Below, one piece after another: positions 1-53,290 of a DNA stretch of 53,290 bases (within the stretch, counting starts at the first letter, position 1; each line of letters opens with the position of its first letter). The position numbers were made by a program, and so were the translations under genes. Source of the DNA: Mycobacterium sp. (GTDB lineage Bacteria; Actinomycetota; Actinomycetes; Mycobacteriales; Mycobacteriaceae); assembly GCA_025965975.1 (NCBI GenBank), contig JAOPVX010000049.1:1-53290 (forward strand). Direction: 5' to 3'. The notes beneath the pieces are model-generated. The model saw nothing but the letters and a program-made list of their open reading frames with translations. It was not told the origin of the DNA and made no database searches.

Positions 1-131
1 AGTTAGTATGATCCGGCTCACTAAGAGCAACGCTTAACCCCGGGGTGGGAGAACCGCCTAGGCGAGCAGTGTCGAACTCTTCGCCATGGCGTACGTATCA
101 GAACCACCCCGCCCCGAGAACGGAGCCGAGG

Positions 132-896
132 TTGATCGAACAGCTTGCGGCACCGGCTCGGGCCGTGGGCGGGTTCGTCGAAATGTCCTTGGACACCTTC
201 GTCAAGATCTTCCGGCGCCCCTTTCAATTCCGGGAATTCCTCGAGCAGACATGGATGATCGCGCGGGTGTCGCTGATCCCGACGCTGCTCGTCGCGATCC
301 CGTTCACCGTGTTGGTGGCGTTCACCCTCAACATCCTGCTTCGCGAGATCGGCGCCGCCGACCTGTCGGGGGCGGGCACCGCGTTTGGCACCATCACCCA
401 GCTGGGCCCCGTCGTCACCGTGCTGGTGGTTGCGGGCGCGGGCGCCACCGCGATCTGCGCCGACCTCGGTGCCCGCACCATCCGCGAAGAGATCGACGCG
501 ATGCGCGTGCTTGGCATCGACCCGATCCAGCGTTTGGTCGTGCCCCGCGTGCTGGCGTCGACGTTCGTGGCGCTGATGCTCAACGGCCTGGTCTGCCTGA
601 TCGGGCTGTCCGGCGGCTACGTCTTCTCCGTCTTCCTGCAGGGCGTCAACCCCGGCGCATTCATCAACGGGCTGACCGTGCTCACTGGGCTCGGCGAGCT
701 GGTGCTCGCGGAGATTAAGGCTTTGCTGTTCGGCGTGGTCGCCGGTTTGGTCGGCTGTTACCGCGGCCTGACGGTCAAGGGCGGCCCCAAGGGTGTGGGG
801 ACCGCGGTCAACGAAACCGTCGTCTACGCGTTCATCTGCCTGTTCGTGATCAACGTGATCATGACGGCGATCGGCGTGCGGGTGCTGGTCCGGTGA
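132..896 (+). CDS. yrbE4A: YrbE4A, permease subunit of the Mce4 importer
   Basis: Integral membrane permease (MlaE family, 254 aa) that pairs with YrbE4B to form the inner-membrane channel of the Mce4 ABC-type importer, known in mycobacteria for cholesterol uptake. The sequence shows several hydrophobic segments and the conserved loop around REEIDAMRVLGIDP that contacts the Mce ATPase. I chose the TTG at 132 because a GGAG lies just upstream and the family proteins begin with L/M-I-x-Q-L; the frame stays open back to a GTG at 45, but those extra residues look non-conserved. It is the first gene of the operon in this window; anything upstream is outside. The otsA neighbour at the far end supports mce4 rather than another mce operon. 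Confidence 0.93.
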   Translation: MIEQLAAPARAVGGFVEMSLDTFVKIFRRPFQFREFLEQTWMIARVSLIPTLLVAIPFTVLVAFTLNILLREIGAADLSGAGTAFGTITQLGPVVTVLVVAGAGATAICADLGARTIREEIDAMRVLGIDPIQRLVVPRVLASTFVALMLNGLVCLIGLSGGYVFSVFLQGVNPGAFINGLTVLTGLGELVLAEIKALLFGVVAGLVGCYRGLTVKGGPKGVGTAVNETVVYAFICLFVINVIMTAIGVRVLVR

Positions 897-900
897 CGGC

Positions 901-1743
901 ATGAGCTACGACCTGACGCTTCGCTTCCGGCGGGCCTTCCGCGGCGTGCCAAAGGCCGTCGACACAATCGGCGAGCAGGCGCTGTTCTACGGCGAGACCA
1001 TCCGCTACATCCCCAACGCGCTGACCCGGTATCGCAAGGAGACCATCCGCAATATCGCCGAAATGACCATGGGCACCGGCGCGCTCGTCATGATCGGCGG
1101 CACCGTCGGCGTCGCCGCGTTCCTGACGCTGGCCTCGGGCGGAGTCATCGCCGTGCAGGGTTACTCGTCGCTCGGCAACATCGGCATCGAGGCGCTGACC
1201 GGCTTCCTGTCCGCGTTCCTCAACGTGCGCATCGTCGCGCCGGTGATCGCCGGAATCGCTCTTGCGGCCACCATCGGCGCAGGCACCACCGCCCAGCTCG
1301 GGGCGATGCGGGTCGCCGAGGAGATCGACGCCGTCGAATCGATGGCCGTGCATTCGGTGTCGTACCTGGTCTCCACCCGGCTGATGGCTGGGATGGTCGC
1401 GATCATTCCGCTGTACTCACTGTCGGTGCTTGCGGCGTTCTTCGCCGCGCGGTTCACCACGGTCTTCATCAACGGTCAGTCGGCCGGCCTGTACGACCAC
1501 TACTTCAACACGTTCCTGGTACCCACCGATCTGTTGTGGTCGTTCCTGCAGGCCATCGTGATGTCGATAGCCGTGATGCTGGTGCATACCTACTACGGCT
1601 ACAACGCATCCGGTGGCCCGGTCGGCGTCGGGATCGCGGTCGGTCAGGCGGTGCGCACCTCGCTGATCGTCGTCGTCACCATCACCTTGTTCATCTCGCT
1701 CGCCGTATACGGCGCGTCCGGCAACTTCAACCTCTCCGGGTAG
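901..1743 (+). CDS. yrbE4B: YrbE4B, second permease subunit of the Mce4 importer
   Basis: Second MlaE-family permease (280 aa), expected to form a heterodimeric channel with YrbE4A. Multiple membrane segments are visible, and the coupling loop AEEIDAVESMAVHS is the counterpart of the one in YrbE4A. ATG follows the yrbE4A stop by four bases, so the two are surely co-transcribed. The length is normal for the family. The product delivers substrate from the Mce hexamer across the plasma membrane; the ATPase (MceG) is usually encoded elsewhere and is not in this window. Confidence 0.94.
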   Translation: MSYDLTLRFRRAFRGVPKAVDTIGEQALFYGETIRYIPNALTRYRKETIRNIAEMTMGTGALVMIGGTVGVAAFLTLASGGVIAVQGYSSLGNIGIEALTGFLSAFLNVRIVAPVIAGIALAATIGAGTTAQLGAMRVAEEIDAVESMAVHSVSYLVSTRLMAGMVAIIPLYSLSVLAAFFAARFTTVFINGQSAGLYDHYFNTFLVPTDLLWSFLQAIVMSIAVMLVHTYYGYNASGGPVGVGIAVGQAVRTSLIVVVTITLFISLAVYGASGNFNLSG

Positions 1744-1754
1744 GTGGGGGGAGC

Positions 1755-2954
1755 ATGCCTGACATTGAAGCCAAGCGCAGCCACGTAAGGATCGCTGCGG
1801 CGATCCTTGCTTCGATCCTGGTGGCCGCCACCGTGTTCACCTACCTGGCGTACACCGCTGCGTTCACCAAGACCGACACCGTGACGGTGACGTCCCCGCG
1901 CGCGGGCCTTGTGATGGAGAGCGACGCCAAGGTCAAGTATCGCGGCATCCAGATCGGCGAAGTGAAATCCATTCAGTACGCCGGTGATCAGGCCAAGCTG
2001 ACGCTGGCGATCAAAACAGACGAGATGCGTTTCATTCCGGCCAATGCGGTGGTGCACATCGCGGGCACAACCGTTTTCGGCGCCAAGTCAGTCGAGTTCG
2101 TGCCGCCGGACCAGCCAAGCGGGCAACTGCGCGGCGGTGCCAACGTCGAGGCCAAGGACGTCCAGCTCGAAGTCAACACGCTGTTTGAGACGCTGACCGA
2201 TGTGCTGCACAAGATTGATCCGATCAACCTGAACGCGACGCTGTCCGCGCTCGCCGAGGGGCTGCGCGGCAACGGCGACGACCTCGGCGCCACCCTGTCA
2301 GGGCTGAATTACTATCTGCAGCAGCTGAATCCGAAGCTGCCCACGCTGCAGGACGATTTTAAGAAAACCGCCGTCGTGGCCAACATCTACGGTGACGCGG
2401 GCCCCGATCTGGCCCGCATCTTCGACAACGCGCCGACCATCAGCAAGACGATCGTCGACCAGCAGGACAACCTGAACGCCACACTGCTGGCCGCGACCGG
2501 CCTGGCCAACAACGGCACCGCGACGCTGAAGCCCGCCGAAAACGACTACATCGCAGCGATTCAACGGCTGCGGGCCCCGCTGAAGGTGGCCGCCGAATAC
2601 TCGCCCGAGTTCGGTTGTCTGTTCCAAGGCGTTGCGAAGGCCATCGATACCTTCGCACCGGTCATCGGCGGCATCCGGCCGGGCCTGTTCGTCGCGTCGA
2701 ACTTCCTGCCCGGCTCGCCGGCGTACACCTATCCGGAGAGCCTGCCGATTGTGAACGCCTCGGGTGGCCCCAACTGTCGAGGCCTGCCCAATGTTCCGTC
2801 CAAGCAGTACGGCGGATCCTGGTACCACACGCCGTTCCTGGTGACCGACAACGCCTACGTCCCGTTCCAGCCGAACACCGAGTTGCAGTTCGACGCGCCG
2901 TCGACCGTACAGTTCCTGTTCAACGGGGCGTTCGCGGAAAGGGACCAGTACTGA
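1755..2954 (+). CDS. mce4A: Mce4A, substrate-binding/tunnel protein
   Basis: Mce-family protein of 399 aa. It has one N-terminal membrane segment (about residues 13-35), then an MlaD/Mce domain (about 40-120) with the usual GLVMESDAKVKYRG-type strand, then a long helical region (about 150-330) that in Mce complexes forms the periplasm-spanning tube. ATG at 1755 follows a G-rich ribosome site (GGGGGGAG). The frame is open further upstream into yrbE4B, but that part has no Mce similarity. The stop overlaps the ATG of the next gene by one base. Six different Mce subunits (A-F) are expected to form one hetero-hexamer for sterol import. Confidence 0.93.
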   Translation: MPDIEAKRSHVRIAAAILASILVAATVFTYLAYTAAFTKTDTVTVTSPRAGLVMESDAKVKYRGIQIGEVKSIQYAGDQAKLTLAIKTDEMRFIPANAVVHIAGTTVFGAKSVEFVPPDQPSGQLRGGANVEAKDVQLEVNTLFETLTDVLHKIDPINLNATLSALAEGLRGNGDDLGATLSGLNYYLQQLNPKLPTLQDDFKKTAVVANIYGDAGPDLARIFDNAPTISKTIVDQQDNLNATLLAATGLANNGTATLKPAENDYIAAIQRLRAPLKVAAEYSPEFGCLFQGVAKAIDTFAPVIGGIRPGLFVASNFLPGSPAYTYPESLPIVNASGGPNCRGLPNVPSKQYGGSWYHTPFLVTDNAYVPFQPNTELQFDAPSTVQFLFNGAFAERDQY

Positions 2955-3988
2955 TGCGGCGCGACCGGACGCTCCTCAACGTCTCGATCTTCACGGTGGC
3001 CATGCTGTTGGTGGCGGCCGTGCTGGTGGTGGTGTTCGGCGAGTTCCGGTTCGCATCGGCCAGCACCTACCACGCCACATTCACCGACGCCTCGCGGCTG
3101 AAGGCGGGTCAAGACGTCCGGATTTCGGGCGTCCCGGTCGGAAGCGTCAACAAGATCACGCTGAACCCCGACAACACCGTCAACGTCACGTTCGACGTCA
3201 ACAAGCGGTATCAGCTCTACACGTCCACCAGGGCGGTGGTTCGATACCAAAACCTGGTCGGTGACCGCTATCTGGAGATCACTTCCGGGCCGGGCGAGCT
3301 GCGCAAGCTGCCCCAGGGAGCGACCATCCCTAAGCAGAACACCCAGCCCGCATTGGATCTCGACGCGCTGCTCGGCGGACTGCGGCCGGTGCTGAAGGGT
3401 CTGGACGGCGCCAAGGTCAACGAGGTGAGCAACGCCGTCATGGAGCTGCTGCAGGGCCAGGGCGGTGCCCTGTCGAATCTGCTGTCCACCACCGGCGCGT
3501 TCACTCAAAACCTCGCTGCCAGAGACCAACTCATCGGTGACGTGATCAACAACCTCAACACGGTGCTCGGCACGGTCGACGAGAAGGGTGCGCAGTTCAA
3601 CGCCAGCGTCGATGAGCTGCAGAAGTTGATCACCGGGCTCGCGCAGGGCCGTGACCCGATCGCAGGCGCGATCCCACCGCTTGCGTCGGCCGAGAACGAC
3701 CTCACCGACATTCTCAAGAGGTCGCGCAGGCCGCTGCAGGGCGTGATCGAGAATGTCCGGCCGCTGGCGCAGCGGCTTGACGAGCGCAAGGGCGACGTCA
3801 ACAAGGTCATCGAGCCGCTGGCCGAAAACTATCTGCGGCTCAACGCCCTTGGCGCGTATGGCTCGTTCTTCAATATCTACTACTGCTCGATCCGGATAAA
3901 GATCAACGGCCCCGCCGGCAGTGACATCCTGATTCCGTTCGGTGGCCCACCGGACCCGTCGAAGGGGAGGTGTTCAGAGAATGGCTAG
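2954..3988 (+). CDS. mce4B: Mce4B, Mce-family tunnel subunit
   Basis: Mce protein of 344 aa: N-terminal membrane helix (about residues 9-27), MlaD domain (DASRLKAGQDVRISGVPVG, about 38-115) and a helical C-terminal part rich in amphipathic repeats. ATG at 2954 overlaps the mce4A stop (TGATG). Its 3' end overlaps mce4C by eight bases. The C-terminus carries a Cys near YYCSIR, a feature of the MceB family. It is a co-translated subunit of the Mce4 sterol transporter. Confidence 0.93.
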   Translation: MRRDRTLLNVSIFTVAMLLVAAVLVVVFGEFRFASASTYHATFTDASRLKAGQDVRISGVPVGSVNKITLNPDNTVNVTFDVNKRYQLYTSTRAVVRYQNLVGDRYLEITSGPGELRKLPQGATIPKQNTQPALDLDALLGGLRPVLKGLDGAKVNEVSNAVMELLQGQGGALSNLLSTTGAFTQNLAARDQLIGDVINNLNTVLGTVDEKGAQFNASVDELQKLITGLAQGRDPIAGAIPPLASAENDLTDILKRSRRPLQGVIENVRPLAQRLDERKGDVNKVIEPLAENYLRLNALGAYGSFFNIYYCSIRIKINGPAGSDILIPFGGPPDPSKGRCSENG

Positions 3989-5039
3989 GCCCGACGGCGG
4001 CAATCCGCTGCGCACCGGGATCTTCGGCATCGCGCTGGTGGGGTGCCTGGTGCTGGTGTCGTTCGGCTATGCCAACCTACCGTTCTGGCCGCAGGGCAAG
4101 GCCTACCAGGCGTACTTCACCGACGCTGGCGGGATCTCGCCAGGTAGCGACGTCAACGTGTCCGGCATCAGGGTCGGCAAGGTGACCGGCGTCGAATTGG
4201 CAGGCGACGCAGCCGAAGTCATGTTCACCGTCAATCGCGACATCAGGGTCGGTGACCAGTCGCTGGTCGCGATCAGGACCGACACCGTGCTCGGCCAAAA
4301 GTCGTTGGCGGTCACCCCACAGGGCACCCGCGAGTCGACGGTGATCCCGTTGGGCCGGACCACGACTCCTTACACCCTGAACACCGCGCTGCAGGATCTC
4401 GGCAAGAACGCGAGCGAGCTGGACAAACCGAAGTTCGAGCAGGCGCTGCAGACGCTCACCGACACACTGCGCGATGCCACCCCGCAGCTGCGCGGCGCGC
4501 TCGACGGCGTCGCGAACCTGTCGCGCAGCCTGAACAAGCGCGATGCGGCGCTCGAACAACTTCTCGCACACGCCAAGAACGTCACCGACACCCTGGCGCA
4601 GCGTGCCGGTCAGGTCAACCAGCTGATCACCGACGGCAACCTGCTGTTCGCCGCGCTCGATGAGCGTCGTCAGGCGCTGAGCAACTTGATCGCGGGCATC
4701 GACGGTGTGTCGCAACAGCTTTCTGGCTTCGTCGCCGACAACAAGCGCGAGTTCAAGCCGGCGCTGGACAAGCTGAACGCCGTGTTGGATAACCTGCTCG
4801 CCCGCAAGGAACACATCGGCGAGGCCCTGCGCCGGTTGCCGCCGTACGCCACAGCGCTCGGCGAGGTGGTCGGGTCCGGCCCCGGCTTCCAGATCAACCT
4901 GTACGGCCTGCCACCGCCAAGCACCGCCGAAGTCTTGCTGGACTTGTACTTCCAGCCCGGCAAGCTGCCCGACAGCCTCGCCGACATGCTGCGCGGATAC
5001 ATCTCCGAGCGGCTGATTCTGAGGCCGAAGTCGCCATGA
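3981..5039 (+). CDS. mce4C: Mce4C, Mce-family tunnel subunit
   Basis: Mce protein of 352 aa with a short N-terminus, one membrane helix (about residues 10-28), an MlaD domain (GGISPGSDVNVSGIRVG, about 45-120) and long predicted helices to the C-terminus. ATG at 3981 lies inside the end of mce4B, with GGGGAGG about ten bases upstream, which fixes the start better than an earlier in-frame GTG at 3942. It overlaps mce4D by four bases (ATGA). This is the third of six adjacent Mce subunits. Confidence 0.93.
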   Translation: MARPDGGNPLRTGIFGIALVGCLVLVSFGYANLPFWPQGKAYQAYFTDAGGISPGSDVNVSGIRVGKVTGVELAGDAAEVMFTVNRDIRVGDQSLVAIRTDTVLGQKSLAVTPQGTRESTVIPLGRTTTPYTLNTALQDLGKNASELDKPKFEQALQTLTDTLRDATPQLRGALDGVANLSRSLNKRDAALEQLLAHAKNVTDTLAQRAGQVNQLITDGNLLFAALDERRQALSNLIAGIDGVSQQLSGFVADNKREFKPALDKLNAVLDNLLARKEHIGEALRRLPPYATALGEVVGSGPGFQINLYGLPPPSTAEVLLDLYFQPGKLPDSLADMLRGYISERLILRPKSP

Positions 5040-6481
5040 CACAAGCCAATCCGTCCTTCACACGCAGCCGTTGGCTGCGGGTCGCGCTGGCCGCGCTGCT
5101 GGTGGCCACGCTGCTCGTCGGCGTGTATTTGGTGTGGCCGTCGCGCGCCGGACACAAGGTGGTCGGCTACTTCACCTCGGCGGTCGGCCTTTACCCCGGT
5201 GACGACGTCCGCATCGTGGGTGTCCCTGTCGGCACCGTCGATTCGATCGAGCCGCGGGCCACCGACGTGAAGGTCACCATGTCGGTGAAGGACGGCGTGA
5301 AGGTGCCTGCCGACGCCAAGGCCCTTATCATCGCGCCAAACCTGGTGTCGGCCCGCTTCGTTCAGTTCGCGCCCGCCTTCACCGGCGGCGCGGTGATGGC
5401 CGACGGCGCAGAAATCGGCTTGGACCGCACGGCGGTTCCGGTCGAATGGGACGAGGTCAAGGAACAGCTGACACAGCTCAGCACTCAGCTAGGGCCGCAA
5501 CAGGGTTCGATGCAGGGCCCGCTGGCCGCATTCGTCAACCAGGCCGCCGACACATTCGACGGCAACGGCGACTCGTTCCGGCAGGCGCTGCGCGAGCTCT
5601 CGCAGACCGCAGGGCGGTTGGGTGATTCGCGCACCGACCTGTTCGGCACCATTCGTAATCTGCAGGTGCTCGTGAACGCGCTGTCCAACAGCAACGAACA
5701 GATCGTGCAGTTCTCGAGTCACGTGGCGTCGGTGTCGCAGGTGCTTGCCGACAGCTCGACCGACCTCGACAACACCTTGGGGACGTTGAACCAGGCCCTG
5801 TCCGACGTCAAGGGGTTCCTGAACCAGAACAATCAGGCGTTGATCGACCAGGTCTCCAAGCTGTCCCAATTCACCCAGATCCTGACCGATCACAGCGACG
5901 ACATCGAGCAGATCCTGCACATCACGCCCAACGGGTTGGCGAACTTCTACAACATCTACAACCCGGCACAGGGCACGGTGGGGGGTCTGCTGACGCTGCC
6001 CAACTTCGCCAATCCCGTCCAGTTCGTCTGCGGCGGCACATTCGATGTCGGCGCCTCGCCGGACAATTACAAGCGGGCCGAGATCTGCCGCCAGCGAATG
6101 GGCCCCGTGTTCAAACGCATCACGATGAACTATCCGCCGATCTTGTTCCATCCGATCAACAGCATCACCGCGTACAAGGGCCAGATCATCTACGACACCC
6201 CGGATACCGAGGCCAAGGCGCAGACCCCGGTGCCGTATCTGCAGTGGCAGAACGCGCCAGGGGTGACGCCGCCGCAGGTACCGCCGGATGCCGACCTGAC
6301 CTCGCTGATGGTTCCGCCTGCGCCGCAAGGCACGCAGGGGCAGCGTGCGCCGCAAGGCACGCAGGGGCAGCCGGCTCCGGCAGCGACGACGTCCCACGCC
6401 GGGGGCCCGGAGGCCGTGCCTGCTGATCCGAACGCTCCTGCGCCAACGGCGCCGCTTCCCGCGGGGGGGGCAGGCGGATGA
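5036..6481 (+). CDS. mce4D: Mce4D, Mce-family tunnel subunit with proline-rich tail
   Basis: Mce protein of 481 aa: N-terminal membrane helix (about residues 14-33), MlaD domain (SAVGLYPGDDVRIVGVPVG, about 45-120), helical tunnel region, a Cys pair in the C-terminal domain (FVCGG and EICRQRMG), then a disordered Pro/Gln/Ala-rich tail from about residue 400. The tail includes two copies of the nonapeptide APQGTQGQR/P. ATGA overlap with mce4C and overlap with lprN show tight coupling. A long low-complexity tail is common in MceD and MceF proteins and probably lies in the cell wall. Confidence 0.93.
   Translation: MTQANPSFTRSRWLRVALAALLVATLLVGVYLVWPSRAGHKVVGYFTSAVGLYPGDDVRIVGVPVGTVDSIEPRATDVKVTMSVKDGVKVPADAKALIIAPNLVSARFVQFAPAFTGGAVMADGAEIGLDRTAVPVEWDEVKEQLTQLSTQLGPQQGSMQGPLAAFVNQAADTFDGNGDSFRQALRELSQTAGRLGDSRTDLFGTIRNLQVLVNALSNSNEQIVQFSSHVASVSQVLADSSTDLDNTLGTLNQALSDVKGFLNQNNQALIDQVSKLSQFTQILTDHSDDIEQILHITPNGLANFYNIYNPAQGTVGGLLTLPNFANPVQFVCGGTFDVGASPDNYKRAEICRQRMGPVFKRITMNYPPILFHPINSITAYKGQIIYDTPDTEAKAQTPVPYLQWQNAPGVTPPQVPPDADLTSLMVPPAPQGTQGQRAPQGTQGQPAPAATTSHAGGPEAVPADPNAPAPTAPLPAGGAGG
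6320..6371 (+). repeat. 27-bp tandem duplication in the mce4D tail
   Basis: A 27-bp unit starting GCGCCGCAAGGCACGCAGG occurs almost twice (6320-6346 and 6347-6371). It encodes APQGTQGQR then APQGTQGQP, so the reading frame is kept. The near-perfect nucleotide identity points to a recent duplication. Confidence 0.9.
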
Positions 6482-7638
6482 TGCGCAAGGCATTGGCCAT
6501 CACCTCGGGCGCCGTGCTGCTGACGGGCTGCCAGTTCGGCGGGCTGAACTCGCTCAACATGCCCGGCACTGCCGGCCACGGCGACGGCTCCTACAAGATC
6601 ACCGTCGAGTTGCCCGATGTGTCCACGCTGCCGCAGAACTCGCCGGTGATGATCGACGACGTCACGGTCGGAAGTGTGTCGGGCATCGATGCGGTGCAGC
6701 GTACCGACGGCACGTTCTACGCGGCGGTCCAGCTGGCACTCGACAAGAACGTCAATCTGCCGGCCAATGCCACCGCGAAGGTTGCGCAGACCTCGCTGCT
6801 GGGTTCGCAGCACATCGAATTGGCGGCGCCGGTGAAAGAGCCGGGAGTCGGGAAACTGGCCAACGGCTCGGAAATCCCGATGGACCACACCGGCCGCTAT
6901 CCGACCACCGAAGAGGTGTTGTCGTCGCTCGGCGTGGTGGTGAACAAGGGCAATCTCGGTGCGCTGCAAGACATCACCGACGAGACCTACAACGCCGTCG
7001 CGGGTCGAGCGGGCACCTTCACCGACCTGCTGCCCCGGCTGGCCGAACTGACCAGTTCGCTGGATCGACAGACCAACGACATCATCGCGGCCGCCGAAGG
7101 GCTCAACCGCTTCGCGGGAATCCTGGCGCGCAGCAAGGATAGTCTTGGCCGCACGCTGGATGCGCTGCCCGCGGCGCTGAAGGTGCTCAACAACAACCGC
7201 GCCAACATCGTCGATGCGTTCGGCGCGTTGCGGAGTTTCGCGACCGTCGCGTCGCACATTCTGAAGCAGACCAAGGACGATTTCGTCGCGGACTTCAAGG
7301 ACCTGTATCCGGTGATCAAGTCGTTCAACGACAACGCCGATTTCTTGATCAAAGACCTCGAGCTGCTACCGACGTTCCCGTTCCACTACAAGTATCTTCG
7401 GAACGCGGTCCGGGGTGACTACCTCAACGTGTTCGTGACGTTCGACCTCACGCTGCGGCGGCTCGGCGAATCTGTGTTCACCACATCACTTGGCTTTGAC
7501 CCGAACATGAAGCACCTCAACGAGGTGGTCAACCCGCCGGACTTCCTCACCGGTGCGATGGCGAACCTATCCGGTCAGGCCGCCGACCCGTTCAAGATTC
7601 CACCCGGCACGGCCACCCAGCACGAGGGGAAGCCGTAA
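6478..7638 (+). CDS. lprN: Mce4E / LprN, lipoprotein Mce subunit
   Basis: Mce protein of 386 aa with a lipoprotein signal peptide: basic MMRKA, hydrophobic stretch, and lipobox LLTGC with the lipidated Cys at residue 18. The MlaD domain follows (about residues 40-125, VMIDDVTVGSVSGID), then a helical region. MceE proteins are the lipid-anchored members of each Mce complex. Two adjacent ATG codons (6478, 6481) are possible starts; the first overlaps the mce4D stop. The 3' end overlaps mce4F by one base (TAATG). Confidence 0.93.
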   Translation: MMRKALAITSGAVLLTGCQFGGLNSLNMPGTAGHGDGSYKITVELPDVSTLPQNSPVMIDDVTVGSVSGIDAVQRTDGTFYAAVQLALDKNVNLPANATAKVAQTSLLGSQHIELAAPVKEPGVGKLANGSEIPMDHTGRYPTTEEVLSSLGVVVNKGNLGALQDITDETYNAVAGRAGTFTDLLPRLAELTSSLDRQTNDIIAAAEGLNRFAGILARSKDSLGRTLDALPAALKVLNNNRANIVDAFGALRSFATVASHILKQTKDDFVADFKDLYPVIKSFNDNADFLIKDLELLPTFPFHYKYLRNAVRGDYLNVFVTFDLTLRRLGESVFTTSLGFDPNMKHLNEVVNPPDFLTGAMANLSGQAADPFKIPPGTATQHEGKP

Positions 7639-9326
7639 TGCTGGACAGGCTTACCCGACTTCAACTGTCGATCTTCGCGGTCGTCACGGTGCTCACCGTC
7701 GGCGCGATCTCGATCTTCTATCTGCATGTGCCCGCCGCGATGGGCATCGGCTCCTACAACGTCACCGCGAATTTCGTTGCGGGTGGCGGCCTTTACCAGA
7801 ACGCCAACGTCACCTACCGCGGTGTGACCGTCGGCCGGGTGGAGTCGGTCGGGCTGTCCAACGATGGCGTCCAGGCGCACATGCGGCTCAACAGCGGCAC
7901 TCCGGTGCCCGAGAACGTCACCGCCACCGTCAAGAGTGTCTCGGCCGTAGGCGAGCAGTACGTCGACCTGGTACCGCCGGGCGACCAGTCGCACTCGACG
8001 CTGCGCAACGGATCGACCATCGACCAGGCGCACACCCGGATCGGCCAGGACATCGCCGGGTTCCTTGATCAGGCCGACAAGCTGGTCAGCAGCGTGGGCA
8101 ACAGCCGCCTGCAGGATCTGCTGCGCGAAACGTTCAAGGCATTCAACGGTTCCGGACCGGAGTTGGCGCGGCTGATCCAGTCGTCGCGGCTCTTGGTCGA
8201 CGAGGCCAACGCCAACTACGGACAAGTCACGCAGCTGATCGACCAGGCGGGACCTTTCCTTGACGCGCAGATCCGCAGTGGCGACGACATCAAATCGCTG
8301 GCCGAGGGGCTGGCCCGGTTCACCGGCGAGGTCGCCAACGCCGATCCTCAGCTGCGGTCGTTGTTGCAGACCGTCCCAGGGGCGGTCGCCGATGCCGACA
8401 CCACCTTCGCAGGCATCCGGCCGACGTTCCCGGTGCTTGCTGCCAACCTGGCCAACTTCGGTCGGATCGGGGTGATCTACCGGAAGTCGATCGAGCAGGC
8501 CCTGGTGGTCTTCCCCGCCCTGATGGCCGCGCTGATCACCGTGGGTGGCGGCCTCCCTGCTGACGAGGGCGGCAAGCTGGACTTCAAGGTCGACCTGCAG
8601 GACCCGCCGCCGTGTGCGACTGGGTTCATCCCGCCGACGGGAATCCGGTCGCCGGCCGACACCACCCTGCGTGAACTGCCGACCGACCTCTATTGCAAAA
8701 CAGCGCATAACGATCCCTCCGTCGTTCGTGGTGCTCGCAACTACCCGTGCCAGGAGTTCCCCGGCAAGCGGGCGCCGACCATCCAGCTGTGCCGCGACCC
8801 GAAGGGATACGTGCCGCTCGGCAGCAACCCGTGGCGCGGCCCGCCGGTTCCGTACGGCACGCCGATCGAGGACCCGCGGATGATCCTGCCGCAGAACAAA
8901 TTCCCGTTCATCCCGCAGCAGGTGGATCCGGATCCGGGCCCGCCGGTGGTGCAGCTGCCGCCCGGTGTTGCGCCTGGGCCGGGCCCGGCGCCGCAGGCGC
9001 CGTTCCCGTTGCCGGTGCCGCCGAACGACAACGGCCCGCCACTGCCGTGGCCGTACTACGCGCCGCCGGATCAGGTGGTGCCGCCATACGGCAGGCCGGC
9101 GCCGCAAGCACCTCCGCCAGCGCCGCCCGCGGCACCGGCCGACGGCGGGCAACCGCTGCCCGCGGAGGCACCGCAGGCCAGTGGTCCGTCATCGATAGCG
9201 ACGTACGACCACAACGGCAAGTTCGTCGACCCCGCCGGTGGAACTGGCGTCTACGCACCCGGTGCTGACAAACTGGCGCCTGCGGAGAATTGGGTTGATC
9301 TGATGTTGGCTCCAAGGCAGGCGTGA
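7638..9326 (+). CDS. mce4F: Mce4F, Mce-family tunnel subunit with long Pro-rich tail
   Basis: Mce protein of 562 aa, longer than its siblings because of a Pro-rich C-terminal extension from about residue 420 with many PxPG, APQAP and PPAPP runs. The N-terminus has a membrane helix (about residues 10-30) and MlaD domain (GGGLYQNANVTYRGVTVG). Several Cys (PPPCATG, LYCKTAH, YPCQEF, QLCRDP) sit before the Pro-rich part, probably paired outside the membrane. The start overlaps lprN by one base. It is the sixth and last Mce subunit of the operon. Confidence 0.93.
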   Translation: MLDRLTRLQLSIFAVVTVLTVGAISIFYLHVPAAMGIGSYNVTANFVAGGGLYQNANVTYRGVTVGRVESVGLSNDGVQAHMRLNSGTPVPENVTATVKSVSAVGEQYVDLVPPGDQSHSTLRNGSTIDQAHTRIGQDIAGFLDQADKLVSSVGNSRLQDLLRETFKAFNGSGPELARLIQSSRLLVDEANANYGQVTQLIDQAGPFLDAQIRSGDDIKSLAEGLARFTGEVANADPQLRSLLQTVPGAVADADTTFAGIRPTFPVLAANLANFGRIGVIYRKSIEQALVVFPALMAALITVGGGLPADEGGKLDFKVDLQDPPPCATGFIPPTGIRSPADTTLRELPTDLYCKTAHNDPSVVRGARNYPCQEFPGKRAPTIQLCRDPKGYVPLGSNPWRGPPVPYGTPIEDPRMILPQNKFPFIPQQVDPDPGPPVVQLPPGVAPGPGPAPQAPFPLPVPPNDNGPPLPWPYYAPPDQVVPPYGRPAPQAPPPAPPAAPADGGQPLPAEAPQASGPSSIATYDHNGKFVDPAGGTGVYAPGADKLAPAENWVDLMLAPRQA

Positions 9327-10084
9327 TGGCAGAAGACACGGTTTCGGCTTTTCCGGAGCCCGTGAGCGTTGGGGGCACCGCCCGCCCGAAGGGCAGGGGG
9401 ACGACCGGGGAAAGCGAGACCGAGGCGTCAAAGCCCGGGCGGCGGCGTGCGTCCCGAGCGGCGGGCCCGGCAAGCGGCACCGAGGCGTCGGCCACGGGCG
9501 TCAGCGTCGAGGCGCCAAAGCCGGTCAAGGTCAAGAGCCGCCGGCCTGGACCGCCGCCGCGGCGGCAACCGCACCGCACTTTGGTAGCAATCGTCGCGCT
9601 GGCCACGGCCTTTGTGGCCGCGGCGGGGTTGGCCGGGGTGGTCGCGCTGATGATGGTGCAAAAGCGGGATGCCGAGGCAACCCAGGCGCGTCAACAGCGC
9701 TTCGTCGACACCGGGTCGCAGGCCGTGGTCAACATGTTCAGCTACACGCAGGACACCATCGACCAGAGCGTGAACCGGTTCGTCAACGGCACCAGCGGCC
9801 CGCTGCGCGACATGATGAGCAAGGGCAACAACGTCGACAATCTCAAGGCGATCTTCCGCGACACGAACGCGAGTTCCGAGGCCGTGATCAACGGCGCCGC
9901 CCTCGAAAAGGTCGACGACGTGGCCAACAACGCGGCGGTGCTGGTGTCCGTGCGAGTGACCGTGACCGACCTGGACGGGGTCAATTCCCCGTCGCGGCCC
10001 TACCGGCTGCGGGTGATCGTGCACGAGGACGACGCCGGCCACATGACGGCCTACGACCTCAAATACCCGGACGGCGGCAACTGA
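9326..10084 (+). CDS. Mce-associated membrane protein, upstream copy (Mas4A type)
   Basis: A 252-aa protein with a basic, Ala/Pro/Arg-rich cytoplasmic N-terminus (about 85 residues), a single membrane helix (about residues 90-115, ALATAFVAAAGLAGVVALMM) and an extracytoplasmic domain resembling VirB8/SnoaL-like Mce-associated proteins. ATG at 9326 overlaps the mce4F stop by one base; a GTG three bases earlier is equally in frame. Such proteins end mce operons and are thought to stabilise the Mce complex. It corresponds in position to Rv3493c of M. tuberculosis. Confidence 0.88.
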   Translation: MAEDTVSAFPEPVSVGGTARPKGRGTTGESETEASKPGRRRASRAAGPASGTEASATGVSVEAPKPVKVKSRRPGPPPRRQPHRTLVAIVALATAFVAAAGLAGVVALMMVQKRDAEATQARQQRFVDTGSQAVVNMFSYTQDTIDQSVNRFVNGTSGPLRDMMSKGNNVDNLKAIFRDTNASSEAVINGAALEKVDDVANNAAVLVSVRVTVTDLDGVNSPSRPYRLRVIVHEDDAGHMTAYDLKYPDGGN

Positions 10085-10578
10085 TGCGCGGTTGGGTCGC
10101 CAAGCTTCTCGGCACGCTCACCGTCCTGCTCGCGATGGGATTCGTCGCGCTCGCGGGAGTCGGCGGCTGGCTGTACTGGAACCGTGTCGAACAGCGTGGC
10201 GAGCAGATGACACGCGACGAACTGACACCGTTGGCGGCCAAGCAGATTCCGCAGGTGTTCGGCTACGACTACCAGACCGTCGAGCGCAGCCTCACCGAGG
10301 TGTATCCACTGCTGACACCCGACTATCGGCACGAGTTCCAAGACCGCGCGAACAAGGACATCATCCCGCAGGCGCGCGAACGTCAGCTGGTCAGTCAGGC
10401 CAACGTGGTCGGCGTGGGAGTGCTAAGCGCGCAACGCGATTCGGCGTCGGTGATGGTGTACATGAACCGCACGGTGACCGACAAGACCAAGACGCCGATC
10501 TATGACGGCAGCCGCCTGCGGGTCGATTATCAGAAGATCGACGGCAAGTGGCTGATCAAGTACATCACCCCGATTTAG
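10084..10578 (+). CDS. Mce-associated membrane protein, downstream copy (Mas4B type)
   Basis: A 164-aa protein with one N-terminal membrane helix (about residues 9-32) and a small extracytoplasmic domain ending in WLIKYITPI, similar in build to the preceding gene but without its long cytoplasmic N-terminus. ATG at 10084 overlaps the previous stop (TGATG). It is the last gene of the mce4 operon and overlaps the convergent otsA stop by 14 bases, leaving no room for a conventional terminator between them. It matches the position of Rv3492c. Confidence 0.88.
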
Positions 10579-12031
10579 GGTCGTCGCTTCTCGTCGACGC
10601 CAGTGCGTCGAGGAACGACCGCGCCCAGCGGTCGACGTCGTGTGCGAGAACCTGTCTGCGCAGCGCCCGCATCCGTCGCCGGCCTTCTTCCGGTGTCTGA
10701 TTCAGTGCCGCCTCGATCGTGTCCTTGACGCCCTCGAGATGATGCGGGTTGGTGAGGTACGCCTGCCGGAGTTCGGCTGCGGCGCCGGCGAATTCGCTGA
10801 GCACCAGTGCGCCACCCAGATCACTACGGCACGCCACGTACTCCTTGGCGACCAGGTTCATGCCGTCGCGCAACGGGGTGACAAGCATGACGTCGGCCGC
10901 CACGAAGAATGCGATCAACTCGTCGCGGGGCACCGGTCGATGCAGGTAATGCACGATCGGATGGCCGACCTCGCCGTACTCGCCGTTGATGTGGCCGACT
11001 TGGCGCTCGATGTCTTCGCGCATCTCGATGTAGCTCTCGACGCGTTCGCGGCTGGGCGTCGCGAGCTGCACCAGCACGGTGTCGTCGCGCTTGGCCCGAT
11101 GTTCGGCGAGGAGTTCCGAAAACGCCCGCAGCCGAACGTCAATGCCCTTGGTGTAGTCCAGCCGGTCGACGCCGAGCAGGATCTTGCGCGGGTTGCCGAG
11201 CTCGCTGCGGATCTCCCGCGCGCGCTGCCGTATCGCCCGTGTGCGCGCCTGCTGGTCGAGGGCCGTCGAGTCGATGGAGATGGGGAAGGCGCCGACTTTC
11301 ACGGTGCGGAAGCCGACGTTGACCTCGCCGAGGCGGGACCGAACACCGATGGTGCCTCGTGACGTGTTGGCGCCGACGAGGCGGCGGGCCAGGATCAGGA
11401 AGTTCTGCGCACCGCCGGGAAGGTGAAACCCGACAAGGTCGGCGCCGAGCAAGCCCTCGATGATCTCTGTCCGCCATGGCATCTGCATGTACAGCTCGAC
11501 CGGCGGGAACGGGATGTGCAGGAAGAAGCCGATTGTCAGGTCGGGCCGCAGCATCCGCAGCATCTTCGGCACCAGCTGCAACTGGTAGTCCTGGACCCAC
11601 ACCGTCGCGCCCTCCGCGGCGGCCTTCGCCGTGGCTTCGGCGAAGCGCCGGTTGACGTCGACATAGCGGTCCCACCACTCGCGGTGATAGATGGGCTTGA
11701 CGATGATGTCGTGGTACAGCGGCCACAGCGTGGCGTTCGAGAAGCCCTCGTAGTACTGGGCGATGTCGTCTGCGCTCAGCCGCACCGGGCACAGGTGCAT
11801 GTCATCCTGATCGATCGGCTCGTCGTCGGCGTCCGGTATGCCGGGCCAGCCGATCCAGGCGCCGCGGCGGCGGCGCAACAACGGCTCAAGGGCGGTGACC
11901 AGGCCGCCGGGGCTCCGCTTCCACGTGGTGCTGCCGTCGGGCAACCGCTCCATGTCGACCGGCAGCCGGTTGGCCACCACGACGAAGTCCGAATCCCCTG
12001 GGCCGACCCCCTGGCCGCCCCCGGGAGTCAC
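10565..12031 (-). CDS. otsA: Trehalose-6-phosphate synthase OtsA
   Basis: Cytoplasmic GT20 enzyme (488 aa) that joins glucose from a nucleotide sugar to glucose-6-phosphate to give trehalose-6-phosphate. Clear family motifs in order: [10 protein letters not shown] near the N-terminus, [60 protein letters not shown] and [13 protein letters not shown] (nucleotide-binding loop). GTG at 12031 follows the stop of a small upstream gene with no gap. The mce4-otsA adjacency is the same as in M. tuberculosis (Rv3490-Rv3501c), supporting both assignments. Confidence 0.96.
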
Positions 12032-12196
12032 TTACGCCTCGAGCTTCGCCGGTCCAATGCCGAGCATCGACAGGAAGATCCGGCACTCGTCAGCATCGGT
12101 CGCGTAGGCGGCGACGACACGTCTGGCCTGGCGTGCAGTGTGGTCGGCTAGCGGCTCAACGTCGCCGAGCTCGGCGGGGTCAGATTTCGCAGGCAT
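12032..12196 (-). CDS. Conserved 54-residue protein upstream of otsA (Rv3489-like)
   Basis: ATG at 12196 opens a 54-aa frame (MPAKSDPAELGDVEPL ... MLGIGPAKLEA) that ends exactly one base before the otsA GTG, so the two are translationally coupled. It is acidic, has no signal or membrane segment, and contains ATDADECRIFLSMLGI. A protein of the same size sits next to otsA in M. tuberculosis (Rv3489), from memory; the function is unknown. The zero-gap junction is the main evidence that it is real. Confidence 0.75.
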   Translation of the reverse strand: MPAKSDPAELGDVEPLADHTARQARRVVAAYATDADECRIFLSMLGIGPAKLEA

Positions 12197-12243
12197 ACGA
12201 CAACTCTAGGCGATCGCCCGCTCGCCAGGGTCGGCGCCGTCCG

Positions 12244-12534
12244 CTACGGGCTGGAACTGACGGTCGAATTCGGCACCGGCTGGGGCCCCACGTCCTCCGA
12301 TTCCTCGGCAGGACCGATGCACTGGCCGGAGTTGTGGCCGTCGACGGAGGGCAGATCGGGATTACCGGGGATGCTGCCGAACGTGGAACCCGAGTTCGGC
12401 AGACCCCCGTGACCAGGTCTTCCTCCTCGCCGGCGGGGGCACTGGGCCAGCGGTACCGAGGCGCTGGGAACTGCGAAGACGGCGATCGCCGGGCCTGCGG
12501 CGGCCGCGACCGCAAATCCGCGGGTTAGCCCCTG
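12244..12534 (-). pseudogene. Startless third copy of the exported Cys-protein family
   Basis: Read from the stop codon of the upstream copy to the TAG at 12244, this frame gives LTRGFAVAAAAGPAIAV..., then a tail GPQPVPNSTVSSSP nearly identical to the neighbours' tails. No ATG, GTG or TTG lies between the preceding stop and the signal-like segment, so it cannot start by itself. In the middle, against the intact copy, one base is inserted before GAGGAGGA and 16 bases are lost after TGC (net -15), so the frame is restored after a scrambled stretch. It is a decayed tandem duplicate, possibly reachable only by read-through. Confidence 0.8.
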
Positions 12535-12885
12535 TTACGGACTGGAGCTGATGGTCGAGCGGGGTACCGGCTGCGGGCCTTGGTCCTCTGCGTTCTCGGC
12601 AAGGCCGATGCACGCCCCCGAATCGTGTCCGGTGCAGGGAACGCCGTTGATTTCCGGAATGTCGGGATTGGCTGCGGTCGTCGTGAATCCTTGCGGCGAG
12701 TTCGGCACCATGAACGGTGTGCACACCGTGGTGAAGACGTCCTCCTCCTCACCGGAATCGCATGCGGCGAGGGGGACGGCATGCGTTGGATGCGCGACGA
12801 TTGCGACGGCAGGCGTAATTGCGATCGCGAGGGCGAATCCGCAGGCAAGGATTAGGCGTCGGGTTGTGATCGGGTAAGTCGTCAT
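12535..12885 (-). CDS. Small exported Cys-containing protein, copy 2
   Basis: A 116-aa protein with a Sec-type signal peptide (basic TTRR, hydrophobic LILACGFALAIAITPAVAIVA) followed by a mature part with four Cys, an acidic cluster DSGEEED, a PNSP motif, and a conserved tail GPQPVPRSTISSSP. Start ATG at 12885 is preceded by GGAAGG. It is paralogous to the gene at 13084-13431. The family resembles short mycobacterial proteins that databases sometimes label intersectin-EH-binding protein Ibp1; this name is from memory and says little about function. Location is probably cell wall or secreted. Confidence 0.82.
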   Translation of the reverse strand: MTTYPITTRRLILACGFALAIAITPAVAIVAHPTHAVPLAACDSGEEEDVFTTVCTPFMVPNSPQGFTTTAANPDIPEINGVPCTGHDSGACIGLAENAEDQGPQPVPRSTISSSP

Positions 12886-12898
12886 GAAGCTGCCTTCC

Positions 12899-12946
12899 GT
12901 CGTCGTTGATTGACACTGTCGTCGTTGACTAACTCTGTCGTCGTTG
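12899..12946. repeat. 19-bp direct repeats upstream of exported protein copy 2
   Basis: The unit GTCGTCGTTGATTGACACT (12899-12917) is followed directly by GTCGTCGTTGACTAACTCT (12918-12936) and a partial third unit GTCGTCGTTG (12937-12946). The array lies 14-60 bases upstream of the minus-strand start codon at 12885, in the promoter/leader region. It could be regulatory or a simple slippage product. Confidence 0.75.
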
Positions 12947-13034
12947 CTTTACGCGTCCTGCAGGATTCTACGAACGCTGAATGCAGTCTGCAGACTTTCT
13001 CCGAGTTCGCTGGGAATTAGTCTGCGGCGCATGC

Positions 13035-13064
13035 AAAAAACTGGGGCGCATTCCTGCGCCCCAG
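13035..13064 (-). terminator. Rho-independent terminator after exported protein copy 1
   Basis: On the minus strand, ten-base arms CTGGGGCGCA and TGCGCCCCAG form a perfect hairpin with loop GGAA, followed by six T residues (13040-13035). It lies about 20 bases past the stop of the gene at 13084-13431. It separates that gene from the downstream paralogues. Confidence 0.9.
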
Positions 13065-13083
13065 CTTCGTATCGGCTAGCGGA

Positions 13084-13431
13084 TTACGGGCTCGAGCTGA
13101 CCGACGAGTGCGGGACCGCCATCGGCCCTTCGGACTGCTGCTCCTCGGACAGACCGATGCACTGGCCGGAATTGCCTCCCGTGCACGGAATGCCGTTAAT
13201 CTCGGGCAGCCCGCCGGGCGAGGTTTGAGCAGCCTCAGGCGAATTCGGCACCAGATCGGGCACGCATTCACCGGTGAAGGTGTCCTCGGATTCACCGCCG
13301 GGGCACGCCGCGATCGGCGGCGCAGAGTTCGTAGGCACGGCGACGACGGCGACGGCAGGGGCGACCGCAACAGCGACCGCAAATCCGCAGGCAACGATCA
13401 GTCGTCGTGCTGGAACCTTCAAGGTCGCCAT
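13084..13431 (-). CDS. Small exported Cys-containing protein, copy 1
   Basis: A 115-aa protein: signal peptide (RRLIVACGFAVAVAVAPAVAV), then a mature domain with four Cys (AACPGG, GECVPD, GIPCTGG, GQCIGL), an acidic GESED, and the tail SSVSSSP shared with the neighbouring copies. I placed the start at ATG 13431, which has GAAGG about six bases upstream; a GTG at 13458 is in frame but has no good ribosome site. A strong terminator follows. Function is unknown; it is probably a cell-envelope protein. Confidence 0.82.
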   Translation of the reverse strand: MATLKVPARRLIVACGFAVAVAVAPAVAVVAVPTNSAPPIAACPGGESEDTFTGECVPDLVPNSPEAAQTSPGGLPEINGIPCTGGNSGQCIGLSEEQQSEGPMAVPHSSVSSSP

Positions 13432-13680
13432 CTTCACGCCTTCTGTAGTTGTTGTCACGTTGCGGGAAGCGCATTATCGCTGCCCGCCAAGCCATCTCCA
13501 ACCGCGAAGATTACGCCGACTGACCAGGTATCGCTGCGTCATCGTCAATAACATTGGTGCGCCAGTGCCAATACTGAGAGCTTGCTGTCAAGTCCCTGCA
13601 CCACCGCTTCACGGCCATGCACCGCGGCACCGTAATGTGCATTGCAGTGTTACCAACCCAAGCGAACGAGGTGGTCCGCT

Positions 13681-14616
13681 GTGGCAAGCCCTGATCTGAC
13701 CAGCGCCGAACCAGTCGGAGGCGATGCGCCCCAGCAGGTGACGTACGAGACTCTCGACGAGGGGCGTATCGCACGGATCTGGCTCAACCGGCCGGAAGCC
13801 CAGAACGCGCAATCGCGAACGTTGTTGGTGCAGCTTGACGAGGCCTTCGGACGCGCTGAGGCCGACGATGCGGTGCGCGTGGTGATTCTGGCAGCCCGAG
13901 GCAAGAACTTCTCGGCCGGACACGATCTGGGCTCGGAGGAAGCGCTGCTGGAACGCAAACCCGGTCCCGCGCAGCATCCGACGTTTCGCTCGCACGGGGC
14001 CACCGTGCCGGCCATCGCGGAAAGAACCTACCTGCAGGAGTGGCACTACTTCTTCGAGAACACCCGCCGCTGGCGGGATCTGCGCAAGATCACAATCGCG
14101 CAGGTGCAGGGCAACGCGATCTCCGCGGGCTTGATGCTGATCTGGGCCTGCGACCTGATCGTGGCCGCCGACGACGCGAAGTTCAGCGACGTCGTCGGTG
14201 TGCGGATGGGCATGCCAGGTGTCGAATACTATGCCCACCCATGGGAATTCGGCCCTCGCAAGGCCAAAGAGCTTCTGCTGACCGGTGATTCGATCGACGC
14301 CGAAGAGGCACATCGCCTTGGCATGGTCTCGAAGATTTTCCCTCGGGCCGAGCTCGAGGACAAGACGCTCGAATTCGCGCGCCGCATCGCCGAGCGGCCG
14401 ACCATGGCGGCGCTGCTGATCAAGGATTCGGTGAATGCGGCCAGCGACGCGATGGGGTTCACCGAGGCATTGCGGCACGGCTTCCACATACACGAGCTCG
14501 GCCATGCGCATTGGGCGGCGCACAACGAAAACCGCTACCCGGTTGGGCTGCCGCCGGATGTGCCGGACTGGCGCACGCTGGGAGCTCCGAAGCTTGCCCG
14601 TCGCGACGAGCCGTGA
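13681..14616 (+). CDS. Enoyl-CoA hydratase/isomerase (crotonase family)
   Basis: A 311-aa crotonase-fold enzyme. Family signs are IWLNRPEAQNAQS (CoA-binding start), GKNFSAGHDL (oxyanion-hole strand), GNAISAGLMLIWACDLIVAADD and GMPGVEYYAHPWEFG, where the catalytic acid is expected, then the C-terminal helix region. GTG at 13681 is preferred (an AACGAGG-like site lies upstream); the frame is open a little further back. It probably hydrates or isomerises an acyl-CoA in lipid or sterol side-chain breakdown. The next gene has a KstR-type operator between the two, which makes a steroid role possible but not shown. Confidence 0.88.
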   Translation: MASPDLTSAEPVGGDAPQQVTYETLDEGRIARIWLNRPEAQNAQSRTLLVQLDEAFGRAEADDAVRVVILAARGKNFSAGHDLGSEEALLERKPGPAQHPTFRSHGATVPAIAERTYLQEWHYFFENTRRWRDLRKITIAQVQGNAISAGLMLIWACDLIVAADDAKFSDVVGVRMGMPGVEYYAHPWEFGPRKAKELLLTGDSIDAEEAHRLGMVSKIFPRAELEDKTLEFARRIAERPTMAALLIKDSVNAASDAMGFTEALRHGFHIHELGHAHWAAHNENRYPVGLPPDVPDWRTLGAPKLARRDEP

Positions 14617-14618
14617 CG

Positions 14619-14644
14619 TATAACTAGAACCTGTTCTAGTTATA
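14619..14644. promoter_or_regulatory. Perfect KstR-type operator
   Basis: Arms TATAACTAGAAC (14619-14630) and GTTCTAGTTATA (14633-14644), separated by CT, form a perfect inverted repeat. The core TAGAACCTGTTCTA fits the published KstR consensus TnnAACnnGTTnnA at every fixed position. It starts two bases after the crotonase stop and lies 18 bases upstream of the SDR start, where a repressor would block transcription. KstR is the TetR-type repressor of cholesterol catabolism and also controls mce4 in mycobacteria. Confidence 0.85.
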
Positions 14645-14661
14645 CCGACGAAGGGGTCGCA

Positions 14662-15498
14662 GTGCAGCTGTCATTGGCGGGTCGAACGGTACTGGTCACC
14701 GGCGGTGGCAGCGGGATCGGTAAGGGCGCGGGCGCCGCGGTGGTGGCGGCGGGCGGCAACGCGATGCTCGTCGGCCGAAATGCCGACAAGCTCTCCGCCG
14801 CGGCCGATGAGATCACGGCGCAGGGCGGTCCGGGGTCGGTCCGATACGAACCCGCCGACGTCACCAACGAGGACGAGGTCGCCCGCGTCGTTGAGGCGGC
14901 AACCGCGTGGACAGGCCGGCTGCATGGCGTCGTGCACTGCGCAGGCGGCAGCGAGACGATTGGCCCCGTCACTCAGATCGATTCCGAGGCGTGGCGGCGC
15001 ACCGTCGACCTGAACATCAACGGCACCATGTATGTGCTCAAGCACTCGGCGCGGGAGATGGTCCGTGGCGGCGGCGGATCGTTCATCGGCATCTCGTCGA
15101 TAGCGGCGAGCAATACGCATCGGTGGTTCGGTGCTTACGGGGTGTCCAAAGCGGGCATCGACCATCTGATGCAGCTGGCCGCCGACGAGCTCGGCGCGTC
15201 GTGGGTGCGGGTGAACTGCATTCGGCCTGGCCTCATACGCACCGAACTCGTTGCGCCGGTCCTCGACTCACCCGAGCTGAGCGCCGACTATGCGGCCTGC
15301 ACACCGCTGCCCCGACCCGGCGAAGTCGAGGACATCGCGAACGCGGCGGTCTTCCTGCTCAGCGACGCCGCAAGCTACATCACGGGCCAGGTGATCAACG
15401 TCGACGGCGGGTTGCTGGTGCGCCGTGGCCCCGATTACTCGGCAATGCTCGAGCCCCTCTTCGGCGCGGATGGGCTGCGCGGGGTCGTGTCGAACTAG
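14662..15498 (+). CDS. Short-chain dehydrogenase/reductase, probable KstR target
   Basis: A 278-aa classical SDR with cofactor motif TGGGSGIG (about residues 11-18), HCAGG, a catalytic Ser in SSIAASN, and the YxxxK pair in YGVSKAG, followed by RPGLIRTEL. It oxidises or reduces a hydroxyl/keto group using NAD(P). GTG at 14662 has GAAGGGG upstream. Directly upstream lies a perfect KstR-type palindrome, so it is probably induced during sterol growth. It resembles Rv3485c of M. tuberculosis, which also lies near mce4 (recalled, not searched). Confidence 0.9.
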   Translation: MQLSLAGRTVLVTGGGSGIGKGAGAAVVAAGGNAMLVGRNADKLSAAADEITAQGGPGSVRYEPADVTNEDEVARVVEAATAWTGRLHGVVHCAGGSETIGPVTQIDSEAWRRTVDLNINGTMYVLKHSAREMVRGGGGSFIGISSIAASNTHRWFGAYGVSKAGIDHLMQLAADELGASWVRVNCIRPGLIRTELVAPVLDSPELSADYAACTPLPRPGEVEDIANAAVFLLSDAASYITGQVINVDGGLLVRRGPDYSAMLEPLFGADGLRGVVSN

Positions 15499-15593
15499 CG
15501 GAGTTATCCACAGTTGCGATTTGGTCCACAGGCTGGGGTTATGGGCGCGCGGCGGCTCGGCAATTGGTCGGTGCGGCCGGTAGTCTCGCTCAT

Positions 15594-17114
15594 ATGTTCG
15601 ATGAGTTGGTCGCGGCCACCGCCGGTGCCTGGGGTGCCGGTGCGGTAGGGGCGTGGGCGCGGGTGGAAAACGCCGCGTGCGCTCAGCGGCTGTTCGCGAT
15701 CGCCGACGTGCTTGAAGCCCGGCTGTCGGCCGACGGTTCGGCCGAACGTGAGCAATGGTGTGTGGACAATTGGGATGCGGTGGCGGCCGAGATCGCCGCG
15801 ACGCACAACGTTTCTCTTGGGGTGGCCTCCCATCAGCTGATGATCGCCAAGGCGCTGCGCGAACGACTGCCGCGGGTGGCCGAGGTGTTCGCCGCAGGGC
15901 AGATCTCCTATCGGCTGGTCAATGCGATCGTGTACCGCACCGCGTTGGTCACCGACCCCGACGCGCGGGGCAAGATCGACACCGAATTGGCCGCGGCCGT
16001 TGTCGGCTGGGGTTCGCTGTCCAGCGCGAAAGTAGAGACGGCGATCGACTACTGGGTGGATCGCTATGACCCCAACGCGTTGCGCCATGTCGAGCTCAGC
16101 TCGCAAGGCCGCCACATCGACGTCATGGACAACAACGATGGCACCGGCATGTCCTGGATCGAGGGCAAACTGTTCAGCCACGACGCCACCGCGCTGGACC
16201 AGCGGCTGGATGGGATGGCACGGGCGGTGTGTGCGGCTGATCCGCGCACGTTCGAGCAGCGCCGCGCTGACGCATTGGGGGCGCTTGCGCAGGGCGCCCA
16301 GCGGCTGACCTGCCAGTGCAGTGATCCGGATTGCGCCGCGGCGCGCGCGCCGGCACCCAGTTCAGTGGTCGTCAATGTGATCGCCGAGCAAGCCAGCCTC
16401 ACCGACGACACCGCGGTGGCACTTGATGGGGCCAGCGCGCCAGGGCCCACCGCGGACGAGCTGCGGCAGATGACCATCGCCGAGGCGCTGACAGCGGAGC
16501 CCGGCACCGGGCCCGCCATCACCAAGCCGGCGGTGGTGATGGGCGGTGCGATCATGCCCGCGCCGCTGCTGGCGGCCAAGCTGGCCGACACCGCGACGAT
16601 CCGGCCGGTGATCCACCCAGGCGAGAGTCCGCCCGAACCCCGATATGTGCCCTCGCCGACGTTGGCCCGATTTGTCCGATGCCGAGATCTGACGTGCCGC
16701 TTCCCCGGATGCGACGCACCCGCCGACCACTGCGACATCGACCACACCGTCGCGTATCCGGTGGGACCGACGCAGGCGGCGAATCTGAAATGCCTGTGCC
16801 GAAAACACCACCTGCTCAAAACATTCTGGGGCTGGTTGGATCAACAACTACCCGACGGCACGGTCATCTGGACAACACCGGGCGGGCAGACCTACACCAC
16901 CCATCCGGGTAGTAGGCTGCTATTTCCGACGCTGTGCAAGCCCACCGCGCCCGTCAGCGCACCGGCGAATGTGCCTAGCGCCGAACCCAACCGTGGCCTG
17001 ATGATGCCGCGCCGCACCAACACCCGCGCCGAAAACCGCGCCAAACGCATCGAAACCGAACGCAAACTCAACGACGCCTACGTCGCCGAACGCAACCGGC
17101 CACCGCCGTTCTGA
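15594..17114 (+). CDS. 13E12-family protein with DUF222 and HNH nuclease domains
   Basis: A 506-aa protein of the mycobacterial REP13E12 family. The N-terminal two thirds is the helical DUF222 region (EQWCVDNWDAVAAEIAATHNVS...). The C-terminus holds an HNH nuclease fold with two Cys pairs and the His core: CRDLTCRFPGCDAPADHCDIDH, then CLCRKHHLLKTFWGW. ATG at 15594 begins MFDELV, the usual family start; the frame is open far upstream in the SDR gene but that is chance. These genes are repeated in mycobacterial genomes, and one member is the phiRv1 prophage target in M. tuberculosis. A remnant of another copy's tail lies at 17834-17872. Confidence 0.9.
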   Translation: MFDELVAATAGAWGAGAVGAWARVENAACAQRLFAIADVLEARLSADGSAEREQWCVDNWDAVAAEIAATHNVSLGVASHQLMIAKALRERLPRVAEVFAAGQISYRLVNAIVYRTALVTDPDARGKIDTELAAAVVGWGSLSSAKVETAIDYWVDRYDPNALRHVELSSQGRHIDVMDNNDGTGMSWIEGKLFSHDATALDQRLDGMARAVCAADPRTFEQRRADALGALAQGAQRLTCQCSDPDCAAARAPAPSSVVVNVIAEQASLTDDTAVALDGASAPGPTADELRQMTIAEALTAEPGTGPAITKPAVVMGGAIMPAPLLAAKLADTATIRPVIHPGESPPEPRYVPSPTLARFVRCRDLTCRFPGCDAPADHCDIDHTVAYPVGPTQAANLKCLCRKHHLLKTFWGWLDQQLPDGTVIWTTPGGQTYTTHPGSRLLFPTLCKPTAPVSAPANVPSAEPNRGLMMPRRTNTRAENRAKRIETERKLNDAYVAERNRPPPF

Positions 17115-17361
17115 TATCTGCGGTTGTTACACCGGCAACGCCTGGTCGATGACCTTCGCAGCCGCGTGGCCTGCTGGCATTCGTGCATTGCGATGCCGTT
17201 CTGATACCGCGGCGCCGCCGAGCCCGTGCGTGATGTCCCTGGTTGCCACCCCCGGGGTGCCAGTGGACTGTTGTTGGGATCGGTAGCGACCCGCACGGCA
17301 TGTACTGCCACAAGGACGCCAACCGAGGCGGCGCGCGAAGCACGAAGTAGGACAACACACC

Positions 17362-17793
17362 ATGACCGCCACCCACACCCTGACCAAGATCTTCGCCGGG
17401 GCGCTGCTGTCTGGCGGCTTGAGTCTCTTCGCCGCGGGATCGCTGGCGGCTGCGCCGGTGGCCAAAGCTGATATTGATTTTGAATGCAAGCCAGGATGCT
17501 GGGGCGCACTGGCCGCGTCGCCCTCGAACGGACAAGAAGAGATGGTTACCAACGCTACGACTCAACAAAAAGCGGAGGACAAAGCCGTCTTGTGGTGCGA
17601 CGTCCTTGGCAAGACGAACGACTGCAATGTAGTCACATCGGGACTTGGCTGTCTCTCGCTCGCGGAGAGCAGCGACGGGAAAGCGTTAGCCGGGCGAGTC
17701 GCGCCCACCCAAGACGCGGCTGATGCGGCAGCCTTGGACGGTGCGGGGCCCGGGTCGAAGATCGACCTACACGACTGCAACAGCTGGTTATAG
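17362..17793 (+). CDS. Exported DUF4189-like protein
   Basis: A 143-aa protein with a signal peptide (TKIFAGALLSGGLSLFAAGSLAAAPVAKAD, cleavage probably after AKA) and a mature domain with six Cys. The pattern WGALAASPSNG ... AVLWC ... DCNVV ... GCLSLA ... DAADAAAL fits the DUF4189 fold seen in many mycobacterial secreted proteins; function unknown. It lies between the intact 13E12 gene and a remnant of another 13E12 tail, so it may have arrived with recombination between such repeats. Confidence 0.75.
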   Translation: MTATHTLTKIFAGALLSGGLSLFAAGSLAAAPVAKADIDFECKPGCWGALAASPSNGQEEMVTNATTQQKAEDKAVLWCDVLGKTNDCNVVTSGLGCLSLAESSDGKALAGRVAPTQDAADAAALDGAGPGSKIDLHDCNSWL

Positions 17794-17833
17794 GCCGCTG
17801 GGCGTCCAACGGTGCGAGCGCATTCCAGCTGAA

Positions 17834-17872
17834 ACGTTCGTCGCCGAACGCAACAAACCCACGCTGTTCTAA
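17834..17872 (+). pseudogene. Tail remnant of a second 13E12-family gene
   Basis: CGTCGCCGAACGCAAC (17839-17854) is identical to 17081-17096 in the last codons of the intact 13E12 gene. The remnant reads FVAERNKPTLF-stop, against YVAERNRPPPF-stop in the intact copy. Only about a dozen codons remain. Its TAA overlaps the stop of the convergent dehydrogenase gene. Confidence 0.7.
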
Positions 17873-18765
17873 TCCCGAGCGGTCGGGCTCGACCCGCCGG
17901 CCTCCCAGGCGGGCAGAGCGCCGACCGCCGACCAATCCAGTCCGCCGCCACCGATGGCCAGCAGTGTCAGGAAGCGATCCCGCAGGAGGCTGGCGATCGG
18001 CAACGGCGTCTGCAGTTTCTCGGCCGCCGCCAGTACGAGCCTGACGTCCTTCTGGCCGAGTTCGGCGGCGAAACCGGCCGGCTCGAACTCCCCGCGCGCG
18101 ATCAGACCGCCGTACGTCTTGTACACCGGCGCACCGAACAGCGTCGACGTGAGGATCTCGAGGTAGTCGTCCTTGTCGACGCCGGCCTTGGAGACCAAAG
18201 CCATCGCCTCCCCGAGCGATTCGATCACCGAGGCGATCAGAAAGTTGCCGCTCAGCTTCACCAGATTGGCAGCCTTCGGTTCCTCCGAGACCACGAACGT
18301 CCGCTGGCCAATCGCGTCGAACACCGGCGAGATCGCTTGCAGCGTCGCGGCGGCGCCGGCCGCGACCACGAAAAGCTTTGCCGCCGCTGCCGCTTCGGGT
18401 CGGCCGAACACCGGCGCCGCGACGAAGTGCTGGCCTGCCTCGGCGTGCGCGGCCGTCATCCGCTCCGACAACGCGACGCTGATCGTGCTCGACGAGACGT
18501 GAGTGGCGCCCGGCCGCAGCGACGCGATGATGCCGCCGTCACCGAACGTGACGGCCTCCACGGCATCGTCGTTAGCCAGCATCGTGATGACGATGTCGCC
18601 GTCGCACGTCGCCGCGACCGACTTCGCCGGCTTCGCACCCTGACGCGCGAGCGCCGCGACCTTGTCCTGTGACCGGTTGTAGGCCGTTACCACGTGGCCG
18701 GACTTCAGCAGGTTCGCGGCCATGCCTGCGCCCATGTTTCCCAGCCCGATAAACCCAATCTTCAT
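17869..18765 (-). CDS. 3-hydroxyisobutyrate dehydrogenase-like NAD(P) enzyme
   Basis: A 298-aa beta-hydroxyacid dehydrogenase. The N-terminal Rossmann motif GFIGLGNMGAGMA starts at residue 4. The substrate loop is VSSSTIS, the family's catalytic Lys is in KLSGNFLIAS (about residue 170), and an all-helical C-terminal domain follows. Start ATG at 18765 (MKIGFIG) was chosen because the motif must lie at the N-terminus; the frame is open upstream but without family similarity. It is divergent from the DUF1905 gene, sharing a 59-base promoter region. The substrate is uncertain (hydroxyisobutyrate, tartronate semialdehyde or similar). Confidence 0.88.
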   Translation of the reverse strand: MKIGFIGLGNMGAGMAANLLKSGHVVTAYNRSQDKVAALARQGAKPAKSVAATCDGDIVITMLANDDAVEAVTFGDGGIIASLRPGATHVSSSTISVALSERMTAAHAEAGQHFVAAPVFGRPEAAAAAKLFVVAAGAAATLQAISPVFDAIGQRTFVVSEEPKAANLVKLSGNFLIASVIESLGEAMALVSKAGVDKDDYLEILTSTLFGAPVYKTYGGLIARGEFEPAGFAAELGQKDVRLVLAAAEKLQTPLPIASLLRDRFLTLLAIGGGGLDWSAVGALPAWEAGGSSPTARD

Positions 18766-18824
18766 GCACTCCACGATGCCGCGTCTTACTGTGCGCCGCC
18801 GGGCAATGGGGTTTAGTAGACGAC

Positions 18825-19259
18825 GTGAAATTCTCCACGACGATGTTCCAGCTGGGAAACAACACCGGCATCGAGGTGCCCGCCGATGTCCTGGCCGCAC
18901 TCGGCGCGAGCAAGCGGGCACCCGTCGTCGTCAACGTCAACGGCTACGAATACCGGTCGACCGTCGCACCGATGGGTGGCAAGTACCTGCTGCCGTTCAG
19001 CGCTGACCGGTTCGAGGAGTCGGGGATCCAGGGCGGGGACGCGATCGACGTCGAGCTCACGCTCGACACCGCGCCGCGGACTGTCGAGCTACCCGACGAC
19101 CTGCGATGCGCGCTCAACTCCTCGGCCACTGCCGCTGCGGCATGGGAGAAGCTCTCGTATACCCACAAGAAGGAGCATGTGCGGTCCGTGCTCGACGCCA
19201 AGAAGGCCGAAACGCGGAAACGACGGATCGCCGCCGTGTTCGCCGGCCTCGAAGGCTAG
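18825..19259 (+). CDS. DUF1905 / YdeI-type small protein
   Basis: A 144-aa cytoplasmic protein. Residues 1-85 form a DUF1905 beta-barrel-like domain (FQLGNNTGIEVPADVLAALG ... YRSTVAPMGGKYLLP), followed by the OmdA/YdeI helical tail (AAWEKLSYTHKKEHVRSVLDAKKAETRKRRI). GTG at 18825 is the only start that keeps the whole first strand. The function of the family is not known. Its stop overlaps the stop of the convergent DUF732 gene. Confidence 0.82.
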   Translation: MKFSTTMFQLGNNTGIEVPADVLAALGASKRAPVVVNVNGYEYRSTVAPMGGKYLLPFSADRFEESGIQGGDAIDVELTLDTAPRTVELPDDLRCALNSSATAAAAWEKLSYTHKKEHVRSVLDAKKAETRKRRIAAVFAGLEG

Positions 19260-19579
19260 CCCTTACTTGCGCCGGGAATGCCGTCCTTGCAGTAGGCGTA
19301 GGCCGCCATGCCGCCGAAATCGGAGGCTTGCTTGACCGACCACTTGGTCTTCTTCGTGATCAGGCTCAACGCCTGGTTGGCACCACGGCCGTGGCTGAGC
19401 ACGGCGCATGTCGACTGGGCCAAACTGAAGGCCTCGCCATCGGGGACGATGATGCCCTTTTCCTTCAGATCCTTGAGGAATGCCTGGTCTAACTGAGCGT
19501 CGGCGGAGGCGGGCGCCGCCAGCGCCGTGGCTGTGCTAATCGCGATTGTCACCGCCGCCAACAGGTGCTTTGTTCTCAT
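19256..19579 (-). CDS. Exported DUF732 protein
   Basis: A 107-aa protein with a signal peptide (MRTKHLLAAVTIAISTATALAAPASADA) and a DUF732 domain: QAFLKDLKEKGI, then a Cys in STCAVL and a second in AYCKDGI, which are probably disulphide linked. DUF732 proteins are abundant secreted proteins of mycobacteria with unknown role. ATG at 19579 has GGGGAGAC upstream. Confidence 0.88.
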   Translation of the reverse strand: MRTKHLLAAVTIAISTATALAAPASADAQLDQAFLKDLKEKGIIVPDGEAFSLAQSTCAVLSHGRGANQALSLITKKTKWSVKQASDFGGMAAYAYCKDGIPGASKG

Positions 19580-19654
19580 CTGTCTCCCCAGTAACTTCCC
19601 CGGCCAGATGCAAACTACGCCCGCAAACGAAATTCTGCCTAGGGGCCAGGTGAA

Positions 19655-20128
19655 TCAGGCCTGCATTTCCGCTGCACGGTGCACGGCATTGACGATTCCC
19701 TGATAGCCGGTGCAGCGGCAGAAGTTACCGGACAGGCCTTCGCGGATCTCCTCGTCGGTGGGGTTCGGGTTGTCGCGCAGCAGGGCGGTAATCGACGTAA
19801 CGAAGCCGGGTGTGCAGAAACCGCATTGCAGCCCGTGGCACTCCTTCAGCGCCGACTGCACCGGCGACAGCTCACCGCCGGGCGACCCGATGCCCTCGAC
19901 CGTGGTCACATCCATGCCGTCCGCCTGCACAGCAAAGATAAGGCAGGAGCGCACCGCTCCTCCGTCGAGGAGCACCGTGCATGCCCCGCACGCGCCGTGC
20001 TCGCAGCCCAGATGAGTGCCTGTGAGGCCGCACCTTTCGCGAAGGTAGTCCGCCAGTGTCAGCCGCGGCTCCACGGTTGCCTGCGTTGGCTGTCCGTTCA
20101 CGGACATCTGCACCGGCCACTCATGCAT
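19655..20128 (-). CDS. [2Fe-2S] subunit of a molybdenum hydroxylase (CoxS-like)
   Basis: A 157-aa iron-sulphur subunit that passes electrons between the molybdenum and FAD subunits. The N-terminal ferredoxin-like domain holds the first cluster motif GCEHGACGACTVLLDGG...SC. The C-terminal helical domain holds the second, CGFCTPG ... NFCRCTGY. Start ATG 20128 (MHEWPVQMSVNG) overlaps the medium-subunit stop by eight bases. It is the last gene of the cluster. The length is normal for the family. Confidence 0.92.
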   Translation of the reverse strand: MHEWPVQMSVNGQPTQATVEPRLTLADYLRERCGLTGTHLGCEHGACGACTVLLDGGAVRSCLIFAVQADGMDVTTVEGIGSPGGELSPVQSALKECHGLQCGFCTPGFVTSITALLRDNPNPTDEEIREGLSGNFCRCTGYQGIVNAVHRAAEMQA

Positions 20129-20996
20129 TGCAAGCCTCCGCGGTCGCAGATTGCCAGGCTCGGGCCACCATCGTGGCTCCGATTTTGGCTCGATAGGCGG
20201 CAGACCCCTGCAGGTCGGCCGGAATCTCGCCGAGTGAACTGATGGCCAGGTGGCCGACCTCGGCCGCGGTGATGTCGCCGACGGGACGGCCGAGCACGGC
20301 CTGCTCGGCGGGGGATCCGCGCAGCGGTGTCGATCCAAGGCCGAGAAGTCCTATGCCGCAACGGCTCACGCGCGTTTCGTCATCGAGCTCGACCGCGACG
20401 GCGGCGCCGGCGATGGCGAAATCCCCGTGCCGGCGGGCGAACTCTTCAACGGCGAAGCCCGACCCGGCGCCCCACACCGGAAAGCGCACGGCGGTGAGGA
20501 TTTCGTCGGATGTCATGGAATTTTCCCACAGGCCGGTGAAGAACTCGTTCGCCGGAATATCGCGGGCGCCGCGGGGGGACACCGCTTCCATTTGCGCGTC
20601 GAGTGCGAGTGCGACCGCGGCGTACTCCGCCGCGGGATCGGCATGGGCGATCGCGCCTCCCAGCGTGCCGCGGGTGCGGATTTGGAAGTGGCCGATGTGG
20701 GGGGTCGCGAGGGTCAACAGCGGCACCGATTCGGCCACCTCGTCGTCCATTCCGACGAATGCGTGCGGGGTCGCCGCCCCGATGCGGACTTCGCCGTCGC
20801 GCAGGTCGATGCCGACGAGCTCGTCGATCCGGGAGATGTCGACGAGGTTGTCGAAATGTGTGAGGCGCATGGCGAGCATGGGCACCAGGCTCTGACCACC
20901 GGCGAGGACCTTCGCGTCGTCGCCATACTCGGCGAGCAGGGCGACGGCCCCCTTCACGGCGTCGGGGCGGTGATAGGCGAACGCGGCAGCCTTCAT
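20121..20996 (-). CDS. FAD subunit of a molybdenum hydroxylase (CoxM-like)
   Basis: A 291-aa FAD-binding medium subunit. It has the diagnostic AGGQSLVPMLAMRL (residues 32-45) and ATPHIGHFQIRTRGTLGGAIAHADPAAE, both FAD-contacting loops of the CoxM family, and a C-terminal CO-dehydrogenase flavoprotein domain. It overlaps CoxG by four bases upstream and CoxS by eight downstream, so one operon makes the enzyme. The electron acceptor is not known. Confidence 0.92.
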   Translation of the reverse strand: MKAAAFAYHRPDAVKGAVALLAEYGDDAKVLAGGQSLVPMLAMRLTHFDNLVDISRIDELVGIDLRDGEVRIGAATPHAFVGMDDEVAESVPLLTLATPHIGHFQIRTRGTLGGAIAHADPAAEYAAVALALDAQMEAVSPRGARDIPANEFFTGLWENSMTSDEILTAVRFPVWGAGSGFAVEEFARRHGDFAIAGAAVAVELDDETRVSRCGIGLLGLGSTPLRGSPAEQAVLGRPVGDITAAEVGHLAISSLGEIPADLQGSAAYRAKIGATMVARAWQSATAEACNA

Positions 20997-21694
20997 GACA
21001 TGAGCCGCGACAGGGCGGCAAGTAGATCGTCGGCGTTGAATGCCGCCGGACGTACATGCGCCTTCCTGCTCCTGCGGCCAAGCAGGAAGCCGATCGCGGC
21101 ACCGGCCGCCAGCGCAGCGAGCGCAGGCGCGGCCCGCTTTGCCATCGGCACCGCGACAATATTGAGGAGATCGACGGAGTCGCCGGCGTCGACCGCGGCA
21201 GCCGCCGTGGCCTGGGTTGCGGCGCTTGCTGTTTGGGCGCCTCGCGGGGAGCCACCGATCATGTCGGCCTCAAGGGCCTTGGCGAACTGCGTGATCAGAT
21301 TCCCTGCGACGTCGGCGAGGACACCGCGGCCGAACTGAGCGGCCTTGCCGGAGATCGTCAAATCCGTGGTGATCACCACGCTGGTCGCGTCGCCCTCGTC
21401 CTTGAGCTGGGCGGTGACGACGGCGGCCGCGTTGCCGTTGCCTCGAGTCTCCTTGCCGGTGGCCTTGAGCACCACCCGCTGCGCCGCGGCGTCCTTTTCC
21501 ATGAGCGCCGCTTCGCCCTTGTAGGACACGGTGATCGGGCCGACCTTGACCTTCACCGCGCCGGTGAACTCGTCGCCGTCGACAGACAGCAGGGTGGCGC
21601 CGGGCAGGCACGGGGCGACGCGCTCGACGTCGGTGAGCACCTCCCACGTCGTCGCCGCAGGCACCGCGACACGAAATTCGTTGTTCAGTTCCAC
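20993..21694 (-). CDS. CoxG-like SRPBCC protein with C-terminal membrane anchor
   Basis: A 233-aa protein. Residues 1-150 form an SRPBCC/CoxG domain (EFRVAVPAATTWEVLTDVERVAPCLPGA). A linker of Ala/Thr and a hydrophobic helix near the C-terminus (APALAALAAGAAIGFLLGRRSRK) are consistent with a membrane anchor. In the CO dehydrogenase system CoxG helps attach the enzyme to the cytoplasmic membrane. It lies between the large- and medium-subunit genes. GTG start at 21694. Confidence 0.87.
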   Translation of the reverse strand: MELNNEFRVAVPAATTWEVLTDVERVAPCLPGATLLSVDGDEFTGAVKVKVGPITVSYKGEAALMEKDAAAQRVVLKATGKETRGNGNAAAVVTAQLKDEGDATSVVITTDLTISGKAAQFGRGVLADVAGNLITQFAKALEADMIGGSPRGAQTASAATQATAAAAVDAGDSVDLLNIVAVPMAKRAAPALAALAAGAAIGFLLGRRSRKAHVRPAAFNADDLLAALSRLMS

Positions 21695-21704
21695 GTCTCG
21701 GTCC

Positions 21705-24023
21705 TTACTTCTGTGCCTGTTCCAGCAACTCGACGATCGCGGCTGGCATCGCGGGCAGCCGGGTCAATGTCACACCCAACGGCGCCAACGCGTCGTTGAT
21801 CGCGTTGATCACCGCGGGCGTTGAGCCGATCGCCCCGCCCTCGCCGACGCCCTTGTAGCCGCCGACCCCCGGTCCAGGAATCTCGATGTGGCCGTACTCG
21901 ATTGCCGGGACTTCGGTTGCCGTGGGCAGCAGGTAGTCGACGAAGGTTGACGACAGCGGGTTCCCGTCGTCGTCATAGACCATGTTCTCCAGCAGCGCGC
22001 CGCCGATGCCCTGCACGGTGCCGCCCGCGATCTGCCCCTCGACCACATTGGGGTTGATCATGGCGCCGACGTCCTCGCTGACGATGTAGCGGGTCAAGGT
22101 GACGTGTCCCGTCTTGACGTCGACTTCGCACGTGCATGCGTGCGTCGCGTTGGCCCAGTGGATCGGCGCAGTAGACGTGAAGCGCGCCGTCGCCTCCAGC
22201 AAGGCCGACGTTCCCTGCGGCAGCTGCTGCGGTTCGTAGTGCGCGCGGTACGCCAGATCCGCGAAGCTCACACTCTTAGCCGAGTCACCGCGCACACTGG
22301 CCCGCGAGCCACCCAGTTCGACCGCATCTTCATCCACGCCAAGGCGGTGGGCCGCCATCGCAACGAGCTGGTTACGCAATAGCGTCCCCGCCTCGTTCAC
22401 GGCGCCGGCCGTCATGGGACCTGAACGGCTGCCCTGGGTCCCGGCACCGTATGGCGTCACCGCGGTGTCGCCCTGGATGGTGGCGACGTCGCCGATGTCG
22501 GCGCCCAGCGCGTCGGCCGTCAGCTGCACGACCGTCGTCTCGATGCTGTTGCCGGTCGATCCGCCGTTGACGTAGACGTTGATCTTCCCCGTCGGCTCCA
22601 TGCGAATCGTCGCGCCCTCACTGGCGAGGTGGCCGGTGGCGGCGCCGGTCGGCTCGATGTATGCCGAGAAACCCAGGCCGATGTAGCGTCCTTGAGCCAA
22701 AGCCTCGGCCTGTTCCTTGCGGAACCCTTCGTGGTCAAGGATTTTGACGGCTTGCTCGAACGTCTCGATCGGGGCGACGTGGTCGTAGGGCATCCCGTTG
22801 GGATTGAAGTACGGCATCTCGTCGCGACGCAGCAGGTTCTGCCGACGCAGATCCACCGGATCGACGCTCATCTTGCGCGCGGCGATGTCGAGAAGTATTT
22901 CGCGGGCCAGCGTTTCGTACTGCCATGGACCGCGGTAGGCCGCCAGGCCCGCGGTATTCGAGAACACCGTCTTGTAGTTGAAGCTGGCCTTGGGAACGCG
23001 GTACGGGCCTGGAAAGAACATGCCGACGGCGGCGGTAGTCAGCACAGGATACGGCGTCGGATACGCGCCGACGTCATAGGTGAAGTCGATGTCGACCGCG
23101 AGGATGGTGCCCTGTTCGTCCAGGGCCATTCGGGCATCGCCGTCGACGTGCCTGGCCTGGCCGGCCGACATCAGGTTCTCGCGTCGGTCCTCGATCCACT
23201 TCAGCGCCGTTGGTACCTTGCGCGCGGCCAGCATGATGCACATGTCCTCGCGCATCGGGACGACCTTCTGGCCGAACCCACCGCCGGTGTCACGCATGAT
23301 GACCCGCACACCCTGCGCAGGGATGCCGAGCAGTCGCGCGCAGAACGCCCGCAGCTCGTGGGGCGTCTGCGTCGACGCCCACATCGTGAGTTCTTCGGTG
23401 GACGCCGTCCATTCGACGACCATCCCGCGCGTCTCGATCGGCACGGGCGCGTAGATCTGTTGGTAGACGTTCGCCCCGACAACATGGGTCGACGTCGCGA
23501 AAATTTCCTCGTCCGGCGGCGCGCCGCCCATCCCGCCCGCGACGTTGTCGGGGTAAGCGTCGTGGACGACGACATCGGAATTGACCGCCTTGGTGAAGTC
23601 GGCGATGGCCCGGAGGGGCTCGTAGTCGACGTCCACCAGTTCGACGGCATCCTCGGCGACGTAGCGGCTCTCCGCGACGACGAGGGCCACCGGGTCGCCG
23701 ACGAACTTCGCCTCGCCCTCGGCCAGCGGCGGGCGTGGTGTGTCCTGGATGTCCTTGCCAGCGACGGCGTGCCACGCCTCCTTGACGTCCGGGTTGAGGT
23801 CCTCGGCGGTGAAGACGGCGTGCACTCCGGGCAGGGCCAGCGCCGCCGAGGCGTCGATGCCGTTGATCTTTGCCCGGGCGAAGGGACTGCGCACGAAACA
23901 GGCATGCAGCATCCCTGGCCTGGTGACGTCGTCGACGAAGGTGCCGCGGCCGGTGAGAAGGCGGTTGTCCTCGACGCGAGGGACACGAGTGCCCGCGTAT
24001 CGGTTCGCAACCGTGTCAGTCAC
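21705..24023 (-). CDS. Large molybdopterin subunit of a xanthine-dehydrogenase-family hydroxylase, not a classic CO dehydrogenase
   Basis: A 772-aa molybdenum-cofactor subunit: N-terminal aldehyde oxidase a/b hammerhead domain (residues 20-130), then molybdopterin-binding domains. GGGFGQK (247-253) binds the cofactor, and GVGEGGAIG near the C-terminus holds the catalytic Glu. The active-site loop reads AYRGPW (362-367), whereas form I CO dehydrogenase has AYxCSFR and form II has AYRGAGR. It is therefore more likely an aldehyde or aromatic/heterocycle hydroxylase. GTG at 24023 has GGAGGGAG upstream. First gene of a four-gene operon; the xdhC-like gene lies just upstream. Confidence 0.92.
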   Translation of the reverse strand: MTDTVANRYAGTRVPRVEDNRLLTGRGTFVDDVTRPGMLHACFVRSPFARAKINGIDASAALALPGVHAVFTAEDLNPDVKEAWHAVAGKDIQDTPRPPLAEGEAKFVGDPVALVVAESRYVAEDAVELVDVDYEPLRAIADFTKAVNSDVVVHDAYPDNVAGGMGGAPPDEEIFATSTHVVGANVYQQIYAPVPIETRGMVVEWTASTEELTMWASTQTPHELRAFCARLLGIPAQGVRVIMRDTGGGFGQKVVPMREDMCIMLAARKVPTALKWIEDRRENLMSAGQARHVDGDARMALDEQGTILAVDIDFTYDVGAYPTPYPVLTTAAVGMFFPGPYRVPKASFNYKTVFSNTAGLAAYRGPWQYETLAREILLDIAARKMSVDPVDLRRQNLLRRDEMPYFNPNGMPYDHVAPIETFEQAVKILDHEGFRKEQAEALAQGRYIGLGFSAYIEPTGAATGHLASEGATIRMEPTGKINVYVNGGSTGNSIETTVVQLTADALGADIGDVATIQGDTAVTPYGAGTQGSRSGPMTAGAVNEAGTLLRNQLVAMAAHRLGVDEDAVELGGSRASVRGDSAKSVSFADLAYRAHYEPQQLPQGTSALLEATARFTSTAPIHWANATHACTCEVDVKTGHVTLTRYIVSEDVGAMINPNVVEGQIAGGTVQGIGGALLENMVYDDDGNPLSSTFVDYLLPTATEVPAIEYGHIEIPGPGVGGYKGVGEGGAIGSTPAVINAINDALAPLGVTLTRLPAMPAAIVELLEQAQK

Positions 24024-24102
24024 GCGATCACTCCCTCCAACGACTGCAGAGTGACGTTATCGCATCCGAGAGCGACATTTCCACCCTATTTGTCTCATCT
24101 AA

Positions 24103-25221
24103 TCAATCGTGGTGGATGCGGCCGTCGACCTCGGTCAATGGCATGCCGCCGCCGCCCCAGCGGCGCGCAATGATCTCCGCGACGATCGACACCGCGGTTT
24201 CCTCGGGCGTGCGGGCCCCGAGGTCGAGGCCGATTGGGCTGGCCAGCCGGCTCAGCTCGGCGTCGGTCAGGCCGACCTCGCGCAGCCGGTTCATGCGGTC
24301 TTCATGTGTGCGGCGCGACCCCATGACGCCGATGTAGTCGACCTCGGGCAGGCGCACCGCCACCTGCAGCGCCGGTACGTCGAACTTGGGGTCGTGGGTC
24401 AGTACGCAGATCGCGGTCCTTGAGTCGATCGCTCCCTGCTCGGCCTGTGCGGTGAGGTAGCGATCGGGCCACTCGACGACGACGTCGTCGGCGTCGGGAA
24501 AGCGGGCGGGGGTGGCAAAGACGGGTCTGGCGTCGCACACGGTGACGCGGTATCCGAGAAAGGCGCCCTGCCTGGCGAGGGCCGACGCGAAGTCGATGGC
24601 GCCGAAGATCAGCATCCGCGGTCGCGGCGCATGGCTGGCGACGAAGACCTCCATGCCGGCCTCCTGGCGCTGGCCGTCGGGGCCGTAGGAGAGCACCGCG
24701 GTGCGGCCCGCGGCGAGAAGGCCCCTTGCGTCGTCGGCGACGGCATCGTCGGCGCGCGCAGATCCCAGCGACCCTTCGATTGCGCGCGGCCCGACAACCA
24801 GCCTGCGCCCGAGCCAACCGGGGTCCGGATGCGCGATGACGGTGGCGATGGCGGTCGGACGATGCGCGGCGATGTCATCGGCGATGGCCTGCAGCTGTGG
24901 AAAAGTGTTGCGCGACACCGGCTCTGCGAAGATGTCGATGATCCCTCCACATGTAAGGCCGACTGCGAACGCGTCGTCGTCGGATATCCCGTAGCGATGG
25001 AGTTCCGGTCGCCCGCTCTGGGCAACCTCGTTGGCGAGTTCGTAGACGGCGGCCTCGACGCAGCCCCCGGACACCGAGCCCGCGACCGTCCCGTCGGGGT
25101 CGACGACCATGGTTGCGCCGGGCGGACGCGGTGCGGACTCGATCGTGCGGACGACGGTCGCGACGCCTGCTGTGCCGCCGGCCCGCCAGACCTTAAGCAA
25201 CTCGTCGAGTACTTCACGCAC
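24103..25221 (-). CDS. XdhC/CoxF-type molybdenum cofactor maturation protein
   Basis: A 372-aa protein of the XdhC family, which receives, sulphurates and inserts the molybdenum cofactor into hydroxylases. The N-terminal XdhC domain contains APRPPGATMVV and VSGGCVEAAVYE (residues 30-60) and TCGGIIDIF. The C-terminal Rossmann domain contains MLIFGAIDFASALARQGAFLGYRVTV and VLTHDPKFD. GTG at 25221. It is followed by the hydroxylase operon after 79 bases on the same strand, so it probably serves that enzyme. Confidence 0.9.
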   Translation of the reverse strand: MREVLDELLKVWRAGGTAGVATVVRTIESAPRPPGATMVVDPDGTVAGSVSGGCVEAAVYELANEVAQSGRPELHRYGISDDDAFAVGLTCGGIIDIFAEPVSRNTFPQLQAIADDIAAHRPTAIATVIAHPDPGWLGRRLVVGPRAIEGSLGSARADDAVADDARGLLAAGRTAVLSYGPDGQRQEAGMEVFVASHAPRPRMLIFGAIDFASALARQGAFLGYRVTVCDARPVFATPARFPDADDVVVEWPDRYLTAQAEQGAIDSRTAICVLTHDPKFDVPALQVAVRLPEVDYIGVMGSRRTHEDRMNRLREVGLTDAELSRLASPIGLDLGARTPEETAVSIVAEIIARRWGGGGMPLTEVDGRIHHD

Positions 25222-25338
25222 AAAGAAAGTCTAGGCACACCGCGACGCGGGCTGTGCGAGTGCTCAGCGTTGAGTCAAGCCGGGCCGTCACAGGGGACCG
25301 ATAGCGTAGCTACGGACCGGTATTTCGGAGGTGATCGT

Positions 25339-25998
25339 GTGCGCATACCCGTGCCGGGTGTTCTTGTGGTCTTGTGTCTGGTGATCTGCGGTGCACAGGG
25401 CGCGGCCTTTGCGTCGCCCGCCGTGCCTCCCGTTTCGGACGCGGCCCTTGCGGCCGGGCTGGTTGACGTGCGCACCGCCGTGCCCGACGCGGTCATCGAC
25501 CTTCGGTACGCGACGCCGAACAACTTCGTCGGCGCGCCCCTTTACCCCGCCGACGCCCGCTGCCTGGTGCACGAATCGATGGCGAAGGGGCTGGCCGCCG
25601 CAGCTGCCGTGCTGCGGCCGAGGGGCGAAGCCCTCGTCTTCTGGGACTGCTACCGGCCCCATGATGTGCAGGTGCGAATGTTCGAGGCGGTGCCAGATCC
25701 GAACTGGGTGGCCCGGCCTGGGCCGTACGCACGCAGCCACGAAGCAGGCCGGTCTGTCGACGTGACGATCGCGAACGCGGCGGGTCTCGTCGACATGGGC
25801 ACCGACTTCGACGACTTCACGCCGCGCGCGCTCGCGTACGCAACCGAGGATGTCAGCGCCGCCGCGCAGGCGAACCGTGCGCGATTGCGCGACGCGATGA
25901 ACACAGGCGGATTGACGGTGTACAAGGGCGAGTGGTGGCATTTCGACACCAGCGATGCCTACGAGAAACGCCCGATTCTCAATGTGGCTGTGAATTAG
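25339..25998 (+). CDS. Exported D-alanyl-D-alanine dipeptidase-like protein (VanX/M15D family)
   Basis: A 219-aa protein with an N-terminal signal sequence (PGVLVVLCLVICGAQGAAFA) and an M15D peptidase domain. The zinc site is complete: SHEAGRSVDVTI gives the SxHxxGxxxD ligands, and GEWWHFD gives the catalytic Glu and third His ligand. The Arg-containing strand DLRYAT matches VanX. GTG at 25339 has GGAGG at the right distance. It probably cleaves D-Ala-D-Ala or similar dipeptides in the periplasmic space; no vancomycin-resistance partner genes are nearby. Confidence 0.88.
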   Translation: MRIPVPGVLVVLCLVICGAQGAAFASPAVPPVSDAALAAGLVDVRTAVPDAVIDLRYATPNNFVGAPLYPADARCLVHESMAKGLAAAAAVLRPRGEALVFWDCYRPHDVQVRMFEAVPDPNWVARPGPYARSHEAGRSVDVTIANAAGLVDMGTDFDDFTPRALAYATEDVSAAAQANRARLRDAMNTGGLTVYKGEWWHFDTSDAYEKRPILNVAVN

Positions 25999-26099
25999 GT
26001 GATTTCGATCGTCGGATGCGCAGATCGATCGCGGCCTTGTGTCTCGTCGCCGTGGCCCTGTTGCCCGCCTACGGTCGTAACAAGCCCAACTCGCTGTTC

Positions 26100-26211
26100 G
26101 ACAGCGCTGGCGCTCGAGGTAGCCCCTTGTCTCCTTGAGCAGGTCGGGGGCTTGTCTTTCGCGCCCCTGCATCGGTAGGCCCCACGCAATCCAGAATCCG
26201 GCTTCGGCCAT
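26100..26211 (-). pseudogene. N-terminal remnant of a conserved hypothetical gene
   Basis: ATG at 26211 reads MAEAGFWIAWGLP, then GRERQAPDLLKETRGYLERQ, which looks like the start of a small mycobacterial conserved protein with the pattern MAEAGFxIAWGxPxxGRE. After about 35 codons the similarity stops while the frame runs on antisense to the dipeptidase gene. Together with 25999-26099 and 26212-26334, where I see no other gene, it fills a 336-base gap. Confidence 0.4.
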
Positions 26212-26334
26212 GGCCTTTAGCTTTATCAGACGTAGCGTCGGCCGCGACCTAGAATCGCCCAAGAGTGGAATTGAAGCCGGCGGGGTACATGATCAACTGG
26301 TGTCATGCCGCAGTCCATCTGTAGGAGTTCACGA

Positions 26335-27036
26335 ATGACCGCTCGCAAAATTGCTCGTTTCTTTGGTGCTGTGGTGGTGACAAGCTGGGCGATGCTACTG
26401 AGCGCGCCCGTCCCATCCGCGTCTGCTCAGCCGTGCCCCGACGTCGAGGCGGTGTTTGCTCGGGGTACCGGCGAGCCACCTGGAGTCGGCGGGATAGGGC
26501 AGGCGTTCGTCGACGCACTGCGCTCGCAAGCCCGCGGCAAGTCGGTCGACGTGTACGCGGTCAACTACCCTGCCAGCAGCGATTTTGCCGGTGGCATCGA
26601 GTTCGCCCAAACGGTCATCGCGGGGATCACGGACGCGGTAAACCATATCCAGGGCACCGCCGCAAACTGCCCCAACACCAGGATGGTGCTGGGCGGATTC
26701 TCCCAAGGCGCGGTCGTGGCCGGTTTCGTCACTTCGGCTGTTATACCGGACGGAATACCGGCTGCGCTGGTACCCGCGCCGATGCCGCCTGAGGTGGCTA
26801 ACCACGTCGCCGCCGTCGCTCTGTTCGGTAAACCATCGGATCAGTTCATGCGCGACGTCGGCGCGCCGCCTATCGTCATCGGACCGCTGTATGCGGCCAA
26901 GACCATCGACTTGTGCGCGCCCAACGACACGATTTGCGACGGCGCGCCGCCAGGACCGCCCAGCATGGGGCACGGTTCGTACGGCGTGAATGGGATGGTC
27001 AACCAGGCCGCAGCCTTCGCCGTGAGTCGGTTCTAG
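26335..27036 (+). CDS. Secreted cutinase-family serine hydrolase
   Basis: A 233-aa protein with a signal peptide (RKIARFFGAVVVTSWAMLLSAPVPSASA) and a cutinase domain. It has CPDVEAVFARGTGEPPG at the start of the fold, the nucleophile elbow GGFSQGA, Asp in CAPNDTICDG and His in GHGSYG for the triad, and two disulphide pairs (Cys at both ends of the fold). ATG at 26335 has AGGAG upstream. Mycobacterial cutinase-like proteins hydrolyse esters or phospholipids outside the cell. Confidence 0.92.
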   Translation: MTARKIARFFGAVVVTSWAMLLSAPVPSASAQPCPDVEAVFARGTGEPPGVGGIGQAFVDALRSQARGKSVDVYAVNYPASSDFAGGIEFAQTVIAGITDAVNHIQGTAANCPNTRMVLGGFSQGAVVAGFVTSAVIPDGIPAALVPAPMPPEVANHVAAVALFGKPSDQFMRDVGAPPIVIGPLYAAKTIDLCAPNDTICDGAPPGPPSMGHGSYGVNGMVNQAAAFAVSRF

Positions 27037-27104
27037 CCACTGTCGAATGACAGACCCGGGACGCATCCCCGCTACCGTTACGCTGAAGACGGGGACGGCT
27101 GCCG

Positions 27105-28984
27105 ATGGGCCACTACAAAGCAAATGTGCGCGACATCGAATTCAAGCTTTTTGAGGTCCCAGACCTCGAAAAAGCACTGGCCACAGGGGAATTCGGTGAC
27201 CTTGACGGCGAAGCGGTCCGCCAGATGCTCGCCGAGGCTGCGCGACTGGCGCAGGGCCCGTTGGCGAACTCCTTTGCCGACGGAGACCGCCACCCACCGC
27301 AATTCGACCCCGACACCCACGCGGTGCGGTTACCCGAATCCTTCAAGACCTCGGTGTGGGCCTGGCAGCGGGCGGGATGGCCGTTGCTGGGCCTCGACGA
27401 GGAACTCGGCAGTGTGCACGTCCCTGCGACGGTGAACGCGGCGATCAACGAGTTTCTCCTCGGCGGCCAACCCGCGGCGTTCTTCTACCTGACGGGCCCG
27501 GTACCTGACGGGCCCGGCGATGCTCAGCGTGCTGCACCGTGTCGGCACCCCCCAACAGCGGCGCTGGGCCGAGATTGGGATAGATCGCAATTCGAGATTG
27601 GGATAGAGCGCATTTGGGGTGCGGCGATGGTGCTGACCGAACCTGACGCCGGCTCTGATGTCGGATCCGCCCGTACGCGCGCGGTCGATCAGCACGACGG
27701 CACCTGGCACATCGAGGGCGTCAAGCGGTTCATCACCTCGGGAGACTCGGATGACCTGTTCGAGAACATCGCCCACCTTGTGCTCGCACGGCCCGTCGGC
27801 GCGCCCCCTGGCAGCAAAGGGCCGAGCTTGTTCCTGGTGCCCAAGTATCTGTTCGACCCGCAGACCGGTGCACCAAGGGGACCGCAACGGGGTATTCGCC
27901 ACCGCCTTGGAGCACAAGATGGGGCTAACGGCGTCCGCAACCTGCGAACTGGCCTTCGGTCAGCACGGCGTGCCCGCCGTGGGCTGCGCTGGTCGGCGAC
28001 ACGCATAGCGGCATCGCCCAGATGTTCGGGATCATGCTGTACGCGCGGTTGATGGTCGGCATCAAGTCGATCGCCACGTTGTCCACCGGCTACCTCAACG
28101 CGCTGGAATTCGCCAAGACACGTGTGCAGGGGCCCGACCTGACGCGGATGACCGACAAGACCGCACCGCGCGTTCGCATCATCAGCCACCCCGACGGGCG
28201 GCGGTCCTTGTTGACCCAGAAGGCGTACGCCGAAGGGCTTCGCGCGCTGTATCTGTATGCTGCGGCCCATCAAGATCCGGTTTGCGCTGAGCTGGTGTCG
28301 GACGCATCGCCGCAACTGGCAGGCAGCATAAACGACCTGCTGTTACCCATCGTCAAGGGTGCGGGGTCGGAGCGTGCGTACGCTTGCCTCGCCGAATCGC
28401 TTCAAGTCCTTGGAGGTTCGGGGTATCTGCGCGATTATCCGATCGAGCAGTACGTCCGCGATGCCAAGATCGACTCGCTTTACGAAGGCACGACGGCGAT
28501 TCAGGCGCAGGATTTCATCTTCCGCCAAGTGATCCGCGACGGCGCTGAAACGCCGGGCTACCGCCTTGCACAGATTGAGCGGTTCTGCGACAGCGGTTCA
28601 TCACACGATCAGCTGGCGGCCGGGCGCGAGCGACTGGCCCAGGCGCTTGGCGAGCTCCGTGGGATGCTCAACGCGCTTGTGGGATACGCGAAGGCGTCCA
28701 GTGATCAGCCGACCGAGGTCTACCGCGTGGGTCTGCGATCGGTGCCGTTCCTGCTGTCGGTCGCCGACCTTCTGATCGACTGGCTGCTGCTATGGCATGC
28801 CGAGGTCGCACTCGATGCCGTCAACGCGGGTGCCTCCACCCAGCGCGACGGTGGGTTCTACCGCGGAAAGGTAGCGGCCGCAGTATTTTTCGCTGAAACG
28901 GTGCTGCCGCGCCTGGCCGCCGATCGGGTTGTCATCGAATCTCAGGGCCTGGCCGCGATGGAACTCGACGAGGACGCGTTCTAA
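27105..28984 (+). pseudogene. fadE5-like acyl-CoA dehydrogenase, disrupted
   Basis: The whole gene is recognisable as an FadE5-type acyl-CoA dehydrogenase (about 610 aa): MGHYKANVRDIEFKLFEV at the start, MVLTEPDAGSDVG, WHIEGVKRFITSGDSDDLFENI, EHKMGLTASATCEL, TLSTGYLNALEFAK, GGSGYLRDYPIEQYVRD with SLYEGTTAIQAQDF, ending MELDEDAF. It is broken by a 16-bp tandem duplication (27488-27519), a 23-bp tandem duplication (27570-27615), a frame change near 27870, and a single-base insertion near 27984. No frame spans it, so a working enzyme is unlikely. The 3' part from 28022 to 28984 stays open. Confidence 0.9.
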
Positions 28985-28999
28985 GGGATCCCGAAAATG

Positions 29000-29042
29000 T
29001 GGAGCCCCCGGCCAGATTGAACTGACGACCGCTCGCTTACAA
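29000..29042. repeat. Decayed copy of the tRNA-Thr 3' half (old attachment-site scar)
   Basis: GATTGAACTGACGACCGCTC and the following CGCTTACAA region (29015-29042, 28 bp) are identical to the intact tRNA-Thr at 43474-43501. The acceptor-stem part (29000-29014, TGGAGCCCCCGGCCA) has substitutions and a one-base gap, so this copy is older than the one at 36407. It sits 15 bases past the fadE pseudogene. Confidence 0.8.
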
Positions 29043-29475
29043 AACAGCTAGACGCCGTTTGGGTCTCACATTTTCATCGAAAGAGTTCAAGTGTTGTCTT
29101 GCTGGAGGTGTGAAGGGCCACATCTGTGACTGTCAATCTCCTGTACGCCGAGGATGATTCGAAGTTCCTGGGTATTGTGGTTCGGCGCGAGAGTGTGGCA
29201 GACCGGTCTCTGCGCGGGGGGCCGAACATCCGAGCCCCCGTCAGGCTTGTACTCGCCTGGTGGGCTAGAGCAAGAGTCCGAAAGGCCTTGTTAGCAGCGG
29301 AAATACATCACCGAGGGAAGTACTGGAGAGGTGTGAAACTGTGGGCAAAATGTGAGCAATCTGTGGCGGCCCGTAGAACCGGTCAGCTCGTTTGCAGCAG
29401 ACTCACATGACCTTCGTACTGGATACTGACCGTTGCGGAGCCCAAAGCTGCAACCACTTTCGTAGCCTTCAAGGC
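29043..29475. other. Intergenic stretch without a supported gene
   Basis: About 430 bases follow the tRNA fragment. A 94-codon plus-strand frame (29126-29410) is open, but it shows no recognisable family, no good ribosome site and no signal peptide, so I do not call it. The stretch probably holds the promoter of the secreted protein at 29476. Confidence 0.5.
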
Positions 29476-29892
29476 GTGAGAAAACTAGTGGAGTTAGCAG
29501 CGGCGACTGTTGTGACGACAGGAGCTTTGGGGTTGGCGGGTTTGGGCCTATCGCTCGGTACCGCCGGGGCCGTGGTTGGCGCGATGCCGGAGTATCACTG
29601 GTGCCCCGGCGACAACTTTGACCCGGGGTGGGGTAACAACTGGGAGCCGAATGCCTGCCACGACGACTTCCATCGCGACGGCGACGGCGGCGACCACAGT
29701 CGCGACTATCGCGGCTATGACGACCGCGGCGGCTACCGCGGCGGCGACTACCGCGACGGACCCCCGCCTCCGCCGGACTACCCCCCTGGCAACTACTACG
29801 TGCCGCCGGGCTACAACGGCCCCCCGCCACCCCCGGGAGGGTGGGCAACACCACCCTTCTGCATTCCGTTTGTGAACTGCCCACCGACCTAG
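29476..29892 (+). CDS. Small exported Gly/Tyr/Pro-rich protein
   Basis: A 138-aa protein with signal peptide (RKLVELAAATVVTTGALGLAGLGLSLGTAGAV), then a Trp/Cys motif YHWCPGDNFDPGWGNNW ... NACHDDFH found in many mycobacterial secreted proteins. A low-complexity Asp/Arg/Gly/Tyr stretch with YRGYDDRGGYRGGDYRDG follows, then a Pro-rich tail ending CIPFVNCPPT. I chose GTG at 29476 because it begins the signal peptide; the frame is open 28 codons further upstream without signal character. Function is unknown. Confidence 0.78.
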   Translation: MRKLVELAAATVVTTGALGLAGLGLSLGTAGAVVGAMPEYHWCPGDNFDPGWGNNWEPNACHDDFHRDGDGGDHSRDYRGYDDRGGYRGGDYRDGPPPPPDYPPGNYYVPPGYNGPPPPPGGWATPPFCIPFVNCPPT

Positions 29893-29901
29893 TCACAGGC
29901 C

Positions 29902-30962
29902 TTAAGTGATCGAGGACCTACTCGAGAGCCCCGATAAAGAACACCGATCGCCGTTTAGCGAGGCGGTGATCTTGGGTTGACTGTCCTCTTGCAGGAACCA
30001 CAGCAGGGCGCCGACTGCGGGGCTCATTTGGAGGGCGTTGTTTGAAAGCGCATATGCGTAGTAGAAGATGGGTTGGTCCTGAAGGTGTTGGCCCACCGGA
30101 AGATCGGCAATTGTCGCGATGCCCAGCTGAGCGAGGTCGCGCGAGGGTCCTACTCCGGAGCGCAGCAGGATCGCGGCGCTGCCGTAAGTTCCTGCCGACA
30201 GGATTACCTCCTTGGCAGGGTCGACGTCGTTGGCAGAGCTGATGACCCCGGTCGCGGTTATGCCGTCAAAGAGCACCTTGTCGACTACGACCTTGCCGAC
30301 GATGGTGAGATTTGGCCTGCGACGCACCTCGTCAGTCAGATAGGCGACCGCTGAGCTCTGCCGTACGCCATCGACGATATTGACCGGGCAGCCGCCGGCA
30401 CCTTCGGGATCAGCCCCGTTGAAGTCGTCGACGTGCTTATAGCCGTCGGCCATTGAAGCGTCGATGAATCCCCGCAGGCTTGGTGTGAGCTCGTCGTCGA
30501 GGCGCTGCCGAATTGAGACCGGGCCAGTGCGCCATGGTAGGCGTCGTCGCCAGAGTCCGTGTTCTCCAGTGCTTTAAACGTTTCGAGGACCTCGTCCCAC
30601 GCCCACCCCTGGACGCCGTGGATTTGCCATGATTCCACGTCTTGGCGTCGGGCACGTATCGCGACGGCCGCGTTCACTGCGGAACTGCCGCCCAGTACCC
30701 GCCCCCGCGGCACAGCCATCTCGGCGGTCGACGCGCCTCCGCGTGCGGTGTAACCCCAATCGAAGGTCGGGGCGGCCACATGCTCAGCGTTAATCAACTC
30801 GGCGGGCATCTCATCGGACGTAAATGCCGGACCGGCCTCCAGCAAGAGCACGCGGCGGCTGGGGTCCTCGCTCAACCGGGCGGCCAGAGTGGCGCCCGCT
30901 GAGCCCCCGCCAACGATGAGAACATCGTCGGGCTGTTTCAGATCGGAAGCCGGATTGCTCAT
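29902..30962 (-). pseudogene. GMC-family FAD oxidoreductase, frameshifted and truncated
   Basis: The first half (30962 to about 30525) carries the FAD motif LIVGGGSAGATLAARLSEDP, EAGP, and the GMC signature PRGRVLGGSSAVNAAVAIR. A frameshift near 30525 moves the rest (IRQRLDDELTPS ... GGCPVNIVDGVRQSSAVAYL, VILSAGTYGSAAILLRSGVGP) to another frame. The similarity stops near 30000, well before the C-terminal catalytic His/Asn region (about 200 residues missing). It overlaps the alcohol dehydrogenase by four bases, so it was once translationally coupled. It resembles choline/alcohol dehydrogenases of the family. Confidence 0.85.
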
Positions 30963-32011
30963 TTCCTCATTCCTTTCGCTTGCGTGTCCGATTGCCGTTG
31001 TGGCTGGGTGCCCGGCGCAATGAGGGCTTTCATGATTTCGCCGGCGCGCAGCGCGTCGAAGGCAGTCAGCGCATCAGGCAGCGGACTGATTACCGTGGTG
31101 AGGTCCGCGACCGTGACTTGTTGGGTGGCCAGCAGGTGGATCGCGCGGTCGAATTCATCGGTGTAGATGTACGACCCCCGCACGGTGATCTCTTTGAGCA
31201 GGATCGTGGCCGAATCAAGGGCAGGGTCGGGCCCCGCTCCGACCACCACCAGGATGCCGCCGGGGGCAAGCAGTTTCAGCGCGGCAGAGGTGGCGGCGGC
31301 GCTGCCTGAGCACTCGAGCACGACGTCGACCCCCGGTCCGCTGGCGTAGTCGTCGGCCGCGTCGGCCGCGAGCGACACAGCGTGGGAGTCCGTCGCGAAC
31401 TGGGCCCGCTGTGCGGCTGGCTCCATGAGGAGGATCTGTGCCGGCGATCTGAGGTGAGCGAGCCTGCAGGCGAGCTGCCCGATTGGGCCGCCGCCGGTCA
31501 CCAACACCGTCCGCCCCGCGAGCTCGCCGGCGAGTTCCACCGCCCGCAGTGCGGTAGCCGTGGGCTCGACCCATGCCGCCTCGAGAGTCCCTAGCTCGTC
31601 GGGGATTCGGCGCAGGTGGCCGGGGAACGCGGCCATCAGCGGTGCCAGCGCCCCATCGGCCTGCAGGCCCAGTGCTGTCTCCAAAGTGGCTTGGCGACAG
31701 AAGTTTGGCCGCCCTGAGCGGCAGTACACGCAGGTGCCGTCCACGTTGCCGTTGGGGTTGACCGCGACCCTCTGGCCGACCGCCCAGTCTGCGACGTCGT
31801 CGCCAACCGTCACGACCCGGCCGGTGGACTCGTGTCCGAGGATGCAGTCACCCCGGTACACCTGCGGCAGCTGGGATGCGTGCAGATCGCTGCCGCAGAT
31901 GCCGCACAGATCGACTTCGACAAGGACCTGATCGGGTCGCAGCGTCGGGCGCGGCCTGTCCTGTAGTGCGATCCGTCCGTCTGCGGTAAGCACCACCGCG
32001 GGCATCGTCAT
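30959..32011 (-). CDS. Zinc-dependent medium-chain alcohol/polyol dehydrogenase
   Basis: A 350-aa MDR enzyme. CGICGSDLHA (about residues 36-45) and GHESTGRV provide the catalytic zinc ligands. CVYC ... NFC supplies only part of the usual four-Cys structural zinc lobe. The Rossmann motif is VTGGGPIGQLA (about residues 170-180). It resembles sorbitol/threonine-type dehydrogenases; the substrate cannot be read from the sequence. ATG at 32011. It is followed by the GMC pseudogene with a four-base overlap and preceded on the same strand by DoxX and aldo/keto reductase genes, a redox gene set. Confidence 0.87.
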   Translation of the reverse strand: MTMPAVVLTADGRIALQDRPRPTLRPDQVLVEVDLCGICGSDLHASQLPQVYRGDCILGHESTGRVVTVGDDVADWAVGQRVAVNPNGNVDGTCVYCRSGRPNFCRQATLETALGLQADGALAPLMAAFPGHLRRIPDELGTLEAAWVEPTATALRAVELAGELAGRTVLVTGGGPIGQLACRLAHLRSPAQILLMEPAAQRAQFATDSHAVSLAADAADDYASGPGVDVVLECSGSAAATSAALKLLAPGGILVVVGAGPDPALDSATILLKEITVRGSYIYTDEFDRAIHLLATQQVTVADLTTVISPLPDALTAFDALRAGEIMKALIAPGTQPQRQSDTQAKGMRK

Positions 32012-32083
32012 CTTCAGTCAGCTCGATGTCTTTGTGCGCAGGCCACGCGACTCCAGTCTCGGGTCGATGTGTATGGAACTTCG

Positions 32084-32464
32084 TTACGGCGTAAACGAAT
32101 ACGGCCCGAAACGGCCCCAGGCGACGAAGACGGCGAGCACCAGCAGCACCGCATTCATTGCGACCATTGGCGCTTCTTTGCGCCGAGCGTGCACCGCGGC
32201 CGCACCGGCCATCACCAGTGCGAGCCCGACTGCAGCCAGCGGTACCAGTATCGGGGCGACATGCACTGCGGCCGGCAGGACTAGCCCGATGGCGCCGAGT
32301 ATCTCGGCGAGTCCGATCAATCGGATACTGGTCGGGCTGAAGTCGTGCGCCCAGCCCTGGCCAGACGTGACGAGCTTGTCTTTGGGCACAAACTGTTTCA
32401 TCAGTCCGCTTCCGGCGAAGACAGCCGCTAAGACGATCGCGATAATCCACAGCGCCAGGTTCAT
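32084..32464 (-). CDS. DoxX-family membrane protein
   Basis: A 126-aa protein with four membrane segments, matching the DoxX family: N-terminal ALWIIAIVLAAVFAGSGLMKQF, central RLIGLAEILGAIGLVLPAA, then two more helices ending in VAWGRFGPY. DoxX proteins are linked to redox and thiol stress but their exact role is unclear. ATG at 32464 has AGGAGCT upstream. It lies in a minus-strand group with dehydrogenases. Confidence 0.85.
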   Translation of the reverse strand: MNLALWIIAIVLAAVFAGSGLMKQFVPKDKLVTSGQGWAHDFSPTSIRLIGLAEILGAIGLVLPAAVHVAPILVPLAAVGLALVMAGAAAVHARRKEAPMVAMNAVLLVLAVFVAWGRFGPYSFTP

Positions 32465-32556
32465 CCAGAGCTCCTAATCGTTGTCATGGTTAATTGTCAG
32501 AGGCTCAATTGGTTTGGCATGAAGCGATGCTCTGTGGCGTGCGCCGAGGACACATG

Positions 32557-33429
32557 TCAGCTGAACTCCTGGTTGAGGAGGGCGATCTCGCGATCACCCA
32601 AGCACAAGCCGTCGGCAGCAAGGTTTTCAGCGAGGTGGGCGCGAGTGCGCGTTCCCGGAATCAGCAGTACATTCGGCGCGACGACCATCAACCACGCGAG
32701 GGCGACCTGAGCAGCGCTCGCATCGTGAGCAGCGGCAACGCCGGTGACGACCGGGTTGGTGAGGATCGCCTCGCGCTGCGCCCGAGGATAACCCAAGGGA
32801 CAGAACGGCACGAACGCGATCTCCCGTGCACTGCATTCGTCCAAGAGGGGCGTGCTGTGACGAGCCGCGAGATTGAAGAAGTTCTGCACGCAGACGATTT
32901 CGGTGACCTCCAGCGCCCGCATCAGGTGGTCGCGAGTGACGTTGCTGATCCCGATTCCGCCGATGAGTCCCTCGTCTCGGGCTGTCATCAGTGCGCCGAG
33001 TTGATCAACGAACCGGGCATCGGGTGCGGCGTTGTCCATCACCCGCAGGTTGACGACGGTGAGTTGCTCGACCCCCAGCGTTGCGAGATTGTCTTCGATG
33101 CCCGCGCGCAGTTGGTCGGGTTCGTCGTAGGGCAGCACGGCTCCGGAATCGTCGCGGCGGGCCGCCACCTTGCTCACCAACGCCAAACCGTCGGGGTAGG
33201 GGTGAAGCGCGTCCCGGATCAGTTCGTTGACGACCCCGGGCCCGTAGTATTGGGCGGTATCGATGTGATCTACCCCGGCGTCAACGGCGGCCCGTAGCAC
33301 TGCGATGGCTTCGTCACGGTCCCGCGGTGGGCCGAAGACGCCGTCTCCGGCCAGCTGCATCGCGCCGTACCCGACACGCCAAACCAACTTATCGGCAAGG
33401 CGATAGCGGGAGCGCATCGAGGTGTTCAT
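32557..33429 (-). CDS. Aldo/keto reductase
   Basis: A 290-aa aldo/keto reductase. VGYGAMQLAG begins the TIM barrel. The catalytic tetrad is D in DHIDTAQYYG (Asp and Tyr), Lys in LVSKVAARR, and the usual His replaced by Asn in VVNLRVMDN, as in several bacterial AKRs. GIGISNV and LIPGTRTRAHLAENL contact NADPH. ATG at 33429 (MNTSMRSRYRL); a second ATG at 33417 is possible. The enzyme reduces aldehydes or ketones; the substrate is unknown. Confidence 0.87.
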   Translation of the reverse strand: MNTSMRSRYRLADKLVWRVGYGAMQLAGDGVFGPPRDRDEAIAVLRAAVDAGVDHIDTAQYYGPGVVNELIRDALHPYPDGLALVSKVAARRDDSGAVLPYDEPDQLRAGIEDNLATLGVEQLTVVNLRVMDNAAPDARFVDQLGALMTARDEGLIGGIGISNVTRDHLMRALEVTEIVCVQNFFNLAARHSTPLLDECSAREIAFVPFCPLGYPRAQREAILTNPVVTGVAAAHDASAAQVALAWLMVVAPNVLLIPGTRTRAHLAENLAADGLCLGDREIALLNQEFS

Positions 33430-33459
33430 CGACGATGGCGGGGGTTCTTGCTCCGGCGG

Positions 33460-33828
33460 TCAAGCATAAATGGGCGCCACATCGAAGAACACGCGGTAGT
33501 CGTCGATCTTGCCTGCGGCGTCGGCATGGAAAATCGTGACGCACGGGATGGTGACCTGCCGGCCGTCCTTACGGTCGTACGTGACTTTCAACTCGACGAT
33601 GGTGTCGTTGCCGAAGTTCCATTCGTTCACGACCTCGTGATGCAGGCCCGCGATCGTTGCAAAGAACGCGGTTGTGCCCGTGCGGATCTCGTCGACACCG
33701 ACCATCGGTTGGCCGTTGCCGAAAACAACGCGCCCGTCCTTGGCGAAAAGCGGGACCAACGCCGCAACATCCATCGCGTCGGTCATCGCGAAGAGGTCGC
33801 GCGTGTGCGGACGCGTTGTGGCATCCAT
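33460..33828 (-). CDS. SnoaL/NTF2-like protein
   Basis: A 122-aa cone-fold protein (SnoaL/ketosteroid isomerase superfamily) with DAMDVAALVPLFAKDGRVVFGNGQPMVGVDEI and a C-terminal strand DDYRVFFDVAPIYA. I chose ATG at 33828, which has GGAAGGATCC upstream; the frame is open to 33885 but the extra residues look non-coding. Members bind or convert small hydrophobic molecules. It is probably the first gene of the minus-strand redox group that ends with the GMC pseudogene. A 255-base gap separates it from the MarR gene. Confidence 0.8.
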   Translation of the reverse strand: MDATTRPHTRDLFAMTDAMDVAALVPLFAKDGRVVFGNGQPMVGVDEIRTGTTAFFATIAGLHHEVVNEWNFGNDTIVELKVTYDRKDGRQVTIPCVTIFHADAAGKIDDYRVFFDVAPIYA

Positions 33829-34083
33829 GGGATCCTTCCCTCGCCTCTTGGTCCAGCGTGTCCACCACATTAGATGATTTATCACGCTGATTGCAAGGCT
33901 GGTTCGGCCACGGCTGATGAGACGACACGGATGCGCAGTAGATTAACCGGACCTGGTCTCAGCTAGGTACAGCCAGGGCCTAGAGGGTGAGTGATACGTC
34001 ACTCTGCGGGGGCATCGGCGACCTTGCGGTTGAACGCTTCGCAGAGCGGAGTGGCCTTACGGACCTCCGATGTTCGCACCTGC

Positions 34084-34590
34084 TCACCAGGGAGCTGGCG
34101 GCAAGGAGCTATCGAAGTTGATGTTGACCTTGACGTGCTCCAACGCCGCGGTAAGGGGTGCGACGAGCTCGTCGGGCAGCGGGTCGAAGAACATTCGCCG
34201 GACTAAGGCCACGTGACCGGGAGCTGCCGCGTCGATCGCTTCGCGACCCGCCTTTGTCAGAGTCGCGTCGGTTGCCCTGCCGTCGTCCTGTGATGGAACA
34301 CGCCGAGCGAGGCCGCGCTCACACAACCGGCGCAGCTGATGCGACGCGCGGCTCCGTTCCCAGCCGATCAGCGCTGCGAGGTCGGAGACTTGCAGGCGCC
34401 CGCCGGGTGCCTCGGTTAACGCATTCAGAACGTGGTAGTCGGCAAGCGACATATCGCTATCACTTTGCAGCTGCCGATTCATCTCATAGTTCACCCGCAT
34501 CTGAACGGCCATGAACGCACGCCAGGCTCGCAGCTCGGCTGCTGACAGCCAAGGTCCTTGAGCGGCCTTCCGGCGCTGACTACCTGACAA
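34084..34590 (-). CDS. MarR-family transcriptional regulator
   Basis: A 168-aa winged-helix regulator. The dimer helices lie at WLSAAELRAWRAFMAVQMRVNYEMNRQL. DMSLADYHVLNALTEAPGGRLQVSDLAALIGWERSRASHQLRRLCERGLARRVPSQDDGRATDATLT is the typical MarR recognition helix plus wing, with the conserved DxR. TTG at 34590 (LSGSQRRKAAQ) has GAAGGA at the right spacing; the frame is open upstream but without family similarity. It is divergent from a SnoaL gene. A perfect palindrome lies between them, and it could control both directions. Confidence 0.85.
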   Translation of the reverse strand: MSGSQRRKAAQGPWLSAAELRAWRAFMAVQMRVNYEMNRQLQSDSDMSLADYHVLNALTEAPGGRLQVSDLAALIGWERSRASHQLRRLCERGLARRVPSQDDGRATDATLTKAGREAIDAAAPGHVALVRRMFFDPLPDELVAPLTAALEHVKVNINFDSSLPPAPW

Positions 34591-34767
34591 TTCGACTATT
34601 CCTTCTCGGACTATCCGCCAAGGATATCGCGCTAAAGGCCGGTAACTCGTTCGACGCGTCGTCGCCACCGACCATCGATGGCAGCCCTGTAGATCTCGGC
34701 CAACCGCGATGGAAGGGCATGGCCAGAAGTGGTTTGCCGAAACCACAAGCACGCAACTGCTTGACGT

Positions 34768-34782
34768 GTCACGTAACGTGAC
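34768..34782. promoter_or_regulatory. Candidate MarR operator palindrome
   Basis: GTCACGTAACGTGAC is a perfect 7-1-7 inverted repeat (34768-34782). It lies 34 bases upstream of the SnoaL GTG at 34817 and 177 bases from the MarR start. A TTGACG element directly precedes it. The size and symmetry suit a MarR-type dimer. Confidence 0.6.
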
Positions 34783-34816
34783 CAAGGTGAAACGGGGCTT
34801 TCGAGGAGGATCCACC

Positions 34817-35173
34817 GTGACTGAGACCGTCAACAACTTGATGGAAGCGAACTTGCTCGAGGTATTCAACGAACGCGATGCCCAACGGAGGGCCGTGGCA
34901 ATTGAGAGCACCTACGCTCCGGATGTTCGCTGGACGGACGACGAGGGGGTCGTCGTCGGTCGTGAAGCGTTAGAAGCCAAGGCAACAGCGTTGCAGTCGC
35001 AAATGCAGGGACTGGTTTTCACTAAAGCCAGTCCTGTCTACCAAACCCGCGGATTTGGGTACTTGGCGTGGACGCTCGGACCTGACGGCGGCGACCCAGT
35101 TGCCAGCGGATTCGATGTGGCGGTCGTGCGCGACGACCTCATCTCCGAGCTCTACACGGTCATCACGACGTAG
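34817..35173 (+). CDS. SnoaL-like polyketide-cyclase/isomerase-fold protein
   Basis: A 118-aa NTF2-fold protein: NLMEANLLEVFNERDAQRRAVAIESTYAPDVRWTDDEGVVVGREALEAKA is the usual N-terminal half, and GFGYLAWTLG with FDVAVVRDDLISELYTV the strands. GTG at 34817 has GAGGAGG upstream, which decides it over an earlier in-frame start at 34709. It probably forms an operon with the hydrolase that follows, and is divergent from the MarR gene. Confidence 0.82.
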   Translation: MTETVNNLMEANLLEVFNERDAQRRAVAIESTYAPDVRWTDDEGVVVGREALEAKATALQSQMQGLVFTKASPVYQTRGFGYLAWTLGPDGGDPVASGFDVAVVRDDLISELYTVITT

Positions 35174-35189
35174 GCGGGGACGCAATCTG

Positions 35190-35378
35190 GTGCTCACCAA
35201 TCCGGAAGGCAGTTCGCAACCGGCTGACATTTCCCAATCGCCACCTGCCGCCGCGGACGGGGGTGACGGCCCGTCACAGCTGCTAGGGGCGTTCATCAAC
35301 TACCTTCGTGCGCGGCCCACCAGCGGCGACTCCGAAAGCACAGGATTCGATGAGGCTCGTCTGAGCTGGAAGGCGTGA
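35190..35378 (+). pseudogene. Out-of-frame N-terminal part of the alpha/beta hydrolase gene
   Basis: A GTG at 35190 opens a frame reading ... QLLGAFINYLRARPTSGDSE ... FDEARLSWKA-stop. This looks like the helical cap start of an HSL-type hydrolase, and the next frame (from 35375) continues with the hydrolase core. The two frames meet at 35375-35378, so a small indel near 35370 probably split the gene. Confidence 0.5.
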
Positions 35379-36136
35379 CACGCGGCATCAGTGAGTTAGG
35401 GCGTGTCCCCGCTATCACGCTGCAACCACAGGTCGGGCGCCCCGATCGCACCGTCCTCTACTTCCATGGCGGCGGCTACGTCAGTGGCTCACCGCCAGAA
35501 CGCTATCTTCCGTTGGCCGCCGCGGTGGCTCTGGCCGCCAATGCCCGAGTGCACGTGGTGGACTATCGGCTCGCTCCAGAAACCCCCTTCCCTGGCGCCT
35601 TCGACGACTGCCTTCACGCCTATCACTGGCTTGTCACACACGGCGGCGCGGAACCGCAAAGGCTGGCCGTACTCGGCGATTCGGCCGGCGGTAACTTAGC
35701 GGTCGCTGTCACTGCCGCGGCCAGGGATCAAGGCTTGGCACTTCCCGCCCGAATCGCCCTGATCTCCCCGCTAGCTGACCTGACGTTCAGCGGCGCCTCG
35801 ATCGAAGAGCGCAAACACTTGGACCCCTTAGTCACTCGTGAAATGCTCGAATCCACGGTGACCGACTACCTTGCCGGTAGTGACCCCCGCGACCCCCGGT
35901 GCTCTGCGATCTTCGCCGACGTGCACGGTTTCCCCCCGATGCTCATCCAGGTCGGCGAGAACGAAATCCTCTACGACGATGCCACCCGCCTCCGAACTGT
36001 TGCCACCACCGCAGGTGTCGACGTGGCCTTCGAGTCCTGGCGACATGGAATCCACGTCTGGCCGGTATTTATCTCCGCGGGGCTGCCCGAATCCGCTGCC
36101 GCCATCGAACGCTTGGCAACCTTCTTCAAAACCTAA
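35375..36136 (+). CDS. Alpha/beta hydrolase of the hormone-sensitive-lipase (LipH/LipI) family
   Basis: A 253-aa core hydrolase: HGGGY oxyanion motif (about residue 31), VDYRLAPETPFP, nucleophile elbow GDSAGG (about residue 100), Asp in the VGENEILYDDA region, and His in GIHVWP. It acts on small esters or lipids in the cytoplasm. The family usually has a 50-60-residue cap before the first strand; here that part lies in another frame (35190-35378), so the gene may be frameshifted. GTG at 35375 is the first start in the core frame. Whether it makes an active protein is uncertain. Confidence 0.8.
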   Translation: MTRGISELGRVPAITLQPQVGRPDRTVLYFHGGGYVSGSPPERYLPLAAAVALAANARVHVVDYRLAPETPFPGAFDDCLHAYHWLVTHGGAEPQRLAVLGDSAGGNLAVAVTAAARDQGLALPARIALISPLADLTFSGASIEERKHLDPLVTREMLESTVTDYLAGSDPRDPRCSAIFADVHGFPPMLIQVGENEILYDDATRLRTVATTAGVDVAFESWRHGIHVWPVFISAGLPESAAAIERLATFFKT

Positions 36137-36180
36137 GCCGCACATTGGGTGTCGGAGACCTCGCAGTGATCGAACTGCCG

Positions 36181-36346
36181 CCCGACACCACATTGCCCGA
36201 CACCACATTGCCCGACACCGAGGTGATTGGCTTGACGAGTACCACGGCTGACCGTCAAGTGCAGGAATGCGGTGTCGAGTGTCGTTCGCGTATCTGATCT
36301 CGGGGCGCACCATCGTGACACCGAGGGACCGGGACACCGAGGGACC
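36181..36346. repeat. Two short tandem duplications downstream of the hydrolase
   Basis: CCCGACACCACATTG occurs twice plus a partial third unit (36181-36219). GACACCGAGGGACCGG is repeated at 36317-36332 and 36333-36346. Both lie in apparently non-coding DNA just before the tRNA fragment at 36407. I see no gene from 36137 to 36406. Confidence 0.85.
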
Positions 36347-36406
36347 TAGTCGAACACCATTGCGATCACGGTTGACGGGCGAACACGCAGTGAGACGGAC
36401 TTTTAA

Positions 36407-36455
36407 TGGAGCCTCCTGTCAGGATTGAACTGACGACCGCTCGCTTACAAGGCGA
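36407..36455. repeat. Exact 49-bp copy of the tRNA-Thr 3' half (probable att site)
   Basis: This segment, starting TGGAGCCTCCTGTCAGG, is identical over 49 bp to 43458-43506, the part of the intact tRNA-Thr from the anticodon loop to the 3' CCA. Identity stops sharply on both sides. This is the pattern left when a tyrosine integrase inserts DNA at a tRNA anticodon loop and rebuilds the tRNA, pushing the old 3' half away. The displaced half lies downstream of the tRNA, as expected. Confidence 0.9.
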
Positions 36456-36548
36456 TTGAAGCCCAGTTCTGCTGGGTTCGCACGTATTCGCGCGTGCCCG
36501 GTACCTGCGAATACGTGTTCGCGGTTGGTCGCCCTAATCCGCGGGGGC

Positions 36549-36594
36549 TGACGGCAAAGTGACGGCAAATCATTGGTAGTGATCATTGGTAGTG
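36549..36594. repeat. Arm-site-like repeats inside the island, near the left att copy
   Basis: TGACGGCAAA occurs at 36549-36558 and 36560-36569, followed by two copies of ATCATTGGTAGTG (36569-36581, 36582-36594). The same TGACGGCAAA motif recurs inside the other island end (43383-43400). Paired short repeats at such distances from a core are typical of integrase arm-binding sites. From 36595 to about 37070 I find no gene that I can support. Confidence 0.6.
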
Positions 36595-37069
36595 CCGTAC
36601 CAGGCTGTGTGTACACCACGACCTACTTAGCCTCGAGAAAGTCACACGGGTGCTCGGGGCCGGGCGCCAGGAGGGCACCGTCGACGGTGCGGCAGGCGGA
36701 CAAGCGCCGCAATGGCGCCCGTGTCATCCAGGCATGGGTGCCGTTGTCGTGTGTCGATCGCCGCGAGATACGGCGGAGCGTGTAGACCGACCGCAGTGAC
36801 CTCTTCGTCCCGAACGCTGATTCGATGTACCAGGACTGGTCGGCCAGTGCCAGCTGCACCGATGTGATCGTCAATGGTGTCGAGTGCCCCGTCGTATTGA
36901 TCTGTCGGCTGCCTCGTTGCTGCCAATCAACCTTCTGATCCGTCGGCACGGGCCGATGGTGCGACCAAGCACGATACGAGTTCAATTGTCGTGTAGGTGG
37001 AGGTGCCGGGAAGCCTGAATGTCGTCATCTTTGTAGTCAGAACTGTCGTCAGCCAACAATGCGAAACAG

Positions 37070-37375
37070 TGGCATCCCCGAAGAGCTCGTCGGCCTGGAC
37101 CCGCTGCTTTATAACGTTGAGGCACTGTTCGAAATGGTCGAGCACCTCGCCCCTTGTCTCCAGTAGGAGCGATCCTGACCGAGAGTCCACTTGATCGTCC
37201 GGACGGTGAACAGGCCATGTGGCTGGTGCAGTCGCACGTACGGTTACGTGTCGACCCACATGCCGCCGACGCGTGCCCGGCGGTCGACCAGGATGACCTT
37301 CTGATCGCGAGATAGGTACGCCTGCTCAACCGCCAATACCCCAGCGACTGGGCCCGTTACACCCACACCGGACGA
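37070..37375 (-). pseudogene. Remnant of a flavin-dependent monooxygenase gene
   Basis: Translated pieces in different minus-strand frames read, in order, VILVDRRARVGGMWVDT, then YVRLHQPHGLFTVRTIKWTLGQD, then TRGEVLDHFEQCLNVIKQRV. They match the FAD-binding and N-terminal region of NAD(P)-binding monooxygenases (GGMW then the YPYVRLHQP motif). At least two frameshifts break it, and both the N-terminal nucleotide-binding glycines and the C-terminal half are gone. Confidence 0.65.
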
Positions 37376-37411
37376 TAACCACACAAACTTCCCTCGGCAG
37401 CGCGCATTCCC

Positions 37412-37807
37412 GTGGCGTTCCGCTTTGATGAGTCCCGTCCCTCGCTGACCCTGATCCACAAGAATGGAGCTGTGGTGCGCGAACTGCTAGCGGACCTGTA
37501 TACGCGGATCACTCGGTTGATCGACGAGCATGATCCGCAGATAGTGCTGTCCGAACAGGCCGACCGTCGGCAGACGCGGTTCGAGCGCACCGGGACACTG
37601 GCCGATCTGGACCGCGCGATCACCCTAGGCCAAGATGCGGTGGATGCGACCCCATCGGATCATCCCGAGAGGCCCGGGCGCCCGTCCAACCTCGGGAACG
37701 CGCTGCAGACCCGGTTTGAGCACGCGAGCCCATTGTGGTTCCTCCCACGGTCTTTTAACCGGGATTGTCTGAGAAGGGTCGAACGCCGAACTCCCGCCCA
37801 CAAATGA
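37412..37807 (+). pseudogene. Truncated TPR-protein fragment
   Basis: The frame from GTG 37412 contains LADLDRAITLGQDAVDATPSDHPERPGRPSNLGNALQTRFE. This is one to two tetratricopeptide units of the kind found in actinobacterial CHAT or NB-ARC proteins. After about residue 108 the similarity stops at a junction near 37725, and the remaining residues look random. The normal proteins are many hundreds of residues long, so this is a broken end. Confidence 0.6.
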
Positions 37808-37864
37808 CGAGCCAGTAACGGACCGCGACAGAACCAAAGCTCCGAACAGGGAAGGGGGACGCGC

Positions 37865-40303
37865 GTGGCAGGCTTTCCCGACGGCGTGCCGTGGGTGCTT
37901 CAGGCAGCTGGTCCGGCGCTGACGGTCGACGCCGCGCCTTTCCAGGCCCGGATCTCGCAGACGACCGGTCATATCCAGCTGGCCGGGCCGGATTTGTCCG
38001 GCACCGCGGGGGCGAACGTCGTTGACCTGAGCCCGCCGGCGGTTCTCACGCCGAACGGGCCGATGCTGTTCGGCGCCGTGGTTTCGTCGACGCCCGTGGC
38101 TAATGGGCTCTCCGTCCGGCAGGCGGTCGGCGACGCCCAGATCGAGGCAAGTCTCACCTTCGCAGGGGAAGGCGTGCTGCGTTACGAGGTCGTGGACTGG
38201 GGATCGCTCCAGCCGCTGCAGACGGCGATGGCCGGGCCCACCAGCGCGCAGGAACACTTCTTCGGTTTGGGCGAGAAGTTCAACGCGCTCGATCAGGCCG
38301 GCAACGTCGTCGACATGCTGACCTTCGACGACCCGGGCACCAAGCACGACCGCTCCTACAAGGTGGCTCCGTGGTTCATCAGCACCCGCGGCTACGGCTT
38401 GCACCTGGACTCCTCGGCGGAGAGCAGCTTCGACATGCGGGCGGGAGCGGCCGACCGGTTCGTCGTCACCAACCGCTTCCCCACCTTGCGTATCAACTTG
38501 GTGTGCGGGCCCGCCCTGACCGACGTCCTGACCCGTTACAGCGGACTCACCGGACGGCCGCCGCTGCCGCCACCGTGGGCGTTCGGCCCGTGGATCTCAT
38601 CTGATATTTGGCGCAGCGGAGGTGAGGTCCGCTACGCGGCCACCCAGTACGGCGACCGCGGCATCCCTGCTTCGGCGTTCGTGTTCGACTCTCCCTGGGA
38701 GGTTGCCTACAACGACTTTCAGTGGAACATGACCCAGTTCGGGGCTGACGCCACTATCGAGGGGGTCCACTACCCCGGGTTCGCCTCGTCGGCGGACATG
38801 ATGCAGTTCCTGCAGAGCAACGGCCTGAAGGTCATCTGCTGGATGACGCCGTTCGTCAATCTGAGCTCGGACGACGAGAACGTCGCCGGCCAGAACCTCG
38901 GACAGGCGACCAATTACGCCGACGGGGCGGCGAAGGGGGCGTTCGTGCGGCAGGCGCCGGACGGCGCGCCGCTGGTTGTCCCCTGGTGGAAAGGCCGCGG
39001 CAGCCCGGTCGACTTCACCGGCGCGGCGGGACAGCAATGGCTGCAGGACCAACTCCAGAAGGTCGTCGCGGGATCCAGCGTGGTGACGGCTTCCGGCGCC
39101 ACCGAGCCGGTGGTAGGCGGGTTCAAGACAGACGACGGCGAAAGCGGCAACGGAACCAATACCTACATACCGCTAACGGCAGCGTACGCGGACGGGCGGA
39201 CGGGCACTCAGATGCGGAACGGCTACTGCCTGGAGTACCACAAGACGGTGTGGAACGTGCTCGGAACGTCCGGAGTCCTGTTGGCCCGCAGCGGCTTCGC
39301 CGGCTCGCAGGCCTTTCCGGGCCACTGGGCCGGGGACAATGAGCCGAACTTCGGCGACAACGGGCTGCCGAGCGTGATCGTGGCCGGGCTGTCGGCCGCC
39401 ATGAGCGCGTACTCGATCTGGGGCCATGACATCTGCGGCTACCAGGACATCAACTTCAGCCAGTCAATGCCCAACCTATTCATGCGGTGGACCCAGTTCG
39501 GCTGCTTCTCACCGATCATGCAGATGCATCGCCAGGTCACCCGCGAGCTGCAGTTCCCCTGGCGGTTCGGCGACCAGGCCCTGGCCAACTACCAGTTCTT
39601 CGCCCGGCTTCACGTCCGCCTGTTCCCGTACATCTACACCTACGCGCACCAGGCGAGCACAACCGGGTTGCCGATCATCCGCCCGCTCGTCCTGCTCAAC
39701 CAGGCCGACGCCAACACGTATGCGGTCCAGCACGTCTACTGCTTCGGCAACGAGTTCCTGGTGGCCCCGATGCTGGCCCCGAACGCGACGCAGCGCCAGC
39801 TCTACCTTCCCGCCGGGACCTGGCTGGACTTCTGGACCAACGCCCCTCATATGGGCGGCCAGCTCATCACGTGGACCAACGCCAACCAGGCGCAGTTCCC
39901 CCTGTTCGTACGCGCGGGCGCCATCATCCCCATGCTGCGCAGCGACGTGCGCACCCTCTGCGACGCCAACTACGTTAACAACCCCCAGGTCAGCACCATG
40001 GACGGCAGCTGGCTGATCCAGGCCTATCCGGCCGGCACCTCCGGGTTCAGCGCGTTCGACGGCACCAGTCTGCAGTGTCAGGGCACGGCCGCGTCGGGAG
40101 CGATCACTATCTCCTCGACGGCCCGCACGATCACGCTGCGCATTCTGGGCAACCAGCCGAGCTCGGTCCGGCGCGACAACGTGGTCCTGCCCGAGCAGGG
40201 AAAACCCGGATCGGGAGTTCCCGGCTGGCGCTATGACGCGGCGGCAAGTTTCATCGAGATCGACTTCACCCATGCCGGGGGCACGACGATCATCGAGTAC
40301 TGA
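37865..40303 (+). CDS. GH31 alpha-glycosidase
   Basis: An 812-aa GH31 enzyme: N-terminal beta-sandwich (residues 1-215) with HFFGLGEKF, then the catalytic barrel. The nucleophile is Asp423 in GGFKTDDGE and the acid/base is Asp491 in GHWAGDNEP, as in YicI-type enzymes; WISSDIW, CWMTPFVN, RSGFAGSQ and SIWGHDICGY are further family motifs. C-terminal beta domains follow. No signal peptide or membrane segment is visible. GTG at 37865 has AAGGGGGAC upstream. It probably releases alpha-linked glucose, galactose or xylose. The next gene is a copper radical oxidase, 37 bases away. Confidence 0.9.
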   Translation: MAGFPDGVPWVLQAAGPALTVDAAPFQARISQTTGHIQLAGPDLSGTAGANVVDLSPPAVLTPNGPMLFGAVVSSTPVANGLSVRQAVGDAQIEASLTFAGEGVLRYEVVDWGSLQPLQTAMAGPTSAQEHFFGLGEKFNALDQAGNVVDMLTFDDPGTKHDRSYKVAPWFISTRGYGLHLDSSAESSFDMRAGAADRFVVTNRFPTLRINLVCGPALTDVLTRYSGLTGRPPLPPPWAFGPWISSDIWRSGGEVRYAATQYGDRGIPASAFVFDSPWEVAYNDFQWNMTQFGADATIEGVHYPGFASSADMMQFLQSNGLKVICWMTPFVNLSSDDENVAGQNLGQATNYADGAAKGAFVRQAPDGAPLVVPWWKGRGSPVDFTGAAGQQWLQDQLQKVVAGSSVVTASGATEPVVGGFKTDDGESGNGTNTYIPLTAAYADGRTGTQMRNGYCLEYHKTVWNVLGTSGVLLARSGFAGSQAFPGHWAGDNEPNFGDNGLPSVIVAGLSAAMSAYSIWGHDICGYQDINFSQSMPNLFMRWTQFGCFSPIMQMHRQVTRELQFPWRFGDQALANYQFFARLHVRLFPYIYTYAHQASTTGLPIIRPLVLLNQADANTYAVQHVYCFGNEFLVAPMLAPNATQRQLYLPAGTWLDFWTNAPHMGGQLITWTNANQAQFPLFVRAGAIIPMLRSDVRTLCDANYVNNPQVSTMDGSWLIQAYPAGTSGFSAFDGTSLQCQGTAASGAITISSTARTITLRILGNQPSSVRRDNVVLPEQGKPGSGVPGWRYDAAASFIEIDFTHAGGTTIIEY

Positions 40304-40340
40304 CCACCGCACGTCCGGCACTGAGCAAGGAGGAATCCGC

Positions 40341-42884
40341 ATGGTGAACCTCGGCAATGCATGGCACATCCCCACCAACCCACAGCCGCGCGGGCGGGGC
40401 GGCATGCGCGACCCCATCGGCGCGCTCGTGCCGGGGATGGCCATCACCATCTTCAGCGGCAATCAGGACCAGGGGCTCGGCGGCAGCCCGGGCAACCAGT
40501 TGCAGGTGGGCAGCAGCGTCTTCTTTAAGCGCACGACCGACGCCGCCTGGACTGAGGCCCCCATGCTGTTCTGGAGCGCGGCCGACAACGACAAGTTCTA
40601 CGCCGCCACCCTTGCGGCCGACACCTTCGCCGCCGGTGACGTGGTGCAGTACTACCTGCGCATCCCGTACAGCGACCATGACACCACCTTCCTGCTGGCC
40701 AACGGCCCTGTCTCCGCCACCACCGCCGACGAGACTGCCGCGCGGGGCGCCCCGTTCACGTTCACGGTGGAGTCCGCCGCCGTCCGGGGCCAGTGGGGAC
40801 CGGTGTTCCCGCTGCCCAACGTGGCTGTGCACGCCCACCTGCTGCCCAATGGCCGAGTGCTCATTTGGGGCCGACGAGATCAGCCGTCCCAGTGCCTGGA
40901 CGTGCACGCCTGCACGCCCTTCCTTTGGGACCCTGGGACCGGCCAGGTGACCAATACCCCTCAGCCCACGCTGGCCGACGGGACCACCACGATCAACCTC
41001 TTCTGCTCCGGCCACACGTTCCTGCCGGACGGCCGGCTGATGGTGGTGGGCGGGCACCTGCTCGACAGCCAGGGGTTGAACCAGGCCTGCTTGTACGACC
41101 CCGTGGCCAACACCTGGACCCCCACCGCAGTCATGAATAACGGCCGCTGGTATCCGACCGCCACCACCCTGGCCGACGGCAGCCTGCTTGTCACTTCCGG
41201 CAGCTTCCTGCAGAACGGCAAGACGCCCAACAACCCCATCCCGCAGGTCTGGAACAACGGCGCCTGGACCTGCCTAAAGGGGCTGCCCGATGGGGTCTTC
41301 CCACTCTTTCCCCGCATGCACGTGACCTCCTCGGGGAAGGTCTTCATGCCCGGCTCGTTGGCGGCATCCTGGACACTGGACTTGACCGGCGGCGGGAAAT
41401 GGACAAGCAGCCAGGGGCGGGCCCAGAAGGCTCGGGACTACGCGCCGTCGGTGATGTACGACGTCGACAAGATCATTTACATCGGCGGTGGCAACGGGCC
41501 CAACGGCCTGGCGCCCACCGCGGTGGCCGAGACTATCGACCTCCAGGCAACCTCGCCGGCATGGCAGGCCACCGCCCCCATGCAGTTCGCCCGCCGGCAG
41601 CACAACGCCACCATCCTGGCCGACGGCACCGTTTTGGTCACCGGCGGCACCCGGGGTGGCGGCGGCCTGGGCGGTCAGGGTTTCAACGATCTGACGCTGG
41701 GCCAGCCGGTGCACACTGCGGAACTCTGGGACCCGGTGGGCGGGCAATGGACGGAACTGGTGGCTGAGCAGGTTGACCGCTGCTATCACAGCACCGCGGT
41801 GCTGCTGCCGGATGGCAGCGTGCTCAGCGCCGGCGGCGGCGAGTACCGGCCCACCAGCGGCCCCACCGCCCCCCAGAACGACCCGTTCGACAGCCACCGG
41901 GACGGCCAGGTCTTCTCACCGCCCTACCTGTTCCAGGGGCCCCGGCCGCTTATCACCAACGCGCCGGTGGCGGTGGACCACGGGACCACCTTCCAGGTGG
42001 ACACCGAGCAGGCGGCCGACGTCGCCAAGGTCACCATGATCCGCCTCTCGTCAGTCACCCACTCCTTCAATATGAACCAGCACATCAACGTGCTGGCCTT
42101 CGAGCCCAGTGCGGGCAGCTTGACCGTCACCGCCCCCGCCACCCCCAACGTCTGCCCGCCCGGGCACTACCTGCTGTTCCTGATCTCGAAGCTCGGCGTG
42201 CCCTCGGTAGCGAAGGTGATCCAGGTCCAGTGGACACCGGGCGGCACAACGGCCGCCGCAGCCAAGATTGGCCCGCCGGTGGCCAGCGCGGCACCCGCAG
42301 GGGCGGCTCCTCCCGCCGACGCCTTTGCCGTGCAGGCCGACGTGCTCGCGAACGCCGCCGGGCCGGCTGTGGTGGTGGGACTGCTGGGGACCTGCCCCTA
42401 CGGCATTGGCGCATGCTGGGGCGGCGCCCACGAGGCGCTGGCCACCCTGCAGGGTGTGCACGCGGTGGACCCCATTGCGGACGCCGAGAACTCCACGGCC
42501 CGCGTCTTCCTCACCCACGACCACCTGCCCGCCCTTGACCAGTGGGAGCTGGACTTCCAGCAGATGGTCAACCAGAGCTATCGGCTGCGTGGCATCGAGA
42601 TGAGCCTGGCCGGCACTGTCAGCGCCCAGGGCGACGGGCTGGTGCTGGACGCCGCCGGCCAGCGCCCCGCTGTGCAGTTGGTGGCGATGGTGGCCGCCGA
42701 CAAGATCCAGTGGGACAACGCCGACGGGGCTCCCAAAGCCCTGGACCCCCAGGAAGCGGGGGCCTTCGCCAGCCTCTCCGCCCAGGTCGCCAACCTGGCC
42801 CCGGGGAAGGCCGTGACCGTCACCGGCCCCCTGAAGGAAACCGCCGCGGGCTTCCGACTCGAAGTGCGCCTTTTCACCACGTAA
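40341..42884 (+). CDS. Copper radical oxidase (galactose/glyoxal oxidase type) with extra C-terminal domain
   Basis: An 847-aa protein. Kelch-type blades (about residues 150-500) are followed by the DUF1929 domain (about 520-630). The copper-site residues are all present: Cys222 (FCSG) and Tyr271 (GRWYPTATTLADG) for the Cys-Tyr cofactor, Tyr482-His483 (CYHSTAVLLPDG) and His574 (THSFNMNQ). It oxidises primary alcohols or aldehydes to give hydrogen peroxide. The N-terminal 150 residues and a C-terminal part (about 640-847) are not recognised. There is no signal peptide, although known members are mostly secreted. ATG at 40341 has AAGGAGG upstream. Operon with GH31. Confidence 0.9.
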   Translation: MVNLGNAWHIPTNPQPRGRGGMRDPIGALVPGMAITIFSGNQDQGLGGSPGNQLQVGSSVFFKRTTDAAWTEAPMLFWSAADNDKFYAATLAADTFAAGDVVQYYLRIPYSDHDTTFLLANGPVSATTADETAARGAPFTFTVESAAVRGQWGPVFPLPNVAVHAHLLPNGRVLIWGRRDQPSQCLDVHACTPFLWDPGTGQVTNTPQPTLADGTTTINLFCSGHTFLPDGRLMVVGGHLLDSQGLNQACLYDPVANTWTPTAVMNNGRWYPTATTLADGSLLVTSGSFLQNGKTPNNPIPQVWNNGAWTCLKGLPDGVFPLFPRMHVTSSGKVFMPGSLAASWTLDLTGGGKWTSSQGRAQKARDYAPSVMYDVDKIIYIGGGNGPNGLAPTAVAETIDLQATSPAWQATAPMQFARRQHNATILADGTVLVTGGTRGGGGLGGQGFNDLTLGQPVHTAELWDPVGGQWTELVAEQVDRCYHSTAVLLPDGSVLSAGGGEYRPTSGPTAPQNDPFDSHRDGQVFSPPYLFQGPRPLITNAPVAVDHGTTFQVDTEQAADVAKVTMIRLSSVTHSFNMNQHINVLAFEPSAGSLTVTAPATPNVCPPGHYLLFLISKLGVPSVAKVIQVQWTPGGTTAAAAKIGPPVASAAPAGAAPPADAFAVQADVLANAAGPAVVVGLLGTCPYGIGACWGGAHEALATLQGVHAVDPIADAENSTARVFLTHDHLPALDQWELDFQQMVNQSYRLRGIEMSLAGTVSAQGDGLVLDAAGQRPAVQLVAMVAADKIQWDNADGAPKALDPQEAGAFASLSAQVANLAPGKAVTVTGPLKETAAGFRLEVRLFTT

Positions 42885-43457
42885 TCGCCGGTGCACCCGG
42901 CATCGGGCCCGGCGTTCTGAGTGTGGGAAAGGGCACTTGGAGCCGCCTTGCCCACACCAGTCGTTCATCTGCAGGGGGGGTCAAGCGGTACGCATGCGCA
43001 CGTCACTGCTAGGCAGCGGCGCAGTTGTTGGTGCTCATGTCGGTGAGACGCTCGATGGTTGCCAGCTAACCGAGAGAGTCAGGTCCAATTTAGGTCCCGA
43101 GGCAGGGTTTGCAGCACTAACTATAAGTAATGAGCTGCCTAACACTGGTGCGCGAAACTGGGATTGGACCAGCAGTCGATGCTTGCGACAGGCTGGACGC
43201 ACCAGGGGCAGATTAGCGACTCGACGAGGCATAAGAAGTCCGCACGGTAGGCTTCGGACCTGCGATTTCGTTCTTCGCCGCCGGTCAGGGAATCGGAACC
43301 GGTTCTCGGACCGGTTTGGTCCTGCCGCACATGGGCCGACGTCCCGATTTCCGCCGCCCGGGGTGACGGCACGGAATCGAGTTGACGGCAAATGACGGCA
43401 CAACGCAATCTTGATCGCCGTCGGATCACGACATAAGACCAGTTAGCTGCGCTTTTG
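42885..43457. other. Non-coding end of the island with arm-site-like repeats
   Basis: I see no gene that I can support between the oxidase stop and the tRNA. TGACGGCAAA (43383-43392) and TGACGGCA (43393-43400) repeat the motif found beside the left att copy. These lie 58-75 bases from the tRNA 3' end, inside the island. Confidence 0.55.
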
Positions 43458-43532
43458 TGGAGCCTCCTGTCAGGATTGAACTGACGACCGCTCGCTTACA
43501 AGGCGAGTGCTCTACCACTGAGCTAAGGAGGC
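43458..43532 (-). tRNA. tRNA-Thr (anticodon TGT), CCA encoded
   Basis: Reading the minus strand, GCCTCCT pairs with AGGAGGC (acceptor stem), followed by discriminator T and encoded CCA. The D-stem is GCTC/GAGC. The anticodon arm is CTCGC-CTTGTAA-GCGAG, giving anticodon TGT. The T-arm is GTCAG-TTCAATC-CTGAC. All stems pair fully. Copies of its 3' half at 36407 and 29000 mark it as an integration target. Confidence 0.97.
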
Positions 43533-43555
43533 CTGCGGGCCCTGAGTTTATCGGG

Positions 43556-44380
43556 TCACTCGTCGGCGTCGATGACACGCTGCGACGCGACGGATCGCGA
43601 CGAGGATCGGCCTCTCGGGCGCCGGCCCGGCAGCGGAATCCGATCGGCGATATTGCTCAGCGGGTTGACCACCTGGCTCAACGTGATCACTGCGTCGTGC
43701 AGCGCATCGATCGTCGGCGCCAGTGCCTCCAGCCCCGGCGCCAGTCGGTTCAGCGTGTCGGCGACATCCGCGAGCTTCAGGAGCGGCCCGTCCTCCGCGG
43801 TCAACGTGTCGAGCAGGCCGCCGTCGGCAAGCAGGCGGTCGGCCACACCGTCCTCCCGCAGCACTCGCTCGATCAGGCCGTCGTTGGCCAGAAGCTGATC
43901 GGCCAGCCCGCCCGGGGCGATGACCCGAGACAGCGCACCGTCGTCGGTGGTCAACCGATCCATCAATCCGCCTTCGGATGTCACCTGGTCGACCAGCCCG
44001 CCGGGGGCCAGCGCCCGCGAGACCGCGCCGCTGTCGGCGGTCAACCGGTCCAGCAGCCCACCCTCGGTGGTCAGCTGATCGACCAGCCCTCCTGGCCGCA
44101 GCAGCCGGTCGATCGGACCGTTCGGTGCCAACGCCCGCCCAAGGGGTGCGTCGTCGTCCATCAGTTTGGCCAGCCGGTTTGCGCGTTCGACCGCGTCGTC
44201 GATGCCAAGCATGTGTGCGAACGACCCCGACCCCGACCCGCCCCGCGAGGTCGTCTCGCCCAATGTCCGCTGCGCCATCCCGAGCGCGTTGTTGGCAATG
44301 CCCAGTCCGGCGTCGGCGACGGCGAGCCCGACTCGTACCGGTGCGGTGGCCAGGTCCGTCAGCGTTTTGCCGAGGTTCAT
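43556..44380 (-). CDS. Protein with about nine 10-11-residue repeats, next to phoP
   Basis: A 274-aa protein. Residues about 90-200 are a run of short repeats with the pattern GGLhDpLTxpx: GGLVDQLTTE, GGLLDRLTADS, GGLVDQVTSE, GGLMDRLTTDD, GGLADQLLAND, GGLLDTLTAED and variants (GAVSRALAP). The N-terminus (MNLGKTLTDLATAPVRVGLAVADAGLGIA) is amphipathic. No signal peptide. The position matches Rv0756c beside phoP in M. tuberculosis (recalled). The repeats suggest a solenoid. Divergent from phoP, sharing about 95 bases. Confidence 0.82.
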   Translation of the reverse strand: MNLGKTLTDLATAPVRVGLAVADAGLGIANNALGMAQRTLGETTSRGGSGSGSFAHMLGIDDAVERANRLAKLMDDDAPLGRALAPNGPIDRLLRPGGLVDQLTTEGGLLDRLTADSGAVSRALAPGGLVDQVTSEGGLMDRLTTDDGALSRVIAPGGLADQLLANDGLIERVLREDGVADRLLADGGLLDTLTAEDGPLLKLADVADTLNRLAPGLEALAPTIDALHDAVITLSQVVNPLSNIADRIPLPGRRPRGRSSSRSVASQRVIDADE

Positions 44381-44445
44381 GAGGCTCAGTGTATTGGCGT
44401 ACGCTCAGCCCACCCGATCCTGTCCGCGTAGTGCCTGGAAGAAAC

Positions 44446-44463
44446 TCACAGGAAGCTAACAGG
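44446..44463 (+). promoter_or_regulatory. PhoP box upstream of phoP (probable autoregulation)
   Basis: TCACAGG (44446-44452), four bases, then TAACAGG (44457-44463). This direct repeat with an 11-bp period matches the known PhoP box (two TCACAGC-like heptamers separated by 4 bp), with one mismatch at the first unit and two at the second. It lies 12 bases before the phoP ATG. Confidence 0.7.
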
Positions 44464-44474
44464 CGCTATGCAGC

Positions 44475-45227
44475 ATGATTCCAAGTGAAGTCGTGGAGAT
44501 TAACGAGATGGCGATGGCTGCATTACCCGACAACACCCCGGAAGCCCGGGTCCTTGTCGTCGATGACGAGACCAATATCGTCGAGCTCCTCTCGGTGAGC
44601 CTGAAGTTCCAGGGATTCGAAGTCCATACCGCGTCCAACGGGCCCGCCGCTCTGGACAAGGCCCGTGAAGTGCGCCCTGACGCCGTCATCCTCGACGTGA
44701 TGATGCCAGGCATGGACGGCTTCGGGCTGCTGCGCCGGTTGCGCGCCGACGGCATCGATTCGCCCGCGCTGTTCCTCACCGCCCGCGACAGCCTGCAGGA
44801 CAAGATCGCCGGCCTAACGCTTGGCGGAGACGACTACGTCACCAAGCCGTTTTCACTGGAAGAGGTGGTGGCCCGGCTTCGGGTGATCCTGCGACGGTCC
44901 GGCCGTGGCATGGAGGAACCCCGCAACGCGCGGCTCACCTTTGCCGACATCGAACTCGACGAGGACACCCACGAAGTGTGGAAGGCAGGCGAGCCGGTTT
45001 CGCTGTCGCCGACGGAGTTCACGCTGCTGCGGTACTTCATCATCAACGCGGGCACCGTGCTGTCAAAGCCCAAGATCCTCGACCATGTGTGGCGTTACGA
45101 CTTCGGCGGCGACGTCAACGTCGTCGAGTCCTACGTGTCGTACCTGCGACGCAAGGTCGACACCGGTGAGAAGCGTCTGCTCCACACGTTGCGGGGCGTC
45201 GGGTACGTCCTGCGTGAGCCGCGCTGA
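44475..45227 (+). CDS. phoP: Response regulator PhoP
   Basis: A 250-aa OmpR/PhoB-type regulator nearly identical in recalled sequence to M. tuberculosis PhoP (Rv0757). The receiver domain starts RVLVVDDETNIVELLSVSLKFQGFEV, with phospho-acceptor Asp74 in VILDVMMPGMDGF and Lys124 in YVTKPFSLEEV. The C-terminal winged helix ends KILDHVWRYDFGGDVNVVESYVSYLRRKVDTGEKRLLHT. PhoP with PhoR controls lipid, acid-pH and secretion genes. ATG 44475 is used; ATG 44508 is also possible because the first 20 residues are variable. A PhoP box lies upstream. Confidence 0.96.
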   Translation: MIPSEVVEINEMAMAALPDNTPEARVLVVDDETNIVELLSVSLKFQGFEVHTASNGPAALDKAREVRPDAVILDVMMPGMDGFGLLRRLRADGIDSPALFLTARDSLQDKIAGLTLGGDDYVTKPFSLEEVVARLRVILRRSGRGMEEPRNARLTFADIELDEDTHEVWKAGEPVSLSPTEFTLLRYFIINAGTVLSKPKILDHVWRYDFGGDVNVVESYVSYLRRKVDTGEKRLLHTLRGVGYVLREPR

Positions 45228-45260
45228 TCTATTCGCGACAAGCTGATCTATTCGCGACAA
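45223..45260. repeat. Perfect 19-bp tandem duplication across the phoP stop
   Basis: GCTGATCTATTCGCGACAA occurs at 45223-45241 and again at 45242-45260. The first copy contains the phoP stop codon TGA (45225-45227). The second copy fills most of the phoP-phoR spacer, so the spacer is 19 bases longer than it would otherwise be. Confidence 0.95.
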
Positions 45261-45267
45261 TAGGGGT

Positions 45268-46704
45268 ATGGCGGCGCTGCGCGGGCGAGGCATACCCCTA
45301 AGGGTCGGGCTGGTCGCTGCCACCCTTGTGCTGGTGGCCTGCGGCCTGCTGGCGTCCGGTATTGCCGTCACCACGATCCTGCGCCACGACCTCACCAACC
45401 GCGTCGACGAGACGCTGCTCGACGCCTCCCGCGGTTGGGCGCAGGCTCCGCGCAGGATGCCGTCGCCGCCGATCGAAGGACCCAATCCCGCCCGGCCGCC
45501 GTCGGACTTCTACGTGCGCGGCATCGACCCCGACGGGCGCATCTGGATGGCGGTCAACGACCGCGCGGCCGAGCCCGCGCTGCCCGCCGACAACGACGTG
45601 GGACCCGTGCCGGTCACCGTCGGCTCGATCGACCACTCGAACGTTCAGTGGCGGGCGATGAGTGTGCGCGGGGTGCGCGGGGAGCTGACCACCGTCGCGA
45701 TCGACCTGTCCGACGTTCAGTCGACGGTGCGCGCACTGACCTACGCGCAGCTTGGTATCGGATGCGCGGTGCTATTGGTGCTCGGCGTCGCCGGGTACTG
45801 GGTGGTCCATCGCAGCCTGCGACCATTGGTCGAGGTGGAGCAGACCGCAGCGGCGATCGCCTCCGGACAGCTCGACCGTCGCGTCCCCGAACGTGACGCG
45901 CGCACCGAAGTCGGCCGATTGTCGTTGGCGCTCAACGGAATGCTCGCGCAGATCCAGCGGGCGGTGGCGTCGTCGGACTCGTCGGCCGAGGCGTCCCGCA
46001 GCTCCGAGGACCGGATGCGCCGGTTCATCACCGACGCCAGCCATGAGCTGCGCACGCCACTGACCACGATCCGCGGCTTCGCCGAGTTGTACCGGCAGGG
46101 CGCCGCCAGCGACGTCGAAATGCTGATGAGCCGCATCGAGAGCGAGTCCCGCCGCATGGGTCTGCTCGTCGAAGACCTGCTGCTGCTGGCCAGGCTCGAC
46201 CAGCAGCGGCCGCTGGAACGGCACCACGTCGACCTACTGGCCATCGCCAGCGACGCCGTGCACGACGCGCAGTCGATCGCGCCGCCCGAACGCAAGATCA
46301 CCATGGAGGTGTTCGACGGGCCGGGCACCCCGGAGGTGGTCGGCGACGAGGCCCGGCTGCGCCAGGTGCTTGGCAACCTGGTCGCCAACGCGCTGCAGCA
46401 CACCCCCGACAGCGCGGGCATCAAGGTGCGGGTCGGCACCGACAAGGACAACGCGGTGCTCGAGGTGTGCGACGAGGGACCCGGCATGAGCAAGGAGGAC
46501 GCGCACCGGGTTTTCGAGCGGTTCTACCGCGCCGACTCCTCACGCGCGCGGGCCAGCGGCGGCACAGGGCTGGGCCTGTCGATCGTCGACTCGCTGGTCT
46601 ACGCGCACGGCGGCACGGTAAGCGTCACCACCACGCCGGGAGAGGGCTGCCGCTTCAAGGTCAATCTGCCACGCATCGCGGACGTGGTGGCTCACGCGAG
46701 CTGA
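45268..46704 (+). CDS. phoR: Sensor histidine kinase PhoR
   Basis: A 478-aa membrane sensor kinase. First membrane helix is about residues 11-36 and the extracytoplasmic sensor domain about 37-158 (contains [13 protein letters not shown]). The second helix is about 159-181, then HAMP ([29 protein letters not shown]). The HisKA domain has phospho-acceptor His259 in [12 protein letters not shown]. The HATPase domain has [18 protein letters not shown] and [13 protein letters not shown] at 45268. The 3' end overlaps the convergent HIT gene by 13 bases. Confidence 0.96.
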
Positions 46705-47096
46705 GCTAGCGCCGCTTTGATCTTGGCCTGCGCCTCGTCGAGGGATTCCGCCGACGGGTTTTGGTCGACGTTGGCGAACCCGAAGTCGGTCAGGTTGTAG
46801 GCGGGGAACACGTGCACGTGCAGGTGCGGCACCTCGAGCCCGGCAATGATCACCCCGGCACGCTCGGCGCCGAACGCCATGCACACCGCCTTGCCGATCA
46901 GTTGCGAAACCTCCATGACACGGCCGAACACGGCCGGCTCGACGTCCTGCCACTTGTCGATCTCGGCGCGCGGCACCACTAGTGTGTGGCCCTGTGTCAT
47001 CGGAGCGATGGTCAAGAACGCCACGATGTCGTTGTCCTCATACACGAAGCGGCCTTGCAGCTCCCCGTTTATGATCTTGGTGAACACGGTCGCCAT
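46692..47096 (-). CDS. HIT-family nucleotide hydrolase/transferase (Rv0759c-like)
   Basis: A 134-aa histidine-triad protein: [43 protein letters not shown], the usual HIT N-terminal half, then [10 protein letters not shown], the catalytic HxHxHxx motif. Members hydrolyse nucleotide phosphoramidates or similar. I place the start at ATG 47096, where similarity begins; the frame extends to an ATG at 47171 that would overlap the divergent glycosyltransferase start. The gene follows phoR in M. tuberculosis also. Confidence 0.9.
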
Positions 47097-47169
47097 GGGA
47101 ATGAGCATTCCAGCAAGCTCCCAGCCGCGCCGCAGTGGGGTGGCAGCTTGCTCGGAGACGGTGTAGACC

Positions 47170-48387
47170 ATGACTGACCTGGCGGGTCCCGCAACGGCCG
47201 AGGTGGCCGCTTGTCGAGGCGCTACCCGTAGCTACGTTCTCGACATCGTGATCCCGGTGTGCAACGAAGAACGCGACCTTGCGGGAAGTGTCCGCCGGCT
47301 GCACCAATTCCTTGCCACCGAGGTGCCCTACCCGTCGCGAATCACGGTGGCCGACAACGCCAGCACCGACAGCACATTGGCGGTGGCGCAGGAGCTGGCC
47401 GACGAGCTGCAGGACGTCGACGTCATCCACCTCGAGGCCAAGGGCCGCGGCGGCGCGCTGTACACCGCGTGGATGGCGTCGGAGGCCGACGTCGTCGCTT
47501 ACATGGATGTCGATTTGTCCACCGACCTGTCGGCGTTGATGCCGCTTGTGGCGCCGTTGATTTCGGGCCACTCCGACGTCGCGATCGGTTCCCGGTTGGC
47601 GGCGTCGTCGCGGGTGGTGCGCGGACCGAAACGCGAATTCGTCTCTCGCAGTTACAACTTGATTCTGCGCGGCGTGCTCGGTGCGCGCTTCTCCGATGCG
47701 CAGTGCGGCTTCAAGGCCGTGCGAGCCGACGTGGCGCGCCAGCTGCTGCCGCTGGTCGCCGACACCGGCTGGTTCTTCGACACCGAGCTGTTGGTGATCG
47801 CCGAACGCGCGGGGCTGCGCATCCACGAGGTGCCGGTCGACTGGGTCGACGACCCGGACTCGCGCGTCGATGTCGTCGGCACGGCGATCAACGACCTCAA
47901 GGGCTGCTGGCGGGTGGGCCGTGCGCTGGCGAGTGGCGCGCTGCCGGTCCGTGAGCTGCAGCGCAGCCTCGGCCGCGAGCCGCTGGTGCCGGGTGTGCCG
48001 CACGGCATGGTCGGCCAGATGGTCCGGTTCGGCATCGTCGGCATCGCAAGCACCGTTGCTTTTGCCTTGTTGTACCTGCTGCTGCACCCGGCGATGGGCG
48101 CTCAGGCCGCGAACCTGACCGCATTGTTGCTCACTGCGATCGCCAACACAGCGGCCAACCGTGCCTTTACGTTCGGTATCCGGGGGCGCACCGGCGTTGC
48201 GCGCCACCAGTTGAACGGCCTACTGATCTTCGCGTTCGGTCTGGCGATCACCAGCGGGTCGCTGTTCGTGCTGCACCGCTTCGACCCGACGGTCGGCAAG
48301 GTGGTGGAGTTGTCGGTCCTTGTGGTGGCGAATCTCGTGGCGACGCTGGTCCGATTCGTCGCGCTGCGGCGAGTTTTCAGTGCCTGA
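47170..48387 (+). CDS. GT2 glycosyltransferase fused to a GtrA-like membrane domain
   Basis: A 405-aa fusion. The N-terminal GT-A domain (residues 22-250) has [38 protein letters not shown] and YMDVDLSTD (metal-binding DxD-like), then AIGSRL and [15 protein letters not shown]. The C-terminal GtrA domain (about 275-400) has four membrane helices including [20 protein letters not shown] and [16 protein letters not shown]. Such proteins transfer sugar to polyprenyl phosphate and move it across the membrane, for cell-wall or glycolipid modification. ATG at 47170. The acceptor is unknown. Confidence 0.92.
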
Positions 48388-48398
48388 CGATCGGCGCC

Positions 48399-48644
48399 TC
48401 ATCCTGGCCACCGCCTGACCAGTGGGCCTCGGCCTTCTGCCTGTGACATGGCGGCGTCGATCAGATAGGCCCTGGCCACCTGTTCTGCATCGCCCGGCGG
48501 TATTGCTTCACAGACGAATATCGGTATTGCGCCTGACGCACGCCCGAGCAGCTCGCGGCAGCCAGGACCGAATTCCGTGCGCACGGAGGTGAAGCCGTCT
48601 ACCTCACCGGTCAACGGGATGACGCGCTGCGCGTATCGAATCAC
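48399..48644 (-). CDS. Small hypothetical protein
   Basis: An 81-aa frame from GTG 48644 (MIRYAQRVIPLTGEVDGFTSV ... AEQVARAYLIDAAMSQAEGRGPLVRRWPG). No family is recognised. It overlaps the upstream small gene by four bases, the kind of junction seen between co-translated genes. It lacks a signal peptide or membrane segment. It could also be chance; codon use looks coding but the length is short. Confidence 0.5.
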   Translation of the reverse strand: MIRYAQRVIPLTGEVDGFTSVRTEFGPGCRELLGRASGAIPIFVCEAIPPGDAEQVARAYLIDAAMSQAEGRGPLVRRWPG

Positions 48645-48925
48645 ACGGCATGTGTGTTCACCCCGTAGCCCGTCGGCGTTGCCTCGTCGGACTCCACGGT
48701 CAGCGCCACGAACGGCGGCGCCGACCGGTACCGACGCACGATCTCGCGGCTCGTACCCCCGGCGACGGGGCGGTCTGTGGCTCCGATCCAGCCTTCGACG
48801 GCCAGTTCGTACCAGCCAACGCGGCAGCGGTGCATCAGATAGACGAATGCCTCGGCGGCTGCTCGCTCAGCTAACGATCTGGAGCGCTTGTCCCGGATCG
48901 TCACGCCAACCCCATCAATCAGCAC
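48641..48925 (-). CDS. Small hypothetical protein
   Basis: A 94-aa frame from GTG 48925 (MLIDGVGVTIRDKRSRSLAERAAAEAFVYLMHRCRVGWYELAVEGW ... YGVNTHAV). It is basic in the first half, without signal or membrane segment. No family is recognised. The four-base overlap with the next frame on the same strand is the best evidence for both. Confidence 0.5.
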   Translation of the reverse strand: MLIDGVGVTIRDKRSRSLAERAAAEAFVYLMHRCRVGWYELAVEGWIGATDRPVAGGTSREIVRRYRSAPPFVALTVESDEATPTGYGVNTHAV

Positions 48926-48981
48926 GCGGCCGAGGTGCCCTCCTGATTACCCGAGCCGGCCGCGTCGCCTGTGGAGCTAAT

Positions 48982-49839
48982 TCATCGCACAATCATCGCG
49001 TGGATCTCGTCGACCGACCACGGCGGCGAGTCGTTGTGGTCGCGACAGCCGAGGACTGACGGCGGTGGGCGGTCGAAGCGACCCACGAAACCGCCTGCGG
49101 CGATAAAGATCTGGCCCGTCACGTGTTTGGCCAGGTCGCTCACGAGGTAGGCGTACGTCGGCGCGACATACTCGGGCGGGGGAGCGTCGAGTGCTGCCTT
49201 CATGCTCACCTCGTCCAAAAGGCCTCGGCGATTCAACTCGACGATGTGGGCCTCGTACTCCGGGCCGGTCGACATCCTGGTCTTCGCGCCAGGGCACACC
49301 ACGTTCGCGCGCACACCGTGCTCCTTGAGTTCGGCGGCGATCGCCAGCGTCAACCCGTTGACCCCGCCCTTGCCCGCCGGATAGCCGGTCCCGCCGTAGT
49401 CCCCGAGAAATGCGAACGAGCTGGTGTTGACGATCGCACCGCCGCCGCGCTGGACCATCTTCGGCGCTGCGGCTCGGCACGTCTCAAACACCGTGCCGAG
49501 GTGTGCGTCGAGCAGGCCGTGGAACTGTGCGCTGGTGACATTGAAGATCGACTCGCTGGCCAGCCCCGCAGTGCCCGCACAGTTCACCAGGATGTCGATC
49601 TGACCGAATTCCCGCACGCAGGTGTCGATCAGCGCCTCGGCGACCGCCGGCTGCGCGGCGGAACCCGGGTGCGCTACCGCACCGGTAATGCGTTGGGCCG
49701 CTTCGCTGGCCGCGTCGGCGTCGCGTCCGTTGACGACCACGCCGGCCCCCTGCGCGGCCAGCAGCTCGGCCACCGCCAGACCGACGCCGCGAGTGCCGCC
49801 GACGACAACGGCGCCGCGACCGGCCAGCGGTTCGCTAAT
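48982..49839 (-). CDS. Short-chain dehydrogenase with apparent ATT start
   Basis: A 285-aa SDR with cofactor motif VVGGTRGVGLAVAELLAAQGAGVVV, NCAGTAG, catalytic Ser in NTSSFAF, Tyr-Lys in YPAGK, and CPGAKTRMST. The Rossmann motif lies within the first 25 residues, so the start must be near 49839. There ATT opens ISEPLAGRG where homologues typically read MSEPLAGR, and no ATG, GTG or TTG lies between it and the motif. It overlaps the stop of the upstream SnoaL gene by five bases, so coupled re-initiation is plausible. Confidence 0.82.
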   Translation of the reverse strand: MSEPLAGRGAVVVGGTRGVGLAVAELLAAQGAGVVVNGRDADAASEAAQRITGAVAHPGSAAQPAVAEALIDTCVREFGQIDILVNCAGTAGLASESIFNVTSAQFHGLLDAHLGTVFETCRAAAPKMVQRGGGAIVNTSSFAFLGDYGGTGYPAGKGGVNGLTLAIAAELKEHGVRANVVCPGAKTRMSTGPEYEAHIVELNRRGLLDEVSMKAALDAPPPEYVAPTYAYLVSDLAKHVTGQIFIAAGGFVGRFDRPPPSVLGCRDHNDSPPWSVDEIHAMIVR

Positions 49840-50269
49840 CGCCCTTGCCCGCCTGACCGAACTGCATGACGTCCATGTTCCAGTAGCCGCGCAGGTTGGT
49901 GAGCAGGCCGTCGTCGTTGACGCGGTAGGTGAAGATGCCACGCACCGTGCTGGTGACGCCGTTGTCGAACCTGCTGCGCAGCACAAGGATGTGGGCTATC
50001 TCGTCAGGCGAGCTGGACGGGAAGGTCTCCTCGCAGGTGATCTGCAGGTTGTTCGCCGCGATGTTGGAGTCGTAGAACGCGGCGGCCGCCTCCTTGCCGC
50101 GCATGCCGTTGCCGTCCGGGTTGGTGAAGGACTGGCCGACCGGGTCCTCGATGACCACGTCGTCGGCCATCAGCCCCAACCAGCCCTCCTTGTCGTGGGC
50201 CTGCACGCAGCGCCACGAATTCTGCGACGCGGCCAGTGCCGGTGTCAGTTCTACGGTCTCCTGGGACAT
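49835..50269 (-). CDS. SnoaL/ketosteroid-isomerase-like protein (Rv0760c-like)
   Basis: A 144-aa cone-fold protein, closely matching Rv0760c in recalled sequence: SWRCVQAHDKEGWLGLMADDVVIEDPVG, then NPDGNGMRGKEA, CEETFPSSSPDEIAHILVL and FTYRVNDDGLLTNLRGYWNMD. Rv0760c has a ketosteroid isomerase fold and binds steroid-like ligands, but its true substrate is not settled. ATG at 50269 has GAAGGAG upstream. Same strand as fadH-like and adhB genes, giving an Rv0760c-Rv0761c-like order with a FadH insertion. Confidence 0.92.
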   Translation of the reverse strand: MSQETVELTPALAASQNSWRCVQAHDKEGWLGLMADDVVIEDPVGQSFTNPDGNGMRGKEAAAAFYDSNIAANNLQITCEETFPSSSPDEIAHILVLRSRFDNGVTSTVRGIFTYRVNDDGLLTNLRGYWNMDVMQFGQAGKGD

Positions 50270-50310
50270 TTCACTCCTTCTAGTTAGATGGTTACCGTTG
50301 GATGTTTTAG

Positions 50311-52311
50311 TCAGATGGTGCAGGCGGCGCGGGCGCCGTCCTCGGTGGCCTTGCGGATCAGCCCGAGCCCGGTGCAGTCACCTGCGGCGTGCACCGCGAT
50401 ATTGGGCAGGGCGGCGACGAGCTTTTCGTGTAGTTCGGTGTTCGGTTGCAATGTGCCTGCGATCACGACGCTGTCCGCGGCAAGCCGGCGGCTGCTGCCG
50501 CCATCCGGGGTGAAGACGACGCCGTCAGGCACCATCTCGTCGACCGGGGCGCGCACATGCACCGCAACGCCCAACCGGTCGAGCCGGTCCATGTGCTCGG
50601 TCTTGCGTTTGTTGCCGAGCTCCGGCGCGATCGTCTCGCCTGCCTCGAGCACCGACACCAGCCGGCCACGCGCGGCGAGGAACTCGGCGAGCTCGAGCGC
50701 CACCAGGTCGGCGCCGACGATGACCACCCGATGGCCAAGCGGCATCCACGCCTTGGACGCCACGCGAACCGCTTTGGGGCGGACCAGTCGCTGTCGCCAG
50801 CCGCCAAACCGTTCACGCAACGCTTGTCCTGTCTGCACGTGCGGCAGGTCCGAACCGGCGATGGTGGGCAGCACCACCTGGCCGCCGTTGGCCACCACCA
50901 CCGCGTCGGGCCGCAAACCAACCACGTCGTCGGCCGAAACCTCGTGTCCCAGTTCAAGTTTCACGGCACCGCGGGCCAGTTCGTCGCGCAACCAGCGCAG
51001 GAACGGTTCGTTCTCGGGATGCAGGATCGACGCAAACAGCAGCGCGCCGCCGGTCTGGTTGTTGCGTTCCAACAATGTGACGTGATGTCCCCGTTCGGCG
51101 GCCACCCGTGCGGCCTCCATGCCTGCCGGTCCGCTGCCGATCACTACTACCTTTTTGGGGCGGGACGCGCGGGGCGCGGCCAGCTCGCGCTCCTTGCCGG
51201 TGCGGGGGTTGACCGCGCAGTCGACCGAGAAGCGTTGTTCCATGGCGTCGATGCAGTTCTCGCACGAGATGCACTTGCGGACGCGGTCGGCGCGGCCGGA
51301 GGCGAGTTTGTTGGGCAGCTCGGCGTCGGCGAGCATCGGGCGGCCCATCGCGATGAAGTCGGCGAGGCCCTCAGCGAGGATCTGCTCGGCGCGCTGCGGA
51401 TCGTGGATGCGGCCGACGGCGATGACCGGCACATCGACCACCTGCTTGACGGAGGCGGCTGCGCCAACGTTGAGTGCGTCGCCGTCGTCGGCGGAGTTGA
51501 CCATGCCGGTGACCAGCCGGTCGATCACGCCACCGCTGATATGGAACGCGTCGACTCCTGCAGCCACCAGTTGCGGTGCAACTTGGGCGGTTTCGAACAT
51601 CGGCCGACCGCCGGCGACCCGTTCGTAGCCGGAGATGCGCAGTGTGATGGGCAGCGCGTCGCCGATCTCCGACCGAATGGCCGCAAGCGTCTCGAGCACC
51701 GCGCGCACGCGGCCCTTCACCGAGTTGCCGCGGTATTCGTCGGTGCGGCGGTTGCGCTGCGGCGCCAAAAACGAGCCGAGGAACATATAGCCGTGCGCGG
51801 CGTGCAGTTCGATGCCGTCGTATCCGGCTTCGGCTGCGCGCCGCACCGCCGCCTTGAACAGGTCGAACACCTCGATGAGTTGCTCGTGGGTGACCTCGGT
51901 TGACGGCCTGCCGGTCAGGTACGACGGAATGACCGACGGCCCAATCGAAGTCACGCCGTGCATCTCCGGTCCCAGCCCGTCGGGCCCCGCGTGCACGATC
52001 TGTGGCTGGATCTTGGCACCGTGCTCGTGCACCACATCGACCAGCGCACGGTGGGCGTCGATGGCCGCGTCGGAGCCAAGGTGCAGTCCACCCGGCGTCT
52101 CTGGGTGGTGGTGGTCGATCCCGGTGGCGCCCACCGTGATCAGCCCGACGCCGCCCTTGGCGCGGGCGGCGAAGTAGTCGCGGGTGCGCTCCGACGGCAG
52201 CCCGTCCGGCGTGCCGTACATGGTCTCCATCGGAGACATCACCAGCCGGTTGCGCAGCGCCATCGAGCCGATCTGGCCCGGCTGCATCAGATGTGGGAAC
52301 CCGCGGGCCAC
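50311..52311 (-). CDS. FadH-like NADH:flavin oxidoreductase (2,4-dienoyl-CoA reductase family)
   Basis: A 666-aa enzyme: N-terminal Old-Yellow-Enzyme barrel (residues 1-340) with ELHAAHGYMFLGSFLAPQRNRRTDEYRGN and HISGG, an iron-sulphur site CISCENC ... DCAVNP, then FAD- and NAD-binding Rossmann domains. The FAD motif VVVIGSGPAGMEAARVAAERG is intact. The second motif reads VVIVGADLVALELAEFL, where GGGxxGxE is usual, so pyridine-nucleotide binding may differ. GTG at 52311 (VARGFPHLMQPGQIGS) lies two bases after the adhB stop. Probably reduces an unsaturated acyl-CoA or enone. Confidence 0.9.
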   Translation of the reverse strand: MARGFPHLMQPGQIGSMALRNRLVMSPMETMYGTPDGLPSERTRDYFAARAKGGVGLITVGATGIDHHHPETPGGLHLGSDAAIDAHRALVDVVHEHGAKIQPQIVHAGPDGLGPEMHGVTSIGPSVIPSYLTGRPSTEVTHEQLIEVFDLFKAAVRRAAEAGYDGIELHAAHGYMFLGSFLAPQRNRRTDEYRGNSVKGRVRAVLETLAAIRSEIGDALPITLRISGYERVAGGRPMFETAQVAPQLVAAGVDAFHISGGVIDRLVTGMVNSADDGDALNVGAAASVKQVVDVPVIAVGRIHDPQRAEQILAEGLADFIAMGRPMLADAELPNKLASGRADRVRKCISCENCIDAMEQRFSVDCAVNPRTGKERELAAPRASRPKKVVVIGSGPAGMEAARVAAERGHHVTLLERNNQTGGALLFASILHPENEPFLRWLRDELARGAVKLELGHEVSADDVVGLRPDAVVVANGGQVVLPTIAGSDLPHVQTGQALRERFGGWRQRLVRPKAVRVASKAWMPLGHRVVIVGADLVALELAEFLAARGRLVSVLEAGETIAPELGNKRKTEHMDRLDRLGVAVHVRAPVDEMVPDGVVFTPDGGSSRRLAADSVVIAGTLQPNTELHEKLVAALPNIAVHAAGDCTGLGLIRKATEDGARAACTI

Positions 52312-52313
52312 CG

Positions 52314-53290
52314 CTACCGATCGTCGTCGGTGTAGCGGATCACGCCGCGAATGTTGCGGCCCTCCAGCATGTCCGCGTAGCCCTCGTTGATCTGCTCCAG
52401 CTTGTACTGCCGGGTGATCATGTCGTCGAGGTTGAGCTTGCCCGCCTTGTACATCGACAGCAGCTGCGGGATGTCGTGGTGCGGGTTGCCGCCGCCGAAG
52501 ATGGTGCCCTGCAGGTTCTTCTGCATCAGGGTCAGCATCGCCAGGTTCAGTGTGACCTGGGTGTCCAGCAGGCTGCCGATCGCCGTCGCGACGCAGGTGC
52601 CGCCCTTGGCAGTGATCATCATGTAGTTGTCTATGTCCGCGCCGTGCAGCTCGCCGACCGTCAGGATGACCTTGTGGGCCATAAACCCGGCGGTCGCCTC
52701 CGCGATGCCCATCAGCGCGGCCTCGATATCGGGATACACATGGGTGGCACCGAATTTCAGCGCCTGATCTCGCTTCCACTCGACCGGGTCGATGGCGAAG
52801 ATTTGGCGGGCGCCTGCGTTGACCGCGCCCTGTAGCGCCGACATGCCCACGCCGCCGACGCCGACGATCGCCACGTCCTGTCCGGGCCTGATGTCGGCGG
52901 TGCGCGTCGCAGAGCCGTAGCCGGTGGTGACTCCGCAACCGACCAGGCAGGCAACCTCGAACGGGATCGACGGGTCGATCTTCACTACCGAGCTCTTGTG
53001 CACCACCATGTAGGGGGAGAAGGTGCCAAGCAGCGCCATCGGGAAGACGTTTTGGCCCTTGGCCTGAATCCGGAAGGTGCCGTCTGAGACTGCCGCGCCG
53101 TTGAGTAGTCCCGCGCCTAGGTCGCACAGGTTGCGCAGACCGGCCTGACACGACGGACACCGCCCGCAGGACGGGATGAACGACAGCACGACGTGGTCGC
53201 CGGGGGCGATGTCCTCGACGCCGGGCCCGACCTCGGTGACGATGCCCGCCCCCTCATGCCCGCCGAGGACCGGGAACCCACCCATGGGAA
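52314..53290 (-). CDS. adhB: Zinc-containing alcohol dehydrogenase AdhB (5' end outside window)
   Basis: Partial MDR dehydrogenase (about 325 residues visible; roughly the first 50 lie beyond the window). GHEGAG provides a catalytic-zinc ligand. CGRCPSCQAGLRNLC is the structural zinc lobe. GCGVTTGYG and GVGGVGMSALQGAV bind NAD. It ends GVIRYTDDDR, as recalled for Rv0761c (AdhB). The family is often annotated as NDMA-dependent and tied to mycofactocin redox cycling. Operon with the FadH-like and Rv0760c-like genes. Confidence 0.93.
   Translation of the reverse strand, partial: PMGGFPVLGGHEGAGIVTEVGPGVEDIAPGDHVVLSFIPSCGRCPSCQAGLRNLCDLGAGLLNGAAVSDGTFRIQAKGQNVFPMALLGTFSPYMVVHKSSVVKIDPSIPFEVACLVGCGVTTGYGSATRTADIRPGQDVAIVGVGGVGMSALQGAVNAGARQIFAIDPVEWKRDQALKFGATHVYPDIEAALMGIAEATAGFMAHKVILTVGELHGADIDNYMMITAKGGTCVATAIGSLLDTQVTLNLAMLTLMQKNLQGTIFGGGNPHHDIPQLLSMYKAGKLNLDDMITRQYKLEQINEGYADMLEGRNIRGVIRYTDDDR

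Follow-up and report, generated by a model that had tools for sequence, protein, structure and literature searches.

The window, meaning the whole 53,290-nucleotide stretch of Mycobacterium sp. DNA analysed here, very probably holds a stack of insertions at one tRNA-Thr(TGT) gene, with an integrase island on the right that presumably came last and at least one older insertion beyond it. The right island has kept both att ends and the tail of its integrase, related islands in other genomes of the genus are intact or half decayed, and the content of the site varies from relative to relative. The features are collected in Table 1.

The tRNA-Thr(TGT) site and the right segment

The window's sole tRNA is tRNA-Thr(tgt), recognized by both ARAGORN and Rfam. 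A preliminary description had placed this gene at 43458-43532, an exact 49-bp copy of its 3' half at 36407 and an older copy at 29000, all in one orientation. Each of these points was borne out, the older copy being 91% identical. The copies share one orientation with start-to-start spacings of 7408 and 7051 nucleotides, and every copy spans the tRNA from its 3' end to the anticodon loop. As a control for chance, two matches to the 49-bp half were obtained in none of 100 shuffles. Elsewhere in the source genome, a 7.44-Mb draft in which the window lies on contig C209, there are just two partial matches (79-81%), to a tRNA gene pair on contig C315. Because the draft is in 449 contigs, frameshifts in the window may be errors.

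Table 1. Features of the window discussed in the text (att, attachment site; E-values and scores as reported by the programs).
Feature	Coordinates	Strand	Evidence
Left flank: cutinase	26305		
Left flank: acyl-CoA dehydrogenase in two overlapping frames, adjoining the oldest tRNA half on its left	27105-28984		
Older decayed tRNA-Thr 3' half	28998..29042	+	91% match of about 45 bp, whole-genome E=1.1e-10
Stop codon and arm-type repeats of second integrase family	29334..29358	+	24/25 bases as in G105, E=4e-5
Left segment: GMC oxidoreductase N-terminal part, two overlapping frames	29902..30962	-	PF00732 in both pieces
Left segment: zinc-type alcohol dehydrogenase	30959..32011	-	PF08240/PF00107
Left segment: aldo/keto reductase	32557..33429	-	PF00248 1.3e-39
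Left segment: SnoaL-like protein	33460..33885	-	PF12680 4.4e-13
Left segment: MarR-type regulator	34084..34911	-	PF12802 1.2e-13
Left segment: second SnoaL-like protein	34709..35173	+	PF12680 3e-7
Left segment: alpha/beta hydrolase	35375..36136	+	PF07859 2.3e-55
attR core of right island, displaced tRNA-Thr 3' half (49 bp, exact)	36407..36455	+	
Distal arm (attR) of right island	36456..36603	+	nhmmer, E=6.5e-31
TGACGGCAAA repeats in attR arm	36549 and 36560		
Right-island cargo: glycoside hydrolase family 31 (GH31)	37865..40303	+	PF01055 2.4e-59
Right-island cargo: galactose-oxidase-like kelch protein	40233..42884	+	PF09118 1.1e-23
tRNA-side arm (attL) of right island	43222..43457	+	nhmmer, E=3.5e-45
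Last eight codons and stop of lost tyrosine integrase	43224..43250	+	alignment with 3' end of G243 integrase gene
TGACGGCA repeats in attL arm	43364, 43383, 43393		
attL core, 3' half of intact tRNA-Thr(TGT)	43458-43506		
Intact tRNA-Thr(TGT)	43458..43532	-	ARAGORN; Rfam tRNA 70.6 bits

Next to both the intact gene and the exact half, the right segment carries sequence related to the att arms of an integrase-bearing island in another genome of the genus, G243. The arms were located with nhmmer models that excluded the window (attL built from three relatives, attR from four), and the next-best window match of these models, at 0.04, is the repeat of the opposite end. The motif TGACGGCAAA occurs three times in the 53 kb (36549, 36560 and 43383) against 0.10 expected, and no shuffle out of 100 reaches three; all three copies fall within the right segment, at most about 105 bp from a tRNA copy. 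At the tRNA side, the alignment between the window and G243 starts within the integrase reading frame, and six of the eight residues in the integrase tail are identical, as read by eye from the alignment. The preliminary description had stated that no integrase remains. This holds for the gene itself, since none of the genome's 38 PF00589 matches lies on the window's contig and no integrase gene was found in the right segment; it does not hold for traces, which are present at 43224-43250 and 29334-29358.

Judged from its sequence, the right segment is the remnant of an integrase island and not a complete island. It is flanked by 49-bp exact direct repeats of the tRNA 3' end, both of its arms are related to those of the integrase-bearing island, and, at a cutoff of 1e-8, none of its cargo turned up at the site in 54 relative loci, which cover at most about 17 kb next to the tRNA. 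Serial integrase insertion, as previously proposed, is thus upheld for this segment, both ends of which align with the G243 island. It does not classify as a prophage or as an ICE/AICE, as Pfam detected neither phage structural genes nor conjugation or replication genes among 30 window proteins (24.1-47.2 kb). Beyond the att arms and tRNA halves, the only right-island DNA found among the relatives compared is 47 bp (36610-36656, 83%), and the galactose-oxidase-like kelch protein has no match at 1e-60 among the 117 other genus genomes searched.

The right flank encodes a response regulator, a kinase and an HIT protein (Pfam), the first two of which we take to be phoP and phoR. The phoPR stretch was scored in 296 of 396 genus genomes, and, leaving aside the window's own, the 40 highest-scoring loci were taken, at up to 20 kb each; owing to this choice the sample consists of nearer relatives and is not even. 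The closest matches to PhoP among named records belong to Mycobacterium and Mycolicibacterium. With 14 named mycobacterial PhoP loci added (of 80 PhoP contig matches), this gave the 54 relative loci (L036-L046, L057, L059, L092 and L116-L155). All 54 have phoP, a match to gene 43556 and tRNA-Thr(tgt). The cutinase of the left flank was found in 27, at 485-12,450 bp from the tRNA, and the gene content between the two varies. The shortest distance belongs to G013, a near-empty site of the kind that the preliminary description had suggested looking for; strains with just one of the two segments, its other suggestion, were not seen among the relatives examined. Conserved synteny across 29-43 kb, which it had held to be incompatible with insertion, is absent: gene content is not conserved in the 54 loci, and the segment genes have no in-place orthologs there at 1e-8, with a few matches of 30-34% (L042, L043 and L127). 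Its view of the flanking genes as core does not extend to the acyl-CoA dehydrogenase at 27105-28984, for which the 54 loci gave no protein match at 1e-8 and a 99-bp DNA match in L059 only. The split of this gene into two frames is either a frameshift or a sequencing error. Extra tRNA-Thr halves occur in four of the 54 loci (L041, L046, L142 and L044, the last being a cassette case described below); the half in L142 (2.9e-4) may be due to chance, because shuffled queries gave three matches over the same loci.

Related islands and the left segment

Of 297 genus genomes, six have the paired repeat, counting the window's own, and the reversed control pattern had no occurrence among the matches listed. 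It adjoins a tRNA-Thr half or the tRNA in four of the five other genomes (G243, G074, G274 and G263); in the fifth, G148, it has no tRNA beside it. The G243 island measures 79 kb and lies at tRNA-Thr, with a 50-bp tRNA half at C1:722011, TGACGGCA-type arms at both ends and a PF00589 tyrosine integrase that ends about 210 bp from the tRNA. In G194 the same two ends (attL 5.2e-45, attR 2e-20) are about 30 kb apart and enclose a truncated integrase of which residues 276-440 are left, and in G263 the two island ends fall on two contigs. Short scars, each holding two serial tRNA halves at tRNA-Thr, are seen in G074 and G274. Those in G074 (L238:13632-16029) lie within 2.4 kb of the tRNA, one of them about 50 bp away. 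With this definition of the group's att arms, remnants can be recognized even where the integrase is gone.

Integrases at tRNA-Thr(TGT), which the preliminary description had recommended searching for, do exist in G243 and G044; the G044 enzyme is 52% identical to that of G243 and lies beside tRNA-Thr(tgt), without the arm repeats. Relatives of the G243 integrase at 1e-40 are present in 74 of 248 genus genomes, own included. The neighboring tRNAs at 30 integrase loci were Gly(ccc) in 11, Tyr(gta) in 5, and Thr(tgt), Pro(ggg) and Arg(ccg) in 2 each, with none in 8; the two Thr(tgt) cases are the query itself and G044. The att models had no match in any of the 54 relative loci; the island family is therefore rare and absent from the close relatives examined. 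Nor did they match the stretches examined in G102, G105, G218 and G281, despite a nearly identical tRNA. Among viral contigs, seven have the arm repeat, and in none of these was a related integrase (at 1e-5) or a tRNA half detected.

A Pfam scan of ten large ORFs from the G243 island yielded a CoA-transferase, a P450, an acyl-CoA-ligase type protein, two aldehyde dehydrogenases, a monooxygenase, a ChsH2-like protein, an MlaD protein, an NB-ARC ATPase and one ORF without match. No phage or conjugation protein was found among the ten, and a scan against a phage library left two of the island's ORFs without match. From these ten ORFs it looks like a catabolic island. The left segment of the window is similar to it in flavor; neither segment shares DNA with the G243 island beyond the ends.

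The left segment carries the trace of a second integrase family. In G105 the counterpart of this trace comes immediately after the C-terminal end of a different tyrosine integrase and 71 bp from tRNA-Thr, and in L046 a tRNA half has a fragment of a related integrase beside it. Thus, the relics in the window, G105 and L046 indicate that another integrase family used the same tRNA-Thr. In G105 the C-terminal part of this integrase (L313:17345-17737) adjoins the tRNA, and the upstream frames appear broken. The phage records matching this C-terminus (best 10 matches) are annotated as integrases. An integrase model built from the genome's own integrases had no match in the window or in the 54 loci, a result that by itself would speak against integrases; the same model did match the G243 integrase. 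The model also missed the short relic in L046, which was detected by tblastn with a second query.

More than one insertion had been proposed, and the second tRNA half and second integrase relic agree with this. The left segment has a tRNA half at its outer end and lacks matching att arms at both ends, the G243-type models matching neither, and the relic of the second family sits at its left end, the wrong end for a simple insertion. Because the ends do not pair, “one 7.4-kb island” is not supported there, and in our reading the left segment is composite and has been rearranged. By eye, and from its distance to the second integrase arms, a third tRNA half, very decayed, seemed plausible at 29434-29478; it was rejected by local alignment: the half expected at about 29430 is not detectable, with 626 of 1291 other window stretches scoring equally well.

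tRNA-Thr/HNH cassettes and viral sequences at the same tRNA

A different kind of element was found at the same tRNA in relatives. Searches with a 135-aa HNH protein (PF13392 3.7e-7) revealed a relative, sometimes just a piece, 24-129 bp behind tRNA-Thr(tgt) and on the same strand in 39 of the 54 phoP loci; in one locus it lies 1.7 kb from the tRNA, and 14 are without HNH at 1e-15. The pair of tRNA-Thr and HNH occurs in both orientations among these loci. The five that share the window's anticodon-stem variant (L045, L046, L123, L128 and L137) all lack the HNH gene, which 40 of the 49 others have, a link that may reflect only kinship. At 1e-25, this HNH is present in 102 of 248 genus genomes and absent from the window genome, and phage records carry relatives at 37-40% (best 10 matches).

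All 30 HNH loci examined in the genus have tRNA-Thr(tgt). The HNH gene is preceded by a divergent tRNA-Thr in 19, stands beside an intact native-type tRNA-Thr in 9, and in 2 combines a native-type tRNA with an HNH of about 60% identity. In 6 of the 19 (L278, L282, L288, L290, L291 and L292), halves of the native tRNA-Thr flank the cassette, in opposite orientation to it and with the break in or close to the anticodon arm; being nearly identical there, L290 and L291 hardly count as independent. The cassette lies at about 1200-2000 in each of the six (HNH turned to +), and in L282 the native half starts 1-2 bp behind the HNH stop codon. Two more of the 19 have the 5' half only (the contig of L281 stops short of the other side) and 11 have neither. 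The same split is found in Mycobacterium sp. 1164966.3 (L044:5012-9090), with a further large ORF inside HNH that is cyclase-like by our own reading. A group I intron was considered as the cause of the split native tRNA and rejected, as no intron family matched in seven loci. At seven loci, L285, L294, L298, L299, L300, L301 and L302, two opposed HNH genes lie near one tRNA-Thr, as if two cassettes competed for the site.

From these arrangements we infer that HNH may cut the native gene and be copied in, the tRNA of the cassette taking over. The cassettes of the seven relatives would then possibly be natural “cleave and rescue” elements, difficult to lose since the host no longer has its own tRNA, and, if so, a natural counterpart of engineered cleave-and-rescue drives. 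Against this, 11 of the 19 cassette loci are without native halves, and intact native tRNA and HNH coexist in nine loci. We offer only tentatively, as somewhat doubtful, the broader proposal that the tRNA-Thr(TGT) anticodon loop is the shared target of two unrelated classes of mycobacterial element, namely tRNA-rebuilding integrase islands and tRNA-HNH cassettes that split the native gene and supply a divergent replacement by natural “cleave and rescue.”

Viral sequences carry parts of the same tRNA. Of 31 viral contigs matching the tRNA core, 28 match over most of the tRNA. Three GC-rich contigs have a 46-49-bp tRNA-Thr half only (L188:917-965, L204:637-682 and L198:13564-13611), likely the att site of phages using tRNA-Thr. 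When ten proteins, taken from viral contigs and from the G243 island, were compared with a phage library, L198 gave tail proteins and L204 an unknown family. Furthermore, the tRNA-Thr 3' half has matches in 39 Gordonia phage records; in the 34 of them listed (for example NC_031099 31905-31948), the match covers 44 bp at 84-86% and falls within a gene whose annotation is immunity or transcriptional repressor. This placement presumably resembles integration-dependent immunity.

Proposed history and comparison with known systems

In the history that we propose, a tyrosine integrase of the family whose two nearest examples sit at tRNA-Thr(TGT) would have inserted an island. The attP of this element would have carried its own tRNA 3' half, so that the tRNA was rebuilt and the old half displaced to the far end, at 36407. 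The right island would then have shrunk by deletion, losing the integrase body and keeping both att arms and the last integrase codons, and what is left would be the stretch that now holds GH31 and the galactose-oxidase-like gene. At least one earlier insertion would have left the half at 28998 and probably also the catabolic genes at 29.9-36.1 kb; the left segment may have arrived with the second integrase type, whose trace lies within it, and past excision may have taken place as well. We infer that the left segment is older than the right; the near copy of the tRNA half is exact and the far copy decayed, which fits with the right island having been the last to arrive. The window would thus offer an ordered stack at one tRNA, pairing an older, blurred remnant with a less decayed island remnant that retains its two att ends, and relatives show further stages, from 79 kb with integrase through 30 kb with truncated integrase to 2-7 kb without.

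The most serious competitor concerns the left segment, which might consist of ordinary strain-specific genes caught between an old scar and a later insertion, the right segment alone being an integrase island. We regard this as possible, with the balance tilted against it. It would make the earlier phrase “two tandem islands” overstated and is compatible with the main reading of the right segment. The ends of the left segment have no matching arms, the aldo/keto reductase is not unusual cargo, given relatives at 45-66% in 78 of 117 other genus genomes (79 of 118 with own), and the acyl-CoA dehydrogenase outside the scar is likewise not conserved in place. The second tRNA half and the second integrase relic speak for insertion instead, as do the two serial halves at tRNA-Thr in G074 and G274.

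It is very unlikely that the window's tRNA halves derive from tRNA-HNH cassettes and not from integrases. Native tRNA halves in L044 and six genus genomes are indeed split within or close to the same anticodon arm, yet the window genome has no HNH relative at 1e-25, the flanks of the right segment are integrase att arms, and the window's halves lie kilobases from the intact tRNA and do not flank a cassette. Chance, or duplication debris without any insertion event, is less probable still, and we give it almost no credence in view of the exact 49 bp, the common anticodon-loop end, the single orientation, the att arms and the integrase tail. Serial insertion at tRNA-Thr(TGT) remains our preferred reading.

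Several known elements resemble parts of this locus. The mycobacteriophages Dori, Sbash, Mask and ThulaThula encode tyrosine integrases with 44-45% identity to that of G243 across 98% of its length, and the 49-bp tRNA core had no match in Mycobacterium phage records at 1e-3, a search in which a diverged core could be missed. Mycobacteriophage Island3 is reported to integrate in tRNA-Thr (Msmeg_6152) (PMC3029335). It thus shares with the window an integrase at tRNA-Thr; Island3 is a phage, and the cited passage does not state the isoacceptor (PMC3029335). Likewise, actinobacterial AICEs with a pSE211-type integrase at tRNA-Thr are known (PMC3218068). AICEs are conjugative, whereas no transfer protein was found by Pfam among the ten ORFs scanned of the G243 island. 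HNH genes are described inside horizontally acquired mycobacterial tRNA clusters (PMC6582537). Our literature search, thin on subscription journals, found no published description of the island group or of the tRNA-Thr/HNH cassettes.

Tandem accretion and deletion have reportedly been described for ICESt1-related elements by Pavlovic et al. in 2004 (cited in PMC3218068). Tandem accretion of islands at a tRNA is likewise known from the Klebsiella Asn-tDNA islands (PMC4891358). As far as these accounts go, both systems are like the window in serial insertion at one site, direct repeats and shrinkage by deletion; the window differs in its host, in the use of tRNA-Thr(TGT) and in its integrase family, and it is here reconstructed from the att arms of relatives. 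The process is therefore a known one, tandem accretion at a tRNA, and the integrase group is new for tRNA-Thr(TGT) and rare in the genus.
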